A stretch of 64,000 nucleotides of DNA from Brachionus manjavacas (Eukaryota; Rotifera; Eurotatoria; Ploima; Brachionidae). Below the pieces are notes generated by a model. The model saw only the letters and a program-made list of their open reading frames with translations. It searched no databases and was not told the DNA's origin. Every line of letters starts with the position of its first letter. Position 1 is the stretch's first letter. Both the position numbers and the translations under genes were made by a program. This document shows positions 1-64,000 of this stretch, piece by piece. The stretch is taken from contig JAHQIY010000009.1 of assembly GCA_019054805.1 (NCBI GenBank), forward strand, positions 682,001 to 746,000, given 5' to 3'.

Positions 1-3000
1 GAGTTGTGCAAGTTTTGGTTCAAAATTTTGCTCAAACTTTTGGATTTTAGGCTGTTTAAATCAAGAAGGTAATCGGATGAGTCCTCTAGTTCGTCCACAT
101 GGTGGCACGACCACTGCGAAACTTGGAAGCCGGTGAATTTTCTGGAGAATTGGCGCGACAAATTTATCAACAAGACAATGAAGCAGTTTTTTAGGATACT
201 TTTGTCAGCGATTGCTTCTTTGAATTTTTCATTAATGGAATGTCTGGCACAGGAGAGCAGGTCCGATTCCAACTTTGTGCTAAAGTCACACTGGACTATT
301 AGGATTTTTCTGTCCTCATTTGTTTGGCACAAGAATTGTTCTATTTTTTTTGAAAATTGATTTTCAGTATCGAAAGATTTCAAGAGACAACTTGATATAT
401 TGTCATTAGGTATATTCAAGCTCTCAGCTATTGATTTAAGGCTCTTTCGAGTCAGCAAAAATTTTGAATGAGTGGTCACTTGGAATAGGTTTTTTTTCAA
501 TTCAGTGTTTTCTAAGTTATTTTTCAAAAGCTGCATCAAACTAAAATGGTGACAATTTTGAGTCAAATAGTCATTTTCTAGAAGATTTTTGTTCATTGCT
601 CGGTACAAGTTGTCCAAGGTTGAGCACTGCAACAGGAGCATTTTTGCTTTGATTAAAGTTTCCTCATAAAAATCGGTTTCATAAATGTCATGAGAGTCTT
701 TACTAACATAAAAGTCAACTCCATTTTGTTGTATTAGGTAAAGGATTATGCTAGCAAGAGTATCTCCGTGGTATCCTATGAAAATGTCGTTTAGTTTTAT
801 ACCCATTTCCAGCCTGGCGAATTCAGCAATCCATTTTTCCAACATTTTGCACAAATTAATTTGATTGTCGTTGAGCATGGTGGCCGAATTGAGGAAGTGT
901 TTCTCAAGACGATTAATTAGCGGTATGGGAAATATTTTCGAGTCATAGACAGACTCTTTATTTGACAAAATTATCATTCTGAAGTTTTCATGTACCAGAC
1001 AATTAACTCTTTGGGTGTTAATTCCTTAGATAATATTTTTAATTTAATAAAAAATACAAAAAATAACTTATTGATTTTAATTAATTAATGTTGCAGGTTT
1101 GAGTAGAAGTGAAATAAGTCACTAGTTTTGAACTTGAATAAAAAGTTCTTCTATTTTAGATTTATTTAGGCTAAAAAAAAGAATAATACTAAATAAAAAT
1201 AAAAAAAACCTATATTATATTTTTTTCTAAAGATTTATTAAAACATTTAATTTTTTTTAGAGGTTTTTAAAGGTATCTTTATTCACCTCGATCTTTATCC
1301 AAAATAAAAAATAAAAAAAATAATATCTTTGATAGTTGTTCTTTAAATTTTTTTATTTATTTTAAAGAATCTTATAATGACTGAGTCTAAGACTATGCAG
1401 ACAATAACTTAGTGGAATCAGAAATTCATTAATTCAATTTTAGGATATTTTTCTATTTTTCTTTAAGTATAGTTAGATTATTTGCTTTCATTACTGAAAT
1501 TATTTGATTGTTATAAAGGCAAGTTTAAAGAAATCGATCGTGGATGAAATTGAAATTTTAAAATTAAATGACTCAAAAAATTGTACTATTTTTTTCTCTA
1601 ATTTATTTTCAGAAAATAAAATTATAAATTTGCAAATAGTTAATTTTATTAATGACTTAAGAACATAAAATTAAATTATTAAAATAACGACTCGAAAGTT
1701 TTTGAAAAATTTCGTCTTTAAAGTCAGCAATTTTCAAATAATTTTGATTAATCAATTAACATTATTTTCGAAAAAAACACTGTCTTTTAATAAAAGAATA
1801 TAATTAGAAATAAAGAGTGAAGACAAAGTTTTCGGACTAAGTTTATGCTGCCATAAATTCCTCATTTTAAATGAAGATTTTTGGTCAATATTGAAAGAAA
1901 AGTCTACGATGATGGCTAGGAAGCAAAAACACTTCATCATCAATTGAGGCTCAGGATACTAAAATTTCTGCCTGAAATCCGCCCTGAAATCAATAAAGAC
2001 AGTCAAAAGTCAGATTGACAAAATTCGAAGAAATGATATAATAGAAAAAATATTATAAATAAATTTCGCAAAGTTTTTAATTCTCTTTCCTAGTCACTTG
2101 ATCTTAGTCTTCATTTTTTAAAAAATGAAGGAGTTATGACCTGTTGAAAAAATTCCGTAAAGTTTGTGGCATTGTGAATTTTCTTACGAAAATTCCAAAA
2201 CAAAACTTAAATTCTTAATTAAAATATGGCTTTTGAACTACAGATTTTTCTGAAATATTTAAAAGGTGAAACAAATGTTTCATTCAACAGTTTAAATTAA
2301 GAAAAAACTTAAATAAATATTTCCAAATAAATTGATTGTTTTTAATCAAATTGTATGCAAACTTAAATGAAAATTAAAAAAAATAAATTTAAATTTTTAA
2401 AATAATGCAAAAAAAAATTCTGATTTTAATAGATCATAGAGACAAGAAAAAAATAAATTCCAAAATATTAATATTTTCCTGTTAATAAAAATTAATCTTT
2501 TTTTGTTGAATTTAGTTAAACATATTTTGTTTCATGTTGTTTCATCATCAAATTTTAAAAAGCTCAATTTTGTCAATTTAAATTAATGAAAAAGAATTTT
2601 ATTTTTGTAATTTTGGGAAGGTTTGTATGAAATTTTACAATGCCAAGCTTTGTCTTCACCCGTTATGTAAATAAAAAGTTTTTTAGGCTTATAGAGTCTT
2701 AATGGGTAAGAAATTGTACCTGAAAAATAGTGGATATTTTTCGTAACGGATGTTCAATATAAAAATATTTTTTTTTTCGCTGCAAAATAAATTAATAATA
2801 CAACTTACCCAGATAAACATATCTTTGTCCGCCAAACACTTGATAATACTGGTTCAAAACGTCATACAAACTTTCGAACAAATTTTGAAAATTTAGCAAA
2901 ATAACTGTGTTTCCAACTTCCATACTATGCTTTATTTTGCTAATGTTTTTGCACACTTCAGTATATTCCATGTCATGCTTAAAGTTTGAACCAAATATGA

Positions 3001-6000
3001 CCACAATTTTGTGAGCTGGTATGCCTAGACTGTTAATTAGATAATTTTGTATGATCTCAGTCACTGAGTAATTTTCTGTCAACAGCAGTAAATATCTTGA
3101 ATTTGATTCAACATTTTCTCCCTTCAAAGCAGCCTTTATTAGATCAATGGAGCCACAAAGTGGATCTGTGTCCAACTTCTGTTTGTCCAGCTTTGAGTAC
3201 AATTGATTTTTGAACGGTGCTAGAAAGTCAATGCTAAGACCGTCGAAATTCCGCTTCACTGAATGTTCCAGTTTGTTCCAGGTGAGGCGGCCATCACGCA
3301 AACAAAACCAGTAAAGCATCTTAATCAGACTGTAATAATCTCTCAGGCCGAAAAATTCCCTTTTAAAATTTTTAGCTGCTTGACACACTTGTAAATAGGC
3401 AGTGGCAATTTCTGTGATGTACGGCTCAATGATGCTGTATATATTTCGGTCATACTTGCATATGCCCTTGGCACTTTCGACCAATTCTGATATGTCAGGC
3501 TCACTGCGAGACACAAAAATGCCACGGTTCATCTTTGCGGGATCAAGTGCCCAATTGCTTATTCCAATTACGGCCACTTTTTGATGCGGCAGCGCCACAT
3601 TTTCGCTCGAGTCGGCGCCATCTTCCAGCAATGGATGCAGCGTCTTCAAGGGCATTGACTCCGAAGCTTCAGCCAGGCCAACTTCATCCAAATTAATTAC
3701 GGAAACAAATTTTTCCAAGTTGTTATTCTCTTGAAAAGAAGCTGCCTCCTCAAAAGTCCTGATGATCATTTCAGCTTTGGTCAATGGGGAACATTGAAAA
3801 TTCAGAAAATAGGTCTCTTTTAAATTTTGAAACAAAAAACTTTTGCTATTGAGTCCATGCATTGAACTTTCGACAATGCTTTTTGCCAATGATTTTGAAC
3901 TGCCCGGCTTGCCAACAATAAACAGCGGAATTCTCAGTTCCAAACAAACTATAATCATAAAAACATTTTCCAACAGGGCATGATTGCGCGCTATATTATT
4001 TGCCAACTGAATTTCGTCCAAAAATACATGCTGGCACTTGAGTATTTCAGCCAAGACCCAGTCAAAGCTTACATCTAAATTGACATTCAAATTTTCAGCT
4101 ATTAATTTGCGGAAATCGCATCTAGTATTCATATTGTACAAACTAGAATGATAGCAGACAGTCAGAGCGAGCAAAAAAGCCCGCTTCAAATCCCCTATCT
4201 GATGCTGGTAAGAATTATCTTCGAACATTTCAATATTTTTTTCATTCATTTTGTTAAAAATCAACTCCTTTTTGTCCATAAACCAACCGGTTACCTTAAT
4301 TACTCTTTCCACGTCTCTTAGACTCACAAAACTGCACTCGTCATTTCTGTTTCTCATAAATTTCTGACACCTGGTCAACAATTCACTTAGCTCATCTATT
4401 TGATCTACGTGTTCTTTGAATTCCTTTTTGATCATTTGTTTTATGTATTTGTTTTCGGCATCTGCATCCAACTGACCAAAATCCCATACCAACGAAAGCA
4501 TACTTGCTGGCAATGGCTGCACTCTGTACACCAATTGTCTCATTGGAATTTGGCCCAATTTTTCCTTAGATTCGCTAGTTGACACATAAAATCCCAGGCC
4601 AGCTTCCTCTAGTTTGTTAATCATCTCATCCGAATGCTTTCGGTACGGATTTACTGCAGCTACTACTCTAAGGCCATAGTCAAAGTCTATCTTACGCCCA
4701 TTGCATGTCCTGTCACACATTACTTCTTTGATGAGTCCGATCGCATCGGTTGTGTTTGCCTCGTCAATGAACAAAATTGCCGAAGCTAATTTGGACCTTT
4801 TTTGCTTTTGGTCGAACACTTGTTGATAGTTTTGTCTAGATAAGCGTTCCGCTTGTTCAATTATTCGCTCAATGTCCTCGAAACTAGTGCCACCATGAAC
4901 CTTGAAATGAATTAGGTGTTTGATTGATCTTAAATTTGGGTTTATGTGGAGATCGGATAGAAATTTTATCATTCTTGTCTTGCCGCATCCAGTTTCGCCC
5001 ATTATTATGACCGGTATTTTACACTTAAGACGCATATAAATTGCCATTAGCTTAAGACAATTATCCAAAGTTAGCTCATAAGTCGGATCGGGATCGTGAT
5101 TTACACTGCTTACTAGCCCGAGTCCCATCACTTTGCGCAAAGATTGGATTTTTTTTGTGCGTCCAAAATCATTGAAGTTGTCATAAATAGAAACTTGACT
5201 TTTAAGCAAAGCAATTCTTGCACTAGCATCCAATTTGACTTCGATATCATCAATAAACTCCCCCGTATTCGGGTTTATAAATTTATAAGTTCGCCTATCT
5301 AAAAATATGCCCATAAATGTAAACGATACTCTGTCATCATTGAAAATGATATAGGGATGACTAAAATTTTCCCATCGACGGCTTATGGCCAATTTGTCAA
5401 GCTCAATTTGGATGTTATTATTGGAGCTTAGGCTTACCACTTCTCTCTCATCACCAATATTCAGACTTGGTATGCCGAAATCACGCGACATCAAAATAAT
5501 TAATCGCGTGCAAATAAATTTCAAGTCCGGATTGCTTGTGAACACTGGCGATGTTTCCAAGGCCTTTAGTTGCATTTCCATAAAGTTCACGAAATTGTTC
5601 AAGTCAACCCAATTGGGATTTTCTAAACTGGAATAGTCGAGCAAAATTTTCAAACATGATATTTGGTCTAAAAAGTTTTCATCACTATAAGCGTAGGTTT
5701 TCAAATCATTGACAGATTCCACGAACAGTTTCAGATAGTTGGCACACCGCTGATATTTTTCAATAAAAAATAAAGACTCGAAAAAATTATCAGCTGGCGC
5801 AGAGTCACAATTAGAAATATGGTAGAGATACTTTTTGGGAGATTGGAACAAAATTCTGGGTAGATAGTTTAGAGTTGTGTGGTAAGACAGGTTGGTATTG
5901 CTTTTGATAAATTGAGGCATCATTTCAATGAAATACATGTCGTTTATTGAACGACGCCATACTCTTCCTCCGGAATGTTTTAGGTGATTTAAGATTATTA

Positions 6001-9000
6001 AATTAAAAATAAACAAGTCTACATTGTCAAAGACCTCATTGGCAATGTCAATGTGGTAGATGGTTGCATGACTGCTGGATTTATTTTTGTAAAGTTTATC
6101 AAGAATTTTATCTGTATCTAGGGAAGTTGTTTTAATGCGGATTATGACATGATTGGAACTAGAGTGAAAATTGGGAATGGATCGCTTGAATGTTTCAACA
6201 TATGTTGATTTGCCATTTCCGGCCTGTTTGCTTAAGAGTGCTCGGACACTACTTTTATCAATGTCGTAGCTTGCCAAACTTAATGGAGATTTTGTGGTCA
6301 ATTTTAGCTTTACGTATTCATTTATTATGCGAGAATTCAGCGCTATTGGTTTCACGTTGTTTTTGGCAAATGATGAAGCGATTAGTGAATGCTCTGCACG
6401 GTCTGTGCTGCAAATACAAGCTATCACATATTCATCTGATTGACGTAAATTTGTTTTTGAAGATAAAAATTTTTCAATTCTACTCGAATTTTCGTATGTT
6501 AACTCCTGGATGTTGATCAAGGTGAATATTTTTTTACCATCAGACCGAAAGGCTATTCGGAAAAAGTTTTCAACCTTAGAAAAATTTTCAATAAATTATT
6601 AGAAAAACATTTTGACTTTAAATTTGTTTAAAGGTTGGAGAATTTTTTTTAGCTAACAGAACTCTGAAAATTGATTGCTTTGACAAAAAAAATTAAACTA
6701 AAAATCTAAATATTCAATGTTTCTCTAAAAGAGATATTTGAAATTCAATTGAGAATTGTAAGTTTTTTCAATTTTTTTTATTTTTTTGTTTGCTATAAAT
6801 CAAGAACATAAATTTAATAAACAAATTTGTTTATTTCTTTTTCACTTAATGAATTTATTTTAAATGACCTGATCATCAACATTAATATTTAATTGATAAA
6901 TTTTAATTTTGAGACATTTTAAATTTTTGCAGAAAAATATAATAGCAACTTTATTAAATTTAGATTAATTATTTTCTTTACTAGTCTAAATTTAGTTCAA
7001 GTGTCTAGTGAAAAATGAAAAACTATAAGAACTTCAAAGTGAGCCATAATTAGGCTTCTATTTCAAAAACTAAATCTGGAGAAGGGAAAAAACTGGAGCT
7101 GTTGTCTACATAATTCTTAAAAGTAATATCTTGTTGATTTTTAGATTTTGATTTGACCTATTGATCTAATAATAATATGAGTCTTTAAATATTTAAGTGT
7201 TTGTTACAGGATATTTGCGAAAGTGTGTATCTGCTTGTTTTTGCTGCAATTTACATTAATCATTTATCTAAATATTTGAAAAATCCCAATGGGTAAAAAT
7301 TATTTAACTCTCTTACATATTAAAACTCTTTTCAAAATAGATTATCACTTAATAGATAATAAAAAAAAGAAATTAGTGCTTTTTATCTATATTTAAAAAA
7401 ATAATCAAAATTAGTTAGATATTCAAAATTAAACTCTTTAATCTTCAATTTATATTTTAGATAAAGATATTTTATGAAATTGAAATAAAAAAAATTGAAT
7501 TTTTTATAATTTTTTACTAGAAAAATGCTTTGTAGATAAAAAAAATAAAAATATTTTGAAAAAAAAATTTTCTTAATCCATTGATAAAATTGATTTTTAA
7601 TTTATTAGACTGATTTTTTGGAGATAAATATTTGAATTTATTTTAATGCTAGATACTAATACTTTCGAAATAAAAAATTCAAAATAAACTTTAAAAAAAA
7701 ATCGGTTAATACATAAAAACATAAAAATCAATTTTATCAATGGATTAAGAAAATTGTTTTTTCAAAATTTTTTTATTTTCTGCATCTACATAGCATGTAA
7801 ATCAGGTTACATTAAAGCTATTTAAAAAAATCAAAGATGAATTTTAATATCTAAAGATAAACTCTTTTAATTGAAATGATATTTTGAATTGATCATCAGT
7901 TTCAAGATGCCAAAAATAAAGCATTCTAAAGATCCGATTTATCATTTAATAAAAGAGTGAGGTTTTCTTAAACTTAACTGACGAAAATGAAATAAATTCT
8001 CAGCCTCGTAATTTTATTACTCAAAGCCTTATTATAATTTAAAATTAGTTTTTTAAAATTAGATGAAAAATAAAAAAATAAAAAAATTTTTAAAAGTGTT
8101 ACAATTCAAAAAGAGAAACGATATAAACTTCAAAAATGAAATACATTTTTTCATATTTTTAATTGAATAAATAAGTTTGTCTTTGTCTTTTTTTATTAGT
8201 ATAGTTTTAAACTTCTATATTTAAAAACCTGAATAATAGTAAAAAAATATTACCTATTAGTAAAAATTAATATACTAAATTGATTATTAAAACTTAATAT
8301 CTTATATAAATATATTTTTTAAAAAAATAGAATATACCTACAATGACAAAAAAAGCGGTTAAGTTTTTTTTTTATTTTTAGTCAGTAACTTACAAAATAA
8401 ATAATAATTCTTACCTCTCATTGCTTTATAATTTTTTAGATAAACAATATTAAATCTCTACTTTAAAGATCTAAAAAAAAAGCAAATTTTAAAAAATGAA
8501 TGACAAAAATAATTTTTTTGACTCTTTGGACAAGTTAAATCAATTAGATATTTTCATTATACCATTTAATACAGAATAATTTTTAAATTAATATTAGATA
8601 ACAATAAAATGGCTGCGCAGTTTACAAAGAAAGCTGCTGAAAATTTGTCATTTTCAGCTCTCTTCTACTACTGCTAAAAAATTACAAAAAAAATTTTCAA
8701 GTAAACTTAGCAGTCATTAGAAAAACATAAAATAATTTTTTAATTTTAAATACCTCTTCAGCTGTTGTTTGAGAATTGCAAAATAGAACTTCATCATTGC
8801 TAGGAAGCGGAGCACTATGGGAATGGGCATAAATAGATAAAACAATTTCAACTTGGTCTCTCTGCTGATTGCACACAATCAAATTAGGCTTTCCTCTGTG
8901 AATCAAATAGCCAGGAATATCCCTGACAAAGTCCCTACTTTTGTTGCCTGATTGATATAATTCCTCCAAAAAAATAGCAAATCTTTCCATACTTAAATTA

Positions 9001-12000
9001 TTAGAGCTTGAATTGTTCTGTTTTTGGCTGAACTTTTCCAAAATTAGCTCTAATTTGTTGCCAAACGTTTGCTCAACCGACTCTTCATGATCACCTGCAT
9101 TTGATTCAATCATTTCTAAATTTCCATTTTGGTCATAGGTATCTGAGTCGTTTTCCAAGCAGTAACTAAGCAGCTCTTCGCCAAAATTTCCATACAGGTC
9201 GTAGGCTTCTTTAACCACTTGAACACTAAATCCATTATTTTGAGCATACAGCCTGATCTTTTCAAATTGTTCAGCTTTGTTCTTATCAATTTTCTTCTTA
9301 GTAAAAATTGTCTTGAATTTTAGACTTTTCGTTTTTTCTACCAGTCTCTTTACCACATCAACAAAAGAGTTTTTTTCAAAATCACTTCTGATATTGTAGA
9401 ACATTGAAGCTAATAGATCAAAATGAAAGTGGTCAATTTGTTGTTTGTCAAGTGCATTCTCGAGACATGATTTTATCAAAAGAATCTGGTTGACTGTAAA
9501 ATAGTTGATAAAGTGGTACTCGTCACGCACCATTTCGACATACTTGGTCCAAAGGTCAAAAAAATACTCCATTTTCGAGCAAATTTCACTCAGTATTTGC
9601 AAACTAGGCCTTTTGGCATCTGATATAGCAGTGTTCTGATTGAAAATTAGTTCAATTAAAGGTTGATTGTCCAAACGAGTATTGTTGCTGTCTGAGTAAA
9701 GATTCAACTTTAAATTGTTGAAAAAATCACAACCATTATTTCTCATGTTCAAAAAAATGTTTGCCAACCGGATACAGTTGTCGAATATATGAATAAAATA
9801 GTCCAAAGTATTGGCGTCCTCTTGGTCTTCGGCGGAATCGCTGGTTTTTTTAGTAAGCAAAACAAGTATGCTTTTAAGCTCATTTAATTTTTCAAAGTTA
9901 AATTTTTTCTGTTTTTGTGTGTTATTCACTTTGTTGACCATAGTCACATCCACTTGGATCATATCCTGAATGGACAAGTGCTTTGGCAACAGCTCAATTT
10001 GAAACAAACCATTTTCATTTATTTGTCTTGCTTGTTCGATGCTACTTAGCTCTACATTGCCTCTTTTTTTGTTTATGTCCTCTAGGACACCAACTTTGTC
10101 TTTTATTTCAACAAGCTTCTTGGCTATGTTGGCATCATTTTGCAGATTGTTCCAAACTGTGGCACAAAGCGCAACAAACTGCTCAAAGTTTGTGTCAGCA
10201 TTGATCTCAAAAATGAGCGGCGCATAAGCCGTAGTGGCTTCTTTGAACGCTTTGGCAAAAATGTTCTTATCAGTGCTGTTCTGAATTTCACTTGATTTTG
10301 TCAATGATATCAAGTCGACCAAAAATTTCAGCTCCTTCAGGTCTTTGACATTTTTTTGGATCCACTTGATAAGATCTTTGCATTCAACAAAAGCTCTCAG
10401 ACATTCTACTTTTTCCCCAGAGGAATACTTGTCCAATGTTCTGATCATCGACAGCACTCCATTGTCCATTTTGTTCAGGCAAAAATTTTCAAATTCATGA
10501 GATTTAAATTTTAAAAGCTCATTTAACTCGGCATAATTTTGTCTTATTCCGAATTCGCCGCACACCTGCCGAATCACCTCGGCTATTTTGTAGCATTCGC
10601 GGAATTTAAAATAAGTCTCAAGCTGAACCTTGGACTTTTCTTTATTAGGCTTGTTAAAATAGTCTATGATATAGACCAATTCTTTGAGACACTTTTTGAC
10701 ATTTTTATCAAAGTGAATATTCAGGTAGTCTTCCAGCTGTTTTAGCATTAGGTTTTCGGTGTCAATTGATTTGGCAAGTGAGTCCCAGTTTTGTAAAGCA
10801 TTGGGCAATACCTCTTCCAGGACTGTTTTTAGCTCGCATTTTTCTCTAAACGAATTGGCAAAAAAATGGTTGAAAATGACCAATTTAAGCTGATCGAGCT
10901 TCTGAATTCGGTCCATTTGAGTAAAATGTTCACTTCTTATTCCTTCAAAATAGGTTATCTTTGGCAATGGATCAGAAAATGCGTCATTTATGTCTATGGG
11001 CTGGCAAAATTGATTAATTCGATAGCATTGTTTATCTTTGGCACTTAAATCTTCCAACAGGGTTTTATAAGAGCCATAGGAAAAATTTTTAGACTTGGAG
11101 CAAAATTGTAAAAAAAAAACCAAGATGTTAATGCAATCGTTAAAGCGTAGCCACTCGTTTTTTCTAATTTTGATGAGATGTCTTATTTTGTCAAAGTGAA
11201 CTTTGTTCTTTGAGAAGGGACAATTTGGCTGCAAGTCAAAGACCATGTTAGCTAGAATTTGGAAGTTTTCTCTATGGTCGAACAAAAAATCAAACTTGCA
11301 AATTTCTATGCTTCCATCGATCAGCTCATTGACCACATTTTCAAATGATTGAAAAATTCTCTCAAATTGGTCTGTCCATTTCGGACTCAGAAACTTGTTT
11401 TCTTTTAGAATTTCTTCGAGTATAACCCTATATAAGTCACAAGTGAGAAAGATAGTGCATGGCTCATAAGTGATGGGAAATTTTTTTTCCAAAAATTTGT
11501 CCATCAAAGACTCAATTTGTTCCTGTTTGTCCAAAAATTCGCTAAAATGAGAAATGAGTTCATTTCTAGAAGCCAATTTTTCTATCAAATTATTTTCGAA
11601 TTCAGCTCGAATTTCTTTATTATTGAGCAGTGTGTCAAAATTGTAGTACAAGTAGATTTTGGCAACGTGGTCAAAACTGCTCTCTTTCAAGCGATCAGAC
11701 AAAATTTCAAGAATAAAATGAGTAAAATTTTTATCAACTAATTTTGTATTTTTAGATCTTATTGGAATACTTAACATCTGGTCAAACATAAATGGCTCAT
11801 TTTTGTTTGTTACTTCATTAGAGCCCAACTCATAATTGTCACATATTCTGCTGTTGCCAAGTTGATAAAAAAACCACTTCTTGATCAAGCTAAAAATATG
11901 GGCGGACTCGATTTCGCGTTCATTGGAATTTTTGGCTTTGGAATGGAATTTAATCAGACACAAATAGATCAATTCAACTTGAATTTCAAAATTGGAATTT

Positions 12001-15000
12001 CGATTTTCCACTAGAGACTTGAGCAAAAATAATTCAGCGTCAGGACTTTTAGATTCCAAAATTTTGTAGTTAAAATGGTTCATTGCTATTTTTATCAAGC
12101 AGCCAAGAATTCTAAGAAAAATCACCTAAAAAAAAAAATTATTTAAATGAAAACAATGATCTTGTCAATGGGACCAACTTTAGTTTTGGGCAAAAATTGC
12201 CTTGATTCAAAATCTGCCTGATATTTGTTCAGATAAAGTAAATACATGAGAAGCATATCGGCCGAAAGACAGTTAGAATCTAGCAGAGTTTGAAAATTTT
12301 TAGAACTAGAGTCACACAAATAGTGGATTAGTATGACAACATATTCTTTTTTGAACTCCAAGATCGGTTTATATTTCTGGACCAATTCTTCGAGTGTTCG
12401 TTCACTTAAAATAAAATTAGTGGTTATTTGGTTAATTGGCACTGATTTGCTTTTTAAAGATTAAGTTTTTTTGATAGACAAAAAATTCATAGTTTATCGA
12501 TTTTTTAAAAAAAAATGGCCATCAATTAATGGACTGACAAAAAAACTACATTTGATGACAAATAAATTAATTGACTGATAAAATACTTATTTGAGTGAAA
12601 AAAATACTTTTTGATTGATTAATTAAAAATAAATAATAATAATAATAATAATTAATTATTTTTACAAAACTTTAATGATTTTGAGGTTACAATAAAAATA
12701 AAAATCTTGAACTTTGGCACCAAAATCGGAAGTAAGTTTCAGACGATTATGACAAAACGTTTTGTCCAAATCTTATCATCAAGCTAGAGCCAATTATGAG
12801 ACAACGTCACAATTTAAGTTCATTCCTTACAATCTTAGAGAATGACATTATTAGATAGCTTAATTAGAACTAAAATAAATTAAAACCTATCTATAAAATA
12901 GGTTTTTTTTTAAAATAGGTTGTTGAAAAATTATTAAATAGTCATCTCAATATATATAAATTTGTCAGTTGTTTAGTTTTTTTATCAGAATAATTAGTTT
13001 TTTATAGTTAGCCAAAATAAATTAAATTAGTCAGCACTTTTAGTTATTTTTGTCGTCTTAAAAAAATTGAATTGGTCACCCCCAAAAAATTTAAGCCAAA
13101 TTAAATTAATTATTAATGATACTTGTAATCAATTAATAAAATTTTCCCAATAATTATTAGTACTTAAATAAATAAATTTAAGAAAACAGAATTTGAAATA
13201 AAATTTGAGTTCGTGAAAATAGTAAATTTTTGGACTTGGATAAAAATTGATAAGAAATTTGAAATTTTTTTTTGATTTAAAATTTGTATTAAATCGTTAA
13301 GGACTTGGAATTTTTTTATAAACATATCATAATTTGACATAGGAAAGAATTTATTTTTTAGTTTTGAAATTTCTTATCAATTCTTATTTCATCAAAATTT
13401 TGAAGTCGAAAAATTTATTTTTAATAGAAAGCAATAGTTTACTTTGTAAATGTGTTGTCAGAATGTGATTAAGTTACAAATAAATTCCATATAGCTTTTG
13501 TAGTACTCCCTACTGCAGTTTTATTTTATTATTTTTTAAAAAAAAATTTTCACTTATTAATCTAGTAGGACGACAGAAAGTTTATTTGAAAAAATGTTTC
13601 TAAATTATTGAATATCGAATTTGTTGATCAAAAAAATTGATGAATTTTTTTAACTCAAATTTAAATAATAAAAAAAATTAAGAAAAATAACCCTGGCACT
13701 TTCTTGTTTAGAAAATTCGAAAATGCTTTTTAGCATTATGCCTAACATTTTGCATTCTTATTTGATAAAATTAAAAAAAAGGAGTAAAAGATGAATTTTA
13801 TGTAATTTTCTATTAAAATCATTCCCTCTCAATTTCATATGAATTTTTTTTCTACGAATCTAAACATCTCTAATAATTTATTTTACTTTAAATCCTCAGT
13901 TATTGATCCAAATTTGATCACGATTTGAATGCAGTTATCAAAGTCAAATTTAGGTATAGAGATCTGGCTACTTTTTTCTAGCAAGTTGTAATAAAAGAAC
14001 AAAATAATAAGGGCTTCTTTGGATGGATTTTGTAGATTAAACTGCAAATATTTTTCGAACATATCACAAATTACACTTGAAAATGAAAAAAATAAAAATT
14101 ATTTTTGCTTAAAAATGTAAACCTACTGTTGCTGATCAGTAAAAAAATTAACAAAAATAACTCTAAAAAAATCAACACAAGTATTTTGCAGAGATCTAAG
14201 CAAAATTCTCATTTGATTTTCGTTTAAAATATTGTTTAAGTCATTATCTTGGCAAATAAATAAAGTTGTTAGAGCTAAAATTGTTTTGACATCTTGTGAT
14301 AATCTTCTGTTTTTATCTATTAATTTTATAACATTTTTCAAGGATTTTTCAAATTGCTAAAAAACAAAAAGTCAATTTCGGTAATCAAAATTTTAGAACA
14401 ACAAACCTCACGGAAATAATGTGTATATTCAGGGTCACAGCACAATTTTTGCTTAATTTTTCTTATCAGTGATAAAAAAAATTTATGCTCATTCAAAGGA
14501 TTATCAAAAAAAATTTCCAAAATTTGATCTAAATTTTCAATCATCGATTCTTTTTTCATTTTTTTAATCTTTGATTCCTCTAAATTTTGAAACAAAACTA
14601 AACCATCTATATGAGTAGAGCTTAATTGGTCTCTACTAGTATCTATAAAACGTAGCTTTTTATTGTCAATCAAATTTATCTCTTCCAAAATGTGAATTTT
14701 GTCATCTTTATTCTCAAGCAAATAATAATAATAACTAATTGGTGTATCAGTGTCAACTAATTCTTCGGGCAAAAACACAGAAATAGTTATGGATAGAATA
14801 TTTGAGCCAGTTTTTGTGCTGTCAATATGATGATAAATCAAAGCTCTTTGGCTATTTTGGTCATATAAGAAGCACACTCTTAAATTATTTAATATTTTGG
14901 GTTTTTTAGGAATTTCTAAATTCAAAAAGCATTTTTGGTAATCTTTTTGAGGCTTCGAAATGGGTCTAAAATTAAAAAAATTTTTAAAATTTTTTTAAAA

Positions 15001-15218
15001 TATTCTAAATTTTACATTAAATTTTTTAAATCAGACACCATTCTGATATAGCTGATAAAACCATCTTCCTGATTTTCATTTATTGGTGTTATCAAAGATT
15101 GCTCTGTTAAATTCTCGATATCTAGATCACACTCGACCAGGACAGCACCGTCGTCAACACATCTTTGAGCTTTCAATTGAATATTGGAACACTTGGGGCA
15201 TTTAAATGCTCGGTTCAT
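1..15218 (-). CDS. RNF213: RNF213-like giant AAA+ ATPase / E3 ubiquitin ligase, 5' part (partial, continues past left edge)
   Basis: Known RNF213 is a cytosolic AAA+ dynein-like ATPase with E3 activity, acting at lipid droplets and on intracellular pathogens. Exons deduced by phase: 15218-15016, 14965-14407, 14356-14127, 14075-13887, 12449-12179 (or to 12155), 12125-8754, 6574-2809, 1024-1 (open at the edge); about 3200 residues in the window. The start ATG at 15218 is followed by a CPKC zinc-ribbon-like motif, as in vertebrate RNF213. P-loops: AGNGKST (near 6215), GETGCGKT (near 5000) with Walker B LFIDEAN (near 4765), and GKPGSSKS (near 3905) with Walker B INLDEVG (near 3690). The last exon carries PIPLINRLEKHF, a family hallmark. 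RING and C-terminal parts lie outside. Four introns are about 50 nt, three are 1.4-2.2 kb. The exon 5 donor is ambiguous (53- or 29-nt intron). Confidence 0.9.
1025..2808 (-). other. RNF213-like intron 7, AT-rich
   Basis: Non-coding stretch between donor GTAAGT (at 2808) and acceptor CTAAG (ending 1025). Phase 1 on both sides joins YVYLG to INTQRVNCLVHENFRM, matching the family. I see no gene or recognisable element in it; the 63-codon minus-strand open frame at 1752-1943 looks like chance. Confidence 0.75.
6575..8753 (-). other. RNF213-like intron 6, AT-rich, carries a foldback element
   Basis: Donor after GAAGAG at 8754, acceptor CTAAG ending 6575. Joining gives TTAEE then VENFFRIAFRSDGKK, both phase 0 and both family-like. 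The intron holds the palindromic element at 7525-7796. On the plus strand at about 8610-8680 there is a tiny open frame beginning MAAQFTKKAAENLSF, 22 codons, too short to call a gene. Confidence 0.7.
7525..7796. repeat. Foldback/MITE-like palindromic element in RNF213 intron
   Basis: Two arms of about 80 bp in opposite orientation (about 7525-7606 and 7713-7796), sharing TTCTTAATCCATTGATAAAA and an outer end ATGCTWTGTAGAT. About 105 bp of unrelated AT-rich DNA lies between. The structure fits a non-autonomous DNA transposon, but I could not define a clear target duplication, so the family is unknown. Confidence 0.65.
12450..13886 (-). other. RNF213-like intron 4, AT-rich
   Basis: Donor GTAAAA at 13886, acceptor AAAAG ending at 12450; phase 2 in and out. 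It contains an (AAT)n run near 12630-12650 and a perfect 16-bp palindrome GACAAAACGTTTTGTC at 12751-12766. No gene seen. Confidence 0.65.
12751..12766. repeat. 16-bp perfect palindrome
   Basis: GACAAAACGTTTTGTC reads identically on both strands and stands out in AT-rich intron DNA. It could be a dimeric-protein site or chance; no flanking structure supports either. Confidence 0.3.
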
Positions 15219-15484
15219 CACAATTTTAATTGTTTTTTGTTGTTTAAATCAGCTTTTATTTTAATTTAAAATTATTAAATCTTTTTAAATAAATTCTAAT
15301 CTAAAATAAAGACTTTCTTCTATTAATAGAAAAAAAACTGTGATTGTCAAAGGGTAAGGCTGTAATTATAAATTTTGTAAAGTTAAAATTGAAATTGAAA
15401 TTTTGAAATATTGCCAGGCAACCATACACGAAGTCCATTTAAATTCAAAAGTATTCTTGTTTATTAAGAAGAAATTTTTTCAAA
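15219..15484. promoter_or_regulatory. Divergent promoter interval, RNF213-like / CFAP300
   Basis: The 266 bp between two head-to-head start codons (RNF213-like ATG at 15218 on minus, CFAP300 ATG at 15485 on plus) must hold both 5' UTRs and promoters unless untranslated exons lie elsewhere. It is AT-rich; I see no convincing TATA box or named site. Confidence 0.5.
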
Positions 15485-16574
15485 ATGTCCAGCAAGTTTC
15501 GTTTTATTGAAAAAAATTTCGACACAATCACAGGAAAAGACAATAAGGAATTTTTGATAAAATGGTAAAAAAACGCTCTCTCATCTAAATTTTATCTTAT
15601 CAAAATCTGAAGGGGAATGAAGGGAAAGTTAAAAACCTTTATGTTTACTTACGACAAGCAATTTCATATGGGCTCTAAGGACTCTTTTATTCTTGTAAAA
15701 ATTTCAATAAACTTCTAAAAGTAAATTGTAGACTAAAAATTTTTTAAAGGATTTTTTCCAGGATGAACATGTACTTTCAAGGCTACAAAAAATGACAAAT
15801 AATGGAGAGTGGGTTAATATGGGTAAAGTGTTATTAAATGAATTTTTTTTCTTGAGTTTGATTTAATCTAAAAGAAAGCCGACCTACCAAAGTCAAAGTT
15901 GAAGAAGCAAATTGTTCACTCTTGTCAGTGGAGATTTTTGACCGGTTGTATGAAAAAAATATTGTTAGAGAAAACGGGTCGATTAAGAAATGTTTAGACG
16001 AATATTATGAAGATATATTGATATCTGACGAGCTGAGAAAAGTGATTTTTGTGAATTAAAAAATTTAATTTTTTATTAAATTAGAAAATTTAATTTAAGC
16101 TTCTTTTAATAGAAGAATCTGATAATTATGATATATATACTGATCAAGAACGTAATGAGTTTTTGTTTAGGTAGTGTGGATTTTAATTTTTTTAAAATTA
16201 AATAATAATAATTTTAAAGGTTATTCAAACATTTTTGTCTTGGTGGGCAAGTTTGTCAATTTGAGGATAATGTTCAGCCGTATGTTGACGTAGCGCGATC
16301 AGTTTACAAAGAATTTATAAGTGTTCAAAAAGATCCAGAGACAAAGAAACTTCGCATCGTATCTTATGTGTTTAAAGTTGAAATCTTTGTAAGCAGCAAG
16401 AAAAATATTGAAATTTTTTTCTAAATTTTTTTAACTTAGAACGACAAGAATATCAAGATTTATCCTAACAAGACTGTAATCGAGCAAGATTTTTGCTATC
16501 TGGTCATTGATCCTTACAAGAGACATATCATTGTCTTATACCATAGATTCGATGGTCCTTTGTTTATTGAATAG
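15485..16574 (+). CDS. CFAP300: CFAP300 (C11orf70) ciliary dynein-arm assembly factor
   Basis: CFAP300 is a cytoplasmic/ciliary protein needed for dynein-arm assembly; human loss causes primary ciliary dyskinesia. Seven exons were reconstructed by phase: 15485-15564, 15613-15694, 15762-15822, 15875-16041, 16100-16170, 16220-16388, 16440-16574; 254 residues against about 267 in human. Introns are 48-67 nt with GT..AG ends. Conserved blocks: SVEIFDRLYEKNIVR, EFLFRLFKHFCLGG, YKEFISVQKDPETKK and DPYKRHIIVLYH. The stop is TAG at 16572-16574, with a polyadenylation-type AAATAAA about 20 bp on. Exons are too small for any one frame to look like a gene. The product implies motile cilia in this animal. 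Confidence 0.93.
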
Positions 16575-17590
16575 CATTTCTTACTTTTAATTTTTAAATA
16601 AAAAGAGTCTTAAATTTTTTAATTCTTTTATAAATAATGTACCATACAAAATTTAAAGCTTAAAGTTTTCTTTTGGTGAAAACAATTTCGGGACAATTTT
16701 TAAGAAAAAAATTAGAAAAGATCAATTTAATTTTTAAACAAAACATTTTCATTCACACAAAATAATCTTTTCAATGAAAAAAATATCTTTTTTTAAAAAA
16801 AACTCTTCTAATAATAAATCAGAAATTTCTTAACCCAGGAGATGAATTCGATTCAAATCTTGAGTAAGAAATTGGTAAGATTAGAGGAAATTCCTGGTAA
16901 AATTTCTTATCTTGTAACATGGGGCAATTATTTGTTATTAAAACCGGTTGAAAACTTTTGAAAAGTGCTTTATTTTCCTTATAAACAGAATTTTTATAAA
17001 TCTTTCTTGAATAGTTATATAATTTAGGGTCCATAGAATAGAATGTTCATTTTTTTTGATATTTGCTGATTGTCTTTGGGGTGTATTTTAAGCTCAAAAA
17101 AACTGCCGAGGCAATTAGTGAGATCTAGGCAAATTTTAAATTTTATTTCGAGTGTTTTTTACCACAAAAACGTTTGTTTTCAACCAACTTAATTAGACTG
17201 CTAACTTATCTTAAGCCAAGGATCTAAACAAAAAAAAATTGATATAATCGACATAAGTGGAACTTAATTGAAATTAGAGTTGATCGAACGGTAATTAATA
17301 CAAACAAATTTGAAAAACTAGTATCAATTCTTTACCATTTTTTTTGGATTTCAATAAAGTTTATTGTAATTTCTTTTTTCCAAGGTTAACTAAAAAGAAG
17401 TGGTTTAAAATTTTATTAAATTTTTTTTATTTGATCCCAAAGAGCTGGAAATTAAAAAATTACCTAAGAAATTTAAAATGCATTAATTTAATTAATTTTT
17501 TTCAAGAAATTTCTTTAGCTTCTGATGAATTTCGTGATTTTGAAAAAAAAATTTTTTATTTTAACGTAATTATCCAAATTGAGTGAAATG
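16575..17590. other. Intergenic, AT-rich
   Basis: Holds the CFAP300 3' end and one possible small minus-strand gene (16819-17034). The 80-codon plus-strand frame at 17344-17586 is dominated by Lys, Phe, Ile and Asn from AT-rich codons, and I do not call it. Confidence 0.5.
16819..17034 (-). CDS. Possible small protein, 71 aa, unrecognised
   Basis: The open frame starts at ATG 17034 and contains NNCPMLQDKKFYQEFPL and a SPGLRNF end. Its composition (Pro, Cys, Gln, Tyr spread evenly) is less AT-driven than neighbouring chance frames. No signal peptide, membrane segment or known motif. It is convergent with CFAP300, with 245 bp between stop codons. It could equally be a lone exon or a chance frame. 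Confidence 0.3.
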   Translation of the reverse strand: MDPKLYNYSRKIYKNSVYKENKALFKSFQPVLITNNCPMLQDKKFYQEFPLILPISYSRFESNSSPGLRNF

Positions 17591-18095
17591 TAGTGTTGAG
17601 ATCCGTACAAGCGGACACTTAACCGGCCAAAATTTTCAGAAACCGTGACCGTGTCCGCAATAGCCGGACAACCTTTAAGCGGGCGGTCTATTTTTTGGAC
17701 CGCCAAAATAAACGGTCTATAATATACGGGCGGCCAAATAACCGGCCAACTTTCTGGCGGGCGGTCATTTGGCCGGTCAGCTAAGCGGTCTAATTTTTTG
17801 ACCACCAAAATAAATGGTCTAAATTATACGGGCGGTAACTAAATTTTTTGTAAAATTTAAAAAAAAAAAAAAATCTTAAAAAACATTTTAAAATAAATAA
17901 AGAAAATTTTTTTTTATTTTTTTTAACATTTTAATTAGTTTTTTTTTAAAAATTAAAAACATTATTTCGAAAAAATTTCAATTTAAGTGGCAAACCGCCA
18001 AAAATTTGGCCATATTTTTGGCCGCTCGTTTTTTTTAGACCGTTTATTTTGGCGGTCCAAAAATTTGACCGGCTAATTGACCGCATCAAACATTA
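17591..18095. mobile_element. hAT-family MITE with GGCC/GCGGTC subterminal repeats
   Basis: Element of 505 bp flanked by an exact 8-bp duplication GTGAAATG (17583-17590 and 18096-18103), the hAT hallmark. Ends are TAGTGTTGAGATCCG and, reversed, TAATGTTTGATGCGG. Both arms carry clustered GCGGTC/GGCCGGTC repeats and AATAAACGGTCTA-like copies in opposite orientation around an A/T-rich centre. No coding capacity. The TAGTGTTG end and GGCC-rich arms match the larger hAT element at 56840-59673, so it is probably a non-autonomous relative. Confidence 0.85.
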
Positions 18096-18770
18096 GTGAA
18101 ATGTGTTTAAAATAGAACACTCTATTTTAGTGTTACATTGTAATAACATTTAAAAGATTTTACAGTGACATGTCACTAACAAATTTGATGGCATGCCCCA
18201 AAATTCGGATAATTACGTTAATTTTGGAATTTTCTTTAAAAAAGATGAATTTTTGGACCTGGTGATAGAGAGCGGTCCTTAAAAAAATCAATAGAATTAT
18301 TTATTATAGTATTAAAATCAAATTTAATTTATTTTTAAAAGTAAAATTTTTATCACAATTTTACCATCCCCAAACTATTGATTTAAAAAGTCAATTTAAA
18401 ATTTTTATAAACTATCTTAATTTCGCATCTAAATTTTTTAAGAGTAATAAGTCTATACTTATTTTACTCGACAAGCTCATAAACGTGATTTAGAAATGAA
18501 TAAGAAATAAAAAAAAACTATTTTTCTAAAGCACCACACCCATTAAAAAATATTCATATGTAGTTTAGCCGACTTAAATGCATTCAAAATTGCGCATTTT
18601 AAATGCGATTTTTGTACGAATGCAAAAGTTATCATTATTTTTTTTATTAGGTTATTTCAAGTCTAATTTTCTCAAACATATATACTTAAAATTTAAATAA
18701 TATAAATCATAATTAATACAAGATTTTTTTATTCTAATTTCAGGTTAGTTATTTTTTGACATTTTAAATA
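18096..18770. promoter_or_regulatory. Upstream region of the PNPLA8-like gene
   Basis: AT-rich. Contains a 15-bp palindrome CGCATTTTAAATGCG at about 18594-18608. A splice-acceptor-like TTTCAGG near 18742 suggests a 5' UTR intron may end just before the start codon. No coding region seen. Confidence 0.35.
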
Positions 18771-21700
18771 ATGCGCCCATTTCAAAATGCATGGCGGAAC
18801 ATGGCACACAAAAAATCAAGCATCCATTCAATAATTAGAAAATCTGATAAAATAAATGTGAACATAGCTCGTTATCTTAGAGATTCGACTAAATTGTCAA
18901 GTCACTTGATTGACAAAAGCCAACTAAATGATCAAAAAGAGCACAAATCTCAGGTATCTTGACCCTTTAGACTAACAAAAAAAATTTTCATATTAATTAA
19001 CCATATTTTTAGTTAAATGGTGAAGTGGAAGCACTTGGCTTCAATGGAACAGCTATTTTAAACTACATCCAAGTACCATTTTCGGGCCTTGGTCAAAAAT
19101 ATAGCAATTTTTACAATTATTTGAGCACATTTGTGTCATCAAAAAAAGACTCACAAAAAACTTTAGTTGATTTACCCATAAAGCATGAAATAAAACCGAT
19201 TTCATTAAAAGATACATCTGCACAAAAGACAATTCTCATACCCAAAAAAAGTGTTCCATGTGCCCAAGCAGAGTTATCTTTGGAGAATAAGACAGTGCAA
19301 CTGTGCGATTCGATAGAAAAAGCCACGTCTATTTTGCTTCAATCAACATTGATATCAGACCTATTTAAACTTTTGTACCAGAATCCTCAAGATGTCACAG
19401 ATATTATTTTCAGACGCCATAGGAGAATTATCAATGCCTTGATAAAGATACGAGAGAGAGCCTATGAAAAAAACGACAAACTGCTTTATGGAAACATAAA
19501 CCAATGTTTGGCAATAATTGGCTACGTTGATCATGATTCAATCAAGCATAAGGGTATAAATATACTGGCTCTTGATGGAGGGGGTAATTGTTCTTTGTCT
19601 GGTGCTTTGGTATTGACTAATTTTTGATTGATTTCAGGAGCCAGGGGATTTGTAACTATAGAAATTTTAAAAAATTTGGAAAAATTATGTGACAAACCAA
19701 TTCATAAAATATTCGACTACATTTGTGGAACAAGCACTGGTGCTGTTCTAGCCGCACTGGTCGGAATCTATAAGCTGCCTCTAGACGAGATAGAAAGGCA
19801 GTATAAATATTTTATTAAGGAAATTTTTTCGACTAATAGAGCCACCGGAATCGGAAATTTGATGATGACTTATGCGTACTATGACACCAAAGTATGGGAA
19901 AACATGCTTAAGTAAATAATTTTTCTTATTTTAAAGTAAAGCTTCAAATTGTTTTATTCTCTTTCCTTTATTTCTTTAAATGATGAAAAGCTGGTTACTT
20001 TAGTTACATTTGCATTAATTTTAAAAAAAAAGCATATTTTTGATCTATCAAATTATTAAAATGATGGTTTGAAAAGAGGATTTGACCAAAGCTAATGCAA
20101 GATAAATTAACTCAAAAAAAAAATTTTATTTTTAATTTATTTAAAGCAAAAAAATTACTTTGAAAAAATTAAAAAAAAAAGGATTAATTAATTGAAAATT
20201 TTTTATTAAAGCTCATTTATCATTTAATTTATAACGTTGTCTGTTTTTTTCTTAATTCCAGTTTGCTTTTTTCCTTGTCAATAAAAGATTTGTATAAAAA
20301 ATGAATAAAATTTTCCACGATTATATTATTCATCTTAGTTAGATTGATGAATCATATTTTTTAAATTGATATTTGATGATTCAATATAAGTATCCATTGA
20401 ATAAGCATTCATTTTAAGAAAGAAGTAATTTTTCATTCAAATAGCAGTGCTTTTAACGTTTTAAGGAAATTTCTCTACTTTTAAATTCATGGAAAAATAC
20501 ACGTTTAAGTTTTCCTTATCACAAGCCTTTAATTGAAATAGTTACTTTTAAATTTACTAAGAAACTTTGTGTAAATCAATCTTTTCTTTAATTAATTTTT
20601 TTCAAAAATTGAATCGCTTCGAAAATTTTCATTTTAACTTCCATTGAATTTTAAAATAGAGGAAAAAAATATTCAAAAATTAAAATTTTTTTAATTAAAT
20701 ATTATTAAAAGAAGTGATATGCTGCTCGAAATTAGTTGGAATAATTTTTGCAGAAACAAACTCCTAATCAATCGTATCATGATTCAATCTTGTATGTTTT
20801 TATTCATTTAAAATATTGAAATTTAAATGATTTATTATACAATTAAAAAAAATTAAAATCAACACAATTTTACCGAATGTTGGGTAAAAAAAAGGGTAGA
20901 AAAGGGACAAATTATTATGAATTTTTATTTCTTATTTCTAATTTCACTATTTAACATGATCGATAAATCATAAAGACGAAACTTTAATATTTTCTCTAGA
21001 ACTGTGAAAATTTAAGTCTCATTTTTTCACATGCTTTAAATTCAAAAGCAGAATTTTTCTTTTGAAATTATTTTTAAAATATTCTACAATTCCAATTTTT
21101 GTTAATATTTCAAATATGTTTAATCATTCTGATTAAAGGTAAACTTCTAGAAATTAAAAGGGATTTTTTTTTCACCATCTCATTTTAACTTCATCTTCAC
21201 TAGAATCAATTAATTTCACTTTCAAAATAAATCATTCTATTTTCAAAAAAAACAGCAGACAAGTTTTGTCAAATGAAAATAAATTTTTTAATAATAAATA
21301 GTCGTTGTTTAGAGGAGTTGACAAAATTTTATTAAAATTGGTCACGAGTATTTATTTTTTGTTTAAAAAAAATAAAAATTAATGAAAAAATTTTTTTTTT
21401 ATATTTGTCAGTCTTTCATGACAAGGATACTAGCCGATTGATATTTCTTTGAAACTTATTATTCTAAGCCAAAACCGCAGACTCTAAATGAAGCCTGACA
21501 AATATGGAGTAAATCAAGTTTTTAGTGTAGTGAGTTCCGTGAAGGTTTTATGGTGCATTATCAAAATACCATTTGCTCTTGAAACCATCAGCTAAATGTA
21601 ATATTCACCTTTTCCACTGCTCGACATTGTTACCTCAAGATCTCTTACTACTTTATATCTTTAAAAGCTTTTAAAAATAAAAAATATATTAGATTTTCTA

Positions 21701-23032
21701 TCATGAGATATCAATAAAAAAATTAAAAAAGACAAATTGTTAATTTTTGAAAGAAAATGCTAAATTTGAAAGTTTGTTTTTAACTACCTACTCCAGAAAA
21801 AAATTGATCATGCACTCCTTTTAATTAGTTTTAGTTCACTCTTTAAAATTAACAAAAAAAACATCCTATAACTTTTTTGGAGACATTGTTTACCTTTACT
21901 TAAAGGTATTTTTGAAAACCTGTTTCCAGTAAAATTCCTCAGAGACATAGACTTGTTATTGTTTTCAAAAATTATTCAAACTATTATTGAATAAAGTTTA
22001 TTCAAGAAGCCTTAAAAAATTAATATTTGGACAAAATTTTGCTAAATTTGCTCAAAGTGAACATTTCAGTGTGAAGGTTTTAAAAATTGTTTTTTTCAAC
22101 ACCCACTTTAATTTTTCTTCCAATTTTATCTAAATTAATTAAAAACTTATCAATTTTTTAATAAATTATAATTGCTACAAATCTTGAAATTACATTTTTT
22201 GAAAGTTTACTGAATTTTTTTTTTTAAGAGAAGCGGTGGGAGATACTTTGGTAATAAATTCAGCCAAAGACAAAGACTCTTGCAAAGTAATGAAAAAAAA
22301 GGAAAAAAAAAGAAAAAAAAATTATTTAATTTTATTTAAGATCGCTTTGGTCAGTAATGTTACAACACCAAATCACATGAAAGTATTTCTATTTAGAAAT
22401 TATAGTATTCCATCGTATTCTCAATCGCATTATGATGGTACAATACGTCACCGAGTATGGGAGGCGTTGAGGGCATCAAGCGCAGCTCCGGGATACTACG
22501 AAGACTTCAAGCTAGATGGATATGTTTTTCATGTACATTCTAAATAAAAAATAAAAATAGATAAATAAATTTTTTCTAGGATGGAGGATTACTGGCCAAT
22601 AACCCAACACCTATAGCTCTTCACGAAGTTAAGCATCTTTGGCCATCTGCAAAGACTAATTGTATCGTATCAATTGGTAACGGGCGATACAAACCCGAAG
22701 GCTATTTAATTACCAAGGCCAATTCTATAAGTCTAAGACAAAAGATAACTAGAATCGTTGGTGGTATTTCATGTACAGAAACCGTCCATAATATGATGCT
22801 CGACTTACTGCCCACCAAAATTTATTTTCGGTTTAATCCATATTTATCCGAGGAATTTCATTTGGATGAGAATAGACCGATAAAGTGGAAACTGATGCAA
22901 TTCGAGACTAATATGTACATGAGGCGGAACAAATATAAATTTGAGATGGCTGCGAAAAATCTTCTTACTGCCAAGACTCCTGGCCAAAAGCTTTGCGAAA
23001 TGTTCCAGAAGCAATATTTGAGTCCTATTTAA
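18771..23032 (+). CDS. PNPLA8: Calcium-independent phospholipase A2-gamma-like (patatin-domain lipase)
   Basis: The family hydrolyses acyl chains of membrane phospholipids and acts on mitochondria and peroxisomes. Exons: 18771-18953, 19013-19583, 19638-19911, 22229-22286, 22341-22532, 22580-23032; 576 residues. The patatin domain starts after KGINILALDGGG; the oxyanion motif DGGGARG is split by the 54-nt intron. The nucleophile lies in GTSTGAV, and the catalytic Asp in the DGG that opens the last exon, preceded by ALRASSAAPGYYEDF. The C-terminal half (TKIYFRFNPYLSEEF) matches vertebrate PNPLA8. The N-terminus is rich in Lys and Arg, compatible with mitochondrial import. Introns are 47-59 nt except a 2.3-kb third intron. 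An upstream non-coding exon is possible. Confidence 0.93.
19912..22228 (+). other. PNPLA8-like intron 3, AT-rich
   Basis: Phase-2 intron between WENMLK and EAVGDTLVINS. A slightly less AT-rich patch at about 21410-21660 has no sustained frame. No gene, RNA or clear repeat seen. Confidence 0.65.
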
Positions 23033-25717
23033 AAAAATAAAAATTAAGTGTAAAAACAGATAAACTAATTTTGTTAAACCAAGGCCTAATGATTGTAAAA
23101 TACAATTTTTTTTATAGATTTAGTTTTTTTTTATTTTGTCAATTTGAAATAATTTATTTCTGATCAATAAAGTGGTCGAATTGAAAATAAATTTTTATCT
23201 TAAATTTTACTCTTCAACGGCTAAATAATTGTGTAAAGTTTATGTTATGTTAATTTTATTTGGAAAAAATATACTTTTAAAAATTTTGAATAAATATTTA
23301 AAAAAAATTATTTTATAGTTTTTAAGGATATTTTTATTAGTTTCTTTGAGACAAATTACTTAATTCCATGCTTTTTTTACTCTTAAGACTGAAAACAAAA
23401 TTTTACCTCTCTCTATCATTGTGAAATTTCATACAAATTTTCAATACAAAAAAGAAAAAAAGCTAATTTAACATAAATTTAAAATAAGAAATATCAAAAT
23501 ACACCCTTTTTGAAGCTTTTTTCTTAAATACCTAAAGTTGGTGTTTAATAAACGTACAGTCAACCATTTAAAATAGAAATCGAATTAATTTAGTCATTTT
23601 AAAAATTATTATGTCAGTTTTTTAACTTATTTAACTTTATTTTTAATTTAATTGATTTTTATTTTTTATTAATTTTTATATTATTCTATATATTTTTTTT
23701 CTGAAGGAGCATTAGCTCGGTACAGATTTACAAATAAATCAGATATTATTATTTTTTTTGAAACCTAAAAAAAGTAAATTAGCAAAGCAAAAATTTATTT
23801 CTTTTTATTAAATTGGCAAATTTTTTACTAAAATTAGCTAAAAGTTTATTAAAATCATCGGTGAGGAAAAATTTGAGCCCTTAAGTAGAAGCATAAGATT
23901 TTTTTCTACCAGCTAAATATCAAATAAATATAAGAATATTATGATGTCTTTTTCAAAAGCTTAAAAAAACTCTACCGTGGAAAATTTCATCAATTTAATT
24001 TAAAAATGAAAAAATGATAAAAAAACTTAAGATTTTAACATAGACAGCGTAAAAACAAGAAAAGAAGCATAAATTAATTTTCTTGAGATTTTTTTTGATT
24101 TTTTTTAGATTTCCGAAAAAATGCAGAAAAATTACTAAAAAAATTTATAAAACCAAAGAAATAATTTTTTTTTAAACTTCATTTAAGATCATTCCGATAC
24201 AAAATTGTGTTTTGTTATTTTTTTAAGCAAAATAATCAAGTGAAGCATGAAAATTTAACAAGGCTTAAAGAATTAAAATATCAAGTTTTAATTTTTTACG
24301 TTTTTGAAATTAGATCATTTTTGAGATCAAAATGTTTGTTTTAAATTAATCATCAGATTTTTTTTTATTTATTAAATAAAAACATCAATAAATTTTTTGT
24401 AAAAAGTCTTTTTTAGATGATTTGTATCCATTACTTAAAAATATTTAAATCTAGTTGGAAAAATTTTTAAAATATTTTTTATAAATGGTAACATTTTGAC
24501 ACCCAAAATCACCTGAAAATAATGGAGACATTTAAAATAAAATAATGCTTACACCTTAAATCCTTATAAATTTTATTTGCTAAAACTGGATTATCAGCAC
24601 TTTTTTTCAAAATTTTACTTTCAAAATGAATACTTTGACTTCGAAAAAATATTTTTTATTTTAAAATAATAATAAATTATTTGCTTTAAATATAAAAGAA
24701 AATAAATTGGATAATTAACTTTTCCCTGTTGAATTGAAATTTCTTAGCAAAATATTTTTTCCCGGAATTATTATTCTTTATATCGATGCATCGCTTAATT
24801 AAGAATTTTTTTTATTATTAGGACTATATGCATTTCTTTTTTGTTAAAAAAAAATAATTAATTCAAGAAATATGACAAAAGTTTCTTATTAGAATAATAT
24901 TTAAATAAATCGAAGTCAGTTTATTTTATAAAAAATTGAAAATTCTAAAAATTTCTAAACCCAGAAAGCTTCAAAAATTAAAAATAAAAATTCTTATTCC
25001 AACACTTTAAATTATTATTACAATAAGAGAAAAATTTTAACTTTTTAAATAAAGCGTTTAAAAAGATTTAATCAAAATCACACTTAAATTGCATCTAAAA
25101 ATAAATTTCAAATTTACTCTTTTCCTTTGCTACTTTTTGATACCGGATGTTTTAGAAGCTTTTTAAAAACTAAAACATTATCTTAGATTCATAATCACAT
25201 TCAATATTTTACTAAAAAATTAAAAAATATCAAAAAAAAATCTTTTCAACATTTAACCATTTTTATTTGGATAAACGTATTTAATATTTGTTTTTTTTAT
25301 TTTTTTTTATTCTAAAAAAAATATTTGTTATACAAATTTTTTAAAATTTTTAGAGTTCATTTTTGTCAAAAGAATATTTTATGTCAAATAAAGAATCATT
25401 ATATATTCATCTATTTCTTCCTAGCAATAAAAAAAGAAAAATTTAATGTATTTTAAAGCTTCGAATTTTATGAAAAAATTTTTAAAAAATTTATTTTAAA
25501 AATAATTAGTAAAAAAAAACTCCAATTAATTATTCTAAATAGAAAAAAAATCAAGTCTAGAAAATTAATTGCCTCTGATAGATTTACCTCTAAAAATTAA
25601 CCAAATTGAAAATTCGTTGTCTGCTAATGATTAAATCACCGCGAATTTTAATAATTTAAAATCTCACCTATTCAAATTAAGATACCTCAGAGGCGTCTAG
25701 CTAAAAAATGACTTAAC
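23033..25717. other. Intergenic, extremely AT-rich
   Basis: 2.7 kb downstream of the phospholipase gene. The only recognisable item is the short LINE-tail-like sequence near 23705. The rest is A/T homopolymer-rich DNA without sustained reading frames. Confidence 0.6.
23700..23745 (-). mobile_element. Very short LINE 3'-end copy
   Basis: The plus strand reads GGAGCATTAGCTCGGTACAG followed by AAATAAAT-type sequence. It resembles the 45016 and 46475 sites and the 3' end of the LINE at 47586-48740 in reverse orientation (GAGCAAATGCTC stem). Probably a severely 5'-truncated insertion. Confidence 0.4.
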
Positions 25718-25847
25718 CAAGACGGCCGAGTTTGTTTCCTTGAGATGCTAGATACTTCTAGGCTAGCAAGAGTGTCCAATACTCTCGACAAGAGCTAATA
25801 CTCTCCACTAATAAATAAATAATTGCGGGTTAAACTCGGCCGTCTTG
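25718..25847. repeat. Hairpin with 16-bp perfect GC-rich arms
   Basis: CAAGACGGCCGAGTTT at 25718-25733 recurs inverted as AAACTCGGCCGTCTTG at 25832-25847, with a 98-nt loop. The loop contains further inverted pieces (AGAGTGT..ACTCT, GAGCTAATACTC) and an AATAAATAAATAA run. About 100 bp on, at about 25941-25953, is a 13-bp palindrome GTGCCATTGGCAC. It may be a small foldback element, a structured RNA or part of the ankyrin-gene 3' region. Confidence 0.6.
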
Positions 25848-26026
25848 TGAGTCGGTTGCGGCACTTGTTTAGAAATCACTCGATGACACACATGCCACAA
25901 CAAATCCATATCTATTTACATGACGCTACTCTATTAAATGTGCCATTGGCACTCGAACTAGTCTAGAAAAAAATTATAGATTTAATCTTCACAATAAATA
26001 AAAATAATTTAAAAATTAAAAAAAAA

Positions 26027-27418
26027 TTATATAAATTCATATTTTAAGTATCGAACACAAATACTAGGTATCTTTAGTGCATCGATCAGATTTTTATCAT
26101 TTAGAACGTAATCTATGTTGCTAAACTCATTTTTAATTCTTGCCCTGCACAGCATTTGCAGTGACCAAGGACTGTCCACTGACTCTTTGTAAATGTCAAG
26201 AATGTGCTTTTTTGTAGATGACTGATCGGACATTAGTCTGGCGCAAGTTGGCATGCCAAACTTGCGCTCGAACCATTTTTGAACAAACTTTTTGTTCACA
26301 TCCAACTGGGAGCTGTAGATGACAAGTGCAAACAAATACAACATTCTGAGCCTGAGAGTGGCCAAGTCTTCGCTTTTGCATACATTGTGCAGGATTTGAA
26401 AATTTTCAAAAATTAAACTGAGAATCAATAGGACACAATGATTTAGAATGTTTGATGCATGGTCAAAATTGATGTCAGTCCTTGGCTCGCATGCATTGAA
26501 CATGGCCAATATGTTTGGCAGCGTGACCAGTCTTTTATTGAAGCACTTGTGCTTGATCATTAGGATAAAGCACTCTAAATTATAGCTGAACAAAGCCGAG
26601 TCCATAATTCTGACATTGTGTTTGAGCTGGCCATAGAAATCCTTTAGATCTTTTGAATTTATTTTGAGACCTATTTGAAAAAGCTTGACCACAAAGTCCA
26701 AATTGTGGCTGTACTTGATGGCCAAGTACAAGTAGCTGTTTCTCTTTGATTCCACTTGAGTAAAGTCTATTATTGATGCCAAGCTCTTTGAATCAAAGTA
26801 TCGCAGCAGAATGTTCAGAGCTCGCATGTTTCCTTGCACACAAATGTCCTTGAGCACAAAGTGGCTGATGTTGGAGCCACTTTTGACCAGCAGCTCGAAT
26901 ATTTCCCAGTGTTTTTTGGTGTAGGCGACAGTGAGTGCGGTCCGGTGCACCAAGTCTTCCAGATGCAGATCGGCCAGTCCGCTTGACAAAATGATCATTA
27001 TTGGCTCCTTGGAGTTGTTCTCGGACGCCAAGTGAATGGCCGTTTTGCCGTCTGTGTCCTGGCAATTTAGGAACTCTTTGGTGAGCAGATCGGTGTTGTT
27101 GTTGTTGGAGAATGTGTTTTTCTCGACCAGGTAGCGCACTATTGCGGTCGAGTTGTTCAGGGCAGCGTAGTGGAGCGCAGTGCGACCGTAGTTGTCTTTG
27201 AGGAACTCGTTGCAGCCGAATTTTATCAAGAGCTGAACAAGACCGTAGAAATTTTTCATGCAAGCAATGTGAAGCAAATTTTGGCCATGCTCGAACTTGA
27301 CGTTCAGATTGACGCCCATTTTCAGCAAGCACACGGCCAGCTCGAAGTCGCCGTTTACACAAGCGTGATAGAACTCGTTTGTATAGTACTGCTGCGACTT
27401 AAAATGTTTCTCCAACAT
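26027..27418 (-). CDS. Ankyrin-repeat and SOCS-box (ASB-like) protein
   Basis: Single-exon frame of 463 residues from ATG 27418. Ankyrin repeats occupy about residues 10-200 (GQNLLHIACMKNFYGLVQLL, GRTALHYAAL, GKTAIHLASENN, RTALTVAYTKKHWEIFELLV); the middle is less repetitive. The last 45 residues form a SOCS box: SLQMLCRARIKN (elongin-BC box) and LKIPSICVRYLKYEF (Cul5-box region, with IPSI for the usual LPLP). Such proteins act as substrate receptors of Cul5-Rbx2 ubiquitin ligases, with the ankyrin part binding the target. The first 400 bp are markedly more GC-rich than the surroundings. The exact ASB orthologue is not identifiable. Confidence 0.85.
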   Translation of the reverse strand: MLEKHFKSQQYYTNEFYHACVNGDFELAVCLLKMGVNLNVKFEHGQNLLHIACMKNFYGLVQLLIKFGCNEFLKDNYGRTALHYAALNNSTAIVRYLVEKNTFSNNNNTDLLTKEFLNCQDTDGKTAIHLASENNSKEPIMIILSSGLADLHLEDLVHRTALTVAYTKKHWEIFELLVKSGSNISHFVLKDICVQGNMRALNILLRYFDSKSLASIIDFTQVESKRNSYLYLAIKYSHNLDFVVKLFQIGLKINSKDLKDFYGQLKHNVRIMDSALFSYNLECFILMIKHKCFNKRLVTLPNILAMFNACEPRTDINFDHASNILNHCVLLILSLIFENFQILHNVCKSEDLATLRLRMLYLFALVIYSSQLDVNKKFVQKWFERKFGMPTCARLMSDQSSTKKHILDIYKESVDSPWSLQMLCRARIKNEFSNIDYVLNDKNLIDALKIPSICVRYLKYEFI

Positions 27419-29010
27419 TTTATTTGATTTTTTTTAGAAAAAAAATTCTATTTTTTTTGTTGTTATTGTTTGAAATAATTTCTTATTTAAAATTTGTTCT
27501 TTTGTTTGTGTTTTTGGAAACACTACTAGTCGTCGAATGTGATTTGATGTAAGCGCGTAAGTGCTACCAGAAAAGCAATAAATACCATAAAATAAAAACT
27601 ATTTCTTTGATTGAAATTTTTTTTCTTATTAAAAACAAATTCGTATGAAATGTTTATCTAAATTTAAAATGAACAATAGAATTCATGTTGGCGAATACAA
27701 ATCTTCAAAGAAATTTGTGCATTGTAATATATGTAAATCACCTAAATGTACCATTGTTTATTTACTATAAGCAAATTTTAGAAAATAGTAATTAAAGGTA
27801 GGAATGAGCCAGCTGTAAAGATAAATATTTGACTACCTTCAATTCACAAGGATGTTTTCTATGAAATAAAATAAATCAATTTCCGCATAGAAATGCTTTT
27901 GCCAATCCGCTCACCAATCTTGCTCAATTAATCCACAACTCTAGTTTGGAACGCTTTAGTCACAAAACTTTTGCTCTCGCCTCTCACGTCATTTCACCAA
28001 ATCTGATGTAAAATAATTCTTAATATTTAATAATTAATTTTTATTTAACCAATATGTTTTTTAATAAAGACAAAGAAGGAGCTAATTTTTTTCTTCTCTT
28101 TGTACTTATTTTTTTTGTTTAAATTAAAACTATAAAGGATTGACGAAAAAAAAATTGAAGAAAAAAATTATTTTTCCCCTAGGATTTTTTTAATTAAATT
28201 ACAACACAGACAAAAAAATTTTATTAAAATTTCCATATGAGTTTTTGACAAAACTCACTTACTTTTGTGACCATGAAAATGAAAAAAAAATAATTATGTC
28301 ACTTTGATAAATAAAACTAAATATTTATTCTAAGCCATACTTTATATTAAGCAATTCATATTAGAACTAGAAATGGTAGTTCTTCATTCATGTTTTAGAA
28401 AATATTTTTTTGGTGTTTTTTTAATTTAAAATGATTTTTTTTTCGAAATTATATTGACATTACAAAATTAATTTGAACGGAGCAAGATAATTTTTTAAGG
28501 AGCTGACAAAAAAATTTAATTTCTTATTTCATTGATTTTATGTCTAAATTAAGGTTCAGCTCTGCAGGTATAGTTCAAATAGTGTTCTGTACCATTGAAA
28601 AGAATTAATTGTCCATTCTTGTTTTAACACTTATTTTTAGAAATTTTAATTTTTTTCTTGGATTTAATAAATTTATTTGCGACTTTTACAAATTTCTTAA
28701 CAATCCCTTTTTATGACAATTTTTTTTCCATTTCACTCACCATTTCGCATCCAATAAATAATGATATTAAATAATTAGTCAAATAAGTGACCAAATGCGA
28801 AAAATCAAATTAACTTCAAAATATTTAGAAAATAATAAAAAAATTAAATTAAAAATTCAACTTTTTTTTCTTCAATTAATAAAAGCACTTAATTATGGTC
28901 AATTTTATTTGCAGTGGAATATTAAATACCAAACACATGTATTTGATGCTGCACCAATGCACTACTTTAATGAAAAATGAGGTAATCCCCAAAGTAATAT
29001 TCTTTGAAAT
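27419..29010. other. Intergenic, AT-rich, with one coding-like patch
   Basis: 27525-27580 is less AT-rich and may be the ankyrin-gene promoter or 5' UTR. At about 27860-28012 a plus-strand frame of about 50 codons (containing NAFANPLTNLAQLIHN and RFSHKTFALASHVI) ends in TAA. It is unlike chance AT frames and may be a lone exon or an element remnant. Nothing else seen. Confidence 0.4.
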
Positions 29011-29251
29011 AAGGTAAACTTCAATTTTAATTTTGTATAGAATTTCTCTTATCGAAACCGTGTTAAAGGATTTTTTTGAGTCGAATTGTTAACAAAATTA
29101 TTTTTAATTATCTTTTTTTTATTTTAAGTGTAAATTTGAACTTTGGACGCTAATTGATACTTTTTTTCAAAAAAAAATTAAAAAATTTCTAAAACATGGT
29201 TTCGATGAGATAAACTCCATATAAAAAAATGAACCTGAAGTTTACCTTTTT
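29011..29251. repeat. Palindromic MITE-like element
   Basis: About 240 bp with inverted ends: AAGGTAAACTTCA at 29011 and its reverse complement (GAAGTTTACCTT) ending near 29251. Homology continues inward through CTYATCGAAACCRTGTT. Arms are about 65 bp and roughly 75% alike by eye. No coding. Flanks suggest but do not prove a TA target site. Confidence 0.6.
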
Positions 29252-32200
29252 TATAAGAGTAGCAGTCAAAGGATTATGTTTTTTTTTAGAATATCTTGTC
29301 TTATTATTTCAAATCATTGTCTTACAAAAATATTTTTTTTCGAAAAATTTTCAAAGATGTGTCTCAACTTATGGTTTTTATGCCAGAAAAAAAGAAAAAA
29401 CACTTTTTATTTAAAGCTTTATTAAAGTTATTTAAAATAAATCCTAGATGAATGAAGCCACGATTTTGAAAATAATTATAAAATAACTGAAAAATTAATT
29501 GCAACACGATTCCTTACACTTTAAGAACTAGATTTAAATTTTTTTTGACTTAGCAGAATTTTAATTAACTTTTCTTAAACCTGATAATTTAACAATGGAA
29601 AAATTGCCAAAAAAAATGGCTACCTGCAGGCACTAGGCCTTAGGATACAAATGCTAAAAATTACTCTATTTAATTAATTATACCGGTCGCATTTAGAACT
29701 TTTATTTAAAAACAAAATATTTAAATAATTAAATGACCATTGATTAAAATTTCTAAAAAAATTTAGCTAAAATCATTTTGTATTGTGATTTAATTGAATG
29801 TTATAATAATCATTATTTTAAATTTTTTACTCAATTTCGGGTGCACTTTTGGCTTAAACTATTACTTTGCTTACTTTAATTTAATGATTATTTTTTTTTA
29901 AGAGGCTTTTGATTAAAATCTTAATCCGCGAAATTGAGCTGATCTACAGAATTTTTAAACAATTTAAAAGCCCAATTTGCAAGCGTTTATAACCCACTTA
30001 ATAAATCTCCAAGCATCTAAATATATTTATTAGTTTATGTTGACAGTTTCTGCCTGACATAATAAATAAATTAATTTTTATTTGAATCCTGAATAAATAA
30101 ACATTTTGAGTGCACCTAATTTTGTAAAAAAAAAGTGTCCATTTTTTAAAGACGAAAGTTTACGGCAAGCATGAAAACTAAATACTTATAAAAAAAAAAC
30201 AAAATATTTTTATTACGCAAATTAAAATAATTAACATTAGTCAAACTAATTTAAACTAGTTTTAACTTTTCTTGGAAACGTGTCAAAGCATTTTTTTCAG
30301 TGTATAGAACTAAAAAATAAAACACATCAAGTGCCAAATATTAAAGAAAATAAGAACTTTACTTGGTTAAAGATAATCTTTAAAATAAATTGCCATAGTT
30401 TGCCAAATAAAATTAAAATCGGACTTGACCAAAAGATTATAGATCATTCGGAGTTGGCAATTTTGATGATCGATCAAAGTTGGCTTAGATTATATGGCCT
30501 CAAAGCTACTAGATACACATTCTATTGAAAAATAAATTTCTCATCACTTAATTGCTTTTTGGTATAAACAAATCTTGTGTCAAAAAAAGACAAATTTGAC
30601 TCTCAGAGACGAAAATTTAAACCAAAAATTCATCATATCGAGATTGAAAGGTGCCATTAATTAAAAAAGGTATTGTATCAAAAGTATTTGATAAAATTCC
30701 ATCACTCCAATTTCTATCAAAATTCTATTGTCCTTTTTGACCTAAGACCTAATTTAGTTTTAGCGGTGTCTCAAGTCTGCAATCAGCAATCGAAGTCCTA
30801 AGGTCCATATCCTCACAGTTCACATGGTTCAAGAACTTGTTAGCTTGTAAATTCCTTTATTATAAAAATAAATAAAAACTATAAACATTTTTGACAATTT
30901 TTTTTCTTTAAGTGTTCAATTATATAATAGTTGCATCAGACTTAATTTAGTTACAATCAATACTCAACTGGCTTATTTATTTATAAACTTTGAGTAAATA
31001 CTTTTAAAAAAGAGTAGGAAACAAGTTGTTTTTGAAACAAGAAAAAAAAACACCGAGATGGTATATACACCAAATAGAAAATTTTATGATCTATTTTCTA
31101 AGTGTTTTGTTTAAAACAATTCTGGAAAAAATTGACTTTTAGGCTTCAATCAAAAAAAATAAAATTAAGTGGTAATAAAAAAGCTTTTAGAGATAAAAAA
31201 TTCCAAAACTCTAAAAATTAATTTAGATAAGAGACTGAACTCTAATTAAAAAATAATAAAAATTGTCAATTTACCTATATTTAATTTGTTTGATTGAATC
31301 TCTTGAAATATTAAGAAAATGAGTTGATAAAAATAGTTTGAGTGGGTGAAACCCGATCGGTTCTTAATAGCACTGATAATGCATCGGCATTCGTAGAATA
31401 AAATTTTCATATTAACCAGAAAAGTAGACTTAAATTTTTGCATACACAATTCCATTTACCTTATTATAGACGCGTGGAACAGGTATATCAGCATATCGGT
31501 TTTACAAGTTTTTTTTAATTAGAATACAGAACATTTAGCACAATGCAAGCACATTTAATTTATTTAGATTATTAGACTGAAATAATATTCTTTTAAAATT
31601 CATAATATTATGCAACAGAGGAAATTAATTTAATATGACTAATCAAACATTAGTATAGTAAAAAAAATACCTGAAAATAAACTGTCTGAAATTAATTATA
31701 CTAATTATAAAGAAAAATTTTAAGCTTAATGATCAAACAAAAAAATTAAATTTTCTTTGGAAAATTTTTCTTAGCATTATTCCATTTGAATCAGAAATTT
31801 TGCTCAAAAACATTTGGTAATTTATGTACGCAAACTTTAACACTGGTTGAGCCCTCCAGCAGCCAAAATGGCATGACTGAATTTTCACTTGGAATTTTTT
31901 CTCCAGAATTTACCTGATAGTAATAATTTTTGAAATTCTATTCTCTCAAATTGCTTAAAAAGGTACTAGGCCAACATTTACAAATTGACATTAAATTTTA
32001 CAATAGCTATCTTAGAAAGCTTTTAAGTAAATAAGAGTAGAAAAAGAGAGAAGTTCGTTCCAATTGCTTTAAAAACAAAAATAATATTTTTAAATAATTT
32101 CTTAGCATGCTCAGGTTTTTTTAAATTTTGTTTTGCTGAACCTTCAAAACAGTTGAAAATTTCCAATAAAAAGTAACTGTTTTCAAGTTGCTTAAAGTAA

Positions 32201-33599
32201 ACAAACCCGGATACTATGTCCATGTGAGTTGACCACAGACTTTAATTGAGCAAGCTATCAGTCGCTCAAGCTGCCTACACCACCGATCCACGGCATTGTG
32301 TAATTTAGAAGCAAAAAAAATTATAATTATTGTTTTTCTAGAAATTTAAATTTTTTTAGCGAAAAATTTGAAAATAAATGGGCTTTCTCTTCAAGATTGT
32401 CCACCTTCTCTCCAGAATGCACCAAGCTTCATCATGATAAAATTAAATTTCGAAAAAAAAAAATTTTATTTTTTTTCTAATAAATTTTCCAATACCTGAT
32501 ATTGCCACTCAAGCACGGCTTCGCATCATTCGAGAAAATTTTCATTATTTTTCTAAATTAATCTAATTCATTCTGACTGAACGAGAGGACCAAAATTCAT
32601 AAAATTATTCTTTTTAAATATTTTCGGCTTATCTAATCACCTCTAAATATTCTAAGATTTTTGATGAATAATCCAAAAAGCTATTAAACATTTCTATATC
32701 AAGTTAAATGAATTTTTTAGAGCTCAAATTTAGATTTAGTTTAAATTGAACACATAAGCCGGTCAAATTGGGACATAGCCTAACCTGATTTAGAAAGTAT
32801 CTAATTTAATTTGAACTGGATTTTTTTTCTAATTTTAAATGAAAATAACAGAATTTTCATAAAAGACTTATTTGGATTAAAAAAATACTACTCTTTAACC
32901 TGAATGTCTACTTTTTTTGTATTTGGACCATGCCATTTTTTTCTAAAATTTCTTGAAGTAAAATAATTTTCTCACATTTTAAAATCACATCAATTTTATA
33001 AATTAACAAGAGGCATGCTTGGGTGAATGTTTACAATAGCGATTGATTTTGCCAATTCATTGTAAATAATTGATTGTTTAATTGAGCCTGAATGAAAACC
33101 GAACTGAGCATACCTGACTCTGTGCTTCGACTTGCGCCAACGACCATTATCATTAAATTATTATATGCAAATTAAAATTGGGTTTTCTAAATATTTATGC
33201 AATTCTTGGTAACTAAAATAAATATTGATATAACTTTTTTTTAAGTTATTAATAAAATACTATTAAATTTTTTTTCAAGCAATCTTTAAGAGATTTTAAT
33301 TTTTGAAATGCCTAATATTTGGATATAGAATTTCCCTAATTTGTTGAATTTATTCGCGTTAGCATTTGATATCATGTTTAAACAAGTTAAATTTTAAATT
33401 ATCTATTTCTTTTTTTTGCTAAATGTTTGCTAATAAATAAATAGGATAGGTGTAATTAAAATTCCAAAAATTGCTTTTGAGATAAAATAAAGTCCTAAGG
33501 CTTATATAAAATATGCAAGAATCACTTTGATTCTAGTTGACTTTTTAATTCAAAATAATTCAAATTACGTAAATAAACTTGGGTGTTTTTATTATTTAC
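29252..33599. other. Gene-poor stretch with several coding-like islands, mostly minus strand
   Basis: Mostly A/T-rich. Islands that stand out: minus 31486-31270 (open frames with GTAAAT donors), minus about 31910-31800 (containing SVMPFWLLEGSTSVKVC), minus 32223-32023 (66 codons), minus about 32545-32493 (containing NDAKPCLSGNI before a GTATTG donor), minus about 33158-33114 (MVVGASRSTES before GTATGC) and plus 30770-30860. None matches a family I know, and splice phases could not be joined into one product. Confidence 0.3.
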
Positions 33600-33767
33600 T
33601 TAAGGAATATGAGGCGATTTGACTTGGGAATGTGCTTCATGGAAAATCCAAGCTTTGTATCTGCGCTTTTGGAAGTATTTTGATGCACTTCATATTTTAT
33701 TGCCTTCCAAAGTTTACACCATTTAATCGATGTTTTTACCATCGATACACTACCAGAACCCAAGAGT
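33600..33767 (-). CDS. Candidate internal exon, unrecognised protein
   Basis: 168 bp open for 55 codons, entered after AAAG at 33768 and left at donor GTAAAT (33599), phase 2 on both sides. The product contains GSGSVSMVKTSIKWCKLWKA and TKLGFSMKHIPKSNRLIFL. Two Trp, a Cys and mixed composition are not typical of chance frames here. The surrounding 200 bp are more GC-rich than the flanks. The partner exons are uncertain, so the gene is unknown. Confidence 0.35.
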
Positions 33768-33924
33768 CTTTCAAGTCCAAAATTAGGCAGAAAATAAAAT
33801 AAAAAAATAAATTATCAAAAGATTTTTTGTTGATCTAAATAAAAAAATAAATAAGAAATTTTACAAATCTTAGTTTAGTAATTTTTTTTATATTCAATTT
33901 GATGAAGTTAAAGGCTGTTTAATA

Positions 33925-34608
33925 AGTCGTGTCTAAATATTAAAATCAAAAAAAGTATGATCTAATTTAGCTTTAATTCATTAAATTTGGTTCATTAATG
34001 GGTCCAACATTTAAGTTAAAAATTAACAAAGAATATTAAGAAAGATAATATTATGTACGTCTGGTCTTAACATTTTCTAAAAGGAGTCCTCAGCAAAGAA
34101 ATGTTAATTATTAGATATTTCATATATTTAATGAAAGATAATATTTTGAGGATCAATTAAAGATCGATAAGATAAAGATCGCAATTTTTGGACGCGATTC
34201 AAGATAATTTTGCAGAAAAGCTTGAAAATAAAGGCTAATTAATTTTACATTCGATCGAAAATTAATTAAATTTAATGTGAAATTTTAGGTTAATATTTAG
34301 ATAATTTTAAAGTTTTAGGAGCAAATTACTAGTAGATAGTATTTTGAATGCAACAACAGAAAATTGAGACATAAAGTTTAATCTAATCTTCAGCATATTA
34401 TTAATCATTCAATAAATTAAATATTTAATAATTAGCATTTCTTGGCTGAGGACTCTTTGTTAAGACCACACGTACAAAAAATTATCTTTCTTAATATTTT
34501 TTTATTAATTATTAACTTAAAGGTTGGACTCTTCATGCGCAAAAATTTGGTGAATTAAAGCTAAATTAGGCCATAATTTTTTTTGAATTTTAATATTAAG
34601 ACAAGTCT
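33925..34608. mobile_element. MITE with about 200-bp terminal inverted repeats (TA target)
   Basis: Left arm 33925 to about 34120 and right arm about 34420-34608 are inverted copies. Shared blocks include CTAATTTAGCTTTAATTCA, AATATTAAGAAAGATAAT and GAGTCCTCAGC. Ends are AGTCGTGTCTAAATATT and AGACTTGTCTTAATATT, each next to a TA dinucleotide, the Tc1/mariner-type target. No transposase. Arm divergence of very roughly 15-20% by eye suggests an old copy. Confidence 0.7.
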
Positions 34609-35567
34609 TATCTTTATTTTATATAATTTAAATAAAAGAAATTAATTTTATTATATTTATATTTAATAAAAAAAAGGAGAATTAGCTATAGATAATTATG
34701 AAAGTCCTGAGTCGATTTCCATGACTTATGTTTTCATGAAAATGCAAAATATTTTTAATTGAAACAACTATTTACAATTTTATTGAAAAAAAATGAGTTA
34801 AAATTTTTTTTATTAACTTTTCTTATATTTTTGTGTAGCCAGATAAATTCAAAGCTTTGACTTTTGTTTGTTTTATTGGAATGCTTGCTACAAATCAAAT
34901 CATCTATCTAATCTAATTTATTTTAGAACAGACTTATTCAAAGGAAATATTGGACCTGAAAATTGAACTTGGAGATTACATTTTTTTTTAAACTTATAAA
35001 ATATTCAAATTATAAAGCCATCAATATATTGAGAATTCTAGATTTCATCTATTTTGTCAACAAGGCCTATGAAAGTTAACCAATTCAAAAAAGCTAATTG
35101 TCTTCAATTTCTTATAACTTACAATTTCAAAGACTTCTTATAATAATCAACTACTCATTAGATAGCTAAAACCTTAAGCTTTAATTTAATATTATTATTT
35201 TAATTATTGTGATTAATTTTAGCTAAGTTTCATCCAATAATTTGAAAAAAAAATTTTTTATACTATGAAGTTAAGTTTTTGATATCTTCCCATAAATTTA
35301 ACAACAAGATAAGTCCATATTCTTAAAGCTCATTAAATACTATATACATTGACACATTTTAGTCTTCCTTTTTGTTTGCTTCAAGATTTATAAAACTTAA
35401 AGGAAAAGATTTAAGTTAATTAAACAATTTCATTAAATTTAAATTTACTTTAAAATAACTAAAATTTAAATTTTTTCTGCTAATCATCTTTTTTTTCGAT
35501 CAATGACTGACAATCAATATATCCATGAAAATTAAATTTTATAAATTTTTTTTACAGAACTAATTAA
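34609..35567. other. Intergenic, AT-rich
   Basis: No gene, RNA gene or clear repeat seen between the two palindromic elements. Confidence 0.6.
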
Positions 35568-36115
35568 TTAGCTCTAAGAATGCAGCATAGTGCGACAAAA
35601 AATATTGCCTACAAAAATTCTGAAAATTAAAAAAGGAATTTGATTTCTTTTGCAGAGTTTTGTGAAGTTCAGTACTAAAGAACAGAACAAAGTGTAAAAA
35701 AATTTTAATTAAATAATTTTTTTCTAAAAGTCTAAAAAATTAATTCTGTGAATGCAGCATGATGCAACATTCAAAGCTGCATCAACAGTAAAAGTCTGTT
35801 AATGATGAACAAAATCTCTGCAAAATGCACTACGTTCGAATACATTAAAATTTAATTTCTTCTAAACTCGGCAAATTTAGCAGACCTTGATATTTGATGC
35901 AACTTTGAATGTTGCGCTATGTTAAATTCACAAAACTAATTTTATTAATTTAGAAAAAAAGTTATTCAATTTTTTCGCATTTTTTTCTGTTCCTTTTATC
36001 ATTTTGTTCTGAATTTCAGAAAACCGAGATTTTGGATATGATTAAAAGGCTTTGACTGCTGATGCAGCTAAATATGTTGCACCAATTTACATTCACAGAA
36101 CTAAATTTAGACATC
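35568..36115. repeat. Foldback element with nested terminal repeats
   Basis: A motif like TTCTGTGAATGCAGCATGATG occurs four times: at about 35575 and 35745 on plus, and at about 35930 and 36095 inverted. The outer and inner pairs share the same centre near 35842, so each arm (about 270 bp) contains the motif twice and the element is one diverged palindrome. The DNA between the copies also pairs across the centre (for example AAAGTCTGTTAA with its reversed copy at about 35878). No coding. Confidence 0.65.
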
Positions 36116-39100
36116 TCAAAAAAAACTTACTAGATTTTTATCATTTTGCTCTTTTTTTTGTGCTCAATATCTCAAAGTCATTTCAGTGTTGAAAATCATT
36201 TCAGTTGCTTTTTCTTTTTTTCAAGAGTTTATTGTTAATAAAATCTTTTAAATTAGGTTTTTTAATTTTTTTTAATAAATACTGAGAATCTTTTCTTTTT
36301 TTTAATTCTTAAAATGAAAACTAAGAATCAATTTTTCTTTTTTAGAATCATCCGCAGCTATACTCTAATGCATTTTAATTAGAAGATTTTTCAAAAAAGA
36401 TATTAGCTGTAAATTGCACATCTTGTGCAGGTTTTAACTTTAAATGTTGGAATTTAAACCCTAAACTCTTAAAGAAATAAAAAAAAAAAAAAAAAATTCT
36501 TTATGATTTTTTTGAATAAGAAGAGAATTCTTTAAATTAAGTCAATAAAAATTTGGCTCTGAAAGTAGAAAATGAAAATATCAGAGAAAAGTCTTATTTG
36601 ATGGTCTTTTCCGGAAATATTAAAGTAAAATAGGGCTAAGGACTAGATCTTCTTTGAAAAAACTTGAGTCTTTTTTAGCATCTCTTAGCGAGTCTTGTGT
36701 ACTCGTGTAGTCTAAATTTTGGTTCAGTGTACATTGGTGATTTGATAAAAATTTTACCAAATTTTAAGTTGCTCTTAGAAAAATTCCAAAATTTTCATTC
36801 CACCTCCCAAATATTCATTTGCTTACTCAATTTAACTTACGATCTTTTCAGGAAGAATGCAAAAACTTCTCTAATCCAAACGGTATACTTCAAAGTTAAA
36901 TAATTAAATATTAAATAATTGTCCATATTCTATCAATAATTAAATTAAAGCTTAATTATTCCATTTTATCGTTATCTCAAATTTATTCGTAATTTTATTT
37001 AATCAACTTGTTTTATTTTGTTAAAATAAAAAGCTGAAAAAACAATATAAAATAAAAAAAGGCCTCGCGTCAGAACATCCTTGGAAAATCATCTTTTAAA
37101 AAAGTCATTAATGAAGTAAACTAAATAAAAAAATTTCTAACTAAAAAGTTGAAAAAAATTATACAATTCTGTCAAACAAAAAATGGGACCGAAACATTAA
37201 GAAATTTTTATAATTTTTTTTTTATGTTCAATCTTGAATTATTTTTTCTGTCTAAACTCAGAAAATTGAGAAAATTTTATTGTATACTTTATCTACTAAA
37301 GGCAAATGAATAGAAATATTAATTCATTTTTTTAAAATTTTTTCTCTCTTTACTGATAGTTTAAATCTGATATTAAGTTAAATGAGCTGGTTTGAATTAA
37401 AAAACAAGATTTTAGCATTGACAGATGTAATTAAAAAAAAATTCGGAATCAAAATTATAAATTTTTTCATGTTTAAGGTGAATATATATGTGTTTTCAAG
37501 GAGCAACATTTTTAATTGTGGGGACCAAATAATCTTCACTAAAGCAAGAGATCAAAAAAGACTATAAACTATGAAACTGAGAATTTTCCTAAAAGAAATT
37601 GTAAAATCACAATCAACCAGCCTGTCTGCATACACAATTTGTTTTCATATGATTTTTAGTTGTAAATGAAAAAAGCCTTACCTGTTCATAGCAAAAAATG
37701 TAAAAATTAATTTTTTTATCAGTCTGACTTTAATTTATTCTTTCTCTTTTTCTCTTTGCTTAAATGCAACTAAGACACTAATCATGATCAGATCTGCAAA
37801 TATGCTTTTTAGCATTTAAATTTTATAATCACCAAATCGCAATTTTTAAGAATTGCTTAGAAACTTAAACAATTTTTTTTTATTTTTTAAATTATTTTAT
37901 GATCATTATTTTAAAAAATAAGCTAATTTGATATCTAGAAAATTAATAATACTAGTAGACTGGTGTTTCAACTATAAAGTAGAATTAGGAAATTTTATTT
38001 AAAAGTACCATGATTTTTGCCTTGGATAAATTTAGTTCAAAAATACCAAATTAAAAAAAAGAATTCTTTCAGTTTTTAATTTTTTCTAAAAATACAACAA
38101 AGCTGATCCAAAATTGTCATTTTCTAAAAAATAGACTGAGCTGAGAACAAACAAAAATCTAAGTACGGAATTTTTCGACAATGCTCAATAATGAAATAAT
38201 TGTTGTTAAAATTTTTTCTTATTTAGGTTTTAAGCAAAATCATTGCCTTGGTATTTTAACCTTTAAGATGCCATCAGGATAATCCAAATTTCAATATCAA
38301 AATTGAAAATTTTTTCAAAATTAAACAAAGGATCAACTGTTTTTTTGCTGAAACTCTGGTTTAAACAAAATATTAAGAAAAATTTAATTGAATGTGCAGT
38401 GAAATTCAAACAAAAACCATTTTTTATGTAATTTTGATCAAAAGTTTTTATTTCGATTTTCTCTTGTTTGAGAATAGAGAGCTTAAATTTTTTCCAAAAT
38501 TTAATTTCTTAAAAAAAAACTTAAATCAAGTTTCGATAATTTTCTATATTCCAGAAAATATGATCCGAACCGATATATTTTCTTTCCGAAAAGTTCGGAT
38601 AATCATAATAATAAAAAATTTTAGTCTATCTAAATTGTTAATTAAAAAATTAAAAATAATAAATAGTATGATCTGAATTCTTTTATTAAAAATTGGCGCA
38701 TTTATCTAGAATGTGAAAGAGCCTGAAATTTATAAATTTTGTTCCTTAGAAATGTTTTATTAAGAAAATCTTATCACTACCTTATCCCTAAACTTATCGC
38801 CTAAAATTATTTTTTGTCATTTTTCGCAATTAATTCAACAGTTGAATTCTACTAAATATTATTTTCTATAAAATAATTTCTTTAATTACCTTTTGAAAAA
38901 TATTATACAAAAATTACTCTTCAAACAAAAATAGTTAGAACATTATATAAAATACTTTCTTTGTCGAAATATTTTGATTTTAGATAAATTTTAAATAACC
39001 GAAATTTTGAATTAAAAGAGTTTTTTATCTAAAATTAAGCATATTTAACTCAAAAACTTTTGATAAAACTCATTTAGTTCTGAAAATCATTTGTTTATTA

Positions 39101-40078
39101 ACCTTTCAATAATATTGATCATAATGATCTATTTTTTTGTTTGTTTTATAATTCTTCTTTTTAAAAAGAAAATAAATTCTTAAAAATTTTTAATCGATTA
39201 ATTGGTTTAACTTCGTATTCCAATTTTGCTAGCTTTTAAAAAAAAGGGAAGAAAAAAAATTGTTTAAATTGGATTTTTTAAAAATTTACAAAATTTATAA
39301 AATATTTGAGTTTAATAATCGATTGATCATTTATATTAAAGAAATTTATATTGTTCGATAGTAAGTTGACAAACAAAGATCTATTGATTTTCCTTTAGTG
39401 CAAAAACTCGGATATTTTAAAAATCATCTTGATATTTGACTTTTTAATTCAATTTTTAAATAATAATATTTTACAAAATTACCCCAGATAATTTTTCTAA
39501 TTTATAAAATTTAAATTTAAGTGAAAAAAATAATTTCCATTTAAAAAAAACGAACTGGATCTTAAACTACCACACGAAACTAAATCATCTTTCTTACAAG
39601 ATTGATGGATCTACCTGATTCAAAATACAAACCATAAAGTTTTTCTAGCAAATGATGATTCTGAGATTTTTCCAATAAAATTGATAAAGCATTTGCTTAA
39701 AATTATTCTAAAATTCATATAAAATCAAAATCTAAAAAATTATTTTTAATTTTAAAAATCTTGCTCAGTCAAATATAAAACTGTTATTATATTCCTCTTC
39801 TTTATCTTTGCATCAATAAAAAATCTTTAATAAAAAAGGTAATGTGATCGTAGCAATGTAACTATTTTTTAATAATTTCAAAAATTGCACAAAAAACAAA
39901 AAAAGTGTTTCTTTTCAGAAACTAAATATCCGAATCGATTAAACCTAATGAAAAAAAATATGTCTTCAACTTTTTAATTTTCTTAATGCATAACTTTTAG
40001 CGAAACTTTTTTGTTTTAATTAATTTTTTTTCTTAATTTTCTTTGTTTAATAAACTTTTTAATAATGAACTCAGATAC
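36116..40078. other. Gene-poor stretch with weak exon-like islands
   Basis: Minus-strand candidates: 36887-36841 (YTVWIREVFAFFLKRS before GTAAGT), 36711-36620 (YTSTQDSLRDAKKD after TTTAG), 37741-37695 (INFYIFCYEQ before GTAAGG) followed after a 56-nt intron-like gap by TGWLIVILQFLLGKF, and about 39700-39590. The 94-codon plus frame at 38392 is Ile/Lys/Phe-rich and I reject it. Otherwise AT-rich DNA. Confidence 0.3.
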
Positions 40079-40261
40079 AAAAACTGAAATAATTAATTGA
40101 CCTTGAGTCCCAAAAATTTTATCTAAAACTAATAATCTTAGCATTTCTTTGTGATCATAGATTTTGAGATCAGAAAGATCGACTAAACCCTTTGCCACAA
40201 ATTCTAGTAATAAATTGATCACAAAAACTTGATGACCCGAATTTTGAGTAAAAATTTCGAT
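40079..40261 (-). CDS. Candidate internal exon, unrecognised protein
   Basis: Exactly 61 open codons between a strong acceptor (T-rich tract ending TTTTAG) and donor GTATCT, phase 0 on both sides. The frame also stays open to 40016 if the donor is not used. The product includes GHQVFVINLLLEFVAKGL and DHKEMLRLLVLDKIFGTQGQ, amphipathic helical segments resembling an alpha-solenoid or helical-domain protein. It lies downstream of AAMP on the same strand, but AAMP is complete, so this belongs to another gene or a remnant. Confidence 0.4.
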
Positions 40262-40924
40262 CTAAAAAAATCAATAAAAAAATTAAACAAAGCAAATTTA
40301 ATTTAAAAATTATTTCGAAAAAGATCTAAAATAGACAAATTTACTCTTATTTTTATTGCAAGTAAATTTAAGTAAAAAAAGAATTTAAGAATGCATATGA
40401 AAATTAATTTAAAAAAAAGTATTTGAATAAGAATAGTTTGAAATCAATCCGCAAAATTTACGGTCATTAAAATTTTAATTTTAAAAATAAACGCGTGTCT
40501 AAATATTAATTAAAACTTAGTTTATATATTTTCCAATAAAGGAAATTGCTTGCTGAGTGTAATTAATTTCTAAGCCTTGATTCATGAAACCAACTGTAAT
40601 CTAATCTTACATTTTCAAAAAAATTTTAAATTTAAAACCCCAGTTTTTAAATTTTCAAACTCTAACCCTTAATATTAAAATAAGAATATGTTTCTATCAA
40701 CACAGTAGAATTTAATAAATCAGTCCAAACATAATTTTAGTTTTAGCACCCATTTTTCATCAAATAAAAGAAAAAACGAACAGAAATAGTAATTCCTTGG
40801 TTACTTGATTAGTCGAATTTTGGATTTATTTAAAGTAATGAACAAGAATATGAGATAACTTCTTCAGGGTTATCAAAAAATTCAAATAAATTCTTTAACT
40901 TTTATTATTTTATGTTTTGAGGCT
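40262..40924. other. AAMP 3' flank, AT-rich
   Basis: Contains TTTATT (AATAAA on minus) near 40900, a likely AAMP polyadenylation signal. No gene seen. Confidence 0.45.
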
Positions 40925-42154
40925 TTAGCTTAAATGAAATATTTTAACAAAATTATCATTTGAAGCTGAATAAATAATTTTTGATTGTTCATTTAAACAA
41001 AAATCTAATATTTCAGCTTTGTGGCCCTTGTATGTTTTGCTAAGCTCCAAATTTCTTCCATCAAAATCTTGCAAACTTCCATCTAATGTTGAGGCATACA
41101 ATCTTTCCTGACTATTCCAAGCTATTTTCGAATAGCCGACCATACTGTTATCAAATTTTGATCTTAACACATTTGAATTAATATCCCAAATAAATATTTT
41201 ACCACTGAGAGTGGCACATGCGACCAATGGCAAAGTCTTGCAGAAAGAAACACTTTCGATCGAGTCCCGGTCTTCTTCCATAGCTTCGTCTTCTGATTCA
41301 GATTTGCTCTCACACAAAAGCTCACTAACAATCTTATAGTTGTTGGTGTTAATTAACTTTAGTTTCATATCTAGACCACCAGTTGCCAATAAATTTCCAT
41401 CAGGGCTCAAATCCATGGATAATATGTCACCTTGATGGGCATTTAACAAATTGTGCAATGTTTGTCCTGGTTTAATGTCCCAAAAGCGAATATTTCCATT
41501 GTTGTAAGCAGTTACTGCTCTTTTTCCATCTTTTAGGATTCTAAAACAGCCTAGTCCCACATCATCGCCCGAATACATAATTCGAATTTCTTCGCTTGAA
41601 AACTTAAACATGTAAAAATAGCCATCTGAAGTTGAACAAAACAGAATATTGCAGTTGGGGTGCCAGTCCAAGGATTCAATGTCAGTATCAAGATCATGTG
41701 TCCAATGTAGACTTTTGGCCTCCACGGTGTAAACACGAATCAAACCGGACATATCGCTAATGGCGACATATTTTCCATCATTGCTGAACTTGACATTGGT
41801 AACTGAGTCCTTAAATTTATCAGTTTTTATGAGTTCTTGGATATTTTTTGATTCGTGATCATATGAAAATACATAAGCCAAGTCATCTTCGCCTCCAGTA
41901 GCGAAAAAATTTTTGAAAGAGTCGATGCAGAAAACAGCACCATCGTGTTTTTCAATGGTCTCAATAGAATCATCTTGACCATCTTCTTCAGCTTCAAGTT
42001 CTTCGATTAAATCATCGATGTCTACTTCGACCAAGTCCTGGGCCAATTCGTCCTCTGGTTCTTCATATAAATCTTGTTCAATCACTTCTACTTCTTCTTC
42101 AGCAACCTCATTTTCATCCTCGATCGGATCATTTTTTTGAGTTTTTTCGGTCAT
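40925..42154 (-). CDS. AAMP: AAMP, angio-associated migratory cell protein (WD40 repeats)
   Basis: Single-exon frame of 409 residues from ATG 42154 (human about 434). The first 60 residues are strongly acidic (runs of Glu/Asp), as in AAMP. About seven WD40 blades follow: GGEDDLAYVF, ISDMSGLIRVY, STSDGYFYMF, KDGKRAVTAYNNGNIRFWDI, GGLDMKLKLI, ACATLSGKIFIWDI and the terminal HKAEILDFCLNE, which matches human. An acidic insertion (ESKSESEDEAMEE) lies in the same place as in human AAMP. Known roles include cell migration, receptor signalling and, for yeast Sqt1, chaperoning of ribosomal protein uL16. The lack of introns contrasts with the neighbours. Confidence 0.95.
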   Translation of the reverse strand: MTEKTQKNDPIEDENEVAEEEVEVIEQDLYEEPEDELAQDLVEVDIDDLIEELEAEEDGQDDSIETIEKHDGAVFCIDSFKNFFATGGEDDLAYVFSYDHESKNIQELIKTDKFKDSVTNVKFSNDGKYVAISDMSGLIRVYTVEAKSLHWTHDLDTDIESLDWHPNCNILFCSTSDGYFYMFKFSSEEIRIMYSGDDVGLGCFRILKDGKRAVTAYNNGNIRFWDIKPGQTLHNLLNAHQGDILSMDLSPDGNLLATGGLDMKLKLINTNNYKIVSELLCESKSESEDEAMEEDRDSIESVSFCKTLPLVACATLSGKIFIWDINSNVLRSKFDNSMVGYSKIAWNSQERLYASTLDGSLQDFDGRNLELSKTYKGHKAEILDFCLNEQSKIIYSASNDNFVKIFHLS

Positions 42155-42917
42155 TTTTTTTTATTAAAATAGCTTTAACAATTTTAACTATTGTCTTTTA
42201 ATAAAAGTGTTAGATTAAATTCAATTTAAAATTTATTAAAATTAACGATTAAGCAACACGGGAAAATTTATAATGAAAAAATAAAATTTACTTAACTTTT
42301 TAGCAAATTTACCTCACGTTTTTTATTTTTATTCAAAATTTTAAATTTTTAATATTAAAATTATTAAGCATAAAATGATTTTTTGATTTTGTTTCGAAAA
42401 AAATTACTTTAAATCCCTTATTAAAATTAATGAATATAAATCAAAAAATTAAACAAAAATTTACTGAAGAATTAAGTCTTAAATTTTGTCAATATTTGTA
42501 ACAGCTGTACTACTATTATCTGTTTTTACCAAAATTTATGTTCTTTCATTCAAATATTCTCTTGTCAATTATCTAAATAATTTTTGGAAAGTTTTTAAAT
42601 TTTATATTCGTAATTATTTAAAAAAAATTACTTCAATTTGCGGAATTTTCATGAAAAGACCATAAAATTAAGCTTTTAAAAAACCAATTTGCTTTCATTT
42701 TCTTTAAAAATCAATTTAAGTAATTTGATAATTTTAATCATTATATTAAAAATTAAACGGAGTCCGGGGCGGAGCCCTGGTTTATCAATTTGAGTATGCT
42801 GAAAGTAAGAGAAAAATTATTTAGAAATTTAAAACTAATATCTTAAATATTCATTAATTAGAATCTTTTTTTAGTTATCAAAAAAGTACAAAAAGTACAG
42901 AAAGGATAATTTTATTA
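42155..42917. other. AAMP upstream region with an isolated GC-rich palindrome
   Basis: AT-rich. At 42758-42780 a 23-bp GC-rich block contains CCGGGGCGGAGCCCTGG, an imperfect palindrome, in otherwise A/T DNA. No gene seen. Confidence 0.45.
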
Positions 42918-43655
42918 TTTCTTTATTTCTGCTAGCAAAATTTAATGATAGTAATTATTTTATTCTGCTGGAAATTTTTTTTCACCTGCTTGTAAAATTA
43001 TGTTTATGATAAAAAAAATAAAAGTATAAAAAAATAACCAAAATATTTTGATAAAATTTTTTTCATATTAAGTTTGAAAAGAAGAAAAAAGAAATTAAGC
43101 TTAGTACCGACAAAAAAAATTAAAATTTCATATGTAAATATCAAATTTAATTTTTCACTGTCTTTTTGATTATCTGAAAGAATTATTTTCTGTATTTCTT
43201 TTATAGTTGTAGAACCACGAGGTCTGCCACGGAGTTTAGGACCATTTGAAGATTTTTGTGCATCAGCTTGATAATTTTGATCAATATTTAAATCATTCGG
43301 TTCATCTAATTGTAAAGGATTTGATAAGTTTTCACTATTTTTTTATTTTTTATTTTTTTTTTTTTTTTATTTATTTACATTTGAGCTATTACTATTTATA
43401 ACATTGGATAAATCGTAATACTCTTGAAACAAATTTTCCAAAGGAGTAGCTTGTTGCTGTTGCTATCAAGTGTTAATTCAAATTGTCGATTAATATTAAC
43501 TGGTTTTTCTATTTAATTTATTGTAAAATTAGCTAGCAGGTATTAATTTTATAGAAGCATAAAAAAAATTTAGCTATCATTAATTAATTTTTTTTACTAG
43601 CAGTTATAAAAAAAATTTGCAAGCAGAAGAGAAAAATTTACTAGCAGAAAGAGAT
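42918..43655. mobile_element. Decayed element with CTGCTAGCAAAATT subterminal repeats
   Basis: Left end (42928-43000) has TTTCTGCTAGCAAAATTTAA, CTGCTGGAAATTTTT and CTGCTTGTAAAATT. The right end (43520-43650) has the same repeats inverted (TTTACTAGCAG, TTTGCAAGCAG, TTACTAGCAG). Between them, on minus about 43530-43140, lie broken coding-like pieces including NLFQEYYDLSNVINSNSSNV and LRGRPRGSTTIKEIQKII; GRPRG is an AT-hook core. A dead DNA transposon is the simplest reading; the family is unknown. Confidence 0.45.
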
Positions 43656-43999
43656 AGATCTCATTTTATTTTAACTTATTTGTTCTTTGTTCATTTTTGG
43701 CTTTAATATTTAAGAGATGTTTTATCTTTATTATTTTTGGTTACTAGTCAATTCACAATTAAAAGATTTGATCAAATAATATTTATCTTTTTTACAAGTT
43801 TGAATTTTCGAAAATTTATTAGAAAAAATAGATTAAAAATAAGTTAGATTTTCATATAAAATATGTGACCAAAAAAAAAGGGGTTCAAATTGAAATTATA
43901 CAACGGTGGTTCTAAAAAAAGCCCAGAATTGGTAAAATCACGTCATTTTACATTGGTTTAAGTCAGCTCACGTGATTTTAATTGAATTCAAAATATTTA
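43656..43999. other. Intergenic, AT-rich
   Basis: Nothing recognisable between the decayed element and the LINE fragments. Confidence 0.5.
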
Positions 44000-44690
44000 T
44001 TTAATTTTATTATGAAAAATCAAAAAAAAATTCAACAAAATTTTCAATTAATCGAAAACAACAAATTAATAACCAGATACCAACATGGCTTCGTTAAATT
44101 CAAATCATGCGGCACAAACCTAATTGAATCACTTGATCCCATTATCGAGACCATTAACAGAGGACTAGTGATCGATTTAGTATCCTGGACTTTGAAAGCC
44201 TTTGACATTGCTTTCGCCGCGAATTACCAGCCAAATTCTACGACTGCAAATTCAAGGAAAGTAAATCACTTACTGGCTGGGAACAACTGGCTTGCTGCAG
44301 ATTATTTGACAATAATTAAATTATTAAGATAATTTGTTTAGAAAAAAGTTTGTTAAAAATTTTGTTTATCTATTTTTTTGTTACAGAGTTAGATATTTTG
44401 ATTATTATATTTGATAATTTTTTTTATTAGATAATTTCCGCGGTATTTAAAATAAGAACGTTTAATAATTACGAGATGAAAAGTGATCATTTTCCAATTG
44501 AGACAGCTCTTTCTTCTTACTTGCCATTCTCAACGCAAAAAATTAAACTAAAAACAGCAAACTGGTTTTTATTTTTTGAGATCCTAAAGGAACCTTGTAT
44601 TTTTCGATCAGAGGCTTCAGTTGAATAAATAAATGAATTAGTTACTCAAAAATCCCAGCAGCACAACAAAGTATGTCTTTTCAAACGTAG
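44000..44690 (+). mobile_element. Scrambled LINE fragments (RT N-terminal piece, then endonuclease C-terminal piece)
   Basis: 44000-44215 encodes NNKLITRYQHGFVKFKSCGT and IDLVSWTLKAFDI, the fingers/early palm of a jockey/CR1-type reverse transcriptase (usual form KHQHGFVKGKSC...VDLVYLDFSKAFD). 44440-44690 encodes SDHFPIETALSSYLPFSTQ and KLKTANWFLFFEILKEPC...FRSEASVE, the end of the APE-type endonuclease and linker. In an intact LINE the endonuclease precedes the RT, so these are two separate truncated or rearranged copies. Both are broken. Confidence 0.75.
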
Positions 44691-45015
44691 AACAGCTATA
44701 AAACAACTCTGATATTATCTCGTTGTTTAAAGACCAAGGAAAACTAGAAAAAATTAAAAAAAAAGTAATAACAGAACTGAAAACAAGTTTAAAAAATTTT
44801 GAAACCAAAATTTGTTAGATTTTATCAAATACTTGGGAAAAAATCCTCTTTCAAGTATAGCTTTCTAGAAAAAAATTATATCAGCAAGATATCTCGAATA
44901 CCCGACTCCACTATGTAATTGCTATCTAACTATTTCTTCTTTTTTCCCTGAACAATCAAACATTTTCTTAATTTATCATTTTTTAACTTTATTTTATTCT
45001 AATTTTTTTTAATCT
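44691..45015. other. Intergenic; degraded LINE continuation possible
   Basis: Follows the endonuclease-linker fragment and may hold further decayed LINE sequence, but I cannot follow a frame. Confidence 0.35.
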
Positions 45016-45063
45016 TAAGGAGCTTTTGCTCAGTACAGAAAAAAAATAGGAGTAGAAGTAGTA

Positions 45064-45106
<43 letters not shown>

Positions 45107-45150
45107 TAGTAGTAGTAGTAGTTCTTGCTTCGACACCTAACATGTAGAAT
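45016..45150 (-). mobile_element. 5'-truncated LINE tail with expanded (TAG)n microsatellite
   Basis: Read on minus: TCTACATGTTAGGTGTCG, AGCAAGAAC, a (CTA)n tract of about 80 bp, then TGTACTGAGCAAAAGCTCC. The first two blocks match the last bases of the LINE at 47586-48740 (around its stop codon) almost base for base; only its 3' end was inserted. The trinucleotide tract is much longer than in the source-like copy. The T-rich side carries TTTATTTATTATTTATT, probably target DNA. Confidence 0.75.
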
Positions 45151-45577
45151 AAATAATAAATAAATAAAATTATTTCGAAATTTTCATTTTTTATGGTTCG
45201 ACAAAATTACAATATCTTACAAAAACAATGAAATAAAAAATTTACATAACAATTAGTTTAATTTTTTGTCTTTGTTAAAAAATTATAAAATGTGTCCAAT
45301 ATCAAAATAACATTGAAAAAGTGCGATGTTTCAAATATTTTTTTCAGTTTCAAATAAAAAAATAATTTTAAGTTAATATTGTAAGCATGAAAAACTTGGT
45401 GTTTTTTTATGAATTTTGACTTTAGGTTTGTGATATGATGATCCATAAGATAAAATACTATCTACGCTCTGTTTTCCATTTTTAATCAATTGAGTATTTG
45501 ATAAAAAGCACCAAACGAAAGTTAATTACCACTTATGTCAAAATTTTATGAGAAGAAAACAAAGTTTTTCGTGTCTA
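45151..45577. other. Intergenic, AT-rich
   Basis: No gene seen; the 62-codon minus frame at 45258-45446 looks like chance. Confidence 0.5.
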
Positions 45578-45809
45578 GCCCATTAGGTAAACTATGGTTC
45601 ACCCGTTACTGGAACGAATCTTGTTCTCAGGTTATTTTATATCAGTTTCGAGAATAAGGATTTATTCAATTTGTTCACACAATTTAAAATTTGTTCACCA
45701 AATTCTATTTTGAATAAAAAAATTGGGTGAACCAATAGTTCACAAAACCTGAGAACAAAATATTTCGGACAATAGGTGAACTATGTGAACTATGGTTCAC
45801 CTTACCGAC
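45578..45809. mobile_element. Small MITE, GGTTCAC-bearing inverted repeats
   Basis: 232 bp. Left arm begins GCCCATTAGGTAAACTATGG, and the right arm reversed begins GTCGGTAAGGTGAACCATAG; both continue to TTGTTCTCAGGTT. Each end abuts a TA (45576-45577 and 45810-45811), fitting a Tc1/mariner-type target. A, shorter internal repeats of GTGAACTATG lie in the right arm. No coding. Confidence 0.75.
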
Positions 45810-45866
45810 TATATCCAGTTTTTTAATGAATGAATATAAAATTTAATCAAAACGAATTATTTATTT

Positions 45867-46347
45867 ACAGTGCTGCTACGATACCTTGAATTCACCATAT
45901 TTTACGTAAATTATGGTAAATTCACAATATTTTACCATATTTACCGTAAAAAAAACTAAAAAAAAATCTAAAAAACTAAAAAAATAAAAAATCCATTTTT
46001 CCTTTTTTGTTGAATTTTTACCATTTTTTACCTTTTTTTACAAAAATTTACCGAAATTTACGTCAATTTTTGTCACAGAATTCAATCAAATTTTTTTTTT
46101 CCTTTTTCAAAAATTCAGAAAAAAAAATTTTTTTTCATGAAAATCGTTTTTATTCGAGAAATTTTGGAATTTTTTTTTTTTCAGTGAATTTTACAATAAT
46201 TATCGGTATTTTACGATAATTATCGTTATTTTACGCAAAATATCCTTTTTTAGATTACCATATTTTACGGTAAATATGGTAAAATATCGTGAATTTACCA
46301 TAATTTACGTAAAATATGGTGAATTCAAGGTATCGTAGCAGCACTGT
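45867..46347. mobile_element. MITE with about 80-bp near-perfect terminal inverted repeats
   Basis: 481 bp. Ends are ACAGTGCTGCTACGATACC and its exact reverse complement; pairing continues through TTGAATTCACCATATTTTACG and beyond, about 80 bp with few differences. Flanking 8-mers ATTTATTT and ATCTATTT differ at one base, fitting a hAT-type duplication, and CAGTG ends are common in hAT. The centre is made of short TTTACC/TTACG repeats. High arm identity suggests it is the youngest MITE here. Confidence 0.8.
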
Positions 46348-46469
46348 ATCTATTTTTTTTTCTTTTTAATGCTCATTTTTATTCTTTTTATTTATTTAAT
46401 TTTATATTATATAGCTATTTAATATTATATATTATATTTTATATTATTTTTAGTTTTTTCATATGTTTC

Positions 46470-46510
46470 AAGTCTGAATGAGCATTTGCTCGGGAAAAAA
46501 TAAATAAATG
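46470..46510 (-). mobile_element. Very short LINE 3'-end copy
   Basis: The plus strand reads TGAATGAGCATTTGCTCGGG followed by AAAAAATAAATAAATG. It has the same GAGCAWWTGCTC stem as the LINE 3' end and the copies at 23700 and 45016. Confidence 0.4.
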
Positions 46511-46788
46511 AATTATTTTAAAAATTAAAAAAGAATTTTCAATATTTCTTTCAGATTTTAAAATAAAAATTAAACTAACTAAAGAGTTTAATTTTAAATA
46601 TGAAATGCTTGCAATATTAACTTAAAAATATTTTTTATTTGAGACTGAAAAAATAATTTGAATTATCGCACTTTTTTAATGTTATTTCAACATTGAATAC
46701 ATTTTCGAATTCAAACACAAAAAATTAAACCAATTTTAATTATCATCAATTTCAAAAAAATCGCTTTTTTAGATTAAACTTTCATTAA

Positions 46789-46985
46789 TCATCCTATAAT
46801 CAAAAATAAAATCGGTTGCGCTGCTAAACCCTTTTTGATCTCATAGATACACTTATTCAAATGATTGTCATTTTGTTTGATGCATATTTTTGTTGTTCTA
46901 GGATATGTAGTTAAAATCTTTGCTGCGTCTTTTTTAATTGTAGAAACCAGGTTTATACGAACCCAAATTATAAGTATACATGATA
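46789..46985 (-). CDS. Candidate terminal exon or element remnant
   Basis: 64 open codons then TGA, preceded by a GATATAG acceptor-like site at 46986. The product includes RINLVSTIKKDAAKILTTYP and IKQNDNHLNKCIYEIKKGLA. The composition is protein-like, but I do not recognise it. The location in a LINE-rich block makes an element origin as likely as a host exon. Confidence 0.3.
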
Positions 46986-47585
46986 CTATATCTTAACCTT
47001 TTGTTTTTTTTGTTAAAAATTATATTTAATAAAAATTTGATAAGAAAAATTTTCTATTTTATTTGATATGCTTTAATTTAATTGAATCTAGTTGTAGTCA
47101 AAGACAATACTTTATAAACAAATCGAATTGCTCTAACTTTGAGTCAACTACCACCCTCAGTAATTCATGCTAAAACAATTCATTAACAATTAATACAATC
47201 TCTATAAATATTATCAATTAGATCATCAATTTATTAATATAAAAAATAACCCTTTGGAGGTAGATATTCAGTTTTTGACTAACCATTTTAATCTTCATTT
47301 TGCTCACGTTAAATATTGACAATTATTGACTTTTATTTGTGAATAAAAAGATCTTTGATTTTTGATTTTTGTGTTTTACATTTTCTATATTTTATTTTAC
47401 TTCTCTTGGTGGGAGGTTAGTTAAATTCAAATAAATAAATAAATTTAAAAAAAAGCCAAATATTTTAAAGTAGAAGACAAAAATTTAATAGAAATTTGGC
47501 AATTTCCAGGTCGTTTACCAATAGTCAATTGACCAAGTCTAAAATTAATTTTTGAATTTAAAAATTTAGCTTTTATTATGAAATG
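46986..47585. other. Intergenic before the LINE
   Basis: AT-rich, with an AAATAAATAAATAAAT run near 47430 that may be the tail of another decayed copy. No gene seen. Confidence 0.4.
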
Positions 47586-48740
47586 GACTAGGTGAGAAAA
47601 TAGTAAGTTGGCTCGAAGACTTTTTGAGTATGAGAACTCAGCGAGTTGTACTTGGAGATGGAGTTTCTAGATGGTCAGAGGTACTGAGTGGAGTTCCACA
47701 AGGATCTGTACTTGGACCCCTGCTATTTGTTTTGTACATAAATGACCTACTTGACTGCGTTTCAAATAAAATGGAATTGTATGCAGATGACTCAAAAATA
47801 CTTGGTATAGTTAATAATGTTTATGAGAGAGCGATGTTACAGAAAGATCTGGATGCAGTATGTCAATGGATAGAGGTTTGGCGTATGGGACTTTGTGCTA
47901 ACAAATGTAAAGTAATGCATTTCGGCAGACTAAATGAAAGGCATAAATATACACAAAAAAGCAACAGGAATGTTATACTAGCGACCACAGATTGTGAAAG
48001 GGATCTTGGAGTGATGGTTTCATCAGATTTGAAGTGGACCAGCCAAGTGAAAAGTGCTTGTGCGAAAGCGAGTAGGGTGCTTGGAATGCTAAAGCGAACG
48101 TTTACAAGTAGAGAGGAAAGACTGTGGGTAAGATTGTATATATCCATGGTGAGACCCCACCTAGATTACGCAGTGCAGGTTTGGAATCCAAGTATGAAAA
48201 TGGACGTGAATGCGTTGGAAAAGGTGCAAGAGAGGGCAACAAAAATACCTTTGTCTGTAAGAAACATGCCGTATGAAAAGAGGCTGACAAAATTAGGACT
48301 GACAAAGCTGAGTGAAAGAAGAGTGAGAGGGGACTTGATTGAAATGTACAAACTAGTGAATGGAATAGAAAAGGTAAGCTTGGTCAAGAATCTAGTGAAT
48401 AAATCAGAAAACAAGGGACCAGCCGGGGCGTTAAGAGGAAATAGCATCAGAGTCCAGAGAGAAAGTTTCCCAGCTAAAATTAGAAACGATTTTGCGGCTG
48501 CAGTAAATGCCAGACATGTATTTTTCTCAAACAGAGTAGTTCCGCATTGGAATAGGTTGCCAGAAAACGTGGTGAAATCCAAGTCAACCGCTAATTTTAA
48601 AATGGCTTTAGATAAGTTCAATGGAATCGGCTGCTACAGCTCTACACGGCCAATTGGCGGTGATGGGCTTAGACAATCTACATGTTAGGTGTCGCAGCAA
48701 GAACTACTACTACTACTAAATGCTCATTTTATTTTGCTAA
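47586..48740 (+). mobile_element. 5'-truncated non-LTR retrotransposon (jockey/CR1-like LINE)
   Basis: Contains the 3' part of the polymerase ORF and the 3' tail. Coding homology begins abruptly at GLGEKIVSWLEDF (about 47590), so the endonuclease and first half of the RT are missing. The tail after the stop has a (CTA)n tract and TAAATGCTCATTTT. The same tail, reversed, occurs at 45016-45150. The long intact frame suggests a recent insertion. Confidence 0.9.
47624..48688 (+). CDS. LINE reverse transcriptase, C-terminal half
   Basis: 354 residues from the first in-frame ATG; the true frame runs from about 47590. RT motifs: SGVPQGSVLGPLLFVLYIND (motif 4 region), MELYADDSKI with the catalytic YADD, then NKCKVMHFGR and LGVMVSSDLKWTSQV. 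The thumb region follows: YISMVRPHLDYAVQVWNPS, EKVQERATKIPLSVRNMPYE and RRVRGDLIEMYKLVNGIE. It ends with FSNRVVPHWNRLPENVV, typical of CR1/jockey-like LINEs. No stop interrupts it. It is more GC-rich than its surroundings, as expected of a recently arrived element. Confidence 0.92.
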   Translation: MSMRTQRVVLGDGVSRWSEVLSGVPQGSVLGPLLFVLYINDLLDCVSNKMELYADDSKILGIVNNVYERAMLQKDLDAVCQWIEVWRMGLCANKCKVMHFGRLNERHKYTQKSNRNVILATTDCERDLGVMVSSDLKWTSQVKSACAKASRVLGMLKRTFTSREERLWVRLYISMVRPHLDYAVQVWNPSMKMDVNALEKVQERATKIPLSVRNMPYEKRLTKLGLTKLSERRVRGDLIEMYKLVNGIEKVSLVKNLVNKSENKGPAGALRGNSIRVQRESFPAKIRNDFAAAVNARHVFFSNRVVPHWNRLPENVVKSKSTANFKMALDKFNGIGCYSSTRPIGGDGLRQSTC

Positions 48741-48831
48741 ATCAAGTGGGATTTTTATTTCTGTTTTATAAAAAATAAAATGACTTTTGTTAAATTAAAA
48801 AAAAAAATTTGTTTAAATTTATTTGAAAAAT

Positions 48832-51800
48832 TTATTTGGATTTTTTTTTTAGTTTGTTTTGTTTACTTTTCATTTGTTTTCTTAGCATGCGATTTTTTTG
48901 TAATTTAGCTTGTCCAGCTCGATCTTTTTTCAATCTTTTGTCTACAACTTTATAAGGACCCTTGACACCCTTACTTTTTGCCAGAGTTTTGCCTCTCAAA
49001 CCCTTTTTGGCAACAACATACTTAACATCAACTTTTTTCTTAGATATTAATCCAGCTCTTTTATAAATAGATTTAATTGTAGAGCTTCTTTCTTTATCAG
49101 TCATGTCCTGATTTTCTGATACAGCTTCGGCTTTCTTTCGTGCACTTTCTGTTTTTTTCCACATCTTAGAATTAAATTTAAAAAATTAATCTTTGCTTCA
49201 ATGAACTTTTTTACTCTTTTTTTCTTTCTGGCCTGAGCTTCGACCACTTTTTTGATCGGTCTTGCATTAATATCTTCATTTTTCTTTCTGTACTCAGAAA
49301 ATACCTTGCTCGGTATTGACACATCTTTTGTAAAATTTTTTTGTTCGTCTTCGACAAACCATTTGGGCAACTCTTGTTCATCTTCGAATCTTGAATAGCG
49401 ATTATAACTTTCGTCTATTAAGTCACGCTTGGTTTTTTTTGAGTTAACAATCATTTCACCCACAGACAATTCTTCAGGTGACAACTTTCCTTAATTTTTG
49501 AATTTTTAAAATTAAAATTGATAAGTGTCTTAATAGAGAAAAATACTTTTTTTTGCATCATTTAAATTTTCTTTATTCTCATCAGATTTCGGTAAGGTAG
49601 TTCCGGTTTCTTCGTCATTCGAATTCTCTTCCGATTCATCAGAGTCTGAATCGCTATCAAACTTGCTTTTAGGTTTTTTTTTCTTTTCTTCTGTTTCTTT
49701 CTCATCGTCCATTTCAATTTCATCAAGTAGTTCTTTATTATGCTCATCATTGCCATTTAAAAAATCAAAAGCATCCTTTAAATTAAAACAAAAATAAAAA
49801 AGTATTAAAAATTTTTTTAAAATGAAAATTATATAATTCTGTATTTTTTTCCAAACAAATATATGGAAATACCTCATCGAATATTAATATTCGATTTTTT
49901 AGACTTGATAAAAATTTAAAACTTTATTTTTTTCGGCTAATGAACAAGAGACGATACTGGGCCTGCTAAATGCATGTGACTTTTATAAAAAATTATAAAT
50001 ATTTTCGTGTCAATAATAAAAAATTGTTTTTATTCATTAATTTGGTACTAATTTGTTTTGAAAAGTAACTCGCTTTTTTTTTGTGAATAAAATAATTTTG
50101 GCATAATTCTAATAAATTTTGGATATCACAAATGAATTCGTCATTTTTTTATTGCATCTTTAAAAGAAAATTATTTATTAAATTAAAATTATAAAATTTT
50201 ACTGATATTTTAGGCATTTCTAAGATTTAATGTAATAGAATGAGAATAAAATTTAAAATCGATGATTAAAAATAAATTTTTTTTAAATTACATATAAAAT
50301 TTTGTCTTTTTTTAGGATAAATTTAATTTATTTTTCATCAGAATAAACTAATAGATAAAACTTTTACATAAAATAAATATTCTATCTTTTTAAAATTGAT
50401 ATTTTTAATAATCCTTTCAAAGGTTTAATTTAGATTATTCCTTTATTATTTATTTGTTTATTCTTATCGAGTTAATGTATTTTCAGATTTAAAAAAAAAC
50501 AAAAAACAAAATTAATTTTAGATGAAAGTTGAAATAGAAATTGATAAAGATATATTGATTATTTCTGCCTAAGAAATTTTTAATAGAAGGATAAAAGATC
50601 ATTTTATTTTTAATTTAATTTCTTTTTAATAATTTTTAATATTTTATGTGAAGATTTTTTCTCCAAGTGATTTACATGTAAAGGATACTGGGTGGTTAGC
50701 TCTTAAAATAGGAGCTAATGAAAATCTTTCTGATGTGTTTATTAAGAATACTTATAAATTTTTTTTACCTAAGAAAAATTTCTCGTAAAAATATTTGAGC
50801 ATTTTTTTTAAATTTTTTTAAAAAAAATACAGATAAGAGTAATGAAGGTAATTTTTTTAGAAATTTTTAAAATTACTTTACTAAACCAAGTATTGGTTTT
50901 GGTAGTTTTTTTATCGGTTTCATTAAGATCGGCTAGTAGAGGATTTTCTTCATCTTCTGAGTCAGAATATTCGTTTATATCCTCTGGATCTGAATCTTTT
51001 TCAAATTGTAGATCTTGCTCTTCGTTTTCATCATCGTCTCTATCGAATTCGTCCTCTGTCTTGGCATCAAATTTAGAAAATGTGACTTTTTGTTTAGTCT
51101 TTGGTTTTGGCTCATCGTTGTCGTCGTCTGAGATCTCCAAACCCGGTATGGAACTTTGAAGCTCCAACAGTTGCTATTTTAATCAAAAATTTTTTATTAA
51201 TTTTTATAAACAAATAAAAAGAAGAAAGAATTAGAAGAATACTTTTTTTGTTTTTATTTTATTCAAGCTGAATATTTCATTGTCGCCTTGAGCATCGTGA
51301 TCAACAATATCATTTGCAAAGGTCATTTTAAACTTCAATTTTTCTTTTAATTTTTGATTTTCTTTTTGATTTTTTTTCTTTTTTCTTTTAAAATATAATT
51401 AGAATGGAAAAAATGAACATGGAAATTACCTTTTGTCAATTTTTTTCTCTGCAATCAGAGCTTCTTCGATTTCATTTTTTAATTTTTCTTCCTCATCAGT
51501 GCTCTCTTCGTCTTCCTGTTGAGCTTCTTTACTTGGTTTTCCTACCATTGGCTTAATAGTCTCATTGTCTTTGTTCAAGTCTGTTTTAAGCTTGATTCTC
51601 CATTTTAGCAGATTTTTTAGATCGCTTTTTCCTAATAGCTTCAAATCAGCTAAACAATCTTTTATTTCATTAGTTGTAGCTGGATTATTGGCGATTCTTT
51701 CGTCATCAATTTCGATCTAAAAAATTAAATTTTCAATTGAATAAATAAAAAAATTAAAAAAATTTATTTTTTACCATATTTGATTTGGCTAATAAATCAA

Positions 51801-52753
51801 TAAAATTTTCACTAGCTAAAAACTCACTAGCTTTAAGCTTGTGATATAAAGTCAAATCGCCTTCAGGATAACCTCCTCTATTCCTAGAAAAAAATTGTTA
51901 CCACAAAATTTTTTTTTAATTTTTCTAATTTACCTCTGATTCAAATTATCTTTAAACAAATCAACAGCTCTTTTATTATCATTTTGATTTTCTACTTCAC
52001 TGAACACAAATTTTATGTCGAAAAATTTTGGATCAATTTTTTCTGGTGCCAGATAATTCTGGCAGACCACAAAAATCTCAGCTGATTCGTTTCTTGACGC
52101 TTGTGGCTTGGTCGAGTCTACTTTTTTGAAAAACTGCTGGAATACCCACATGACCGAGTAGTAGTCTTTGGAGCGAAATATTTTTGTCACAAAATTGCCT
52201 CCTTTTTTCAGGAACTCGGTGGCCAGTTTGAAAGATTGAAGTACCAGCATATCTTTTTGAAATTTAATAAATTCTTTTTCTTATTTTGCAAAATTACTTT
52301 GCTGATAGGCATCATGAAGCCAATTTTTGCCAACATTTGGAGCACCATCATGCAGAACAATATCCGCTTTGTTATCCACCAGGTCTTTTTTCAGTGTCTA
52401 GGAATTTAGACTATTTCAAAAAATGAAAAATAATTTTTTTCAACATAGCTTACAGATCTACACTTGTCAGTGGTAATGTCCTCAATATGGGTGATGACAT
52501 TTGCAATTGGTTTGATTGGAGACAAGTCAACGCCGATTATGAGAGAAGAAAGTGGCATGTGGGTCGCTGCTACTTGCAGCCATCCTCCAGGCGCAGCACA
52601 CAGATCAATGCAAACTCGTGATTTTTCCAAAAAATGGTAAGTTCTGTTCAATTGCAAGAGCTTGAATGCAGCTCGCGACCTGTAGCCGGCTTCTTTGGCC
52701 AATTGATAAAACTTGTCCTTGCGTGATTTGCCGGTTTTGACTTTTTTTCCCAT
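48832..52753 (-). CDS. FTSJ3: FTSJ3/Spb1-type pre-rRNA 2'-O-methyltransferase
   Basis: Nucleolar SAM-dependent enzyme of 60S subunit maturation. Ten exons by phase: 52753-52454, 52397-52298, 52252-51934, 51883-51775, 51716-51430, 51384-51243, 51173-50877, 49775-49547, 49489-49215, 49164-48832; 796 residues (human 847). FtsJ domain, residues 1-220: [11 protein letters not shown] (with the catalytic Lys region), [13 protein letters not shown] (SAM loop), [10 protein letters not shown] (human VLNDGAPNVG), KIFRSKDY and [14 protein letters not shown]. Then a Spb1-specific middle ([10 protein letters not shown]), acidic linkers, ENPLL..WFSK and the C-terminal Spb1 domain: [45 protein letters not shown]. 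Short introns are 45-69 nt; intron 7 is 1.1 kb. Stop 190 bp downstream of nothing else; PSMB1 lies 5' on the same strand. Confidence 0.94.
49776..50876 (-). other. FTSJ3 intron 7, AT-rich with a coding-like plus-strand patch
   Basis: Phase-0 intron between WFSK and DAFDFLNG. At about 50649-50790 the plus strand is open and reads [20 protein letters not shown] followed by [17 protein letters not shown], unlike chance AT frames and probably a fragment of an inserted gene or element. It is unrecognised. Confidence 0.45.
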
Positions 52754-52942
52754 TTCTAAACAAAAACAGTCTTTAAATCAGCCCAATTCGATGACACTTT
52801 CTTCAAACCCTTTTACAGGTTTAAGCAAACAAACTTGATAGAATTGAAATTTTTAAAAGTTTATTAAATAAAAGTAATCTTAAATAGAATTAGTTCGTCA
52901 CCGAAATTAAAAGAAAAAAAAAAGCTCTGATTTTATCAAGTC

Positions 52943-53644
52943 TTAGTCTCTTCTTAATTTAAAATGCTCTGTTACTACACCATCTTTGGTAATTACATTA
53001 ATGAAGACGGCATCGCCGGTGTAGATGTCGCGCTCGGTTGCCGAAGTGTAAATATCTTTGATCAAGGCAACCACATCTTCTTTGCTCATTTTAACAGTGT
53101 ATGAGCGGTTCAGCTCGAATGAACCTTGATTTTTTAGCCCAAGCTGCGAGTCTAGCAAAGGCTGGATCAATGCGGCAGAAGAGCCTCCAGCTCTGTACAC
53201 TTCTCTCTCGTAACTTCCCACTGGGTCGTAGCTGTAAACACATCCTTGGCCATCGTTTGTCAAACCGGCGATAATTGTGTTTACGTAGTATGGGAAAAAT
53301 CTTCGGTTATACAACATGGTCGATACTAGCTGGGCTACTGCTGGTGTACTTGCTTTCTTGTTGTTCTCATATTCGTACATTCTGAGTCTAATTTGAAGGG
53401 TCTTGTTGAATGTTATGCAGTCACCGTGAAAGCCGACAGAACCCATGACTGTTTTGGGCAATACTTGGTATAAATGCGGGTTGTCGCGGCTTAGAATTGA
53501 GTATCCCTCGCTGAGCCGCGTGTCTGATGCAATCACGGCAAAGTCTTCGCCAGCTACGCCGACAATTGTGCCACCGTTCATTTCATATGGGTTGAAGCGG
53601 TGTTCAGTCGGCTGCTGAGCGCTACTTGGTCTAATTTCGAACAT
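52943..53644 (-). CDS. PSMB1: 20S proteasome subunit beta type-1 (beta6)
   Basis: Non-catalytic beta6 subunit of the 20S core particle, part of both beta rings. Single-exon frame of 233 residues from ATG 53644 (human 241). Matches include RFNPYEMNGGTIVGVAGEDF, ASDTRLSEGYSI, GFHGDCITFNKTLQ, YNRRFFPYYVNTIIAGL, YSYDPVGSYERE, RAGGSSAALIQPLLDSQLG and ATERDIYTGDAVFI, the last near the C-terminus as in human. The N-terminal 20 residues form a short propeptide-like leader. AATAAA on the minus strand near 52862 follows the stop. The FTSJ3 start is 189 bp downstream. Confidence 0.96.
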   Translation of the reverse strand: MFEIRPSSAQQPTEHRFNPYEMNGGTIVGVAGEDFAVIASDTRLSEGYSILSRDNPHLYQVLPKTVMGSVGFHGDCITFNKTLQIRLRMYEYENNKKASTPAVAQLVSTMLYNRRFFPYYVNTIIAGLTNDGQGCVYSYDPVGSYEREVYRAGGSSAALIQPLLDSQLGLKNQGSFELNRSYTVKMSKEDVVALIKDIYTSATERDIYTGDAVFINVITKDGVVTEHFKLRRD

Positions 53645-54025
53645 TGTTTGGCTGGTTGAAAAATTTGGATGAATTTTAAATAAATTTTATTTTTTTGTTA
53701 ATAGTAGAGAAAAATAGACGAATGTATGTAAAATATTATTCAATTCAAATTAGCACTAGTCATTTAAAAGAGAAAATTTTTTAAATTTTATTTTTTGAGC
53801 ACATTTTAATTTGCATTTTTTTTCTTTCTCAAAAAGCATGCAAGTTTAGTTTTTGATGTTAGATGTAGTTAAATTTTTGCAATTTTTTTTGCAATTTTGT
53901 TATTTTTTGCACTTAATTTTTTGTATCTACTCAATTTATGTCTGACGAAAAAATAAAAATTAACTTTTTTTTGCGGTATTTAAATGCTGAAATTTAATCG
54001 AACTTCAAATGATCTTTTGAATAAT

Positions 54026-54760
54026 TTAAACTTTTAAAGAAAATACTTCAGAAAATCTGTCAAAATTATCTAATGTTTTCCTGATATTTTGTCTTGAGTA
54101 ATTTTTGCTATAAAGATGTTGCCCTAATCTTCCTTTAGCTTTTTTACTCGATTCACCTAAATAGAATACAGTACATTTTGAATATTTTATAATATTTAAA
54201 ACTTCAGTATGCTCAAAATTTGAGTTGGTTTGAGATGGAATACAAAAATCTCTAAATTTTAAATAATAAATTTTATTTGTAGAGAACAACTTGTACAATA
54301 TTTAATATTTAAATGTTTTAATTTTTAAAATTTAACTTTTTTAAAAATCAGAGAAAGTATTTCCCTAAAGGCTAAAATATTTGTATCATTATTTTCAATA
54401 AAGAATTTTTCTTTTAGAATAGAGTCACTTATTAAATAAATTATAATTAATTGGTGGTAAAGCTTCTATTTTTCTCGGTTGTAATAATCCCTGTGAATCA
54501 TTGATAATAGTATTACATTTATTTCTTAGTATTGGCTGTAATATAAAATTTAACAAAGCTTTGAAGTAGAGTGATCTTTGCAATTAATAATTAACTTAAT
54601 TCCAAACTTTGATTAACGAGCTTTAGGTAATAATCTAAAGCAATCTATCTTACTTTCACTAAGCTTCAAAGACAGCTAAATTTTTTTTGTGATTTTCAAG
54701 TGAAGAATTTATAATTATTTTAGAATATTCTAAAGAATTTGAATCTAATATCTTGTAAAA
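54026..54760 (-). mobile_element. Fossil of a GIY-YIG-bearing retroelement, possibly Penelope-like
   Basis: 54298-54026 encodes IIKYSKCTVFYLGESSKKAK and GRLGQHLYSKN, which resembles the C-terminal GIY-YIG endonuclease of Penelope-like elements (IxCxxCxxxYIGeTsxxlkxRlxxH). Coding-like scraps upstream on the same strand (54420-54720) may belong to the same element. It is broken in several places and looks old. Other GIY-YIG elements cannot be excluded. Confidence 0.45.
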
Positions 54761-55029
54761 TTTTTATCATTTAGATGTAAAATAGCAAAATTCAAATAGT
54801 CTTGATTACAAATCAATCAATTTACAAAATTCTTAACGCGTTATAGTATAGTTAAAGGTTTTTCTGAGATAAATCTTTTGAGAGATAAAATTTAATTTTT
54901 TTTAATGTTTTGTTTTAATTTATTATTAATATGATTTTTTGATTTTCCTAAAAAATCAATTTTAATTTTTAATGTTTCTTCTAATATTAGAATATTGGCT
55001 TTTTTTCTAAGGTAAATTTTTATTTTTTA

Positions 55030-55070
55030 AACACAAATGATATCGTTTGATAACCGATATCATTTGTGTT
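55030..55070. repeat. Perfect 16-bp hairpin with a 9-nt loop
   Basis: AACACAAATGATATCG and its exact reverse complement CGATATCATTTGTGTT are separated by nine bases. A similar structure with arms AAATGATATCA / TGATATCATTT and again a 9-nt loop lies at 60604-60634. Confidence 0.6.
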
Positions 55071-55287
55071 AATAATAAATATTATATTTTTAGACTTGCT
55101 GAGACTAAATTTGGGTAATAAAATTTTTTATCAGCCCAAGGATTTTGCAGAAACAGCTTGAAAATTAATTTATTTTTTTAAATTTTGAATTAAAATAAAT
55201 CATTAAAAATTAAAAATAATATTTCTTCAAATACGACATCTTTAATTTTTTTGTGTTTCAAAATTTAATTAAAAAGAGAGTTTAAAT

Positions 55288-55406
55288 GCCTAGGACCATA
55301 TCACGTTGAATACACCGGTTCTCGTCCGATCACCGAAGTTAAGCAACGTCGAGCCCGGTTAGTACTTGGATGGGTGACCGCCTGGGAATACCGGGTGTTC
55401 TAGGCT
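55288..55406 (+). rRNA. 5S ribosomal RNA
   Basis: About 119 nt, from GCCTAGGACCATATCACG to GTGTTCTAGGCT, followed by a T-run, the RNA polymerase III terminator. Contains the universal core ACACCGGTTCTCGTCCGATC, GAAGTTAAGCAACGTCGAG and GATGGGTGACCGCCTGGGAA with the internal A box/IE/C box. The terminal helix pairs (GCCTAGGAC with GTTCTAGGC), including compensated changes relative to common metazoan 5S, so it is probably functional. Confidence 0.96.
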
Positions 55407-55415
55407 TTTTTTTAT
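55407..55415 (+). terminator. Pol III T-run terminator of the plus-strand 5S gene
   Basis: A run of about eight T residues directly after the 5S 3' end, the usual RNA polymerase III stop. Confidence 0.8.
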
Positions 55416-55744
55416 AGTATTTTCTGAGTAGGTTTTTTTTTTCAAAATGATGACAAAAATCTTTTTAAATTAATACAGAATTCAATTCCAAAATCAGAAA
55501 GTTGTTTTTGTTATTCTGGACTTTTCTCAGTATTTCTCGGTAATTATAAAGCTTTAATTAATAAATAACAATATTCTAGTTTCATTGAATAAACATTATT
55601 AAATGGATCGTCATTTTATTTACACTTTAAAGAATTGATCAGACTTATGGTTTAAATCATATTCTTTAACCTTTATCTTCAAGACAAGATAATGTGAGCT
55701 TTCTAATTGTTAAAAAACCCATCCCGAAAATACTAGAAAAAAAA

Positions 55745-55863
55745 AGCCTAGAACACCCGGTATTCCCAGGCGGTCACCCATCCAAGTACTAACCGGGCTC
55801 GACGTTGCTTAACTTCGGTGATCGGACGAGAACCGGTGTATTCAACGTGATATGGTCCTAGGC
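55745..55863 (-). rRNA. 5S ribosomal RNA, inverted identical copy
   Basis: Reverse complement is identical to the 55288 copy over all 118 bases compared, again followed by a T-run (A-run on plus, 55737-55745). The two genes face each other and end 340 bp apart. The upstream flanks match for about 100 bp (ATTTAATTAAAAAGAGAGTT just upstream), so both have the same external promoter sequence. Confidence 0.96.
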
Positions 55864-55963
55864 ATTTAAACTCTCTTTTTAATTAAATTTTGAAACACAA
55901 AAAAATTAAAGATGTCGTATTTGAAGAAATATTATTTTTAATTTTTAATGATTTATTTTAATT

Positions 55964-56691
55964 TCATAAGTTAATTGATAAAATCTTTAACAAGATACTA
56001 GATAATATATACAAAGTTGTTTTCAAATTAATACCATATTATATTAATAAACTTAATACTTTATTAAAGAAGTATGTACATTTACATTTATTTAAATCTT
56101 CAACTACTTTAATGAAGAATGCATTGATGGATTTTGATCTTTTTAGATCTTAGGTCGCATTAAAGCAGAGAAGTAGTTTTTTAGTAAACAATAAAATGAA
56201 AAAAAATCTTTTATAAATTTCTTACAGGAAATCTCTATCAGCAAAACTTATGATTAATGCTTGAAAATGTTTAATCTCGAGTTGTTACTTTAAAAATTGA
56301 CTATGTTGGTTTACTCATTTAATTCAATCTAATCTATTAAAATGAAAATTGAGCTTCTGATCTTTTTTGATTTATTTGTCGGTTAAAATTATATGATCAA
56401 AGATCATTTATGCCAAATTGAGGTATAAACTTTTACTTTTAAAATAACTCAACATTTTTTGAAAATTAAAATAAAAAAAATTGTAAGACTTTGTAATCAG
56501 TATATATCATCTGATTGAATCAGATACAGTGCCGGAAATTGACTTGTCACATCGTATCATTAAATATTATCTAATATAAAATAATATTAGCTATGAGCTA
56601 ATTTTTGTAAAATAATTTATAATTAATTAAAAGTGTTTAATGGTAATTTTTTTTGAAGAGGAAGAAAATTAGTTATTCGTTATTCGTTAGG
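55964..56691. other. Intergenic, AT-rich
   Basis: No gene, RNA or clear repeat seen. Confidence 0.55.
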
Positions 56692-56831
56692 TCACCATTG
56701 CCTCGTGTCGATTCTACCGAGCCTAAGGACTTCATCCATAGAAGGTTTCTCCTTACGTCTGTACTTATCCAGTCTGTTCTTGAATTGGTTGACGGATAGG
56801 GATTGGGGTAGGGCATTCCATAGCATAGTCC
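56692..56831 (-). mobile_element. LINE fragment, 3' coding end, split by the hAT insertion
   Basis: Encodes RGTMLWNALPQSLSVNQFKN, RLDKYRRKEKP and LGRIDTRQW then stop, the C-terminal end of a CR1/jockey-like LINE polymerase (compare VVPHWNRLPENVV in the 47.6-kb copy). It is the direct continuation of 59791-59674 on the other side of the hAT element. Confidence 0.8.
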
Positions 56832-57366
56832 CTCTATAATAGTGTTGGGGGGCGGCCAACTTTGGCCGGCCGGTCTACGGCCGGACTTGAACGGCCAGTT
56901 GGCCGGCCACTATAAACGGCCTATTTTAGCCGTGAATTTAACGGCCGCAATTTTGACCGTCCGTGAATTGGCCGGCCGTCTGTGGACCGTTTTTAAAAAG
57001 GCCGACCTTTTCAGGGCCGGCCAACTGACAGACCGACCATGAAATGGCCGGCCAAATTTTAGAAGACCGTGTGGTGGCCGGCCGAGTATCGGCCAAATAA
57101 AAAACCGACCGTGAAGTGGCGGGCCAGCTGAAAGGCCGTTAAACGGCCGACCGTGTGCAGACCGGCCGGCCACAAAACGGTCCAAAAAAAAAATTTTACG
57201 TAGATGATTAAAAAAATTTAAAGACATTAAAATTTGCATTTATTATTTATCAAATATTCTGAATAAGCTAATTTTTAATTATTACCTCATTTTTTTCCGA
57301 TATTTTTCAGAAATCCTTAAATTATATATATTAATTTTGAATTCTGAATTTTAGTTATTTTTTTAA

Positions 57367-57767
57367 TAAACGTTTTAATATAATAAAAAATTAAAATAAA
57401 AATTTTCAAAAATACAAATAAGAATAAAATATATTTTTTTTAAAATCCTTATAGCACAGTTGTCTAGTACAATTATTCATTTTTGATCATCAGATGCATG
57501 GATCAAATCCTTATTCAGTTTAAAATTTCTTTCAAAATTACTATTGATTTTGATCAATAATAATTGGACTAAATTATAGAAAAAACTGAAAGGGCAAATT
57601 GATAAAATTTTTCCTATTTTTCTGACCTTTTTTATCATGTTTTTAACACTTTCTACAAATGTGCAAAATCTAATGCAACAAGGATTTGAACCTGGACTTT
57701 GTATTTTTGGTAAAAAAAAAACTACTGGCTTAGAGAAATGTTTTTATTTAAAAGTAAATTTATAAGT
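57367..57767. other. hAT interior with two degenerate tRNA-like stretches
   Basis: Plus 57449-57515 has an A-box-like TAGCACAGTTGT and B-box-like GGATCAAATCC. Minus 57735-57665 has GGTTCAAATCC with a weak A box upstream. Neither makes a good acceptor or T stem, so they are at best tRNA-derived SINE remnants. Confidence 0.3.
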
Positions 57768-59258
57768 TTAATTAAAATGTTTTATGTTTTCATATAAAAA
57801 CATTATGGCCTCAACTTTTTCAGGAGATATTTTATTTCGTCTATCCCATACTTGATAATTTGCTTTCGAAAATAATCTTTCTGATGGTGAACTTGTTGCT
57901 GGTGCAATAGCATAGTTGACGAAAAATTCGTGAAGAATTGGATTTTTATATTTGTTTAAATTCCAAAAATCTACTGCACTATCGAATTTAGCTTCAAATA
58001 CATAATTATTTATTTCCTTTTTTGCAGCTCTCCAATTTATCTCAACATTGTTTTCCTCATCAGATGAGTCGCTTAATTGAAATCTTTTCGAGTCAGTTAA
58101 AGAGTTTTGGTTTTCTGAACTTCGTTTGCTTGTATCATTTTTTATATCCCTAAAGTCCCTTACCTTTATCCGAATAAAATCTTCGACTTTTTTTACAAAT
58201 TTTTTTTTTTGATCTGATGCTGCTGCTGAGAATTTCTTGTACTTAGGATGCAAAAAAGATGCAATAAAAAAATAGTCGTTTTCAAAAATTTCGTATTTTT
58301 TTTGATAAAAATGAATATAATTATTGAACATTTCTTTTAAGTCTGCTTTTATTTCATTGTCTTCTGGATAGGGAGTTGTCAATTTAAATAATGATACAAA
58401 AATTGGAATAACTAGACAAAGAGTCATATCTTTTTCGTTTGACAGCTGACAAGTAATATCGAAAAAAGGTTTAAGTATATCCAAAGAAGCTTTTAGAACG
58501 TCGATTTCGGCACTTTTTAACTGAAGATGCTTGTATTTACGATCGTTTGAGAAAATTACATTTATAAATTCTGAATTTTCTACAATTCTTTCCACCATTA
58601 AATAAGTCGAGTTCCATCGAGTTGGCACCTGTTGAATGATTGAGTGAACTGGTTTTTGACTTTCATTTTGCATATTTGCCAATTTTTCTTTCATTGTTGT
58701 TGAATGATTGTAGTGCGTTGCAATTGAACAACATTTTTTTAAGAGCTAATTAAAAAAAATATTAGATTATTTATTTTTTTTAAATGAAAGAAAATTACAA
58801 TAATTGAATAAGTTTAAAGCATTTGAATTTGTTTCGAAAGAAGCATCCAATCTTGATTTCAAATTTTCTGTCTCTGTTAAAGGAACCTTTTCAGTTAAGT
58901 GAATTTGTTCGGATTGAGATAAAAATAGTGATTCAGAATCAGAGTTTGTATCAATTGTCAACCTACTATTTCTACTGATAAATTTTAATGTATTTGTGAC
59001 TATTAGATGCAAAATGTGGGCAATGCAAGGGATTCGATTTATGTTCAAAAGCTCAGACATTCTTATCATGCTATTCACATTATCAGTTGTAATTGCTTTG
59101 ATTTTATTAATAATATTATAATCGTTGAAAATTTATAATATTGTCTCTTTCATGTTTTGAGAAGAATGTTCACCAATTATGTAACTTGACAACAATATAT
59201 TACTTAACTTAAAATTCTCATCCAAAAAATGCGCAGTTACACCAATGTATGAAAATAA
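57768..59258 (-). CDS. hAT transposase, C-terminal portion (defective)
   Basis: Exons 59258-58799 and 58745-57768 with a 53-nt intron. Exon 1 begins right after TTTTAG at the edge of the right inverted repeat and has the RNase-H-fold segment SYIGVTAHFLDENFKL, KAITTDNVNSM and RIPCIAHILHLIV; one in-frame TAA follows KETIL. Exon 2 has VPTRWNSTYLMVERIV, a spacer with SFLHPKYKKF, and the C-terminal dimerisation domain FWNLNKYKNPILHEF, APATSSPSERLFSKA, LYENIKHFN. The N-terminal BED zinc finger and first catalytic Asp region are absent. Loss of a DNA-binding end plus the stop means it cannot act alone. Confidence 0.88.
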
Positions 59259-59673
59259 CTAAAATTCAGAATTCAAAATTAATATATATAATTTAAGGAT
59301 TTCTGAAAAATATCGGAAAAAAATGAGGTAATAATTAAAAATTAGCTTATTCAGAATATTTGATAAATAATAAATGCAAATTTTAATGTCTTTAAATTTT
59401 TTTAATCATCTACGTAAAATTTTTTTTTTGGACCGTTTTGTGGCCGGCCGGTCTGCACACGGTCGGCCGTTTAACGGCCTTTCAGCTGGCCGGCCACCAC
59501 ACGGTCTTCTAAAATTTGGCCGGCCATTTCACGGTCGGTCCGTCAGTTGGCCGCGGCTTGGCCGGCCATTCACGGTCATTGGCCGTTTTTTGGCCGCCTG
59601 CACCTCCGGCCACGGTCTCGGCCATTTTTTTTTCTGGCCGGCCACATGGCCTCTCGACCGGCCCCCAACACTA

Positions 59674-59791
59674 CTCTATAAGTGAAAAAGTGCTCTCTCG
59701 TTGACAGTGGTCGTACAAAGCTGTGGTGCTTGGAGTTTCTTCTTGTTCTTCGGTTGACTTTGGCAGAAGCAGCTATCTGCCACTTTAGCAT
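59674..59791 (-). mobile_element. LINE fragment, continuation on the far side of the hAT element
   Basis: Encodes VNRRTRRNSKHHSFVRPLST and REHFFTY, joining in frame across one copy of CTCTATAA to RGTMLWNALPQ at 56831. The hAT element therefore landed in a pre-existing LINE. Confidence 0.78.
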
Positions 59792-59932
59792 TTGTATTTG
59801 TATTTCCTGTTATTCAGTTAACAAAAGAACCCTCTTAGTTTTCTTTTTTATTAGTACTTTAATTAAGTTAAATATTTTTAAAAAAATTTTAGACATAATT
59901 TAGCTTTTTTTCCCTTTTTTAGTATGATCTAA

Positions 59933-60190
59933 TTAAACTGTATTAAGACACATTAACAGGCTTAAATAAATTTTGTTCAAATAGCGGATAATGAGGAGGC
60001 GCTCATCTCCTTTTCCAGTACCGTTTTGAGCAACGTGTCCGATTTGACACAGTTTACTGCAGAGATATCTTGAAGATTTTTTCACCCTTAGCGGATTTTG
60101 AATCATTAATCCTCTGTTGGCATGACTTACACACAAATGATTAGGACACAATAGAATGAATACCATCATTGAATATTTGAAAAAATTCAT
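59933..60190 (-). CDS. Possible small secreted protein, 85 aa
   Basis: The frame opens with MNFFKYSMMVFILLCPNHLC followed by VSHA, a plausible signal peptide with an SHA cleavage site. A basic KKSSRYLCSKLCQIG segment with two Cys and NGTGKGDER follow, reminiscent of a peptide precursor (KK and GKG processing sites). No known peptide matches. A GTAAGT inside GTGTGTAAGTCATG could instead be a splice donor, which would change the protein after NHLC. The AT-rich C-terminus weakens the case. Confidence 0.25.
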   Translation of the reverse strand: MNFFKYSMMVFILLCPNHLCVSHANRGLMIQNPLRVKKSSRYLCSKLCQIGHVAQNGTGKGDERLLIIRYLNKIYLSLLMCLNTV

Positions 60191-60603
60191 TGTTAAAGCC
60201 AGAGTTGGTCAAAAGTCAGAGACAATATCTAACTTTGAATTCACGATTTTGAGTTTTGACCAAATTTGATTTAGGCTTTCTATCTTAGAGTAAAATTATT
60301 CTCAACTTCAAATAATCAAGTCTAATGACTTTACTTTGACTTGTAAAAATTTCTGGTCAAATGTAAAGTTTGATTCATTCTCAAATTTGCTTTTTGTTAC
60401 AATTTTTTTCAAGTTTATATCAGTTGTTATAGAATACAAGCGTTTATAGTCGAATATGTGAAATGGTTGAATAAAAATAAAAAAAATCAATTTAAAACTT
60501 GTATATTTTACTGTAAAAAACATAGATTTTTTAAATTGGTGAAAAAGAAACAATTTTATTATTTAAAACAAAATCATAAGTTTTTTAAATTAAAAAAGGT
60601 ACA

Positions 60604-60634
60604 AAATGATATCAACTGATACCTGATATCATTT
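60604..60634. repeat. Hairpin related to the one at 55030
   Basis: AAATGATATCA, a 9-nt loop and TGATATCATTT. It shares core ATGATATC and loop length with 55030-55070. Confidence 0.45.
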
Positions 60635-62362
60635 ACGATCAGTTAATATATGTAATCAGATATGGTATCAGCTGAAGGTCGGGTACAAACCTAATGCTTG
60701 AACTGTTTTCAAAATATGAGGCACTGTAAAAAAAACCGAAAAGTAAGAAAATTGATGTAGTCACAAAATATTCCAAAGTAAATTATAATAAATACAAAAT
60801 CAGTTAAAATTCAAAAGACGAAATTAAATAAATAAAAAAAGATAAAATTATATCTAAATCATTATTTGAAATGTTTTTATGAAATGGGAAAACAAATATT
60901 AAATGTTAACGTGTGAATATATGTTTAGTTTGGACTCTATTGGATTTCCTTAGCGATCCTTAATTTTGTATTATTATTATATTTTTTATTCTTCAATTTT
61001 CATTCTGCAATTAAAATGGATGTAAAAAAGAGTTGTTTTGTGATGTTAGTTTTCTTTGTAAATAAAGATATTAATTCTAAATCAGTCTTTTGACATTATT
61101 AGCTATGACTAAAACCCAGTCAATTAAAATTTGATGGAGCATCAATGAAAAAAAAAAATTAATCGAATTTTCATCGATGAGTAGTGAGCAGATTCATAAT
61201 GTTTCATCGATGAAAAATATAAATTTCATCGGTTTTTCATTATTTCAATAAATTTTTTTTTCACCGAATTGAAATAAATTTAAAAGTAATTTATCAATTT
61301 TTAATTCTTTATTTTAATTTGATTTTTAAAACATTTATGAAAAAAATAATAAAATACTCAAGCCTGTTTAAAAAAATTTATCATTAAAAAACAAAAAATT
61401 AATTTAATTACTTTTTAAATTAAATATGCTATTTTTATATAATTTTAGAAAAAAAAAATTATAACTAATATTATTAAACATAAACTGTTAAAAAATTGTA
61501 GTTAATGGTTTCTCATCATTTAACAATAATTTTAAAGCTCTCTTTGCCGAATTGTACTACTTATTAAAGGCGGCATCGCTAGTCGTGTGATCTTGCTTTT
61601 TTGAGTTATTGAATTTGTCTCAACTAGACCAGAGCTTGTCGACAACCTCAATAGTCCAGGTATTCGATTCGGATTTATCATTAGGTCCGTAACTCATTTT
61701 TTTTCGAATCCTATTTCTCTAATAATTTAGGTTAATCTAAAAAAAAATAATTAATTAAATTAATTAATTGAGTAAAGTCTAATTTGTCAGAAAAAAAGAA
61801 GGTAGTTTTTTGTCATGATAATAATCATTATATTTTGGCCAGGCTTGTTTTTAAGTCACAAGTTTAAGTTTAAGTCATTTTAATATTAAATATGTGAAAG
61901 GAGTTTTTTAACCCAGAGCCATTTATTTTAAATATTAAATTTACTATTAAAAAAGTGAGTAAGGCACTTTATATCATTTGATTGAAACTATAAAAATATT
62001 TTCTTTAAAATAAAACGGTAATTTTTTTTGTCAAATTTCACAATTTGGATTGCTATAGTTAAATTTAATAATTATATTAAATTATATATTAATTATATTT
62101 TTAAGATTAATATTTTGTAATAGATGAAATAACTAAATAATAATTCATGACAATTCAGGAAAAATCTATAAATTATTTTTCTATTTTATTTTAAATAGAC
62201 TCCAATGCTTTTGAAAAAAAGCGATTAATAGACAAAATGAAATTTAAATAATATTTTTTGAAATTTTTATTAAAAAAATAATTTATTACTTGTGATTAGT
62301 CAATAAAGAATAATATTATAAAAAATAATTAATGGAATAAGTGGTTTTTATTGAGTGTTCTA

Positions 62363-63409
62363 TTATTTGAATTCAATTTTTGCAATCACTTTATCGTTAT
62401 ATTTTGGCAATACTTGAGAGTCATCAGTGATCTCTTGAAAAACAACACAATCCTCTTCTAACAAATCTGTCTTTGTTTTGAAGAAATATCTAAAATCACC
62501 ACGTTTGGTGATCAAATTTTTGAACTGGGCCAAACAAAGCTTTTTTCCAGTAAAGTTAGTCAAATAAGCAAGACTCTCTCCGGGCATGTAATAAGCAACA
62601 GTTGTTCTTTGTACCTCTGATACATGCTTTTCTTCTTTTGTAGCTTGACACACTGACTGGTTTGACCTTGACTTGGAAGACTTGATTCTAGACACGTGAT
62701 CCAAATGGGCATCAAGTTGGTGATCGATATTTGAAGAGTTTGTGTTCAATTTTTCCAACTGAAAAGTCAAGTCATTTAAGTTAGATGCTAAATTTCTGTC
62801 TTCGGTCCTCTTCACTTTTCTTAGGCTAGAATTGGTAGATTTTTTAGACCTTCTTGTCTCGAAAAGAGACTGAGTTTCGCAGTTTTTTGGTGGCTTAGCG
62901 GCTTTAGTCTTGACATGGTACGGATTTGGAATTTGATTCAGACTAAGAGATGAACCAGATTTATTGCCCAAAGCACTGGAAGTCGAAGCGGAAACTGAAG
63001 AAGAAGCAGCTCGGCTTTTGTTCACGCTCCGGTCATGTTTAAGTTCGTATTTGACATATTCTCTTTCCAGAACTTTCTTTATTCTGGCATTAACTTGCTC
63101 CAAAATAGCCTCATTGTAAACGCCAGACTTTAGACTATCGCTGAGTTTGACCGATAGGTCGCCACCGAGAATTTTCTCTAATTCATGTTCGTGCTTTAGT
63201 ATGCAAGTTTTGTAGGTGGTGTCAAAGATGTGCTTGAGTCTTAGCGGATCGGTTTTGTTCTGGGTCTTGAAGCAGCGTAAGATTAGATAAAGTGTGAGCA
63301 GGTTTTGAATGGTGCTGCTGTTGGTGAGGGTTTTGATGTAGTCGAAAAACTCCCTTCGGTTAACGTCTACATGAAGAAACATGTCTAAGTCAGTGCAATT
63401 TTCAGACAT
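62363..63409 (-). CDS. AXIN: Short Axin-like protein (RGS + DIX domains)
   Basis: Axin scaffolds the beta-catenin destruction complex of Wnt signalling. Single-exon frame of 348 residues from ATG 63409, under half the length of human AXIN1 (862). Residues about 8-125 read as a diverged RGS domain (the APC-binding part): NRREFFDYIKTL, NLLTLYLILRCFKTQ, IFDTTYKTCILKHEHE, VLEREYVKYEL. Residues about 268-348 are a clear DIX polymerisation domain: TTVAYYMPGESLAYLTNFTG, AQFKNLITKRGDFRYFFK, EEDCVVFQEI, VLPKYNDKVIAKIE. The 130-residue linker is Ser/Lys-rich, and I see no convincing GSK3- or beta-catenin-binding helix. AATAAA lies just after the stop. No intron is needed. Confidence 0.88.
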   Translation of the reverse strand: MSENCTDLDMFLHVDVNRREFFDYIKTLTNSSTIQNLLTLYLILRCFKTQNKTDPLRLKHIFDTTYKTCILKHEHELEKILGGDLSVKLSDSLKSGVYNEAILEQVNARIKKVLEREYVKYELKHDRSVNKSRAASSSVSASTSSALGNKSGSSLSLNQIPNPYHVKTKAAKPPKNCETQSLFETRRSKKSTNSSLRKVKRTEDRNLASNLNDLTFQLEKLNTNSSNIDHQLDAHLDHVSRIKSSKSRSNQSVCQATKEEKHVSEVQRTTVAYYMPGESLAYLTNFTGKKLCLAQFKNLITKRGDFRYFFKTKTDLLEEDCVVFQEITDDSQVLPKYNDKVIAKIEFK

Positions 63410-64000
63410 TTTTGCAAAATTATCTAGAGTTGAAAATTGTATTTTATAATTTAAATATTAGAGCTAAATGACCTTGAACTTTTATATGATGAAAATTGTT
63501 AATTGGCTAAGTGGTCTCAGTTGGCCACGCCTAGCAAGTTCAAACCGAAAAATTATTTTGTATGCTAGCCGACTGCAGATGAAAAGAGTCGACAATCAAA
63601 GCTAAATATGCAGAAGCGGTTAAAAGTTTAAGATGAAGGGGGCTGGCCGAGGGAATTATGATGCTTAGTTTGATTGTAGAAGCGAACAGCGCGCTCTATT
63701 TTTATATCATCTTGTTTATCATTAATTGAATCTAATTTGTACATGAGTCGAACCAAATGGGATTAAAATAGCTGTGCGCAAATATTTTCTTAGTACTTGG
63801 TTGCCACTTGACACTTAGGAAAATCTGTTATTTGTATTTTTTAATTAATTCCAAGACAATTGGTTGTCAAGTGAGTGTTAACATCTTCACTTGTTTTCAA
63901 CATTCGAATTGTCACAACGAGCTATGAGTGCAAACAACTAATTTCGAAACAAATCTACTATCAGGCTTTATTTAATTTTTTGAATAAACTAATTACAAAG
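63410..64000. promoter_or_regulatory. Axin-like upstream region
   Basis: Less AT-rich than typical intergenic DNA here. A TGGCTAAGTGG / AGTTCAAACCG pair near 63500-63548 resembles Pol III A and B boxes but is too closely spaced for a tRNA. No coding region seen to the window edge. Confidence 0.4.

Follow-up and report, generated by a model that had tools for sequence, protein, structure and literature searches.

A short second Axin of the rotifer Brachionus manjavacas, with an Axin-type DIX domain and no detectable GSK3-helix motif

Is a 348-residue protein that ends in a DIX domain the Axin of Brachionus manjavacas, stripped of most of its binding sites, or is it a second Axin that stands beside a fuller one? 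The open frame in question lies near the end of a stretch of 64,000 nucleotides (contig JAHQIY010000009.1, positions 682,001 to 746,000 of the forward strand), which we call the window, and its product is called Axin-b below. An earlier note on this DNA had described it as a miniature Axin lacking recognisable GSK3 and beta-catenin sites, and had proposed either a rewired destruction complex in this lineage or a second, specialised Axin/DIX adaptor. No description of the gene, and no title on a rotifer Axin, was found among open-licence papers. The features of the locus are listed here, all of them on the reverse strand; C25 is the contig that carries the fuller Axin.

62347..62352, reverse strand: AATAAA, a polyadenylation-signal-like hexamer directly 3' of the Axin-b stop, read by eye
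62363..63409, reverse strand: Axin-b coding sequence of 348 amino acids from the list of open reading frames, a single uninterrupted frame known from DNA alone
62375..62605, reverse strand: DIX domain, residues 269-345 (Pfam PF00778, E 2e-19; PDB Axin-1 1wsp, 2.3e-16)
62684..62734, reverse strand: beta-catenin-binding-helix-like motif SNIDHQLDAHLDHVSRI, residues 226-242, from motif scoring
62744..62800, reverse strand: predicted helix, residues 204-222, at the place expected for the GSK3 helix, with no significant GSK3 motif
62900..62962, reverse strand: SLSLN..PNPYxVxTK block, residues 150-170, common to the C25 Axin and collinear with it
63038..63409, reverse strand: diverged, putatively RGS-derived N-terminus, residues 1-124, 43% identical to the N-terminus of the C25 Axin
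63424..63425, reverse strand: AG of an acceptor-like CTCTAG, 14 nt 5' of the Axin-b ATG, a candidate cis or trans acceptor, read by eye

The frame is open for 348 codons, or 364 from stop to stop, and the chance of its staying open, calculated from base composition only, is about 7e-11; we use "single exon" for Axin-b in the sense of one continuous open frame. Pairwise alignment shows that its start coincides with the MS- start of the C25 Axin. The GC content at third codon positions is 0.41 in Axin-b and 0.73 in the C25 gene, with an overall GC content of 0.27 in the window. No copy of the rotifer spliced-leader word was found, which is weak evidence. Frames that look retroelement-like by eye adjoin both Axin genes (L038:1841-2629; L039:2943-3896).

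Elsewhere in the window there are two very long reverse-strand frames, at 2792-6595 (1267 codons) and 8697-12125 (1142 codons). The first has AAA ATPase matches in Pfam, and we take it, by eye, to resemble the RNF213-type giant proteins. Neighbouring genes encode a WD40-repeat protein (40925-42160, reverse strand) and a proteasome subunit (52943-53686, reverse strand; Pfam 6.6e-36), and a reverse-transcriptase frame is found at 47582-48688 on the forward strand (Pfam RVT_1, 2.6e-12). Two full-length 5S rRNA genes of 115.2 bits each, at 55288-55406 (forward) and 55745-55863 (reverse), run in opposite directions within an inverted repeat of 257 nt with 95% complementarity. A second inverted repeat, with 255-nt arms at 57107-57361 and 59252-59506, flanks a hAT-type transposase frame (57768-58694; Pfam 6.6e-11); since the arms around this frame are 99% complementary, a fairly recent hAT-related insertion is suggested.

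The C-terminus of Axin-b is a DIX domain of Axin type, and the earlier description of it as strong is borne out by the Pfam E value of 2e-19. DIX is the sole significant Pfam domain in the protein, and among solved structures its best relative is Axin-1 (2.3e-16), ahead of DVL-2 (3.7e-5) and Dixin-A (4.1e-4). The PDZ and DEP domains that mark Dishevelled are not reported by Pfam in Axin-b, and its DIX is closer to Axin-1 than to DVL; nor does the protein match the Ccd1/DIXDC1 group, its DIX again being closer to Axin-1 than to Dixin. There is a weak match to the CENP-F leucine zipper (E 0.57 for the whole protein and 0.04 as a fragment), and Axin-b may contain a coiled coil.

A six-frame search of the genome (114 Mb in 61 contigs; E limit 0.001) gave four DIX matches: a Dishevelled-type domain on contig C3, a separate gene on C7 in which the DIX stretch sits beside coiled-coil-like sequence, Axin-b itself, and the Axin on C25. 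The last of these (Axin-a, P0001; L003:1474-3075) is a single frame of 533 residues. Pfam reports both RGS (2.4e-12) and DIX (9.1e-19) in it, above their cut-offs; on motif scoring its GSK3 helix is clear, and a motif for the beta-catenin helix is present as well. When Axin-b was used as the genome query, with E values up to 10, four places were returned, namely itself, two stretches on C25 and, weakly, the DIX of Dishevelled. The two C25 stretches cover residues 1-124 and 157-346 of Axin-b and are its only strong match elsewhere in the genome. The proteins are collinear through the N-terminus, the PNPY block, the beta-catenin motif and the DIX domain, with 71% identity over 79 DIX residues and 43% over 124 N-terminal residues. 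Judged from this alignment, Axin-b shares descent with an undoubted Axin. That Axin-b is the only Axin of the genome is rejected by the presence of the fuller one on C25, which is what the genome search recommended in the earlier note was meant to find. Of the proposal of a second, specialised adaptor, "second" is confirmed, whereas "specialised" is something that we infer.

Between the two copies dN is 0.23 in the DIX domain, 0.54 in the RGS region and 0.74 in the linker, where the alignment is unreliable. The corresponding dS values are infinite, 2.2 and infinite; synonymous sites are saturated or nearly so, and therefore only amino-acid change is informative, in a comparison that comes from one genome and gives neither the time of duplication nor the selection on each branch. 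The two DIX domains are identical to that of Axin-1 at 36 and 38 of 77 residues, which is about equal, and 24 DIX sites differ between the copies, with the Axin-1 state at 3 and 5 of these. Because both are about equally close to Axin-1, the DIX of Axin-b does not look relaxed.

The N-terminus had been described as RGS-like. Pfam did not report an RGS domain for Axin-b, either for the whole protein or for residues 1-130 (hmmscan with a limit of E 10, although HMMER's filters discard most matches weaker than about 0.1). A profile of four other RGS-region translations from the same genome gave no match to Axin-b (probability 0.5%, run without a positive control), and a profile from a two-row alignment matched the Axin RGS at a non-significant E value of 0.071. 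Modelled by AlphaFold from the single sequence, residues 1-130 come out entirely helical, in a model of poor quality (pLDDT 55). With that model, Foldseek placed 1emu, the RGS/SAMP structure of Axin, sixth among 61 matches (E 3.1, TM 0.47), which is only a hint of an RGS fold. Even the C25 RGS is not specially Axin-like, since in the PDB search RGS1 (1.3e-4) came ahead of Axin (2.7e-4). As the direct tests on Axin-b fail, the case for RGS homology runs through the C25 paralog, with its 43% identity over 124 residues and its own RGS match of 2.4e-12, and by this route the N-terminus probably descends from an RGS domain. The earlier note had held that failure of the RGS profile would count against its reading; the profile does fail, but probable descent through the paralog rescues the homology.

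The linker of Axin-b (residues 125-268) had been estimated at about 130 Ser/Lys-rich residues and measures 144, with 19% Ser and 10% Lys; that of the C25 Axin has 324 residues. Axin peptides for the two partners (GSK3 letters from PMC8786283, beta-catenin letters from PMC8048981), together with segments of the C25 Axin, were scored against the linkers in eight tests with 20,000 shuffles each. The GSK3 peptide reached a best score of only 8 in Axin-b, equalled by 13,176 of the 20,000 shuffles, compared with 31 in the C25 Axin (segment ADPKKFFDLVASKLEAY; 28 of 20,000 shuffles as good). Gapped alignment of the Axin-b linker did not improve matters, with 763 of 3,000 shuffles as good against the peptide and 2,562 of 3,000 against the C25 GSK3 region, and the C25 GSK3 segment scored 0 against the Axin-b linker, a value that 19,151 of 20,000 shuffles equalled. 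Nothing in Axin-b aligns with the GSK3 stretch of the C25 Axin. When the part of the C25 Axin that spans its GSK3 and beta-catenin sites was searched against the PDB, the sole match was to an unrelated adhesin (E 0.4). Judged by sequence motifs, a GSK3-binding helix is not detectable in Axin-b, and to this extent the claim of missing GSK3 sites stands. The single-sequence model does predict a helix at residues 195-245, with a pLDDT of about 70-77 over residues 201-240, in a model that is poor overall (pLDDT 48).

The beta-catenin peptide scored 24 in Axin-b (124 of 20,000 shuffles as good, a modest result for one of eight tests) and 25 in the C25 Axin (267 of 20,000). When the segments are compared directly, QLDAHLDHV of Axin-b against QLDEHLDRV of the C25 Axin scores 35, with 2 of 20,000 shuffles as good, for a segment that was tested after the pairwise alignment had shown it (19.6 bits, E 0.19). 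Pfam PF08833 (Axin_b-cat_bind) is the only family reported in the C25 fragment, with an E value of 0.041 and 14.2 bits where its cut-off is 23 bits, and is unreported for the Axin-b fragment; over the genome this profile found nothing, and the controls gave nothing either. On motif scoring Axin-b seems to keep a beta-catenin site, and the claim that it lacks such sites is probably wrong. The stricter view, that there is no beta-catenin-like site whatever, is rejected by the QLDAHLDHV motif. Whether the motif binds is unsure, because Axin-b reads LDAH in place of LDEH, and because Ser stands at the position of Phe253 in the signalling beta-catenin of this genome, described below.

The linkers also share the PNPY block. 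Its 12-residue PNPY segment scores 31 (4 of 20,000 shuffles as good); for the SLSLN 9-mer the collinear match is second-best (21) and the best lies elsewhere (23; 355 of 20,000 shuffles). The PNPYxVxTK block is possibly a remnant of the LRP6-interacting region, because it falls where that region, with its tandem prolines, would be placed following PMC12095580.

Partners for an Axin were sought in the same genome. A beta-catenin stretch on contig C4, used as query with E values up to 0.1, matched seven places: C4 itself, C5 (5.5e-51), C1:4669375 (4.2e-16), and four weaker ones (5.3e-5 to 0.031). A further candidate, C1:8902085, was rejected as a beta-catenin; it reads as another armadillo-repeat gene, presumably ARMC3-like. 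There are then three beta-catenin relatives: an adhesion-type gene with introns on C4, a signalling-type gene with a degron-like ESGYSTQAPSISS on C5, and a shorter one-frame gene on C1. The C4 gene (L035/L040) has a beta-catenin match of 7e-103, apparent introns and an N-terminal motif of alpha-catenin type; roughly 4 kb downstream lies an open frame ending in WFDTDL, which is taken as part of it. No DSGxxS-like motif is present in its first exons as read, or in L041; one such match lies upstream on the strand of the gene (L040), within sequence that recurs at other loci, and a DNA pattern for an Asp-Ser-Gly codon run has 2 matches in L040 against 1.76 expected, which is uninformative. The C5 gene (L043:1432-3561) encodes 697 residues in a single frame and matches beta-catenin at 1e-113; close to its start it has TESGYSTQAPSISS, which we read as degron-like. 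The C1 gene (L044:2783-4234), also a single frame, encodes 465 residues and matches beta-catenin at 4e-35, and is closer to C5 (34% over 355 residues) than to the 346-residue C4 stretch (25% over 249). Its open frame lacks a degron-like region and, at E 0.01, draws no Arm repeat from Pfam. The positions aligned to F253, H260, K292 and K312 are Ser/His/Lys/Lys in C5, Ser/His/Ser/Lys in C1 and Phe/His/Lys/Lys in C4, so that one cannot be sure that C1, or even C5, binds Axin. The APC profiles SAMP, APC_rep and Arm_APC_u3 gave 0 matches each in the genome; no control genome had a true APC, and for this reason we do not claim that APC is absent.

The reading that we favour, with a probability of roughly 0.45, is that Axin-b is a lineage-specific Axin duplicate acting as a DIX-dependent modulator. 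Its DIX domain would let it enter polymers of Axin-a and of Dishevelled, where it may weakly hold beta-catenin; GSK3 would not be recruited through the known helix, and APC perhaps not at all. Since it would bring no GSK3 in this way, each incorporated Axin-b would dilute the density of kinase and so lower or tune the phosphorylation of beta-catenin, as a natural interfering subunit. With a fuller Axin in the genome, the GSK3 dock unrecognisable and the beta-catenin site seemingly kept, Axin-b looks like a specialised partner, and the motif scores of the two copies favour this reading, being alike for beta-catenin (24 and 25) and far apart for GSK3 (31 against 8). The DIX that does not look relaxed, the intact frame and a third-codon GC above the overall GC of the window (0.41 against 0.27) count on the same side, the higher third-codon GC of the C25 copy (0.73) on the other. 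A missing motif is no proof of missing binding, however, because nematode Axins take part in the destruction complex without obvious sites for GSK3 or beta-catenin and AXL-1 binds GSK-3 (PMC6956378). The main rival, which we consider possible but rather doubtful, is a working Axin like AXL-1 that recruits GSK3 and beta-catenin by diverged contacts and shares duty with Axin-a in certain tissues. PRY-1 and AXL-1 of Caenorhabditis elegans function without obvious GSK3 or beta-catenin regions (PMC6956378), the highly divergent Axins of tapeworms come with evidence of canonical function in Echinococcus multilocularis, and axin2 of Hymenolepis diminuta is highly tissue-specific (both PMC12582415); the helix predicted at residues 195-245 would also suit such contacts. 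Against this, the C25 Axin retains a clear GSK3 helix (28 of 20,000 shuffles), and the Axin-b linker, less than half the length of its counterpart (144 against 324 residues), has nothing aligned to the C25 GSK3 stretch, from which the loss of the GSK3 site looks specific.

An adaptor independent of beta-catenin, capping or bridging Dishevelled/Axin polymers for polarity, JNK or AMPK output, seems unlikely: it would fit a protein in which DIX is the best-kept part and RGS has passed beyond profile recognition, but the closeness of QLDAHLDHV to the paralog (2 of 20,000 shuffles) argues that the contact is kept or was lost only recently. We think it more improbable still that Axin-b is a decaying duplicate on its way to a pseudogene, as the fast divergence of the RGS region and linker and a third-codon GC below that of the C25 copy might suggest, given 348 open codons, a start that matches the MS- of the paralog, a polyadenylation-like AATAAA after the stop, and a DIX about as near to Axin-1 as that of the C25 copy. 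The acceptor-like CTCTAG 14 nt before the ATG could point to an incomplete gene model in which further exons carry the missing sites. This we regard as very improbable indeed, since the frame is free of stops from the N-terminus through the DIX domain and its start coincides with that of the paralog, and exons spliced into this continuous frame would be the one possible source of sites in the region from RGS to DIX. Returning to Axin-b as a modulator, one elaboration pairs it with the C1 gene: a mini-Axin without a GSK3 dock and a mini-beta-catenin without a degron-like region might form a GSK3-free side module able to sense or tether but not to destroy. In both cases a shorter gene in a single frame has a fuller relative that is a single frame too, a parallel that is suggestive only, and we hold the module itself to be a long shot.

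Compared with vertebrate AXIN1 and AXIN2, Axin-b has a DIX of the same type and the same order of putatively RGS-derived region, beta-catenin-like motif and DIX, but it is far shorter, has no detected GSK3 helix and has an RGS region unrecognised by profile. The vertebrate proteins carry an extension before the RGS domain; Axin-b, in contrast, has little or nothing ahead of its RGS-derived region. Planarians have an Axin pair, axinA and axinB. Divergent second Axins are already documented in C. elegans and flatworms. As in this rotifer, the C. elegans genome has two divergent Axins, AXL-1 and PRY-1, conserved chiefly in RGS and DIX (PMC6956378), whereas here a clear GSK3 helix and the beta-catenin motif are kept by the C25 copy, and the former has been lost by the shorter one at the level of motifs. 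According to the same paper, AXL-1 binds GSK-3 and Dishevelled proteins and not the APC protein APR-1; its binding to GSK-3 is experimental. Tapeworms have two divergent Axins (AXIN1/AXIN2) beside three beta-catenins (PMC12582415, citing Montagne et al. 2019), a pair that we liken to the rotifer one by description and not residue by residue, and on this source the high divergence that the earlier note ascribed to planarian Axins holds, among flatworms, for tapeworms. In glass sponges the beta-catenin region of Axin is not predicted (PMC5684314). Planarians have split signalling from adhesion beta-catenins, and their C-terminally truncated beta-catenin3/4 inhibit Wnt signalling (PMC5643146). 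The C1 gene resembles these in being a truncated relative beside full ones, but the planarian proteins keep N-terminal GSK3 sites and the C1 open frame has no such region.

Because the genome holds a fuller Axin as well as a beta-catenin of signalling type that carries a degron-like motif, Axin-b gives no support to the proposal of a rewired destruction complex in this lineage, and for the same reason the view that the canonical complex is kept in bilaterians is not overturned. If our preferred reading of Axin-b as a modulator is true, the pair would be a natural experiment in the subdivision of an essential scaffold, with kinase docking retained by one Axin and polymerisation, perhaps along with the binding of cargo, by the other, and it would offer a test in a living animal of whether the density of kinase in DIX polymers sets the turnover of beta-catenin.
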